A stretch of 29,809 nt of DNA from a virus, in the IMG/VR virus record IMGVR_UViG_3300032086_003258, positions 1 through 29,809 of that record, one strand, 5' to 3'. The position numbers were made by a program, and so were the translations under genes. Positions 1-29,809 of this stretch are shown here, piece after piece; position 1 is the first letter of the stretch; the number at the start of each line of letters is the position of its first letter. A model generated the notes under the pieces. The model searched no databases. It saw only the letters and a program-made list of their open reading frames with translations, and was not told where the DNA came from.

Positions 1-46
1 AGCATCCTGTGGACGCTCAGATGGCAAGACATTGACTAGCTTAGCT
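1..46. other. unexplained left-end sequence outside the putative cos end
   Basis: These bases lie outside the left copy of the 11-mer GCGCGCGAACC that also ends the phage sequence at the right. If the genome has cohesive ends, a circular or concatemeric join would place the right-end bases (ending ACATTC) here instead, and they are not what is seen. No gene or known sequencing adapter was recognised. It could be a chimeric read, host or other flanking DNA, or real phage sequence if the cos interpretation is wrong. Confidence 0.4.
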
Positions 47-57
47 GCGCGCGAACC
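47..57. other. putative left cohesive end (cosN), 11-bp terminal repeat
   Basis: GCGCGCGAACC is identical to the 11 bases at 29740-29750 that immediately precede the sequencing adapter. Phages with lambda gpA-family terminases, as encoded here, make short 5' cohesive ends. End repair of such ends would leave the same short repeat at both contig ends. The match and the terminase type support this; the 46 extra bases to the left argue for caution. Confidence 0.5.
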
Positions 58-182
58 TGTTGCTTTTGCTCTCAGTCCAGAAGGACCCATGCCCGGGGGC
101 TGTCTGTCCTGCCCTGTGCTGTGTTCAAACCCCATGTTTAATGCTGTAGTATTGCCAAAAATATCGCCCGTCATATCGCGCC
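58..182. other. gene-free left terminal segment
   Basis: No convincing gene lies between the putative left end and the last minus-strand gene. The segment has a G/C-rich stretch near 100-108 and a short direct repeat (ATATCGC) near 165-178. By analogy with lambda, cosQ-like packaging-termination signals could lie on this side of cosN, but no specific motif can be assigned. Confidence 0.3.
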
Positions 183-485
183 TTATCGCTTGTATGCACG
201 CTTCGCATGATGCACAAATCCTGCCAGCCCTGGGTATCTTTGCTCCAATTCCAAAACCAGCGACCTAATACGCGATTTTTTCACACCAAGGCGGGCCTCC
301 ATCGCTCGATAACTTATATTCGGGTCAATAATCCGCTCGAACAATACCCAGAGCAACTTGGGATTGTCCTGGTACAACTGCGCCAACTTTGCCACGACAT
401 CACCGGCCAGTTGCCGCTCCTCTGGTTCGGCTTCATCCGGGACGTAAATGTCATCATCGAACTGTAGCTCTGTCCATCCGCTCAT
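183..485 (-). CDS. small helix-turn-helix protein, sigma region 4-like
   Basis: This is the last gene of the leftward operon. I chose the ATG at 485 (100 residues) over an upstream TTG at 599, because the longer form would run through most of the preceding gene. The N-terminus is acidic. The C-terminal half contains NISYRAMEARLGVKKSRIRS, which reads as a helix-turn-helix resembling sigma factor region 4 or phage late regulators (ArpU/RinA-like). It overlaps the upstream zinc-finger gene by about 30 bases. Its position at the end of the early operon would suit a late-gene activator, but that is inference. No known family is firmly recognised. Confidence 0.6.
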   Translation of the reverse strand: MSGWTELQFDDDIYVPDEAEPEERQLAGDVVAKLAQLYQDNPKLLWVLFERIIDPNISYRAMEARLGVKKSRIRSLVLELEQRYPGLAGFVHHAKRAYKR

Positions 486-840
486 TCTCTGATTGTTCCG
501 GTTCTTTGTAGCCTGCGTCAACTTCCCGCCTGCATTCAGCGCACCAATGCACTCGCCCCAGATTCTGCACCTCACATCCGCACGCCCGACAGAAAGCAAT
601 TTTCATTGGCACATCCCGTGTATGTTTCGGCCCAACGTAGTTATCATGGTATTGATTCAATGTCCTATTATCCGGCATTGCTAAACGTTCGTATTGCCTT
701 CGATATTTCCGCACGGTTTTCTTTTTGCACTCTTTGCATTCAGTCTGCCTTCCATCGGGACTTTTCGCCCGCCGATGGAACTCGGTCAATGGTAGCTTTT
801 TATAGCATGTTCCGCATTCTTTCCGTTTAATCTCGCTCAA
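454..840 (-). CDS. small protein with two zinc-binding Cys clusters
   Basis: The gene encodes 128 residues with two CxxC-pair modules. The first is near residues 9-39 (CGTC, then CKEC) with a basic linker, similar to zinc-ribbon or HNH-associated modules in phage proteins. The second is near residues 83-103 (CRACGC, then CAEC). The start is TTG at 840, overlapping the upstream stop (TTGA), and is preceded by AGAAGGA at suitable spacing, which supports this unusual start. The fold suggests nucleic-acid binding, perhaps regulation. The HNH catalytic histidines are not evident, so I do not call it a nuclease. Confidence 0.7.
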   Translation of the reverse strand: MSEIKRKECGTCYKKLPLTEFHRRAKSPDGRQTECKECKKKTVRKYRRQYERLAMPDNRTLNQYHDNYVGPKHTRDVPMKIAFCRACGCEVQNLGRVHWCAECRREVDAGYKEPEQSENERMDRATVR

Positions 841-1187
841 AACAATTCCTTCTGCCTTTCGGCCTCTATCTCTTTATTTTGTATCGCCCTGGCATGCCGT
901 ATATCGTCGGCCTGCTTAGTCAACCGCGCCGCTTCGTCATCGAGTATTGCGCAGGCAATTCGCACTTCGTCGTCGGTCGCTTGACTGGTCAAACGGAATG
1001 AACCGTCGATCTCCATGATGTGACCCTGACTGGCCTGCACTGCGAGGTTTAAGCGATTGCAGAACTCTCGCCATGGCATCTGGTCGATGCAACTCAACGT
1101 ATATATCTGGCTTGATGTGAGCCAATCTTCCTTGCCCCATCCATCAACGATATCCATTGCCATTCTTATGTTTTCCGGTGTACTCAT
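837..1187 (-). CDS. conserved-looking hypothetical phage protein
   Basis: The gene encodes 116 residues from an ATG at 1187, preceded by AAGGCGGG; a longer frame reaches 1301 but would overlap the upstream membrane-protein gene. The protein is mixed alpha-helical, with a charged C-terminal helix rich in Glu, Lys and Gln that may form a coiled coil. There are no signal peptide, membrane segments or recognisable catalytic motifs. It is translationally coupled to the zinc-finger gene by a 4-base overlap. The function is unknown; the location suggests an early accessory protein. Confidence 0.65.
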   Translation of the reverse strand: MSTPENIRMAMDIVDGWGKEDWLTSSQIYTLSCIDQMPWREFCNRLNLAVQASQGHIMEIDGSFRLTSQATDDEVRIACAILDDEAARLTKQADDIRHARAIQNKEIEAERQKELF

Positions 1188-1224
1188 CGCCCGCCTTTTT
1201 TGTTGAAAAATCCGCACTGTTTTT

Positions 1225-1395
1225 TCATCGCCCGCGCCAAACCTCGGCAATATAACAACAAATAAATGCGCCGATGATCGCCGTACCCAGCTTGACACCA
1301 CCGGCCACCGGTGCGGCCATCATGATACAACAAACCATAATGACCGCACCGATTACCATGCCCGCTATCAAAGCGGCTTTTTCTTCGCGTCTCAT
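1225..1395 (-). CDS. small two-pass membrane protein
   Basis: The gene encodes 56 residues from the ATG at 1395, with TTTAGGTG upstream as ribosome binding site. A charged start (MRREEKA) is followed by two hydrophobic stretches at roughly residues 8-30 and 34-49, with a short basic tail (WRGR). It sits in the early/replication operon next to the SSB-like gene. It could be a holin-like or superinfection-exclusion peptide, but size and topology alone cannot decide. Confidence 0.6.
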   Translation of the reverse strand: MRREEKAALIAGMVIGAVIMVCCIMMAAPVAGGVKLGTAIIGAFICCYIAEVWRGR

Positions 1396-1402
1396 ACCAC
1401 AC

Positions 1403-1744
1403 CTAAAACGGCAAATCATCGCCGTCTGTATCGATGCCCTGACCAGCAGCGGCCTGCGGATTCTTTGCAACCACCTCAAGCGAGAACCCGTCTATGCCGA
1501 TAAAATACTTTTCGCCTTTGTCCCAATAACGCGAATTCAAATTGCATTTGACCTGCACTTCGTCACCGATCGCAACTCCATCAGCCAATTCTGCCCGCTT
1601 GTTTAGCAGATCGATCGGAAAACAGTGATTGAACCGCTCGCCTTCCTGCATAACCAGTATCGTCCGCTTTGCAAACTTCTCGGTAATCTGATCCAATTCG
1701 CCAATCGCTTCGACCCGGCCTGTTATTTCTACTTCAATACTCAT
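1403..1744 (-). CDS. SSB-like OB-fold protein (DUF3127-like)
   Basis: The 113-residue protein has an OB-fold pattern: an alternating beta-strand N-terminus (VEITGRVEAI), then RTILVMQEG and a KYFIGIDGFSLEVV strand. It resembles DUF3127 proteins, found as phage or Bacteroidetes single-strand-binding-like proteins. The extreme C-terminus (DGDDLPF) matches the acidic tail ending in Pro-Phe by which bacterial SSB recruits partner proteins. It lies beside a RecE-like exonuclease gene, which fits a role in replication or recombination. The start is ATG with a strong AGGAGATAGAAACA leader. SSB-type function is inferred from the tail and context. Confidence 0.75.
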   Translation of the reverse strand: MSIEVEITGRVEAIGELDQITEKFAKRTILVMQEGERFNHCFPIDLLNKRAELADGVAIGDEVQVKCNLNSRYWDKGEKYFIGIDGFSLEVVAKNPQAAAGQGIDTDGDDLPF

Positions 1745-1765
1745 TGTGTTTCTATCTCCTGTTTT
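1744..1765 (-). promoter_or_regulatory. strong ribosome binding site, repeated leader element
   Basis: The leader CAGGAGATAGAAACA before the SSB-like gene is the same 15 bases that occur before the gene starting at 2966. A shortened form, GGAGATAGAA, precedes the primase gene at 5745. The shared block extends beyond a plain Shine-Dalgarno sequence, suggesting a conserved translation element of the replication module. Confidence 0.55.
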
Positions 1766-2640
1766 TAGTACTTACTTTCTATATCTAATATGATCGGCTC
1801 GGTGCAATCGTACGCCGGCCATTCGTGCCGCTCTTTGTCTTGGTACTGCCGGTAGATTTCCAAACCGGCTTTGTACATCTCGCGCCCGGCAATCAATGTC
1901 GCTTCGCTTGCCTGATACACACTGACGGCATACGGTGCCGTTTTTTCTACAAAGATCCAAATGAATTTATCGACTTCGAATCCCAGTTGCGCGGCAATAT
2001 CGCAATAAAACGCCGCGCTTATATGGTATCCATACTTGGTGCTTGATCGCGTCACCGGCACCGGTCGCCCGTCCTGCGTTGTCTTTAGATCAACAATCAC
2101 GTTGCCATGCTTCGCACTGGTAAACATGGCATCGGGTCGAATCTTGAGCAATACGCCGTCATGGTTATAGAAACCGCTGCACTCAACGTTTATATCATCC
2201 GGCAGCCATTCGCCTGCGTTATGCCGTACTGATTCCGCTATGATTTGAGCCTTCTTTACTAGGTTATAATCAACGACCTCTCTCCCATCGTCAAATGGTT
2301 CGACCTTTTTACCATGCACGCCACAATACCAATCGCCTTCGCTGTCATATATTGTTCCAGGATTCGTGCATGCATCACCATTGGCTTTAAATGCTGTACA
2401 TGGCTGCATCACTCGATACTGCTTCAATATTTGTTTCGGCTCCAGAACTGCGGTATGAATCAAGCGGCCTTCCTGCAATGTCGGCGAATCGTATGGCTGC
2501 GCCTGTGCGTAGTGCGCTGGCGATCGTATCAGTTGCTTGATATTCGACGATGATAGCCCCGGGCCGCCGTGATACTCATAATCCGGCATGTAATCTTTCC
2601 AACCATCCGGCATGTCATCAATCGAACAATCCGCGCTCAT
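1765..2640 (-). CDS. RecE-like PD-(D/E)XK exonuclease with zinc-binding insert
   Basis: The 291-residue protein resembles phage RecE C-terminal domain / DUF3799 exonucleases, which resect double-stranded DNA 5' to 3' for recombination. An N-terminal GLSSSNIKQLIRSPAHY and TLQEGRLIHTAV pattern is typical of the family. The nuclease core shows RPDAM (Asp170) followed by IVDLKTT (Asp184, Lys186). Between these lies an unusual Cys-rich insert, C81, C91, C106 and H109, with the look of a small zinc knuckle. It overlaps the upstream gene by 4 bases. With the SSB-like protein and the 109-residue upstream protein it forms a recombination module. I am confident of the nuclease family but not of exact polarity. 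Confidence 0.87.
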   Translation of the reverse strand: MSADCSIDDMPDGWKDYMPDYEYHGGPGLSSSNIKQLIRSPAHYAQAQPYDSPTLQEGRLIHTAVLEPKQILKQYRVMQPCTAFKANGDACTNPGTIYDSEGDWYCGVHGKKVEPFDDGREVVDYNLVKKAQIIAESVRHNAGEWLPDDINVECSGFYNHDGVLLKIRPDAMFTSAKHGNVIVDLKTTQDGRPVPVTRSSTKYGYHISAAFYCDIAAQLGFEVDKFIWIFVEKTAPYAVSVYQASEATLIAGREMYKAGLEIYRQYQDKERHEWPAYDCTEPIILDIESKY

Positions 2641-2966
2641 TTCAGCCCGCCTTTCTTACCGCGAACCCGGATGCAAGGCACCGTCTCACCAAACGCCTGG
2701 CAGGTGGTCGGGTAAAGCGTAATCTCTTTGCCCGTCCAGTTGTCGGTATCATCGCCATAGTGCGAGGCGATCAGCTTGGCATTTGTTTTATTCATGACCA
2801 TCGCTTTCTTCGCCTTGGCAAACGTCAAAAGAAAACAATCGCTTGTTTCGCCTGTCTCACTGGTGATCCGTTCCTTTTTGACCGTTTCGATCGTTACCTT
2901 CGCATCCTTGCCACCCAGATCGGCTGCCGACAAGTAGGTTGATGGGTACATTTCGTGTATCTTCAT
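2637..2966 (-). CDS. recombination-module partner of the RecE-like nuclease
   Basis: The gene encodes 109 residues from the ATG at 2966, preceded by the CAGGAGATAGAAACA leader. The pattern SAADL.G...VTIETV, FLLTFAK and MNKTNAKLIASHYGDDTDNW, ending in a basic RVRGKKGG tail, matches a small beta-rich family often found in phage replication regions and usually annotated hypothetical. It may bind single-stranded DNA or assist annealing. It is translationally coupled to the exonuclease gene (4-base overlap), which supports a functional link. I cannot name the family. Confidence 0.72.
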   Translation of the reverse strand: MKIHEMYPSTYLSAADLGGKDAKVTIETVKKERITSETGETSDCFLLTFAKAKKAMVMNKTNAKLIASHYGDDTDNWTGKEITLYPTTCQAFGETVPCIRVRGKKGGLK

Positions 2967-3005
2967 TTGTTTCTATCTCCTGATTTGAGGTTAAAGGCGC
3001 GAATC

Positions 3006-3275
3006 CTACTGATCCCGCCCGAAAAAGTCAATCGATCGTTTTGGCGTGTTTTTGGGAGTTGGGAGCTTTTCTGACGTTATAAGAGCCGATTTCATTTTTT
3101 TTTCGGAAGTCCCTTTTTTTTTTATATTTACTCTTACTTCAACTTTTAATCTCTCCCAATACCCAAAATCCCAAACGTAAACCCTTGATTTTACGGTGTT
3201 TCCTATTTTTGGGAGGTCTGAAACAGGCTCCCAAAGCTCCCAATCAATCCTGTACAATTTTGTACACCTTTGCAT
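3006..3275 (-). CDS. doubtful ORF over the iteron-like region
   Basis: An 89-codon frame runs from an ATG inside the 3' end of the primase gene. I give it low confidence: there is no ribosome binding site, the frame crosses long A-runs near 3095-3123, and its Trp-rich N-terminus comes from repeated TTGGGAG elements. If translated, it would be a small basic protein. A non-coding, origin-like role for this DNA is the better explanation. Confidence 0.25.
   Translation of the reverse strand: MQRCTKLYRIDWELWEPVSDLPKIGNTVKSRVYVWDFGYWERLKVEVRVNIKKKGTSEKKMKSALITSEKLPTPKNTPKRSIDFFGRDQ
3052..3243. repeat. iteron-like cluster of TTGGGAG/CTCCCAA; candidate replication origin
   Basis: Six exact copies of a 7-mer occur in 192 bp: TTGGGAG at 3052, 3059 and 3209, and CTCCCAA at 3153, 3228 and 3237. 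The first two are perfect tandem repeats. Copies at 3209 and 3228 form an inverted repeat with an 8-bp stem (3208-3215 with 3228-3235). Between the clusters the DNA is unusually A/T-rich, with long T-runs. It directly follows the primase-helicase gene. Iterons plus an A/T-rich melting segment beside a primase gene are typical of replication origins; the assignment is inference. Confidence 0.5.
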
Positions 3276-5745
3276 GTTTGCTATATTGCTGATCGACCAC
3301 TGATACCCTGCCCGGCTCCATCGTGCATAATCGCGACAAATACGTCCCGCACGCCCTGGACCAACCCAACAACGACCTCGCCTTGTGCCGCGTCGCTTCG
3401 TTTTCCGTCAATTCGGCTTCCAATTCCGCCGCTGTTCCGATCCATTCCGGTCGTAAATCCGTCCAGGGGTCGAGCATATCGATTAATTCGAGCAACCCGA
3501 TCTCATTGCTTAAACCGTTTAATCGCTGCAATAGGACGGGATCTTGCCAGCCCTCAATTTGCATACGCTTCCCGCCGTACTCATTCAACCAGGCTGTTTC
3601 GTTTTCCATCGCCCATAAAAAACCCGGTATTTCCTGCTTTAATTGAGCCTCGAACGTTTCGCGCCCTTCCGGCGTGTTGGTGTCCATTGGCATTTCGTTC
3701 CGGCATGCCCGCAACAATAAGAATTTATCTGCGAGGCTTTCATCGACCGGCGGTAAAACCTGCATGTGTTCCGCTTCGTCGTTGCAACAAACGATCACGC
3801 GCCAATGTGGTGCGCAGGTAAACGCATCAAATCCCTTTGGTTCAATTCGGTGTTTGTTATCAACGGAAAATTGCTTGAACGCTGCCGCCATACCCATCCT
3901 GGAACGCATGTCTTTTGCCGTCGCTTCATCGTCACAAACCAGCAAAACCGATTTTAAGAGATCCGCATTAAATGCCGTCTCACCGCATAAATACCGATAA
4001 CCTTTGCCATGAGGTTTTTCGCCCATCATCATATTCAGTATGGATACCGCTAATGTTTTGCCGCATTCTCTCGGCCCGCATAGCACCAATATGGGAAGCG
4101 GCATCCATTGCCGGCGGTGCAACGATCTCCAATAAAAATAACAAGCCGCCATGAATCGGCGTCGATTGTCTGCATCGGGAAACAGACCCGACATGACTTG
4201 CCCCAACGTTGACCAATCGCGCTTGACTGGCTGCGGTGTTTCGATCGTGCTGGTGCATAATACCTTGGCATTGTTCATCTGATGCACGCCGGCATCATAT
4301 CCCGCAATTTCGCCCGCAAATGTTAGCGGCGAATCCATCTGCATCTTCAAAAGTATTTCATCGGTCAACTTGATCCCGTTTGGCAATACTTCATCGGGTA
4401 CGCCATACCGCAACAGGTGCGTAGGCGCATCGGCCCGGCTGACTGGTATATACCGGTCGCCTTCGCGCCAATAATATATGCGCTCGCCTTTGCCCGAAAC
4501 CAAACAATGCACTTCCAGGTTGTACGTTTTCGGTTCGAACGGGTCGACCTGCTCGGATTCGTCGATCAATCGAAATACTCGGCCACCATGTGCGAGACTG
4601 TAGATGTTCGGCCTGTCCGAATCGCTGTAGATGATCCCGGTCGGCTGCGTGCCTCTATAGCCTGGTTCTGCCGGGTCGAGGCATTGCTTTGCATGGTATC
4701 GTTTCGGATCGGCTAATATGTGCCCAACCGATACAGGTAAAACCGCCCCGCCATCTTTAATGTACACGATAAAGTCGGTTTCGAGGTCGTCCGTTTCGAG
4801 TGCTTTGGTGATTCGTTCAACCGCCCGCTCGATTTGCTCCGGCGTTGCCCGACTTCCGGCCTCTTTTTTAGCCCTGCTTTTGACGTACTCAACCCGCACT
4901 CGGTTTGCCTCGCCGCTCGCCGCTTCGACTGCATCGGCAATGATCTGCTTGGCCTGTTTGCCTTCGGCCACCTTGCCATGCTTTACGATATGTACCGAAT
5001 CAATCGCATCGCCATGCTGCACAACTGGCATGCCCCGCCGTTGTTCCAATCCGGCACCGCATTCGGCACCGCTTGCGAAGTCCAAGCGGCTCGGTTGAAA
5101 CACGCTCGCATCGATCACCGATCGAACCAACCGGCTGCCTGCCTTGCTGATCTCGATGCGCCCGAAACCCTTTAGCCACATTCGTTCCGCTAATACCTCG
5201 CCCGCTCGCGGAATATCTGCCGCCGATTGTACAAACAAATAAAGCCGCTGCCCCTGCAATCCGTTTAGCTCGCGCCCCAGGTCGTCGTATATGAACGAAC
5301 TGCTCGACGGCATCCAAACCCAACCGCCGGCGGTGATGCCATTGCAACAAAATTCCAACGCTGCCAGCAATTCATCGCGATCGTATGGCTTGACGCCTTC
5401 GGTTGGATCGTAGTCAATCATCATGATTCCCGGCCCTGGCGCATAATGGAAATGATCGTTCGTCCTGGTCGCTTTGTCTTTCGGCTGACCTAACCGGTGC
5501 CATTCGTCGCGGGTGACAATCTCGCAATCGCCATAATCCGGCGTGCCAAATGTCAACGCCTGATTCGTTCCAAGGGTCAATAGCAGATCGGCGAATGATT
5601 GCGGCGATTCGATTTCGAGTACTTCGGCCCGGCCCTCGGTCATGTGCGCCGATGCCGTCTTGACTAGCTCGCCACCAACCAGATCAAACCGCTTTGTCAG
5701 TATCTCCGGTATGCGCGAGGTTATGCGCGTCAATTTTGTTTGCAA
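3244..5745 (-). CDS. primase-polymerase/SF3 helicase fusion protein
   Basis: The 833-residue replication protein has two parts. The N-terminal third looks like an archaeo-eukaryotic primase/PrimPol domain: MMIDYDP near residues 108-114 gives the metal-binding DxD, followed by a WMPSSSS segment near 144-150 and QRLYLFV near 166-172. The C-terminal part is a superfamily 3/VirE-like ATPase with Walker A GPRECGKT (557-564), Walker B LLVCDDEA (601-608) and a sensor-like RVIVCCND (649-656). Such fusions prime and unwind DNA at phage origins. The TTG start at 5745 is supported by GGAGATAGAAT just upstream. The adjacent iteron cluster fits origin recognition. Confidence 0.87.
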   Translation of the reverse strand: MQTKLTRITSRIPEILTKRFDLVGGELVKTASAHMTEGRAEVLEIESPQSFADLLLTLGTNQALTFGTPDYGDCEIVTRDEWHRLGQPKDKATRTNDHFHYAPGPGIMMIDYDPTEGVKPYDRDELLAALEFCCNGITAGGWVWMPSSSSFIYDDLGRELNGLQGQRLYLFVQSAADIPRAGEVLAERMWLKGFGRIEISKAGSRLVRSVIDASVFQPSRLDFASGAECGAGLEQRRGMPVVQHGDAIDSVHIVKHGKVAEGKQAKQIIADAVEAASGEANRVRVEYVKSRAKKEAGSRATPEQIERAVERITKALETDDLETDFIVYIKDGGAVLPVSVGHILADPKRYHAKQCLDPAEPGYRGTQPTGIIYSDSDRPNIYSLAHGGRVFRLIDESEQVDPFEPKTYNLEVHCLVSGKGERIYYWREGDRYIPVSRADAPTHLLRYGVPDEVLPNGIKLTDEILLKMQMDSPLTFAGEIAGYDAGVHQMNNAKVLCTSTIETPQPVKRDWSTLGQVMSGLFPDADNRRRFMAACYFYWRSLHRRQWMPLPILVLCGPRECGKTLAVSILNMMMGEKPHGKGYRYLCGETAFNADLLKSVLLVCDDEATAKDMRSRMGMAAAFKQFSVDNKHRIEPKGFDAFTCAPHWRVIVCCNDEAEHMQVLPPVDESLADKFLLLRACRNEMPMDTNTPEGRETFEAQLKQEIPGFLWAMENETAWLNEYGGKRMQIEGWQDPVLLQRLNGLSNEIGLLELIDMLDPWTDLRPEWIGTAAELEAELTENEATRHKARSLLGWSRACGTYLSRLCTMEPGRVSVVDQQYSKHAKVYKIVQD
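3251..3266. promoter_or_regulatory. paired TGTACA sites, 10 bp apart
   Basis: TGTACAA and TTGTACA form a perfect inverted repeat with a 2-base centre, so the two palindromic TGTACA cores start exactly 10 bp apart. The same spacing occurs next to the small terminase gene at 29714-29729. It lies in the last codons of the primase gene, adjoining the iteron cluster. A dimeric DNA-binding protein on one face of the helix is a plausible user. Confidence 0.4.
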
Positions 5746-5767
5746 ATTCTATCTCCGATTGCGTGTT

Positions 5768-6406
5768 TTAAAATAACTCGATCTGCGCCGTTTCGCGCCT
5801 AATCCGTTCGCAGGCTGCGTCATAGTATTCTTTGTCCAATTCGCACGCGGTTAGATGGTGCTTTGCGTAATGACAAGCAATCGCGATTGAACCGCTTCCA
5901 AGGTGTGTATCAAGTATGGTATCGCCCGGTTTAGCGTAGTTTTGCAAAAGCCATTTGTACAACTTTATTGATTTTTGCGTCGGATGAATTCGGCCTTCCG
6001 AATTTGTTTGCGCTATATTTTCGCGAAAATATCTAGCCACTTGATCAAAGCTAGTCCACGCCAACTCGCAATCTGCGTAGCTATTTCCATGTATAGTTTT
6101 ATCCCAGCAAATAAAACACCGAAAAGCTGGTAGCATATCGGAAAAATAATTTCCGCCCCAAACAATTTGATTTTTTGAAACTCGCCGCAACTCTATAAAA
6201 TATTTGAAACTAGGTCGCTCCGTATCCCAATCGTTTCGTTTATAATATTTTTTTTCAGTTTTGCTCGACCCATTTTTAAAATGTGTCGAACCTGCGCCGA
6301 TCCCATAAGGCGGGTCGACTATAGCCAAATCGAAATGTTTGTCGGGATATTCGGCCATCAACTCCATGCAATCTTGGTGGCGTATGTCGAGTAAATCGGT
6401 TTTCAT
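5768..6406 (-). CDS. beta-class adenine/cytosine-N4 DNA methyltransferase
   Basis: The 212-residue enzyme is predicted to use S-adenosylmethionine to methylate a DNA exocyclic amine. The catalytic motif IV DPPY (31-34) comes before HPTQKS (141-146) and the SAM-binding motif I (DTHLGSGS, 166-173), the order seen in beta-class enzymes such as M.MboII. No target-recognition specificity can be read. The gene overlaps the upstream PD-(D/E)XK gene by 4 bases. Its DNA has more A/T runs than its neighbours (for example around 6240-6255), suggesting separate acquisition. It could act as an orphan protective methylase or with the upstream nuclease. Confidence 0.9.
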   Translation of the reverse strand: MKTDLLDIRHQDCMELMAEYPDKHFDLAIVDPPYGIGAGSTHFKNGSSKTEKKYYKRNDWDTERPSFKYFIELRRVSKNQIVWGGNYFSDMLPAFRCFICWDKTIHGNSYADCELAWTSFDQVARYFRENIAQTNSEGRIHPTQKSIKLYKWLLQNYAKPGDTILDTHLGSGSIAIACHYAKHHLTACELDKEYYDAACERIRRETAQIELF

Positions 6407-6876
6407 ATTTCCTGCTCCAACTCTTTTTGTTCCATCGCGTAAATCGGCCCATGCCCGTAATCGGTCAACCTATCCGGCTGCATCAAATCGAATCCCGTTG
6501 CAAATCCTGCAAACCTGTAAGTCGGCATGGTGCCAATCATCAATGCGAATAGATCGACCGTTAAACTCTTTTTTGCCCCGACAATCAATCGCCCGTTTTC
6601 GTATGCTGTGCATTTGACATCAACCGTTCGCCCGTCATGCAATAGCACGTCATGGCTTGGCGGTTTCTGGTTCAATGCGTCGAGGTCTGGGTACAAATTA
6701 AACAACCGGCAAAACGCCAACTCGCTTGCGAACCCTTCAACATCGTTAAACGTCTGCCCTTGCGGCCCGTTCTTTTCTCGCCATGCCGTGCCTTGTTCCA
6801 AAACGCTTTGCTTTCGCCTGGCCAATGCGCGGGCAATGTCGCACTCGCATTTATTCAGTTCGATCTGCATTGTCAT
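6403..6876 (-). CDS. PD-(D/E)XK nuclease-like protein coupled to the methyltransferase
   Basis: The gene encodes 157 residues if started at the second of two tandem ATGs (6876), which has AGGAGG at ideal spacing; an upstream frame to 6954 lacks this. A candidate nuclease core is Glu52, SHD (Asp76) and TVDVKCT (Asp86, Lys88), followed by hydrophobic strands. This fits small PD-(D/E)XK proteins, possibly restriction-endonuclease-like. It overlaps the methyltransferase by 4 bases and follows the Lar-like gene. A restriction partner, a host-DNA-degrading nuclease or a repair nuclease are all possible. Confidence 0.65.
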   Translation of the reverse strand: MTMQIELNKCECDIARALARRKQSVLEQGTAWREKNGPQGQTFNDVEGFASELAFCRLFNLYPDLDALNQKPPSHDVLLHDGRTVDVKCTAYENGRLIVGAKKSLTVDLFALMIGTMPTYRFAGFATGFDLMQPDRLTDYGHGPIYAMEQKELEQEI

Positions 6877-7057
6877 CATCCGGCCTCCTGTTCCATATAA
6901 AATCTGCCCGACATCCAAATCGAACATGGTGCGCAAATTTGATCCAACATTCATTGCAACGAATCGTCAACACGTCATCCCTTACCTCGCGCACTGGTCT
7001 GCTTCCGCAGAATGGGCAGTCCTTGAGGTGTTCTGTATTGGATTCTTCGTTATTCAT
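6851..7057 (-). CDS. Lar-like restriction alleviation zinc protein
   Basis: The 68-residue protein has the Lar-family layout: LKDCPFCGS at residues 11-19, a second pair CNEC (34-37) and a C-terminal FIWNRR motif. In Rac prophage, Lar reduces type I restriction and promotes host modification of incoming DNA; many homologues are only known as zinc-ribbon proteins. The start has a strong GGAGG site. Lying beside a methyltransferase and a nuclease-like gene supports an anti-restriction role. The family match is good, but the biochemical role is inferred. Confidence 0.75.
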   Translation of the reverse strand: MNNEESNTEHLKDCPFCGSRPVREVRDDVLTIRCNECWIKFAHHVRFGCRADFIWNRRPDDDNADRTE

Positions 7058-7283
7058 TGCTCGCCTCCTGAATTAACCGATTCAAATCTGATGCACATCG
7101 GCGCATAGCAATTCCGTATTCGCCTGAACACTTGCTTTTTGACCACTCATCGCATAGCATTTCCAATTGCCTGATTAGCCAGGTTTTTTCCCGCTCCATT
7201 CGTCGGGCAAAATCTACGCTTACTTGCCCCGTTCCGAACGACGCTTCATCCGTGTTGGGTGTTGGTATTTCGTCACTACTCAT
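7050..7283 (-). CDS. small phage protein with TPNTDEA N-terminus
   Basis: The gene encodes 77 residues from an ATG at 7283 preceded by GGAG; a TTG six codons upstream is less likely. The start (IPTPNTDEAS), a central FARRMEREKTWLIRQLE helix and an acidic end resemble a family of small phage proteins of unknown function, usually carried in early operons. The central helix may form a coiled coil. It overlaps the Lar-like gene by 8 bases. Confidence 0.65.
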   Translation of the reverse strand: MSSDEIPTPNTDEASFGTGQVSVDFARRMEREKTWLIRQLEMLCDEWSKSKCSGEYGIAMRRCASDLNRLIQEASNE

Positions 7284-7297
7284 TCCATTTCTCCGGT

Positions 7298-8443
7298 TCA
7301 ATTTTCATAATCCTGCACCTCATATCCTTGGTCCAAGTAAATCTTTTTGCGTCGCTTCGACTGGTTTAAAAGCATGCCGTGCGACCGATCAAAAAAGTCA
7401 TATATGATCCCGCTGGACTTGCCCGGATACGGTCGCAATACACGCCCGGTGCGCTGTATCATCTTGCCCAATGCCTTACCGCATCCGGCCATGATTAAAA
7501 CTGACGCAATCGGTGCGTCAAATCCTTCGTCGGCAAGACTGGTCGCAATCAAAACCCGAATCTCGCCCGCCTTAAATGCTGCAAGTTTTTGCGCCCGACC
7601 TGCAACGCCCGAAAAGACAAACACCGAACCGGGCAACTCCGATTCAATCCATCGGCCCTGTTCTTTCGTTTCAACCAGGATAATTATTGACTCGGCATCG
7701 TGCCAATTCGCCAACATGATCGCCGCGCCGTTGCGTGCTTCGGATTCAGTCACGCCCAACTTTTTTGCCGCTCTAAATATGCACCGATTCCATTGTTCAT
7801 CTTTGCCGTTCTGCGAATCGCTCCAACGCATGCCGTTTGTGTAGAATGATTCGGCCAACTTGGTGACATCATTTGCAAACGCTTCGCTCTGGTCGATGCC
7901 TACGAACTTGACCAAAGCCGGCAGGACACCGCCCGCCGCTTTTACATCGTCCCGCGTCACCTCAAAGCAAACCGGCCCCAGTGGTATCGTTATGTCGTAG
8001 CCATCTTCGCGGTATGGCGTAGCAGTAAAACCCCAGACCGTACAAGCCGATACCCATTGACCGCCTGGATCCTTTCGCATTGTCGGACGTAGGATTTTGC
8101 GTACCTGCTGGCATCCGGCCCAATGGCATTCATCAACAATTACCAGATCGTAGCCAGTTAAATCCGGTTCGGCTGCAAAGCATGAAATATCGACCGCATA
8201 GTCGGTGCCAATAACCAGGTCGATCGCCGCCCGCGCCTGATCGCATTGTTCCAGGGTATGCGCCAACCATGCGACCTTGGCTTGTCTGCCTTGCGTCCAT
8301 TGATTAATCGCCAACGCTGCAATGATCGTCTTGCCCGATCCCGCCGGGGCAACGCAAATGCCCCGGTTGACCTTTTCCAATGCAACAACGGCCTGCGCTT
8401 GATATTGTCTGGGTTCTATCTCCATGTCTCGAATTAAAGCCAT
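7298..8443 (-). CDS. SF2 DNA helicase, UvsW/type III Res-like
   Basis: The protein is about 381 residues; the true start may be the ATG at 8443, the ATG at 8425 or a TTG at 8476. Superfamily 2 motifs appear in order: PRQYQAQA (Q-like), APAGSGKT (Walker A), VIVDECHW (DECH box), VWGFTATPY (motif III), RVLIATSLADEGFDAP (motif V) and QRTGRVLRP (motif VI). This matches compact phage helicases that remodel forks and recombination intermediates, such as T4 UvsW or ResIII-family proteins. It is the first gene of the leftward early operon, downstream of a TATAAT at 8521-8526. Recombination or replication restart is the likely role. Confidence 0.87.
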   Translation of the reverse strand: MALIRDMEIEPRQYQAQAVVALEKVNRGICVAPAGSGKTIIAALAINQWTQGRQAKVAWLAHTLEQCDQARAAIDLVIGTDYAVDISCFAAEPDLTGYDLVIVDECHWAGCQQVRKILRPTMRKDPGGQWVSACTVWGFTATPYREDGYDITIPLGPVCFEVTRDDVKAAGGVLPALVKFVGIDQSEAFANDVTKLAESFYTNGMRWSDSQNGKDEQWNRCIFRAAKKLGVTESEARNGAAIMLANWHDAESIIILVETKEQGRWIESELPGSVFVFSGVAGRAQKLAAFKAGEIRVLIATSLADEGFDAPIASVLIMAGCGKALGKMIQRTGRVLRPYPGKSSGIIYDFFDRSHGMLLNQSKRRKKIYLDQGYEVQDYEN

Positions 8444-8476
8444 AGGTGCTGATCGAATTGCAAGCCCTAATTGCAA

Positions 8477-8563
8477 AAAAAGATTTTTTTAAGGATTGAC
8501 CTGCCGCCCGACCTGACCTGATTATATCTCGCAGACATTGGAAACCATTAACCGGAGAAAGAT
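8477..8563. promoter_or_regulatory. divergent promoter/operator region with GACCTG repeats
   Basis: This gap separates the leftward helicase operon from the rightward Mom-like operon. Rightward, TTGACC (8496-8501) and GATTAT (8520-8525) are 18 bp apart. Leftward, a perfect TATAAT lies at 8521-8526 without a clear -35. Three GACCTG copies (8498, 8510, 8515) sit in the rightward spacer and could bind a repressor controlling both directions. A T/A run occurs at 8475-8490. No repressor gene was recognised. Confidence 0.5.
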
Positions 8564-8671
8564 ATGAGAGATCCAGACGAAGAAACAATTAACAAGATAT
8601 GGCGTTTCGATTTAACCGGCCTGGTCGTGCTTGCCGTATGCTGGTTGATCCTGGTGGCGTTTGCGTTATGA
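8564..8671 (+). CDS. 35-residue single-pass membrane peptide
   Basis: This short gene opens the rightward operon. It starts at ATG 8564 after a good GGAGAAAGAT site and ends with a TGA that overlaps the next ATG (ATGA). The N-terminus is acidic (MRDPDEETIN), followed by KIWRF and a hydrophobic stretch to the C-terminus (about residues 17-35), giving one membrane segment. Its coupling to the nuclease gene argues that it is real. It could be a holin-like, exclusion or anchoring peptide; function is unknown. Confidence 0.65.
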   Translation: MRDPDEETINKIWRFDLTGLVVLAVCWLILVAFAL

Positions 8672-9054
8672 GCAACGCAACCAAACGCGAACACCCAGCC
8701 TACAAAGTATCGTCCGCATCCAAACGCGGCAGATCGAGCCGGAACAAGGGCAAACGCGGCGAACGTGAAGCGGCCAAAGCACTTGCAAAGGTGTTAGGCT
8801 GCACCGCTCGCCGCGGTCAACAATTCGCCGGTGGTAATGATTCGCCCGATCTTATTACCAGCATCGCCGGCGTACATTTCGAGGTTAAGCGAACCGAATC
8901 ACTCAGCCTGTACAAAGCGATTGACCAAGCGCAAACCGATTGCAAACCGAATGACGTGCCGGTTGTTTTGCACCGCCGCAATCATCAACCCTGGCTGGTC
9001 GTGGTTGAATTGGAACGATTGCCCGAACTGATTGAAGCGATTGGCGAGGTATGA
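8668..9054 (+). CDS. Holliday junction resolvase-like PD-(D/E)XK nuclease
   Basis: The gene encodes 128 residues from ATG 8668, which overlaps the preceding stop; a longer frame from 8599 would cover the small membrane gene. A basic N-terminus leads into NKGKRGEREAAKALA (Glu32/Glu34), then GGNDSPDLI (Asp61) and FEVKRT (Glu72, Lys74). This is the archaeal Hjc/RecU-like arrangement of E, D and ExK residues. Such enzymes cleave branched DNA before packaging, or act in repair. The next gene starts within its stop codon. A VRR-NUC or other small nuclease is the alternative. Confidence 0.75.
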   Translation: MSNATKREHPAYKVSSASKRGRSSRNKGKRGEREAAKALAKVLGCTARRGQQFAGGNDSPDLITSIAGVHFEVKRTESLSLYKAIDQAQTDCKPNDVPVVLHRRNHQPWLVVVELERLPELIEAIGEV

Positions 9055-9869
9055 AAACAGTCGGCGATATTTACGACATCGGAACGGCGCATCAAAAAAA
9101 GATACGCGATGAACGAAAACAAAACGCGGCGGCTGATGATTTGTTCGGTGCGTGGTGGCAGGATATAGACACCGACATAAAAAAGGCAGTTGTGCGCCCG
9201 ATCGATCGAGCAACGTGCGAAAAAATCATTCTTGAATATGAATGGTTGGGATGTATGCCGGCGGTTGTTTGGTATATGTACGGCATTTTTTTCGAAAACT
9301 ACTGCGGCGGCGTTGTTACCTATGGCCCGGAATACAGCGAAAACTTAGGCATACAAGCGCGGAAAGCCGGCAGAAAATGCGCCGACTGGTCAAAGTATGG
9401 GTACGAAGGAAAAATGATTTTGCTCAGTCGCGGTGCCTGCACTCATTGGAGCCATGAACACAGCGGGAGTTTTTTAATTCGACAAAGCATGAAAATGCTA
9501 CCCAGTAAGTATGAAGTAATCACATGCACGACCGATCACGCTGCCGGCGAAATCGGCACAATATATCAAGCCTGTTCGTTTTATTATGTCGGCAGTATGC
9601 GTGATAGTAATAAAAATGTAAACAGTCGCCCGATGGATCGTGAAGCATGGTTGATTGATGGTAAATTGTATTCAACCAGATCAATCCGGGCAATGATCGG
9701 CAGCATCAAAAACGATGAAGTATTGAAACGCTGGCCCGATGCAAAAAAGGTGCCGCAACATTCAAAGCATAGGTATTTTGCTTTCCGGGGTAGTCCGCGT
9801 GTAAAAAAACGGCATAAAAAAGCTATTGAACATCTGATCAAACCATACCCAAAACGAGCCAACACATGA
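9051..9869 (+). CDS. Mom-like DNA modification protein (GNAT-like fold)
   Basis: The 272-residue protein resembles the Mom family, which in phage Mu converts adenines to an N6-carbamoylmethyl form and shields DNA from many restriction enzymes. Visible features are YEWLG...P near 63-70, ILLSRGACTHWSHEHSGSFL near 123-142, and the diagnostic TTDHAAGEIGTIYQACSFYY with following VGS (160-182). The C-terminal tail is basic. It is in the only rightward operon, linked by 4-base overlaps on both sides, away from a Com-type regulator. The family call rests on motif pattern; the modified base cannot be predicted. Confidence 0.75.
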   Translation: MKTVGDIYDIGTAHQKKIRDERKQNAAADDLFGAWWQDIDTDIKKAVVRPIDRATCEKIILEYEWLGCMPAVVWYMYGIFFENYCGGVVTYGPEYSENLGIQARKAGRKCADWSKYGYEGKMILLSRGACTHWSHEHSGSFLIRQSMKMLPSKYEVITCTTDHAAGEIGTIYQACSFYYVGSMRDSNKNVNSRPMDREAWLIDGKLYSTRSIRAMIGSIKNDEVLKRWPDAKKVPQHSKHRYFAFRGSPRVKKRHKKAIEHLIKPYPKRANT

Positions 9870-10087
9870 ACTATAACAACCTAAACGTGCAGCAAAAAAG
9901 CCGCATGCAATATATGGCCCCGGACATGCTCGCACTTGTTAGCGCATTGTCGAATAGAAGAGATGCGCCCGACGATCTGCGAGCGAAGGCCAAAGGGATC
10001 GTCGGTGCGATCAAAGGCGATGATCTGCCCTGGACTCGTTTAGCCGTCGAGATTGTCAACGAGGTGCGCCAGGACGATCAAATATGA
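9866..10087 (+). CDS. small hypothetical protein, end of the Mom-like operon
   Basis: The gene encodes 73 residues starting in the stop codon of the Mom-like gene (ATGA). It is predicted to be mostly alpha-helical, with Met/Gln-rich N-terminus, basic centre (LRAKAKGIVGAIKG) and acidic end. No family is recognised. Its 3' end overlaps the oppositely oriented lipase gene by 48 bases. Coupling to the Mom-like gene suggests an accessory or regulatory role in modification. Confidence 0.6.
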   Translation: MNYNNLNVQQKSRMQYMAPDMLALVSALSNRRDAPDDLRAKAKGIVGAIKGDDLPWTRLAVEIVNEVRQDDQI

Positions 10088-10804
10088 TTCGATCAAATGC
10101 CGCTTGAATCCGCGCCGGCCAAACGAACGAATCGATCGCCACCGCATTCGATTTGCTTGACCTTTCGCCGCCTCGCCTGCAAGCAACTCCCAATCAGGCG
10201 TCACAAATAACAACTGCTCAACGTGCCGGTACGCATACCATAGCGTGCGAGGTACGATGTCGGCAGCATTAACCCAGCGGAAATGATCGTCGGTGTACCG
10301 ATCCGCTGCAAACCGTTTGACCGATCGCCGGCCCAGACATCGCGGTGCGCCAAATGTATGCACCGAAACCGCACCACCGCGCAAAGCAATTTGCAACCAG
10401 GTGGCAATGCCGCCGCCTAAACTATGCCCGGCAATTTTGATCGGTGCTGGTGTGTTCGTCATAATCGGAATAAGCTTGCTCAATATTTCCTGCGCACCTT
10501 CTTGCATGCCTCGGTGTCCAATGTAGCCATTCCAACGCGCCGGTAATATTGCCAGATCACGCAACCAATCGCCTGCTGATTCGGTGCCTCGAATGAAAAC
10601 AACCAATTCCTGACGTGCCTTGCTGTAATGTGCAAATGCTTCGACATCTTCGCTTTCTTCGCTGAGATTGTGCAAATCCTCGCCAGGTTCGTATAAACCA
10701 CGCGATCGCAATTCGGGCAATATGTCGTCGAAATCGAGATACGCAACCGACGCGTACTGTGCGAGCCGGTATCCTTCGTTGATTATATCCGCACCAATCG
10801 GCAT
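10040..10804 (-). CDS. class 3 lipase-like alpha/beta hydrolase
   Basis: The 254-residue enzyme resembles lipase class 3 proteins. It has VVFIRGTES near 68-76 (oxyanion region), the nucleophile elbow GHSLGG with Ser128, VHTFGAPR (148-155), Asp182 in NAADIVPR and a plausible catalytic His236. No signal peptide is evident. Substrates may be lipids or esters in the host envelope, so roles in lysis or entry are possible. The C-terminal half is rich in Arg and Trp. It follows an HNH gene by one base and converges with the Mom-like operon. Confidence 0.82.
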   Translation of the reverse strand: MPIGADIINEGYRLAQYASVAYLDFDDILPELRSRGLYEPGEDLHNLSEESEDVEAFAHYSKARQELVVFIRGTESAGDWLRDLAILPARWNGYIGHRGMQEGAQEILSKLIPIMTNTPAPIKIAGHSLGGGIATWLQIALRGGAVSVHTFGAPRCLGRRSVKRFAADRYTDDHFRWVNAADIVPRTLWYAYRHVEQLLFVTPDWELLAGEAAKGQANRMRWRSIRSFGRRGFKRHLIESYLIVLAHLVDNLDG

Positions 10805-10805
10805 G

Positions 10806-11108
10806 TCATGGCCTCGGATACGCTAGAAAGCATTGGGTGACGCATAGCGGATTGAATGTGCGCCAATTGCCGAAATGCCCAACTGTTATGTGACATCGCT
10901 TTGCGCATAACGTAATCAGGTTTGACGGATCGCCCGCTAGTGATGGATCAACCGACACCGGGATTAAATGATGAACATGCACCGCCTTTGATCGCCCGCA
11001 CCACGCGCACTCTGGATGTTCGGCCCGGTGCGCTTTCATTGCCCTGCGAACGCTTGGAAGATTGCGAACGTTTTTGACGGCATACGATGGATTGCGAAAA
11101 GCAAACAT
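10806..11108 (-). CDS. HNH endonuclease
   Basis: The 100-residue protein has the HNH core: CAWC (34-37), HVHHLIPV (45-52), then NLITLC...CHITVGH, giving a structural zinc site and the His/Asn catalytic residues. HNH proteins often assist terminase cleavage when encoded next to cos, but here the gene sits far from the terminase genes, so it may be a mobile or accessory nuclease. The start at 11108 has no clear ribosome binding site and depends on the upstream lipoprotein gene ending at 11112. Confidence 0.82.
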   Translation of the reverse strand: MFAFRNPSYAVKNVRNLPSVRRAMKAHRAEHPECAWCGRSKAVHVHHLIPVSVDPSLAGDPSNLITLCAKRCHITVGHFGNWRTFNPLCVTQCFLAYPRP

Positions 11109-11111
11109 AAT

Positions 11112-11726
11112 TCATTCGGCAGGATCGATAAACGAAATCGTCGTATCTGCCTGCGTATCTTGTTGGAAGTCCAATTCAAAGTCGGTATTGCTTCCGCGCA
11201 CGTTGATCGAAACCGCCCGATCCTGCGGAACGTCAACCAATCGAATCGAGCCGTTGTTTACGTCTGCATTGATCACTTGCTTGTTGCGATTTGCAGATGC
11301 GACCAATCCATCGCCCAATGCTTTATAGGCTGCGGCGTCTGCGGTTCGATCTTGTGCGAATGCTACCTCATCGACTTTCCATAAGCCTGACGCATTACCG
11401 GCGGCTAATGCTGCATACAGTAAAGTTGCTTGGCTCGCTGTTGTTTTCGTTGTCTCCCAGCCGCCCCGGTAATCGAAAAACGTGTCTTTGATATGCTCGC
11501 CGATCGTTTTGCGCTCCCATGCGCCCGGTTTAACTGGTTCGGCTTGCGTGGTCTGCGTCGATTCGGTAATTGTAGAAAACCCAACGGTCGGCCCGATCGT
11601 GCCGCCTGGTGTTACCGGCAAAACCGACCAGCGCAATCCTGCCGCCTGATGCGAACATCCGACCGAAAAAAAACTGATCACGCTGCATAGTAAAACGAAT
11701 GAATAGTATTTAATCTGCTGTCTCAT
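11112..11726 (-). CDS. secreted lipoprotein
   Basis: The 204-residue protein begins MRQQIKYYS, followed by a hydrophobic stretch and a lipobox-like SVGC (Cys24), indicating signal peptidase II processing and membrane anchoring. The mature part has Thr/Gly-rich then Ala-rich segments, ending in a beta-rich, acidic region. A good AAAGGAA site precedes the ATG. It could be an outer-membrane spanin subunit or a superinfection-exclusion lipoprotein. Its length is greater than most o-spanins and it is not adjacent to the coiled-coil candidate, so function remains open. Confidence 0.72.
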   Translation of the reverse strand: MRQQIKYYSFVLLCSVISFFSVGCSHQAAGLRWSVLPVTPGGTIGPTVGFSTITESTQTTQAEPVKPGAWERKTIGEHIKDTFFDYRGGWETTKTTASQATLLYAALAAGNASGLWKVDEVAFAQDRTADAAAYKALGDGLVASANRNKQVINADVNNGSIRLVDVPQDRAVSINVRGSNTDFELDFQQDTQADTTISFIDPAE

Positions 11727-11745
11727 TGTATCTGTTCCTTTGTTT

Positions 11746-12690
11746 TTAGGTCATCGGTGTTGGTCGTGCCTGCATGAAATGTTGGTCATCCTTTGTCGTA
11801 TGCCGCCGCAATATTTCCAGATCCAACCACCAACCGCCGATCGGTTTAGGCGGCCTGCCCTGATTACGGTGCCACGAATTGCCATCGTTAATTGCAAATT
11901 CTTCTTTGTATGTGCTGCATCGAATGTGGTGCTGCGTGTAAACGCGCTCTTTCATACTGCGCGGCTCCAAACGCACTTTGACGAATTCGGTGTATTGCCG
12001 CTCGTGTACATGACCTTGGCAAACAATGTCGGCATCGACCATCGTTGCAAACCGTTGTTGTTGTATCACGCCTTTTGTGACCGGCCCGCCACCGCCTGCC
12101 CCATGGAAATAATGCATGTCTAAACTGGTGCGCGTTACATACTTATCGTTCGCCCCATACTGCCCTTTGATCTTAACCCAACCGCCATAACCGCCCTTGC
12201 TGATCGGGCTGCTTGGGTCGATCATCTTGCACCGTTCAACCAGTCGAGTTATCAGACATGTTTCATGCCGGGTTAAAATGCTCGTTTCATGATTGCCCAA
12301 ACCGACAAGGCAAATATGCGATAGGTACGGCTCCAACCAATCCGCGCAGGTCGAAACTAACGCATCAAGGTACGAATCAACCTGATGTTCCGGTCGTAAA
12401 CAACTCTTATTGGCTCGCCTGTCCCATTTGCCTTGCATGGCGCAAAAGGTGTCACCGAATAGCATGATCGGTGCGTCTTGATCTACTGCGGCTTGCATGT
12501 CTTGCGCCAACCGATCGAGCATGCAATGCGGATTGTCCCAGTGCAGATCGGACATCAATGCTATGCGCCGGCTTTCTCGGTGCATGCGTCCAAAGTCGAT
12601 TGAATGCGTATTCGGTTGGTGCTGTTTAAACGTCCAGCCCGCTTTGGTTGGCTTGCGCTTTGCCGTTGCTTTCTTTTTCTTTGCTGCCAT
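11746..12690 (-). CDS. calcineurin-like metallophosphoesterase
   Basis: The protein has 314 residues from ATG 12690 (a TTG one codon upstream is possible). It has the two-metal phosphoesterase motifs: SDLHWDN (Asp48, His50), MLFGDTF (Asp80), GNHE (132-135) and GHVHE (226-230). The N-terminus is very Lys-rich. Such phage enzymes act on nucleotides, RNA/DNA ends or phosphoproteins; the substrate cannot be inferred. The start overlaps the preceding stop by one base. It lies among envelope and tail genes rather than replication genes, which is notable. Confidence 0.87.
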   Translation of the reverse strand: MAAKKKKATAKRKPTKAGWTFKQHQPNTHSIDFGRMHRESRRIALMSDLHWDNPHCMLDRLAQDMQAAVDQDAPIMLFGDTFCAMQGKWDRRANKSCLRPEHQVDSYLDALVSTCADWLEPYLSHICLVGLGNHETSILTRHETCLITRLVERCKMIDPSSPISKGGYGGWVKIKGQYGANDKYVTRTSLDMHYFHGAGGGGPVTKGVIQQQRFATMVDADIVCQGHVHERQYTEFVKVRLEPRSMKERVYTQHHIRCSTYKEEFAINDGNSWHRNQGRPPKPIGGWWLDLEILRRHTTKDDQHFMQARPTPMT

Positions 12691-12893
12691 CAAATAAACT
12701 CCGGCGGTTCGATCAATTCATGTTCCCAATGGTAACTCCGGCTCGTATCGCTCCAACCGATCAAATATTTTTCGCCATCCATTGTTAGCAATATTCCGTT
12801 GACCGTTCCGCGATCCGATCCATCGCCGCATTTCAAAGAAACTTGATCGCCGATGGTAAACGGCAACCAGTCGGCTGTTTTGTGCTTGCTCAC
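12690..12893 (-). CDS. small beta-rich hypothetical protein
   Basis: The gene encodes 67 residues from a GTG that overlaps the upstream stop (GTGA); a longer frame from 12962 would lie inside the coiled-coil gene. The sequence FTIGDQVSLKCGDGSDRGTV, then EKYLIGWSD, resembles small SH3/KOW-like beta barrels. No signal peptide or membrane segment is seen. It is coupled on both sides by short overlaps. Function unknown. Confidence 0.6.
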   Translation of the reverse strand: MSKHKTADWLPFTIGDQVSLKCGDGSDRGTVNGILLTMDGEKYLIGWSDTSRSYHWEHELIEPPEFI

Positions 12894-13348
12894 GGCTTTT
12901 TCTGTTCTAGTTCCGCGCACCTTATTCGCAGCGATTGGATTTCGGCTTCCAATTCTTCGCACCGCTTTTGCAAATTTGTTTTGTCGAGGTGCAGATTGCT
13001 GATCAACTTGTTTTGTTCGTCCTGGTTCTTTTCGTATTCCGCAATTCTGCTTTGGTAGCTTTTGCGCTGTTCGGCCAATTCGCTAACCGATCGCCGCAAA
13101 TCGCGGTTTTCGTTTTGCAGTTGTATTATCTTCTTATCCATCACGCCGCAATGCGTTTGCAGTCGCTCGATTTGTTCCGATAGCATGTCAATTACGTTAC
13201 CCTGTGCCTCGGTGTGCTTTGCATCGGCCTCGGCGAAACTCGCCGCCGCCTCTCCTGCGTACTTTCGCCGCCCGATCAAATGCCCGATGATAGTCGAAAC
13301 AATCGAAGCCACCGCCACTGCCAGGAATATAAGCACATCCCGTTCCAT
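12890..13348 (-). CDS. N-terminally anchored coiled-coil protein, i-spanin-like
   Basis: The gene encodes 152 residues from ATG 13348, which overlaps the tail-spike stop codon (TAATG). A short N-terminus and one membrane segment (DVLIFLAVAVASIVSTIIG) are followed by about 115 residues of heptad-like coiled coil rich in Glu, Gln, Arg and Leu. This is the topology of inner-membrane spanins, which work with an outer-membrane lipoprotein to fuse membranes at lysis. The lipoprotein at 11112-11726 could be the partner, although two-component spanins are normally adjacent. The role is inferred. Confidence 0.6.
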   Translation of the reverse strand: MERDVLIFLAVAVASIVSTIIGHLIGRRKYAGEAAASFAEADAKHTEAQGNVIDMLSEQIERLQTHCGVMDKKIIQLQNENRDLRRSVSELAEQRKSYQSRIAEYEKNQDEQNKLISNLHLDKTNLQKRCEELEAEIQSLRIRCAELEQKKP

Positions 13349-14475
13349 TATCCGCCAACGCTTACATGCGATGTTTGCCCGCCACCGGCCCCGGCAATCT
13401 TGCCAGGCGAAAATGCGCCGAAGTTCGACTTTGTAACTGCCGCACCGCCGAATGGTATCGGTGCGGATTCGTATGCGTTCGCCGTCGATGCAATGCGGAA
13501 ATCGCCGCTTGCTGCGTCGTCGTATGGGCTGCTTGAATCGGTTGCATCGTCGCCGGTCAAATCGATACACGCTGCCGGATTTGTTGCGCCGCCGTTGTTT
13601 GTAGTGTTATTGTAAAAAGCATTCGGCCCGTTGATTGCGTTGTTACCGCCCGACGTAATATTGATTGCCGCGCCGCTGCTATCAACATTCGTAATAATGT
13701 TGTTTTGCACAACGTTAAACTCCGCACCGCTACCGATGTTTATGCCATCGCCAGTTGCACCGGTCGAATCATTAATCGTATTGTGTAAAATCCCGGTCGC
13801 GTCTTTAGTCGCATAAATTCCATTCTCACCGAATCCATTGATCACATTATTTATGATCGTATTGTAGGTCGTCGTGTTTGCGTTGATGCCATTGCCGCTA
13901 ACGTTCTTTATGTAGTTTCCGGTGCTGGTGCTTTGCCGTAGTTGCAACCCATCAACGCCCGTCCCGCCGTCATCGTGTATGTAACAGTTTACAACATGCG
14001 CGTCGCCTGATGCTACACCGCACAAGTATTGCCCGCTGCAATCGTACATTTCGCAATTGAACATCACCCAACCCTGATTGCGATTAATCAATGTGCCGGT
14101 CGTGCTGTGTATCTTCAATCCTTGGAAAATAATCCATTTTTCCAACGTGCCGCCGAATATGCTACTGATCGCATCGTTGCCATCAATCTCGGCTGCAACG
14201 ATTGTCTGCGCTACACCACCGACAGTCGGCATGGTGATTGTAATTGATCCGCCATTGTCCCAGGATCGTATCAACAACGGTGCGTCACGGGTCGCCGCGC
14301 CAAATGCGGTAAAGTTAAGTTGCGCCGATAAAACAAACGCCGCCGAATTGCTCAAATTAATAATATCGCCGCCGGTCGAACTATCCAACGCCTTTTGAAT
14401 CGTCGCAAACGGTGCGCCTGATGTGCCGGCGTTGGTATCGCTCCCGGTCGATGCATCAACATAATACTCGCTCAT
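13348..14475 (-). CDS. beta-helix tail spike-like protein
   Basis: The gene encodes 375 residues from the ATG overlapping the upstream stop. The start SEYYVDASTGSDTNAGTSG and FATIQKAL is typical of proteins with parallel beta-helix, pectate-lyase-like domains. It then shows many short repeats with N-rich turns (GNYIKN, GNGINA, NNVINGF, GDGINIG, QNNIIT), as in PbH1 repeats. Such proteins bind or cleave surface polysaccharides. Position at the end of the tail module fits a host-recognition spike. Enzymatic residues cannot be assigned. Confidence 0.78.
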   Translation of the reverse strand: MSEYYVDASTGSDTNAGTSGAPFATIQKALDSSTGGDIINLSNSAAFVLSAQLNFTAFGAATRDAPLLIRSWDNGGSITITMPTVGGVAQTIVAAEIDGNDAISSIFGGTLEKWIIFQGLKIHSTTGTLINRNQGWVMFNCEMYDCSGQYLCGVASGDAHVVNCYIHDDGGTGVDGLQLRQSTSTGNYIKNVSGNGINANTTTYNTIINNVINGFGENGIYATKDATGILHNTINDSTGATGDGINIGSGAEFNVVQNNIITNVDSSGAAINITSGGNNAINGPNAFYNNTTNNGGATNPAACIDLTGDDATDSSSPYDDAASGDFRIASTANAYESAPIPFGGAAVTKSNFGAFSPGKIAGAGGGQTSHVSVGG

Positions 14476-14735
14476 TAAACTGGCTCCCATCTAGGCTCAA
14501 CGTCTGGATCGAGCGAAACCGTATCTTCTGGAAATGTGTCAACATCGCCCGACCATAACCAAGCCGATTCTTCTACGTTGTCATGGTAAATCAAAAATAT
14601 TCGTTTAACGTCATCGCTGCGACTGATCGCCTGCACGCATCGAATTGTACCGACAACCTGAATAATAACGATGCCGCCGATGTCGACTTCCTGCTCTAAC
14701 GGCAATGGCGTGTTGCATAAATAGCTTTTGCTCAT
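14475..14735 (-). CDS. small hypothetical protein in the tail-fibre operon
   Basis: The gene encodes 86 residues, coupled by TAATG overlaps to the genes on both sides. It has a beta-rich core (EVDIGGIVIIQVVGTIR) and an acidic, Trp-containing C-terminus. It is not recognised; an accessory virion or fibre-assembly protein is plausible from context. Confidence 0.62.
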   Translation of the reverse strand: MSKSYLCNTPLPLEQEVDIGGIVIIQVVGTIRCVQAISRSDDVKRIFLIYHDNVEESAWLWSGDVDTFPEDTVSLDPDVEPRWEPV

Positions 14736-14944
14736 TAGCCGTGTATCCTTTTTAGTTGCTCGTGTAGCTTTTCGGTCGCCTGAAAAATCTCAATTTCCTG
14801 CAACGGCTTTTTGTCTGGTAGATTTTCGACCGCATCGGCCAACGCTTCAACGATCGAAACCATGCGATTGATTCGGTCAACTTTATCTTGCCCGGTGCCG
14901 ATGCGTTTACGCCTGCGCCTGGCTGCTTTCTTTTTGCTCGCCAT
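14735..14944 (-). CDS. small basic coiled-coil protein
   Basis: The gene encodes 69 residues with a highly basic N-terminus (KKKAARRRRKR) followed by an amphipathic helical region with heptad-like spacing. It is coupled by TAATG overlaps to both neighbours. The basic start suggests nucleic acid or membrane contact. Function unknown. Confidence 0.6.
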   Translation of the reverse strand: MASKKKAARRRRKRIGTGQDKVDRINRMVSIVEALADAVENLPDKKPLQEIEIFQATEKLHEQLKRIHG

Positions 14945-16605
14945 TAGTTGCCCTTCTTAACTTTGATCGTCAATGTAACTTCTGTGACCGTACTCGCCGA
15001 ATCGACCTCGAACCCTAACACGTCACCGGCTGCAATGCTTGTTGTCCAACCGGTCAACGTTTCATCCTGCGAACGCTGTGCGCTTGATAATGTCGCCGGG
15101 CTGCTTCCGGTAATGCTGTTTGCGTTGGTTGGTATTGCATCGGCGGCTTTCCATATATCAATTACGATCGACCCGCTTTGATCCGCTGCGACTTCTACTG
15201 ATTCAATCTCGCCGCTGTAAGGTACGGTCGGAAACTTACCCAACGCACCGGCAGTAATTGCACTGCCCGCGCCGTCAATGGTCAACGTGATTGCAGTTAA
15301 TGCCGCTTGCGAACTGTCAACGTTGTGGCGAACCAGGTGCGCGGTCAATCGCCTTACATCGTTCGAGGTGCCGTCATGCGCTTCGGCTTCGCTCATTACC
15401 GCGACCTGATTGTTGTATGCCGTCTCGATTTCGGCATCGGTCGGGTTGACTTCTGCGCCTGCCTCGATCCCGTCCAACTTGCTGCCATCCGTTGCAACGT
15501 CCCGGCCATCAACTGTACCGCTTACACCAATATTGCCCGTTACGTCTAACGCTTCGCTCGGTGTAGAATTAAGAATCCCGACTTTATCCGCGCTCGCGTC
15601 CATGTGTAAAACGCTGTTTTGCGTATCGCCATCAAGTATAAAATCCCAATCCTGATTCATCGGATTGTGCGTCACGGCTGCATCGTAAATGTAAAACCGC
15701 TTTGTTCCTGCCGGGTTAATCATTAGATCGGCCCCGGAAAACACGCCATCATCTAAAAACAAAGAACCCAGATCAACCGCGCCGGCATCGATCGTACCGG
15801 ATGCAGTAAGCCCTGCAACGCCTGTTAGGTTGTTTGAATCGTCGCAGGTGATGCCGCTGGCCTGCACGCCCTTCGCGCCGCCATCGCCTTTTACAATCGC
15901 ATTGTCGGCAATATTACTCGCCGCTGATACGTCACCGCCGCCGGCAATTGTGTCCCAGGTGACGCCTTCCGGGTCGGTGCTGTCTGCTTTTAAAAATTGC
16001 CCATCCGATCCAACCGGCAACCGCACGAAATCAGATCCATCGTAAACCAACAAATCGCCCAACGTTGTACCGGTCGAATCCTGTATGTACCGCGCATCCG
16101 ATTCGGTTTTTGTGTAATAACCTGGCGTTACCGTCGGGTTGGCAGGTGCATCGCCTATGCTCGACCACCGCACGTCGACCGGTTCGGCCAATGTCGTCAG
16201 GATCTCGCCACCGGTCGCAGTCAATTCGATTTCCAACCATGCTTCGCGGTATTCGTAATCCTGTAAGAAATCATCAAGATTGCTTGTGCTCAAATTGATC
16301 TCGAAATAGGCGGCCCCGGCTGATCCGTCGGTGATCGTCCAGGATTCGGTCAATGCCAGAAACGGTTCGGTGGCTGACTGCTCAAACCGCTCTTTTATGC
16401 CGGCGGTAAGGGTCGTTCCTGCCGGGATCGAGTACGTCGAAAAGCTGCCGTCGCCATAATCCTGCTCAACACATGACAACGTAAATCGGATTGTATCGCC
16501 TAAAAACAAGCGCAGCTTTTTGGCCGAAATTGCTTTGCCGTCGTCATCAACAAAAATGCCGTTTGTCGTATCCAATCCGATCTGATAATTGCGTAGTGCG
16601 CTCAT
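14944..16605 (-). CDS. tail fibre / receptor-binding protein
   Basis: The 553-residue protein has an N-terminal beta-rich domain resembling baseplate or fibre attachment regions, then a middle marked by GYYTKTESDARYI (about 162-174) and DGRDVATDGSKLDGIEAG, both common in modular phage tail fibres. Gly/Ala/Thr-rich repeat-like segments follow, and the C-terminal quarter is a separate beta-rich tip domain. It is encoded immediately downstream of a conserved promoter-like element (16612-16638). The TAAAGG of that element also serves as its ribosome binding site. Host binding is inferred. Confidence 0.78.
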   Translation of the reverse strand: MSALRNYQIGLDTTNGIFVDDDGKAISAKKLRLFLGDTIRFTLSCVEQDYGDGSFSTYSIPAGTTLTAGIKERFEQSATEPFLALTESWTITDGSAGAAYFEINLSTSNLDDFLQDYEYREAWLEIELTATGGEILTTLAEPVDVRWSSIGDAPANPTVTPGYYTKTESDARYIQDSTGTTLGDLLVYDGSDFVRLPVGSDGQFLKADSTDPEGVTWDTIAGGGDVSAASNIADNAIVKGDGGAKGVQASGITCDDSNNLTGVAGLTASGTIDAGAVDLGSLFLDDGVFSGADLMINPAGTKRFYIYDAAVTHNPMNQDWDFILDGDTQNSVLHMDASADKVGILNSTPSEALDVTGNIGVSGTVDGRDVATDGSKLDGIEAGAEVNPTDAEIETAYNNQVAVMSEAEAHDGTSNDVRRLTAHLVRHNVDSSQAALTAITLTIDGAGSAITAGALGKFPTVPYSGEIESVEVAADQSGSIVIDIWKAADAIPTNANSITGSSPATLSSAQRSQDETLTGWTTSIAAGDVLGFEVDSASTVTEVTLTIKVKKGN

Positions 16606-16611
16606 TGAAAA

Positions 16612-16638
16612 CCTTTATTAAAGCGCGATTTGTCCGCT
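16612..16638 (-). promoter_or_regulatory. conserved promoter-like element, copy 4 (before tail fibre)
   Basis: AGCGGACAAA (complement of 16629-16638), 11 bases, then TAAAGG (16612-16617). The 10-mer is identical at four structural-gene gaps and the spacing to the TATA-like hexamer is constant. Confidence 0.6.
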
Positions 16639-16645
16639 GTTTCGA

Positions 16646-17776
16646 TCAACTCGGTGCAGTAAAGTTTTTGCGGAATACTATAAATCCGTCAACTTGGTAA
16701 GAATACGTTCCGTCTGAATCGCTACAATCAATCGACAAATTCGCGCCCTGCGTTGGATCAACCGCATAATCACCATAATATGCGCTGGTATATGTTGCCG
16801 ATGCGTTTCCGGTCGTTGTTGTTATGTCGGTCATTGCGTTTTGTGTTTCGGCTGTATCAACAAAATCATCGCCACGATATACCACGAAATCACGCACATC
16901 AACATCGCTGCCAGTCGGTACGTCGGTAAATTCAAATTTACCGCGCACACGGTTGCCAGTCCATGTATGCGCTCCCGCTGGCGTTTCTTTTATCACGGTC
17001 GCACCAATCGAGCTACTGAATACGCCTGTACTCCATGTGCCAGGCCAGTTAGCTTGGAAACTTGCTAAAGTGGCTGCACACGTTGAACCGCTCAACGTTG
17101 TTGTTAGGTTTTTTTTATATCCTGAAACAATCGTACCACCTAATTGCGATAAAGCCCCGTTGTTTTGTATAACGCCATAAAACGCACAACTTTCCAGCAC
17201 TTTGCAAACCGCCCAAATCTGATTGACTATCGTTGCATCGATGCAATCGCGGGTTGCTTGCAATCCAAATGTTTGATCTAATACCTGCAACGGCCCGCGC
17301 TCGCCTGACGGTTTCCGGGTAAAAGGAATATTTGTACTATCAAATCCGTGCCAATTTGTACTATCAAGATCCTGCCCGGTAATGCCTGCCGCGCTTAATT
17401 CGGCATTTGCTAAACTGCACAAACGAGCAAACTTAGCTGTAGTTCCTTCATCGGCACGATATAAATGCACGTTTTCCATGCCCCTGCGGTTTACGTTAAA
17501 AAAGTCAGGAGTTATGCGGCCCGCTGTTATCAAATTCCAATCGACGCACTCCTGCACAATTAAACTTAGGCGATTCTGCAAGCCGTTCCAGAATGTTGGT
17601 AGATTCCAACAATCACCGGCGACCATCAATGGAAGATCGGCGGTCGTTCCGGTCGTCCCTGTTTCAAATTTCGTTCGCAGGTTATACCATGCCGTCAAAT
17701 CATTGACGTAATTCACCAACGCATTGTAATCGTCCAAATCGTTTAAACAGTCGGCGTCTGTTTTAGGAAAGGCCAT
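16646..17776 (-). CDS. putative tail structural protein
   Basis: The 376-residue protein has no membrane segment or signal. The N-terminal two thirds are mixed, with many aromatic residues; the C-terminal third is Thr/Ser/Gly-rich and beta-stranded (VRGKFEFTDV, VVYRGDDFVD, YQVDGFIVFRK). It is encoded between the tape measure and fibre genes, the usual place for distal tail or baseplate components. I do not recognise a family. The start ATG has only a weak upstream site and follows the previous stop closely. Confidence 0.65.
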   Translation of the reverse strand: MAFPKTDADCLNDLDDYNALVNYVNDLTAWYNLRTKFETGTTGTTADLPLMVAGDCWNLPTFWNGLQNRLSLIVQECVDWNLITAGRITPDFFNVNRRGMENVHLYRADEGTTAKFARLCSLANAELSAAGITGQDLDSTNWHGFDSTNIPFTRKPSGERGPLQVLDQTFGLQATRDCIDATIVNQIWAVCKVLESCAFYGVIQNNGALSQLGGTIVSGYKKNLTTTLSGSTCAATLASFQANWPGTWSTGVFSSSIGATVIKETPAGAHTWTGNRVRGKFEFTDVPTGSDVDVRDFVVYRGDDFVDTAETQNAMTDITTTTGNASATYTSAYYGDYAVDPTQGANLSIDCSDSDGTYSYQVDGFIVFRKNFTAPS

Positions 17777-17779
17777 TGT

Positions 17780-18250
17780 TTAAATCTTCGCTGGTATGCA
17801 ACCGTTGAACGGATATTCAAACACATAAACCAACGTCTGCCCGGTGTCGGCTGCATTGCGCACCAAATACTCATGAATCTGCGTGTATAGCACGTATCCA
17901 TCTGCCGGCCCTGATACGTCATTGGCTTCGATCGCTTGCCCTTCGCGGCCACCGTCGCCCGTGCTGATCACGCCCCAGTTATCGAGCGTATCGTCTGCCG
18001 GGTACAACTCGACGAAATCCCATTCATTATTGGCATTGTCCCAGGTCAACTTGCCCCAGAACGTCGTGTTCGTTTCGGTTAAACTGATCCGCGTACCGGC
18101 TGCCGTTTGCTGGCTCGATAATCCTGCGCCGGCGATCGCACGCGATGCAATGCACCAACGATAAAATCGCAGCATCCAAGGCAATATATCCTGCCCTGGC
18201 TTTGGTTCTTCCGGCGGTTGATTGCCTATGATCTGTTGGCTTGTTGGCAT
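17780..18250 (-). CDS. putative tail/baseplate protein
   Basis: The gene encodes 156 residues, coupled to the upstream gene by TAATG. It has a Pro-rich N-terminus (QPPEEPKPGQD), then a beta-rich region (FWGKLTWDNANNEWDFVEL). It is not recognised; position suggests a minor tail or baseplate component. Confidence 0.62.
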   Translation of the reverse strand: MPTSQQIIGNQPPEEPKPGQDILPWMLRFYRWCIASRAIAGAGLSSQQTAAGTRISLTETNTTFWGKLTWDNANNEWDFVELYPADDTLDNWGVISTGDGGREGQAIEANDVSGPADGYVLYTQIHEYLVRNAADTGQTLVYVFEYPFNGCIPAKI

Positions 18251-18927
18251 TATGTCGCGTTTGGATGCAAGTCTTCGTTCCAGGTGTCATCATTAAACTG
18301 CCACCGCCGATCAACCTTTGTAATTCCATCGCCCATTGATTCGGCAGTTATCGAAATCAAACACCATTTGTAATTGCTCGCGCCTGCGAGGTCGTATGCA
18401 GCCATCTGTGCGCCTGTGAACCGCTTGTTTACGTTTGTTGTGAGATTGGCTTGCGTCCAAGTCCAACTATCAACGTATTCGGTATGGGCGTATGTACTGC
18501 CGGCCACAAAAAACGTTTTCGCTCCGTCTTTGTAATCTGGATCGTTCGGGTCTAACCAACTGCCGCTAAAATTCGCGTTCTGTTCCAACGGATATTCGCT
18601 GACGCTCGAATCGGCCCGCTGCACTTCCGTTCCTGCCGCCGGAACGTCTTTAAACCTTGTTTGACTTGTTGCAACGTCCGGTAGTGCATAGGTCAAAACC
18701 GCTTCGCCCCGGTCTTTTTCCCAGGTTGTCTCGATGCTTTGTAGCTTTAACGCTGCGGTGCCAGGATGTGCATCGCCTCGGGTGTATGATGCAATAAATG
18801 TCGAGTAAGCGGCTTCGGTGCCGTTCCAGGTTTCCTTAATCACCGCCGCATCTGCGCCGCCGCCTTCGCCTTCGGTGATCGCGGTTTTTTTCTTAACCCA
18901 TGTACCTGTTCCAATTCGATCTGCCAT
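18250..18927 (-). CDS. putative distal tail protein
   Basis: The gene encodes 225 residues immediately after the tape measure gene, the usual location of distal tail proteins. It is beta-rich with many Trp and Tyr residues and ends with a KVDRRWQFNDDTWNEDLH segment. No family is recognised. The stop overlaps the next start (TAATG), indicating coupled translation. Confidence 0.62.
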   Translation of the reverse strand: MADRIGTGTWVKKKTAITEGEGGGADAAVIKETWNGTEAAYSTFIASYTRGDAHPGTAALKLQSIETTWEKDRGEAVLTYALPDVATSQTRFKDVPAAGTEVQRADSSVSEYPLEQNANFSGSWLDPNDPDYKDGAKTFFVAGSTYAHTEYVDSWTWTQANLTTNVNKRFTGAQMAAYDLAGASNYKWCLISITAESMGDGITKVDRRWQFNDDTWNEDLHPNAT

Positions 18928-18929
18928 GG

Positions 18930-19958
18930 CTAAAACGTCCCGGTTTCAATGTCGATGTTTTCGGTCGCATCCGCGCCGCGCTTTGTTTGCGTTTCAATGT
19001 CTTGCAATTTCTTCACTACTTTATCATTCGACGCATCTAGCTTCTGCAGGAATGCGGCGGCCATTGCATCTTGCGTCGGTGTCAATGGCTTCGGCTTTAC
19101 CTGTTGGAAAGCTGTTGTTTGCAATTCGCCTTTGCCGATTGCTCGCCGTTGTTTAAAAAATTCAATCATTGATTTTGTGGTAGCATCACCGCCGGTCATT
19201 TCGCGCCTCATTAATTCGTCAAATGTTTCCTGCGCTGCAACCGTTATTGCGCCTAATTCTTCAAACGGTCGCGCAATAGCAAGTAGTACATTAGCCGCAA
19301 ACGATTTTGCTCCGGTAGACATTTCCGACAATGTGCGATTAATGCCTGAAGCCTTTTCAATAAATTCTTCATCGATAATACCGCCGGCTTTTCGTACCTG
19401 CTCAATAAATGCCGGTAAACCTATATTAGCGATCGTCATTAAAACCGTATTGACTTCGCGCAAATTGCGGCTCCCTAATATCTTTGACGCCTCGCTGAAA
19501 TTCTTTGTTTCCTTCAAACCCTTTGCGAATTTGTCGAACAACTCCGGCAATGTGTCCTGGTTCAAATCTTCGATCGAAATGCCCAACGCCTTAAAACTTG
19601 CGATCGCTGCCGCATTGCCCTGTCTTGCCGCGTCTACTTTCAATCGTAATTCGCTGAACGTATTAATTGCCGCATTGATCGTGCCGCCGCCTATTTCGAC
19701 CTCGCGCAAAAAAGCCTGGTACAGATCGGTTGATTGCCCGACCTTCGCCGCTGCGTTGCCGATGTCTTCGGCTTCATTGATCAAACCGCGTAACCCTGCG
19801 CTTAATGCCCCAACGCTAAACGCTGCACCAATCTGCCCTTGCATGCTTCGCAGTCCCTTGCGTAGCTTGCTGGTTTGCTTCTCAACGTCCTGGATGCCTT
19901 GCTTGGCACCCTTGGTATCAAAATCGATCCCGCCTTTAATTAATGCTCTAAACGCCAT
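18930..19958 (-). CDS. short tail tape measure protein
   Basis: The 342-residue, largely alpha-helical, Ala/Lys-rich protein starts with a pattern usual for tape measures (ALIKGGIDFDTKGAKQGIQD, then coiled segments and a short hydrophobic GAAFSVGALSAGL). It lies directly downstream of the tail-assembly protein, overlapping it by 11 bases, which is the standard gene order. Tape measure length sets tail length; at this size the tail would be short for a siphovirus. Its identity rests on composition and gene order. Confidence 0.72.
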   Translation of the reverse strand: MAFRALIKGGIDFDTKGAKQGIQDVEKQTSKLRKGLRSMQGQIGAAFSVGALSAGLRGLINEAEDIGNAAAKVGQSTDLYQAFLREVEIGGGTINAAINTFSELRLKVDAARQGNAAAIASFKALGISIEDLNQDTLPELFDKFAKGLKETKNFSEASKILGSRNLREVNTVLMTIANIGLPAFIEQVRKAGGIIDEEFIEKASGINRTLSEMSTGAKSFAANVLLAIARPFEELGAITVAAQETFDELMRREMTGGDATTKSMIEFFKQRRAIGKGELQTTAFQQVKPKPLTPTQDAMAAAFLQKLDASNDKVVKKLQDIETQTKRGADATENIDIETGTF

Positions 19959-20571
19959 TGTCGAACCTCTCTAGCATATCCGGTGCAAATCGCTTGTACA
20001 AGTCGGTAAATACTTCCGGTGTGATTGCCGCCTCGTTTTCGGTTTTCAATGTATCATCGCCATTAATTGCGCCTTCAACCGTAGCAAATACCAACGCATG
20101 CCGCACCGGTGTATCCATCGCCCCGATCAATGCCTGCGGCGTCAATTGCTTACCCATCAAACGCCAGGCCAGACCCAGTATGCCCGGTGCACGAAATTCG
20201 CCGCGATCGTTGTCGTTCCATCTCGCCGGCCCTTGGCAATGAAAACTGATGTACTGCTCAAATTTGCTGAACTCTATATCAAATCTGGTGCGAGCAAATC
20301 GTTGCTTTATGCCCCAAATGAACGCCTGGCGGTGCAATGATTTTGGCAGACCATCAACAATGTATTTTTGCAGGTCGGCCCATTTTTGCCGGCAGACCCA
20401 AACCGCAAACACCAAATCATTGAGGCCAATTTCGCCGCCTTTGTAGCCCGTTGCAAATGGACTCTCCGCGCACTCTAAAACCCAAACATGGCCCAGCGTC
20501 AACGGTCGCAGGTTGACACCTAAAACGCGCTCGGTCTGAATAAAGAAAGCATCGCGGTAGAAGTCCTGCAC
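19948..20571 (-). CDS. putative tail assembly chaperone
   Basis: The gene encodes 207 residues from a GTG start, between the tail tube and tape measure genes, the position of tail assembly chaperones. It is helical with many aromatic residues (GHVWVLECAESPF, WAWR-like segments). I see no clear slippery site or longer frameshifted product. Family assignment is from synteny only. Confidence 0.6.
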   Translation of the reverse strand: MQDFYRDAFFIQTERVLGVNLRPLTLGHVWVLECAESPFATGYKGGEIGLNDLVFAVWVCRQKWADLQKYIVDGLPKSLHRQAFIWGIKQRFARTRFDIEFSKFEQYISFHCQGPARWNDNDRGEFRAPGILGLAWRLMGKQLTPQALIGAMDTPVRHALVFATVEGAINGDDTLKTENEAAITPEVFTDLYKRFAPDMLERFDNGV

Positions 20572-20580
20572 GACATTACT

Positions 20581-21057
20581 TTACGAGGTGGCATCAATTG
20601 CGGTTGTCATGCCGTCCTTGCGCTGCAATGTCAGGCTGATCCGGCTCGGCTCGCCCTGCGTGACAGTAAATGATTTGCTTGCGCTGGTAGCAATGTATTT
20701 GACCCAGTCGGAGTTATTGTGGCTGACTTCAACCAGTTGACCCATGTTTACGCGCACATTGTAGGCAATTGTCTGATCGCCTACGCCCGGCGTGCCCGGA
20801 ATGCTAATGATGCCGTTGACCGTTATTTCATGGCCTTTCCCGCTAACGATCGCGCTGGTTGGATCGCCGTTTTCGTCGAGGTTTTCTGCGATCTCGCCCA
20901 ATGAATTGTCGCCGCTGTCCTGCACCACAACCGCCAGGTAAGTATTCGTTCCGGCGTCCCAGATTCCATCCGCGCCCCAACTGCCGTCAGTCCAACGAAG
21001 ATATTTAGCCGGCCCTAAGCCGATGTCGTGTATTTGTCCTATTTGATCTGCTGCCAT
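20581..21057 (-). CDS. major tail tube-like protein
   Basis: The 158-residue beta-rich protein (ITVNGIISIPGTPGVGDQTI, YNVRVNMGQLVEVSHN, SRISLTLQRKDG) is encoded right before the chaperone and tape measure genes, fitting the major tail protein of long-tailed phages. It has its own promoter-like element upstream (21073-21099), as expected for a highly expressed structural gene. Assigned by context, size and strand pattern. Confidence 0.65.
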   Translation of the reverse strand: MAADQIGQIHDIGLGPAKYLRWTDGSWGADGIWDAGTNTYLAVVVQDSGDNSLGEIAENLDENGDPTSAIVSGKGHEITVNGIISIPGTPGVGDQTIAYNVRVNMGQLVEVSHNNSDWVKYIATSASKSFTVTQGEPSRISLTLQRKDGMTTAIDATS

Positions 21058-21072
21058 TTTTAAAACCTCAAT

Positions 21073-21099
21073 TCTATATTATACTGCATTTTGTCCGCT
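21073..21099 (-). promoter_or_regulatory. conserved promoter-like element, copy 3 (before tail tube)
   Basis: AGCGGACAAA (complement of 21090-21099), 11 bases, then TATAGA (21073-21078). A TATAAT also overlaps the spacer. It begins in the stop codon of the previous gene and serves the tail tube gene. Confidence 0.6.
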
Positions 21100-21559
21100 A
21101 TGCCGGGTCGCTCGGCATACATAAAAGCGCACCGTTTAAACTACTGATCCGAAATTCGCCGCTATCATCGTCGTCAACTTCGCTTGCAACCGTCAATGGA
21201 TCCCATCCGATTGCATAAAAATCGCCAATATCTTCCGCATTCATCAAACCCGGCCAATCATCCATGCATCCAACCAATTCATCGCGCACCTTTGCGACCA
21301 TGGTATTATGATCGGCTGTTGTCGTTTGCGGTATTGCGCTTTTGATAATCACCACCAAATCGACCAAATAGTTGCCGGTGCGATCCGGGCTGACGGCTGC
21401 ACTAAATGCGCCTACGCTAATATATGGATACGAAATGGATCCATCGTCGTACAAATTATACACATTGAATCCGGTTAAATCCGATGCAAGCGCTGTTTCT
21501 AATGCCGATTTGCATGCCTCAGATGCCTTTTCTTCAATCAAATGGTATGGTGCTGGCAT
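21098..21559 (-). CDS. putative tail terminator/completion protein
   Basis: The gene encodes 153 residues located between the neck proteins and the tail tube, where tail terminators lie. It has an N-terminal helix followed by strands (VDLVVIIKSA, GEFRISSLNG). No family motif is evident, so the name is from gene order. Confidence 0.6.
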   Translation of the reverse strand: MPAPYHLIEEKASEACKSALETALASDLTGFNVYNLYDDGSISYPYISVGAFSAAVSPDRTGNYLVDLVVIIKSAIPQTTTADHNTMVAKVRDELVGCMDDWPGLMNAEDIGDFYAIGWDPLTVASEVDDDDSGEFRISSLNGALLCMPSDPA

Positions 21560-21566
21560 AATCTTA

Positions 21567-22208
21567 TCACTTTACGCTGATTTTTCGGCTGTTCTCGCGG
21601 TTCTTTCGATCGATGTATTTAATCATATCGCGCCGAACGGTTTCTTTGCCCTGGTTCAATGCTCGTTGCTGAATCGCCTGCTTTTGCTTTTCGTCGATTC
21701 CATTTGTTGCACCGCTCGATAGATCAAACTGCGTGCGTATCATTTTTGGATGCGCCTGCAAAACAACGGCCTTTGTCTGCTTGTGTCGATCGCGTCTATT
21801 CGAACTCGGTGCTTTACCGGCTCGAAATTCGCCGCTGTCGATGAATTTGTTTTTGCCTTTAACAAATGAACTTTGCAGATAACCAACGCTTGCAAGTCGG
21901 CGTTTTAATGCTTTGACCGCTTCGGCCCAATCGCTCGAATCGTCGATCTGCCCCGGTCCCATGCCTTGCCCGCGATCCCATGCACCGCGCCCGTATTTCT
22001 TGTTTAGATACCAGGTTATAAAACGCGGGTTTTCGATCGTTCGTTTGATTGTCTCGCGCCGTGCTTTTGGAATGTGCCGAATCGATCGCCATAACCAGTC
22101 ACGGCTTTTGTCATTGCAAACCTGCGCCGCGTCTTTATTCGTCCAGGCCAAATATTGCCCCATTGCCCGGTCGAATTCTTTCGTATCCAAATAAGCTTTG
22201 CTGCTCAT
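21567..22208 (-). CDS. putative minor tail/neck protein
   Basis: The gene encodes 213 residues starting at an ATG that overlaps the upstream stop (ATGA); a start four codons earlier is possible. The protein is basic, with many Arg/Lys and a helical C-terminus. Position after the head-closure candidate resembles HK97 gp10-type neck or minor tail proteins. I see no diagnostic motif. Confidence 0.6.
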   Translation of the reverse strand: MSSKAYLDTKEFDRAMGQYLAWTNKDAAQVCNDKSRDWLWRSIRHIPKARRETIKRTIENPRFITWYLNKKYGRGAWDRGQGMGPGQIDDSSDWAEAVKALKRRLASVGYLQSSFVKGKNKFIDSGEFRAGKAPSSNRRDRHKQTKAVVLQAHPKMIRTQFDLSSGATNGIDEKQKQAIQQRALNQGKETVRRDMIKYIDRKNRENSRKISVK

Positions 22209-22519
22209 CGCTTCACACAAGCTATATCACGGCAAACGCCTAAACCGTCATCTATTATCTCGCTGATCCGATACGTCACCGAATCAAACACCAACGAATC
22301 GCCCAACGCTGGCAACGATCCGGTATAATCCGCATCGAGTACAGTAATGCGTAGGTCGGCGTCTGCCTCGAATCCGAACTCGGTGGCATCTCTGGCATCG
22401 CGCGGAAATTCTGCAACGCACCTTTTCGCCGCGCCGCCATCGATCGCGCACGTTTGCGCCAAGTCGGTCATCACGCCAATTAAATCGGCTTTACGCATTG
22501 CGTTGCTATCTGCTGCCAT
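22205..22519 (-). CDS. putative head closure protein
   Basis: The gene encodes 104 residues. A helical N-terminus is followed by a beta-rich part (LRITVLDADYTGSLPALGD and VTYRISEIIDDGLG) typical of small head-closure or stopper proteins, which connect portal and tail. It is the first gene after an intrinsic terminator, and overlaps the next gene by 4 bases. Family is inferred. Confidence 0.6.
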   Translation of the reverse strand: MAADSNAMRKADLIGVMTDLAQTCAIDGGAAKRCVAEFPRDARDATEFGFEADADLRITVLDADYTGSLPALGDSLVFDSVTYRISEIIDDGLGVCRDIACVKR

Positions 22520-22532
22520 CGTTTATTCCTAT

Positions 22533-22561
22533 AAAAAAACCTGCCAAGCGAACCTGGCAGG
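22533..22561 (-). terminator. rho-independent terminator after the capsid genes
   Basis: On the minus strand, CCTGCCA and TGGCAGG form a perfect 7-bp stem with an 8-base loop, followed by seven T residues. It lies between the small protein gene downstream of the capsid and the head-closure gene. It would limit read-through from the abundant capsid message into the tail genes. Confidence 0.8.
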
Positions 22562-22591
22562 CTGCGAGCAAAACCCGCCGGAGATAGATTT

Positions 22592-22897
22592 TTAGTCGTC
22601 GATTAAATCGACGTGTTTAGTATCGTTATTGTTCGCCGGCGTGCTGCCTTTTAATTTGCTTGCCGTCCTGTTCGGCTTAAATGATTTGCCTAGACCGTGC
22701 TTGTCGATAATTTGTATTTCGTCAACGTTCGGGCCTTTGCCGGCGATCGTTGCGGCTACGATGTCATCAAACTTTGCCCGTGCTTCAACTGGTGATGCGA
22801 AACCGTCCGCTGATACCTTGCCGCCTTTGATCGTAACAAGTACCGCCGGCTTTACTTTGCCGGCTGCTGCTGCTGCTGTCTTTTTTTTCGTTGCCAT
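22592..22897 (-). CDS. small Lys/Ala-rich protein downstream of capsid
   Basis: The 101-residue protein has a MATKKKTAAAAAGK start, the Ala run encoded by a GCAGCA-type repeat, then LVTIKGGKVSADGF and a C-terminal basic segment ending in an acidic tail. It is encoded just after the major capsid gene and before the terminator, a usual position for decoration or head-completion proteins. Not recognised. Confidence 0.62.
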   Translation of the reverse strand: MATKKKTAAAAAGKVKPAVLVTIKGGKVSADGFASPVEARAKFDDIVAATIAGKGPNVDEIQIIDKHGLGKSFKPNRTASKLKGSTPANNNDTKHVDLIDD

Positions 22898-22913
22898 AAT
22901 AATGATCCTGATA

Positions 22914-22941
22914 CCGCCGGCAGTTATTACACCGCCGGCGG
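22914..22941. other. GC-rich hairpin after the capsid gene
   Basis: CCGCCGG (22914-22920) pairs with CCGGCGG (22935-22941) around a 14-base loop. There is no T-run, so it is not a normal terminator; it might stabilise the capsid mRNA 3' end or slow read-through. Confidence 0.4.
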
Positions 22942-22959
22942 CATCATGTCAATCATTGC

Positions 22960-23847
22960 TTAGGCAGATACGATGCGCTCGATGCCTGCGGCGATGCCAA
23001 CGGCTTTGCCCCAGTTACATTCAAGCGTCATGTACATATCGCCTGTTTCCGGCAGGTAGAACTGACGAAGTCCCAGAACTGCGCCGGTGTCGGGATCGCT
23101 CAACGCTTCGGCGCGAACATATCCGTTGTTGTCCTGCGGCTCGAGATAGCGCATGGCAACGGCAATTGCGGATGAATTGCAAGCAAATCCAACCAGGTTC
23201 TCACCATTCGCGGGAACGGCAGTTGATTCGTAAACACGGAATCCGAAAAGATTCGGAATCAATCCGGCCTGGATGCCCTGATCGGTGCCGTACTGGTTCG
23301 CGCTTTTAATCGCGGTGTCTTTCAGAAGCGCGTTGTAGTATGAGCTGGAAAGAACCAGACCGCGTCCGTTCATCGGCATCAATCCGGTGTCGCATGCGTC
23401 TTTAATATCAACGATATCTTCGGAATCAAATGCGCTTGCTGCGCCGGTGTGAGCCGCTGCGCCATAATTGGCGTTGGTGACAACTGCCAAAACGTTCTGA
23501 AATACGCTCTTTGCAAGATCCGCACCCATCTGCGTACCCAACTGCTCGAGATCGGCGACGGTGTTTTTCTTTTCAATGTCGCTCAACTTAGCGGTGACAA
23601 ACTCGTGCTGATCAACCGTTACCGAAACGTCAGAAATAGTTTCGTCTGCGCCGGTCGTGTAGTCGCCCGCGAACGTAGTAACCGCGCCGCCGCCGGTGTA
23701 CAACGGAACATGAACTGTCTTGCCGCGCTGCGAAATTGCGCCACCGAAATCGGTGCTGAATGTGTTAAGCGGTGCCAAAAAGTCGGTAAAGCCCTGGAGC
23801 GCCGCTTGACTCCATGCTTCAACTGTTAATCCTGATGCGATAGCCAT
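22960..23847 (-). CDS. major capsid protein
   Basis: The 295-residue protein has a P22 coat/N4 gp56-like HK97-fold profile: an N-terminal helix (EAWSQAALQGFTDFL), a strand-rich region with KTVHVPLYTGGG, VTVDQHEFVTAKLSD, an A-domain with GRGLVLSSSYYNALLKD, and a C-terminus ending NWGKAVGIAAGIERIVSA. It lies immediately downstream of the coiled-coil scaffold gene. Its base composition and codon choice look different from neighbouring genes, consistent with high expression. Identity is supported by gene order and pattern. Confidence 0.82.
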   Translation of the reverse strand: MAIASGLTVEAWSQAALQGFTDFLAPLNTFSTDFGGAISQRGKTVHVPLYTGGGAVTTFAGDYTTGADETISDVSVTVDQHEFVTAKLSDIEKKNTVADLEQLGTQMGADLAKSVFQNVLAVVTNANYGAAAHTGAASAFDSEDIVDIKDACDTGLMPMNGRGLVLSSSYYNALLKDTAIKSANQYGTDQGIQAGLIPNLFGFRVYESTAVPANGENLVGFACNSSAIAVAMRYLEPQDNNGYVRAEALSDPDTGAVLGLRQFYLPETGDMYMTLECNWGKAVGIAAGIERIVSA

Positions 23848-23871
23848 TTTTCTTTATTCCTTATTTGTTGT

Positions 23872-24321
23872 TTAGTTCAGTCGGGCTGCTGCCGCGAAAA
23901 GCTCTGCTTTGTGTTTGCGCCACCGACGGGTTTTTTCGTCGGCATCTTTGAGACTTAAGAATTGCTTAAGCATTTCGTTGTCGGTCGGCTCGCCGCCATC
24001 TTTGACGGGATCGCCGCCGGTAGTTGCGTTTTCGTATGCCGGGTGCTCGAGAGCTTTGGCCTGTTCTGCGTTTTTCTCAGTCGCTTCGGCCAGCTCAGAT
24101 TCAAGCTCTTTGACTTCTTCGATGCGCTCGGCGTTTTCGGTTTCAAGCTCGGCGACCTTGGCTTGCAAGGTTTCCAGTTCGGCTTTTGCTTCGTCGCGCT
24201 CGGTTTCCGCGATCTGTAGCAATTCGATCTGATCGCTCAAGTCAGCTTTTGCCGCTTCAACGGCTGCCTCGGCCTGTTCAAGCTCTTGCGCGATGGTCAA
24301 TTCTTCTTTTTGTTCGTCCAT
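23872..24321 (-). CDS. capsid scaffolding protein
   Basis: The 149-residue protein is nearly all coiled coil: repeated Glu/Ala/Leu heptads to about residue 90, then a flexible Gly/Pro region and a basic C-terminus (KTRRWRKHKAELFAAAARLN). This layout is typical of internal scaffolds whose basic tail contacts the coat protein. It is encoded between the S49 protease and the major capsid gene. A promoter-like element lies 37 bases upstream. Confidence 0.8.
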   Translation of the reverse strand: MDEQKEELTIAQELEQAEAAVEAAKADLSDQIELLQIAETERDEAKAELETLQAKVAELETENAERIEEVKELESELAEATEKNAEQAKALEHPAYENATTGGDPVKDGGEPTDNEMLKQFLSLKDADEKTRRWRKHKAELFAAAARLN

Positions 24322-24357
24322 TATTATACCTTTTTCTGGTTTTGGGCAAACAATGCC

Positions 24358-24384
24358 CTTATACTTACAACAAATTTGTCCGCT
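24358..24384 (-). promoter_or_regulatory. conserved promoter-like element, copy 2 (before scaffold/capsid)
   Basis: AGCGGACAAA (complement of 24375-24384), 11 bases, then TATAAG (24358-24363). It lies in the largest gap of the head module, and would drive scaffold and capsid transcription. Confidence 0.65.
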
Positions 24385-24388
24385 TTTG

Positions 24389-25225
24389 TTATCCGCGCCG
24401 TGCGGCCAATGTTTTTGCGTCCATCAAAACCTGGTCAAACGTCGCGATTGAATCAATTAATCCTAATGTTTTCGCCCGGTTTGCAGTAAAAACCTGCCCT
24501 TGCATTGTTTCCGAATCGATGCCGCCCCGGGTCGCGTTTACAAATGACGTGAACTGGTCGTTTAATTCATCAACCAGACCTTGCATATACTCGCGCTGTT
24601 CGTCGCTCAACTCGGTGCCAGGATAACCGGCGGCTTTCAATCGGCCCGCTTTGAATAGCTCAACCTTAACGCCCTGCATTTCGACCGCCCGCGTTTGATC
24701 GAGTATGGCGATGTATGTCCCGATCGATCCAACCATTGCAGACTCGCTGGCATAAATGGCGGTTGATCCGCTCGCCATGTAATACGCTGCAGATGCCATT
24801 AATCCATCGGCATACGATATGATCGGCTTGCGCTTGCTCGCCTGACGTATGTAGCTCGCCACTTCCGGCGTACCCATGCCGCTGCCGCCCGGCGAATCGA
24901 ACGTCAAAACCAACGCTTTGACTTCATCGTCTGACATGGCCTGTTCAACCAGTCCGATTACATCTTCGACGCCAACCGCACCGCATCCGCGTTCCAACTG
25001 GCTAATTTTGCGCGAAATAACGCCTTCGACGTTGCCGATTGCAACGCCATCTTGCACCGCCAATTCCGGCGGGTCGGCCATATATTGATCTATTGCGGCC
25101 TGCGTCGGGTCAATGCCCGATACATGCGCGTTGAATGTATCGCATAGAATCTGGTGCGCTTCGGCGGTTATCATCGCCGGCTCGCAATATAGCTTTTGCG
25201 CTATGCGCGGAAAATCACTGATCAT
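24389..25225 (-). CDS. S49-family prohead protease
   Basis: The 278-residue protein resembles the SppA/SohB-like peptidase family that many lambda-like phages use to mature the head. FDSPGGSG (109-116) and GLMASAAYYMASGS (141-154) give the nucleophile Ser145, and AGRLKAAG contributes the predicted catalytic Lys197. It lies between portal and scaffold, as for lambda gpC, but here the scaffold is a separate gene instead of a nested product. Start overlaps the portal 3' end by 11 bases. Confidence 0.9.
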   Translation of the reverse strand: MISDFPRIAQKLYCEPAMITAEAHQILCDTFNAHVSGIDPTQAAIDQYMADPPELAVQDGVAIGNVEGVISRKISQLERGCGAVGVEDVIGLVEQAMSDDEVKALVLTFDSPGGSGMGTPEVASYIRQASKRKPIISYADGLMASAAYYMASGSTAIYASESAMVGSIGTYIAILDQTRAVEMQGVKVELFKAGRLKAAGYPGTELSDEQREYMQGLVDELNDQFTSFVNATRGGIDSETMQGQVFTANRAKTLGLIDSIATFDQVLMDAKTLAARRG

Positions 25226-26711
25226 CGTCTAATTCCAATTCAATTTGTTCGTTGTCTTGCTTAACGACCTCGCCCGGCTTCGTAACCTGAATCAACTCGC
25301 GCCAATCAACGTCAACGCCCGTCTCCGTCTTAATCCGCTGCGATTCTTTGATTGCAACGATTATATCATCGCCTTTTTCGCCCAATGTCGCGTCGGTGGT
25401 CGTTCCGGCCCGGCGGTTGATCTGCGTCAATGACAAGTTGCCCAACCGGAAGCCGCTTTCGTTCGCTGTAGCGGTGTCTTTCGGATTGCCGAATTGCATT
25501 TCAGGCAATGACCATTCGACTTTGTACCAACTGCTGCGCCCGTTCGGCATGGTCGGTGCCGGCGGTATCTCGCCGTCGCGAATCGCCATTGCAATACGCC
25601 ATTCCCATACGCGCTGCAAAAATTCTTCGATAATCCATGCACCGTACATCTCAAACGATCGCACGACCGCTTGCTGTGCCGCCCGGCTTGCGCTAAAACT
25701 GCCTTTTTTGAAGTCGAGCAACAAAAAGTCATATGGTATCCGGGTCGCCGATGCGATCAAACGCAATACCATTTCGCAGTATTGTACGTACTGCGGATTC
25801 GGCGTAGCACTGGCAAATGAATCGATCTTTTCGCCGGGGTTCAGGTAGTAATTCGCGCCGAAATCGAACGTTTCGTATATCGGCCCGGTGCCGCCCGAAC
25901 CGCCTCGCGGCGTACTCATGGGATTAGGCATTGCACTCGCGCCGCCTTCTTTCGTGATAACATGCCCGGTCGCGGCGTCCATCTTCGCTTTAATCAACTG
26001 CGCTTCCTGCAATTCGTCGAAATCGATTAATGTTTTGCAGATCGGGTAAATTTCCGGTGTCGATCGTACCTTTTCAAAGCGTAATTCAGGACATGCAACC
26101 AATCGGCCCGCCGCTACTTGTCGATAATCGTACTTGTTCCGATCGATCCGGCCCCGATCGTCCCGGCGCAATATGTAATGGCCTAATGTCTGCCCTTCGG
26201 CGTTCAATCGCACACCTTCGATCACGCGCTTGTCGTCTTTGAAATCGTTCGGCGTACCAATCCGGTCGGCTTCGATTGGCTGAATCTTGCCGTTCTGGGT
26301 AAACAACGGCAACATATCGCCCATAAAAAGCCTGGCTTGCACAACCAGCTTTTGCATCTCGCGCATGTTCAATCGACCGCGATGATCCGGTGAACGGCTC
26401 CAATCGTTCCAAAAATCTTCGGCTGTTTCGTTCCAGGTGTTATCACTTGTTTTTGCCTGCGGTCGAATCCCTTGCGGCCCGACCACGTTGTCGGCGATTC
26501 GACTGCTTAAACTACTGACAATCGGATTCGACCGCGCCTGATCCAATGCCTCAAGCCGCATCATTTCAAGCGAACGTGTTCCGATCAGTTGATCTTCCGG
26601 CAATGGCTGCGATCGATAGCCGGCCTGCTGTTTACGTCGGGTCGTTCGCTCGTAGTAAGTATTCGTCATGTCCGGGATCGGCATGCCGCGCTTATCAAGT
26701 ATTTTGCTCAC
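25215..26711 (-). CDS. portal protein, lambda gpB-like
   Basis: The 498-residue protein follows the lambda portal family: N-terminal YYERTTRRKQ, then LEALDQARSNPIVSSLSSRIADNVVG, a KVRSTPEIYPI segment, and RIPYDFLLLDFKKGSFSASR (about 336-355) near the central helix. The dodecameric portal forms the DNA channel and the terminase dock. The start is GTG, overlapping the stop of the gpW-like gene (GTGA). The end overlaps the protease gene. Confidence 0.92.
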   Translation of the reverse strand: MSKILDKRGMPIPDMTNTYYERTTRRKQQAGYRSQPLPEDQLIGTRSLEMMRLEALDQARSNPIVSSLSSRIADNVVGPQGIRPQAKTSDNTWNETAEDFWNDWSRSPDHRGRLNMREMQKLVVQARLFMGDMLPLFTQNGKIQPIEADRIGTPNDFKDDKRVIEGVRLNAEGQTLGHYILRRDDRGRIDRNKYDYRQVAAGRLVACPELRFEKVRSTPEIYPICKTLIDFDELQEAQLIKAKMDAATGHVITKEGGASAMPNPMSTPRGGSGGTGPIYETFDFGANYYLNPGEKIDSFASATPNPQYVQYCEMVLRLIASATRIPYDFLLLDFKKGSFSASRAAQQAVVRSFEMYGAWIIEEFLQRVWEWRIAMAIRDGEIPPAPTMPNGRSSWYKVEWSLPEMQFGNPKDTATANESGFRLGNLSLTQINRRAGTTTDATLGEKGDDIIVAIKESQRIKTETGVDVDWRELIQVTKPGEVVKQDNEQIELELDDDQ

Positions 26712-26944
26712 CGGTACGGACTCCCATCTAAACGCCTGCCGCTGAAATCGCTTGTGCTGCGCGATCCGAACTGGTCAACGTGTACGCGCTGCCGGTATTT
26801 ATCGACCATCCGCTCTAAAACGGTGATGCTGGTCTTTGTAAATGTCTTGCCCATTACGGAATAGGACACATTCGCACCGCCTGCCAGGATCGTTTCTAGT
26901 GCGTACTCGTACTCCTGCAACCATTCTTCGTTAGTTTTTGCCAT
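26708..26944 (-). CDS. gpW-like head-tail joining protein
   Basis: The gene encodes 78 residues from ATG 26944. Two helices flank a beta hairpin (GANVSYSVMGKTFTKTSITV), as in lambda gpW, and the gene is in gpW's place between terminase and portal. gpW completes the head by plugging the portal. A conserved promoter-like element ends four bases upstream, so any transcript from it would have a very short leader. Confidence 0.75.
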   Translation of the reverse strand: MAKTNEEWLQEYEYALETILAGGANVSYSVMGKTFTKTSITVLERMVDKYRQRVHVDQFGSRSTSDFSGRRLDGSPYR

Positions 26945-26947
26945 AAG

Positions 26948-26974
26948 CCTATACATATGCCGAATTTGTCCGCT
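26948..26974 (-). promoter_or_regulatory. conserved promoter-like element, copy 1 (before gpW/portal)
   Basis: AGCGGACAAA (complement of 26965-26974), 11 bases, then TATAGG (26948-26953). It is the first copy in the direction of transcription of the head genes. Confidence 0.6.
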
Positions 26975-26979
26975 TTTGG

Positions 26980-27267
26980 CTAAAACGCTTGCTTAACTAC
27001 CTTGGTATATTTGATCCATTGCCACCCTAGATCGTCAACTATGTAGCCCGGTTTGCCTATGATTGCCGTAAAAACATCGCTGATTTGATGCCGGTCGGCT
27101 ACCTTTTCGGCGTATTTCCGGCCTCGCGCTGACCATAAAACCACGTCGAATCCTTTGTTGCGCTTCGTTTTTGCCCATTCGATCAGCGGTTTGTTTAACT
27201 CGCCACCGATTAACAAGGTGCCGTCGATGTCAATGCCGATGCTTTTTGTCGGTGCGTATTTAGACAT
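26980..27267 (-). CDS. HAD-like phosphatase
   Basis: The 95-residue protein has the haloacid dehalogenase motifs in compact form: IDIDGTL (Asp13, Asp15), VVLWSARG (motif II Ser47), GKP (Lys72) and VDD (78-79). There is no cap domain. Similar small enzymes process nucleotides, polynucleotide 3' phosphates or phosphoproteins. Finding one between large terminase and gpW is unusual and suggests a link to packaging or simple insertion. Overlaps the terminase gene by 8 bases. Confidence 0.82.
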   Translation of the reverse strand: MSKYAPTKSIGIDIDGTLLIGGELNKPLIEWAKTKRNKGFDVVLWSARGRKYAEKVADRHQISDVFTAIIGKPGYIVDDLGWQWIKYTKVVKQAF

Positions 27268-29053
27268 CAAGCAACCTGGTATTAAATCCCATCATTTCCG
27301 CGCCTAATATCGACATCACCTCGCAGTCGAATGCATGCTCATCGCGCCGGCCTTTTTTGCAAGTCCATGCTTCTTTTTCCGGGTCGTAATGCATCGCTGT
27401 GACCTGGTCGGTGTAGCTTTGACGGCCAATCGGTGCATTGTGCGGTATAAACCAAGGAAATGGGCATTTCACGGCGTTTTTTTCTTCGTCCAATGTGTAG
27501 CCATTCATCCGATCCATTAATTGCCGCCGGAATGCGTCCGAATCGTATTGGATCAACTGCACGCTCTGCCCGTATTGCTGCCGCTTCGTTCCTTCCCATG
27601 GGTTGATGCTTTGCTGATTCCATAGTTGCCCGATCCGGCTTGCACCGCGGCCCATGCATGGTACAAACTGCAATTCGCTCGACATCTGGTAAACTTCCTG
27701 CGTCCTTTCGCCATACGCCGCGTCAATGATCGCCGGCCATATCGTCATTTCCTGCACGTAATCGGCCAACTCCTGCCACGTCGCCATGGTGCTAAACTCA
27801 ATCAATGCACTTGCCCCGCCTCGCTGCCATTCCCGCGCCAATACCCAAAAATGCGTCTTTTGCACGTCGATCGAGATAATTGTTCGCACGTCATCGCCGG
27901 CGGTGTCGCCTTTGATGTTGAACATGTCCCGGCCCCAGTCGGTCGCGCTTGGTCGCTGGCCCCAATCATAATTGGCCCGGCGGCTTTTCAATTCTTCATC
28001 GCCAACGTCAATCTTTTCCTCGATGAACGGTTCGGCCAATGTATTCTGGATCCATCCGCGCAATTCGTTCGGTTTGTCTTTAACCTGTAGAAACTGCCTG
28101 ACGATGCTGTACGGGCTGCCCGATTCCCAGGTACTTAACCAACGCGGAAAATGAAAACTCGCCCGGTCGTATGTTTCCGGGTCGCAGGTCGCTCGCCATT
28201 CGCCATCTTCGAGCATTTCGTTTTTTTCATGCCCGCTGATCTTGCCCTTGCAATGAATACACTCGATGTATGCGCCCTGTGCCGCATCTTCGATCGGCAA
28301 TTTGCTGTCGAATTTGAACGCCTGCCAACGGATAACCTGCATTTCATTGCAATGAATACACGGAACGTAATATTCGCGCCGATCGCCCTTCTGCCATTCC
28401 TTGTGCACCACGCCGCGCTCGGTGGTCGGCGTGCATGGTAATAAAACAAGGTGATTCCATAGCGTGGTCGTGCGTTCCATTAACAGCATCAATGGCGTAC
28501 TTTCGCCGGCTAATACGTGCGGATACTTGTCTGGTTCATCGATCAAAAGCATTCCGAATGTATCACTTGCCAACTGGCTTGCGTTGTTCGTGCCTAACCA
28601 CGTCACGGTCATGCCGCGCATCTGCTGTTCTAGCTTTTTGAAATCGTCCGGGTTGTCTGGCTTTTGCGCGGCGATCACCGGCGAATCTTCAATCATTGGA
28701 ATAAAGACCTTTTCGGCTTTTTTCCGCGCCTGGTCAACGCTCGGCATCGTAATGCCACATGGCACTTGATCGTTGCAAATCTTATGCAGGACAACGATAT
28801 AACAGGCCAACGTCATTCCAGCTTGTGCGGCTTTTTGGATCGTAATATGCCGCTTTTCGCCTTTTTGCGCTGTTTCGAGTATGCCCCGGATTGCCGGCGT
28901 GTTTCGCGTATCGTACAAACCTGGTGCCGCCGGGCTAACTTTGCCCGATAGATACACGTTCTTTTCGGCCCATTGCCAAATCAATTCGCTCGGCGGCGGT
29001 GCCAATGCCGGAAAAAAACTGTCTTGCAATCGTCTGGCGTGGTAGTCACTCAT
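27260..29053 (-). CDS. terminase large subunit, lambda gpA-like
   Basis: The 597-residue packaging motor belongs to the lambda gpA (GpA) family. It has a deviant Walker A (IQKAAQAGMT, 72-81), Walker B GMLLIDEPDKYP (167-178), and two CIHC pairs (232-235 and 265-268) that make a zinc site. The C-terminal nuclease domain starts with ISIDVQKTH. It cuts concatemers at cos and translocates DNA through the portal. This family produces 5' cohesive ends, supporting the cos reading of the contig ends. Overlaps the small terminase by 8 bases. Confidence 0.95.
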   Translation of the reverse strand: MSDYHARRLQDSFFPALAPPPSELIWQWAEKNVYLSGKVSPAAPGLYDTRNTPAIRGILETAQKGEKRHITIQKAAQAGMTLACYIVVLHKICNDQVPCGITMPSVDQARKKAEKVFIPMIEDSPVIAAQKPDNPDDFKKLEQQMRGMTVTWLGTNNASQLASDTFGMLLIDEPDKYPHVLAGESTPLMLLMERTTTLWNHLVLLPCTPTTERGVVHKEWQKGDRREYYVPCIHCNEMQVIRWQAFKFDSKLPIEDAAQGAYIECIHCKGKISGHEKNEMLEDGEWRATCDPETYDRASFHFPRWLSTWESGSPYSIVRQFLQVKDKPNELRGWIQNTLAEPFIEEKIDVGDEELKSRRANYDWGQRPSATDWGRDMFNIKGDTAGDDVRTIISIDVQKTHFWVLAREWQRGGASALIEFSTMATWQELADYVQEMTIWPAIIDAAYGERTQEVYQMSSELQFVPCMGRGASRIGQLWNQQSINPWEGTKRQQYGQSVQLIQYDSDAFRRQLMDRMNGYTLDEEKNAVKCPFPWFIPHNAPIGRQSYTDQVTAMHYDPEKEAWTCKKGRRDEHAFDCEVMSILGAEMMGFNTRLLDV

Positions 29054-29690
29054 CGTCGAAAATCTTTGTTTTGCTCAATGTTTCCAAGATCCGGTCGATT
29101 TCCGTTTGTAGCTTGTTTTTCGCGTCGATCGGCTTTTCGATGCCAACCATTTGAGGTGCCAATTTGACCGGGATGGATCGCAGTCCCGTCTTAACTTCGG
29201 CGGCCAACTTCGACATGATCCGTTCGGCGATCTCAACGCGCACTAAAATCCGCTCCTCTTCCAATATCTTGCCCGCATTGTTTTCCATTTTTCGCAGGTG
29301 TTCGGCGTATTCGCGCCAATTCTTTTCTGCAATGGCCACGTCGCCCTGGCTGCCTGTTTCCCGTTCCTGCTTTACGATGTTGTATGCGCTCAATTCCATT
29401 TGTCGCGCCCGCTCCAATTGATCGGCAAACGTGCTGCCGCTGCTTTTGGGTATTTCGCCGCCAGTCGGTGGTAAAACGTGCTGCGGTTGATTAACCTTCA
29501 ACCATTCGATCACGTCTGATTCTTTGAATAGCTTTGCCGCCCGTCCCGATCCGGTTTTTTTGTTCGGCTGCTCCTTCATGCCGTTTTTGGCCCAATGCAG
29601 CACGGTTTTATGCGTCACGTTGTACCGCTTCGCCAATTCTGCGCCGGTCAAAAGCGGGTCTTTTTCGGTGCTTTCCGTTTCGTTTTCCAT
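29046..29690 (-). CDS. terminase small subunit, Nu1-like
   Basis: The 214-residue protein begins with a winged helix-turn-helix (LTGAELAKRYNVTHKTVLHWAKNG, about 14-37), then SGRAAKLFKESDVIEWL, as in lambda Nu1. A long helical region with charged heptads follows, for oligomerisation and contact with the large subunit. It recognises cos DNA. Its strong AAGAGGTGAG ribosome binding site and its start 60 bp from the putative cos end match lambda's layout. Confidence 0.88.
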   Translation of the reverse strand: MENETESTEKDPLLTGAELAKRYNVTHKTVLHWAKNGMKEQPNKKTGSGRAAKLFKESDVIEWLKVNQPQHVLPPTGGEIPKSSGSTFADQLERARQMELSAYNIVKQERETGSQGDVAIAEKNWREYAEHLRKMENNAGKILEEERILVRVEIAERIMSKLAAEVKTGLRSIPVKLAPQMVGIEKPIDAKNKLQTEIDRILETLSKTKIFDDE

Positions 29691-29713
29691 CTCACCTCTT
29701 TACATTGCCATTT

Positions 29714-29729
29714 TGTACAAATATGTACA
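29714..29729. promoter_or_regulatory. paired TGTACA sites near cos, possible small-terminase sites
   Basis: TGTACAA occurs at 29714 and 29724, exactly 10 bp apart, between the cos end and the small terminase gene. In lambda the small terminase binds R sites (cosB) in the equivalent position, so these may be the recognition repeats. They could also be an operator shared with the pair at 3251-3266. Confidence 0.45.
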
Positions 29730-29736
29730 AAAAACA

Positions 29737-29750
29737 TTCGCGCGCGAACC
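29737..29750. other. putative right cohesive end (cosN)
   Basis: The last 11 phage bases (29740-29750) repeat the left-end 11-mer, and TTCGCGCGCGAA (29737-29748) is a perfect 12-bp palindrome, as expected for the nicking site of a symmetric terminase. The sequencing adapter starts at the very next base, indicating many reads ending at this position. Confidence 0.6.
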
Positions 29751-29809
29751 AGATCGGAAGAGCACACGTCTGAACTCCAGTCACCAACCACAATCGCGGG
29801 TGGGGGCGT
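29751..29809 (+). other. Illumina TruSeq adapter and index contamination
   Basis: From 29751 the sequence starts AGATCGGAAGAGC and continues exactly as the 34-base TruSeq read 1 adapter to 29784. The next eight bases (CAACCACA) look like a sample index, followed by low-quality G-rich sequence typical of reads running past the molecule. It is an artefact and should be trimmed. Its position marks where the DNA molecules ended. Confidence 0.97.

Follow-up and report, generated by a model that had tools for sequence, protein, structure and literature searches.

The window examined here, the whole 29,809-nt stretch of DNA of an uncultured phage, carries on its minus strand an early cluster in the order helicase, methyltransferase, primase, exonuclease, SSB-like gene and a small, putative helix-turn-helix gene (183-485). 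Across the ends of the molecule this last gene is followed by terS, terL and the gpW-like, portal, protease, scaffold-like, capsid, tail and fibre genes, down to position 10040. Noncoding DNA amounts to only 384 bases in the block 10040-29690. An 11-nt direct terminal repeat, GCGCGCGAACC, is present at both ends (left copy 47-57, right copy 29740-29750), and an Illumina adapter (AGATCGGAAGAGCACACGTCTGAACTCCAGTCAC, 29751-29784) directly follows the right copy. We read the repeat, which ends exactly at the adapter, as a natural terminus beside terS, probably of cos type, so that the genome of about 29.7 kb is probably complete. The 25 nt after the adapter, up to the window end, are unrelated sequence, and the window also seems to open with 46 nt of foreign DNA. 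An inverted repeat (TTGTACATATTTGTACAA) within 29691-29739, just before terS, is a possible operator. Family searches of the genome with PHROG and Pfam detected no RNA polymerase, the phage type included, as already noted in the original prediction, and no full sigma factor.

A two-part element in four gaps of the structural operon

An exact search found exactly four copies of the 10-mer AGCGGACAAA in the window, all on the minus strand and at the places first reported, each in a gap between genes of the structural operon and each followed, after exactly 11 nt, by a TATA-like hexamer. All genes and elements described below are on the minus strand and are given in the direction of that strand. 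The box of site 4 (26965-26974) starts the series, 5 nt past the TAG of an ORF at 26980-27270. Its hexamer TATAGG (26948-26953) lies 3 nt before the ATG at 26944 of a gpW-like head-tail gene (26708-26944); we took this ATG as the start, the ATG at 26956 of the ORF list falling inside the site 4 element. Portal (25215-26711) and protease (24389-25225) genes follow, both assigned by PHROG. The site 3 box (24375-24384) is located 4 nt past the protease stop codon, and its hexamer TATAAG (24358-24363) 36 nt before a scaffold-like gene (23872-24321) without family match, after which comes the major capsid gene (22960-23847, Pfam PF25209). The site 2 box (21090-21099) overlaps the upstream TAG stop, and its hexamer TATAGA (21073-21078) precedes by 15 nt a putative tail-tube gene (20581-21057) without family match. 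One further gene (19948-20571) separates the latter from the tape measure gene (18930-19958, PHROG). Finally, the site 1 box (16629-16638) and its hexamer TAAAGG (16612-16617) stand before a tail-fibre-like gene (14944-16605), 6 nt from its start, whose product resembles tail fibre or other structural proteins in PHROG and tblastn searches. Two of the gene names proposed at the outset are kept here as tentative: 'gpW' reflects a sub-threshold Pfam match (E 0.075, below cut-off) and 'tail tube' gene order.

A terminator-like hairpin, with an 11-bp stem and a T run (22538-22563, minus strand), occupies the gap 22520-22591, between sites 3 and 2, and would explain why a promoter is needed inside the operon. 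Next to the capsid gene, on its downstream side, the gap 22898-22959 contains one TTGACA-N17-TAATAA site, the sole ordinary-looking promoter in the late gaps. Genes of the early cluster (gaps 1745-1764, 2967-3005 and 5746-5767) share a ribosome-site context, GAGATAGAA, which is absent from the four genes after the boxes.

As originally claimed, the number of copies exceeds chance: 0.07 were expected and none of 100 shuffles reached four. Recurrence alone is unimpressive, because other 10-mers, mostly coding words, also recur four or five times in the window; counting both strands, 18 words of 10 nt have at least four same-strand copies. Copy number by itself is thus not decisive. What distinguishes AGCGGACAAA is that it is the sole one of these 18 words with every copy in gaps. 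Accordingly, a 10-mer common to four of eight gaps arose in none of 3000 simulations of the gaps, and an 8-mer common to as many with P = 0.002. For a TATARG-like block to recur at one constant distance within 35 nt downstream of the box, the chance probability is about 0.0005. When the window was scanned for further copies with a matrix of the site, the four sites scored 29-32 bits and the next one 12.2 bits, shuffled sequences giving top scores of 13.1 on average. The next-best site, at 12 bits, is therefore background; the scan gave no fifth copy, and no box before terS.

Across the four sites the 10-mer is invariant and the -10-like part looser, while positions 11-21, between box and hexamer, are unconserved. 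All sites also have in common a weak G-N-G pattern (P about 0.005-0.02), which precedes the box by about 14 nt and lies in the coding sequence of the preceding gene. A literature search for the 10-mer returned, among the matches listed, none related to phage promoters.

Promoter-like sites in the corresponding gaps of related phages

We searched viral contigs with the portal, TerL, MCP, helicase and primase proteins, and genome contigs by TerL and primase alignments. Together these searches gave only two useful relatives: G016 (32.1 kb), the best one found (primase 43%, helicase 44%, exonuclease 48%), and G001 (TerL 33%, protease 44%). Verrucomicrobia phage P8625 is also related (helicase 36%, capsid 27%). 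No close relative carrying AGCGGACAAA was found in the collections searched, and none of the relatives found shares the box. An exact scan of viral contigs gave 14 matches, nearly all single-copy and 13 of them inside open frames of at least 80 codons, which were rejected as chance. In the TerL alignment with roseophages, none of 80 distant loci held a multi-copy motif family, and no comparable repeated gap motif was recognised in G001, G017 or roseophages CRP-406 and CRP-831.

Promoter-like elements of another type were recognised in two of the relatives. G016 has four [TG]TGAC[AT]-N17/18-TATA[GT]T sites, 6-8 nt before an ATG (28748, 28209, 22763 and 14278), and P8625 has three TTG[AC]CA-N17-TATTGG sites, 7 nt before an ATG (5412, 9620 and 10736). 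These strict patterns had no match in shuffles, although they were drawn up with the sites already in view; they were used since a looser search for TTGACA/TATAAT gave no clear excess over shuffled sequence, G001 being slightly above it. In P8625 the form TTGACA-N17-TATTGGATACnnn-ATG, near-leaderless, is repeated in structural gaps, with weaker sites at 15558 and 17499; a text search of the paper describing that genome found no mention of promoters. The -10 elements of G016, at 6-8 nt from the ATG, suggest leaderless mRNAs for genes of its structural operon.

In G016, one site is found ahead of the gene next to portal on its upstream side (weak gpW match, E 0.022) and is the counterpart of site 4 of the window; one P8625 site has an equivalent place relative to portal. 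From gene order, the G016 site at 22763 appears to correspond to site 2, at the junction that leads into the tail-tube block. The elements of the window thus resemble these sigma70-type promoters in the gaps they occupy, notably before the gene preceding portal, and in their short distance to the ATG. They differ in sequence and spacing: in the relatives TTGACA is placed 17-18 nt from the -10, whereas in the window 11 nt separate AGCGGACAAA from it. As the window contains no strict G016-class site, against four in G016, gaps with plain promoters in the relatives here carry the new element.

Resemblance to known phage switches and a candidate factor

The four sites have no TTGACA-like hexamer 16-18 nt from the -10, unlike sigma70 promoters. 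A sigma70 consensus scan gave no match at the four boxes, its match at 24349 lying downstream of box 3, and loose sigma70-type matches in the window numbered only two, equal to chance expectation. A closer likeness in layout is found in the middle promoters of T4, where MotA boxes, at 12±1 bp from the -10 and centred at -30, replace the -35 element, and where a good sigma70 -10 (TATAAT) is needed (PMC2988021). The window likewise has a box of about 10 bp in the place of the -35, with 11 bp to a -10-like element at all four sites. Its box sequence is unrelated to that of T4, in contrast, and its elements serve structural genes. Moreover, the -10 is imperfect, with no T at the sixth position of TATAGG, TATAAG, TATAGA or TAAAGG, and the PHROG and Pfam scans of the genome named no MotA or AsiA family.

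The P2 late-promoter activator site is a dyad and lies farther upstream. The mechanism proposed below would share with P2/Ogr and Mu/Mor-C promoters the use of a phage activator with host RNA polymerase at phage genes. It would differ from them in the site itself, dyad and farther upstream in those systems (PMC4390567 places the centre of the Mor site at -43.5), whereas the box of the window is single and asymmetric and overlaps the -35 region.

The genes of the Ltr/RinA late regulators of Gram-positive phages are described as the last before terS, and Ltr acts at only one promoter, through direct repeats (PMC13123087). The putative helix-turn-helix gene at 183-485 (minus strand, 100 aa) is placed like those of the RinA/Ltr/ArpU regulators, at the end of the early cluster with terS next across the terminal repeat, which makes its product a candidate late regulator. 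No RinA-, Ltr- or ArpU-type family matched this protein in PHROG, Pfam or NCBIfam, however, and the box is present at four internal gaps instead of before terS. The protein matched PHROG 17233, a family of unknown function (E 0.0019), and in Pfam only HTH_36 (E 0.035); a PDB sequence search gave no match. A stretch resembling the helix-turn-helix of sigma region 4, SYRAMEARLGVKKSRIRSLVLELEQRY, was noticed by eye. An AF2 model made without alignment had a core pLDDT of 80-91, and a fold search with it against the PDB returned mostly sigma factors as top matches, with E 0.7 or worse. The modelled resemblance to sigma region 4 is therefore weak and not statistically significant. As a box-binding factor this protein would be the best candidate, and it is to be taken as a lead.

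A probable phage-specific promoter class for virion genes

Taken together, the single strand, the location in gaps, the fixed spacing and the promoters of another type in the corresponding gaps of relatives indicate that the four elements are most probably promoters. A promoter class is likely, and a dedicated recognition factor plausible. The original prediction went further and invoked one protein recognising both parts of the element. This part is less well supported: since no full sigma factor or polymerase was detected in the genome, a box-binding factor acting with the host sigma explains the data equally well or better. The -35 region is where sigma region 4 normally contacts a promoter. 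Because the box sits at this position, close to the placing of the MotA box, we favour host polymerase together with a phage factor, most likely the 183-485 protein, and give this reading a rough probability of 0.55. TATARG, at about -12 to -7, would be the -10 element opened by host RNA polymerase, and AGCGGACAAA, at about -33 to -24, would replace the host -35 element. A factor that the phage encodes and produces ahead of the late phase, likeliest the putative helix-turn-helix protein encoded last on the early strand before terS, would bind the box, and polymerase would start at the four gaps only once this factor appears. Promoter activity, late timing and use of the host polymerase are all inferred here; 'late' fits the genes served, which are structural.

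Some observations weigh against this reading. TATARG has no T where a sigma70 -10 is expected to have one, at -7, and a start 6-7 nt past the TATAGG of site 4 falls at or just inside the ATG. Nor does a box precede terS, although this is the place at which known late regulators act. Transcripts from site 4 and site 1, at 3 and 6 nt from their ATG, would be nearly leaderless. Such a design may be usual in this group of phages, by analogy with the G016 and P8625 promoters, which are also 6-8 nt from the ATG.

Alternatively, the phage could exploit a host stress or developmental sigma factor, with no factor of its own, the elements being promoters with an AGCGGA-like -35 and a TATA-like -10 about 15 nt apart. 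The spacing from AGCGGA to TATARG is indeed 15 nt, within the range for several alternative sigma factors, and the lack of a detected full sigma factor in the phage genome is compatible with this. We know of no sigma factor with an AGCGGA-like -35, and G016 and P8625 have ordinary TTGACA-type promoters in the corresponding gaps, which argues against this possibility; we consider it unlikely. Binding sites without promoter function, such as operators silencing late genes or signals for packaging or recombination, would account for a 10-mer more constant than the -10-like part and for the overlap of site 2 with a stop codon. Nevertheless, the strict single-strand orientation, the fixed TATARG and the placing before gene starts are typical of promoters, and the four sites have no conserved palindrome, so that we hold such a role to be improbable.

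Still more doubtful is a motif that begins at or close to the stop codon of the preceding gene and works in the RNA, for example by restarting translation, directing mRNA processing or causing antitermination. The boxes do start between -2 and +7 nt from the upstream stop codon, and the TAAAGG of site 1 could double as a Shine-Dalgarno sequence. Yet no common RNA fold was found (z-scores +0.6, +0.5, -1.8 and -0.4), Rfam gave no match, and distances from TATARG to the ATG as variable as 3, 36, 15 and 6 nt do not fit a common ribosome site. A T7-type single-subunit RNA polymerase starting at G or A after TATA is very improbable: TATAGG, TAAAGG and TATAGA look like the part of T7, T3 and SP6 promoters at which transcription initiates, but no gene for it was detected by PHROG and Pfam in this apparently complete genome, and such promoters are conserved next to TATA, where positions 11-21 are here unconserved.

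Only in few phage groups has the switch to late genes been worked out in detail. With host polymerase and a phage box-binding factor as the preferred reading, this compact phage would have a whole promoter class unlike the one that its relatives use in the corresponding gaps. One candidate protein can be named, so that the replacement of the host -35 by a phage's own box becomes a testable question. More speculatively, this phage may belong to a lineage whose members, small and tailed, otherwise use plain host promoters in the structural operon, and may itself have swapped the -35 of several of these promoters for a new box read by a minimal, 100-residue sigma-region-4-like protein. Such a late switch, akin to sigma appropriation and extending over four internal promoters, would then have evolved outside the T4 group.
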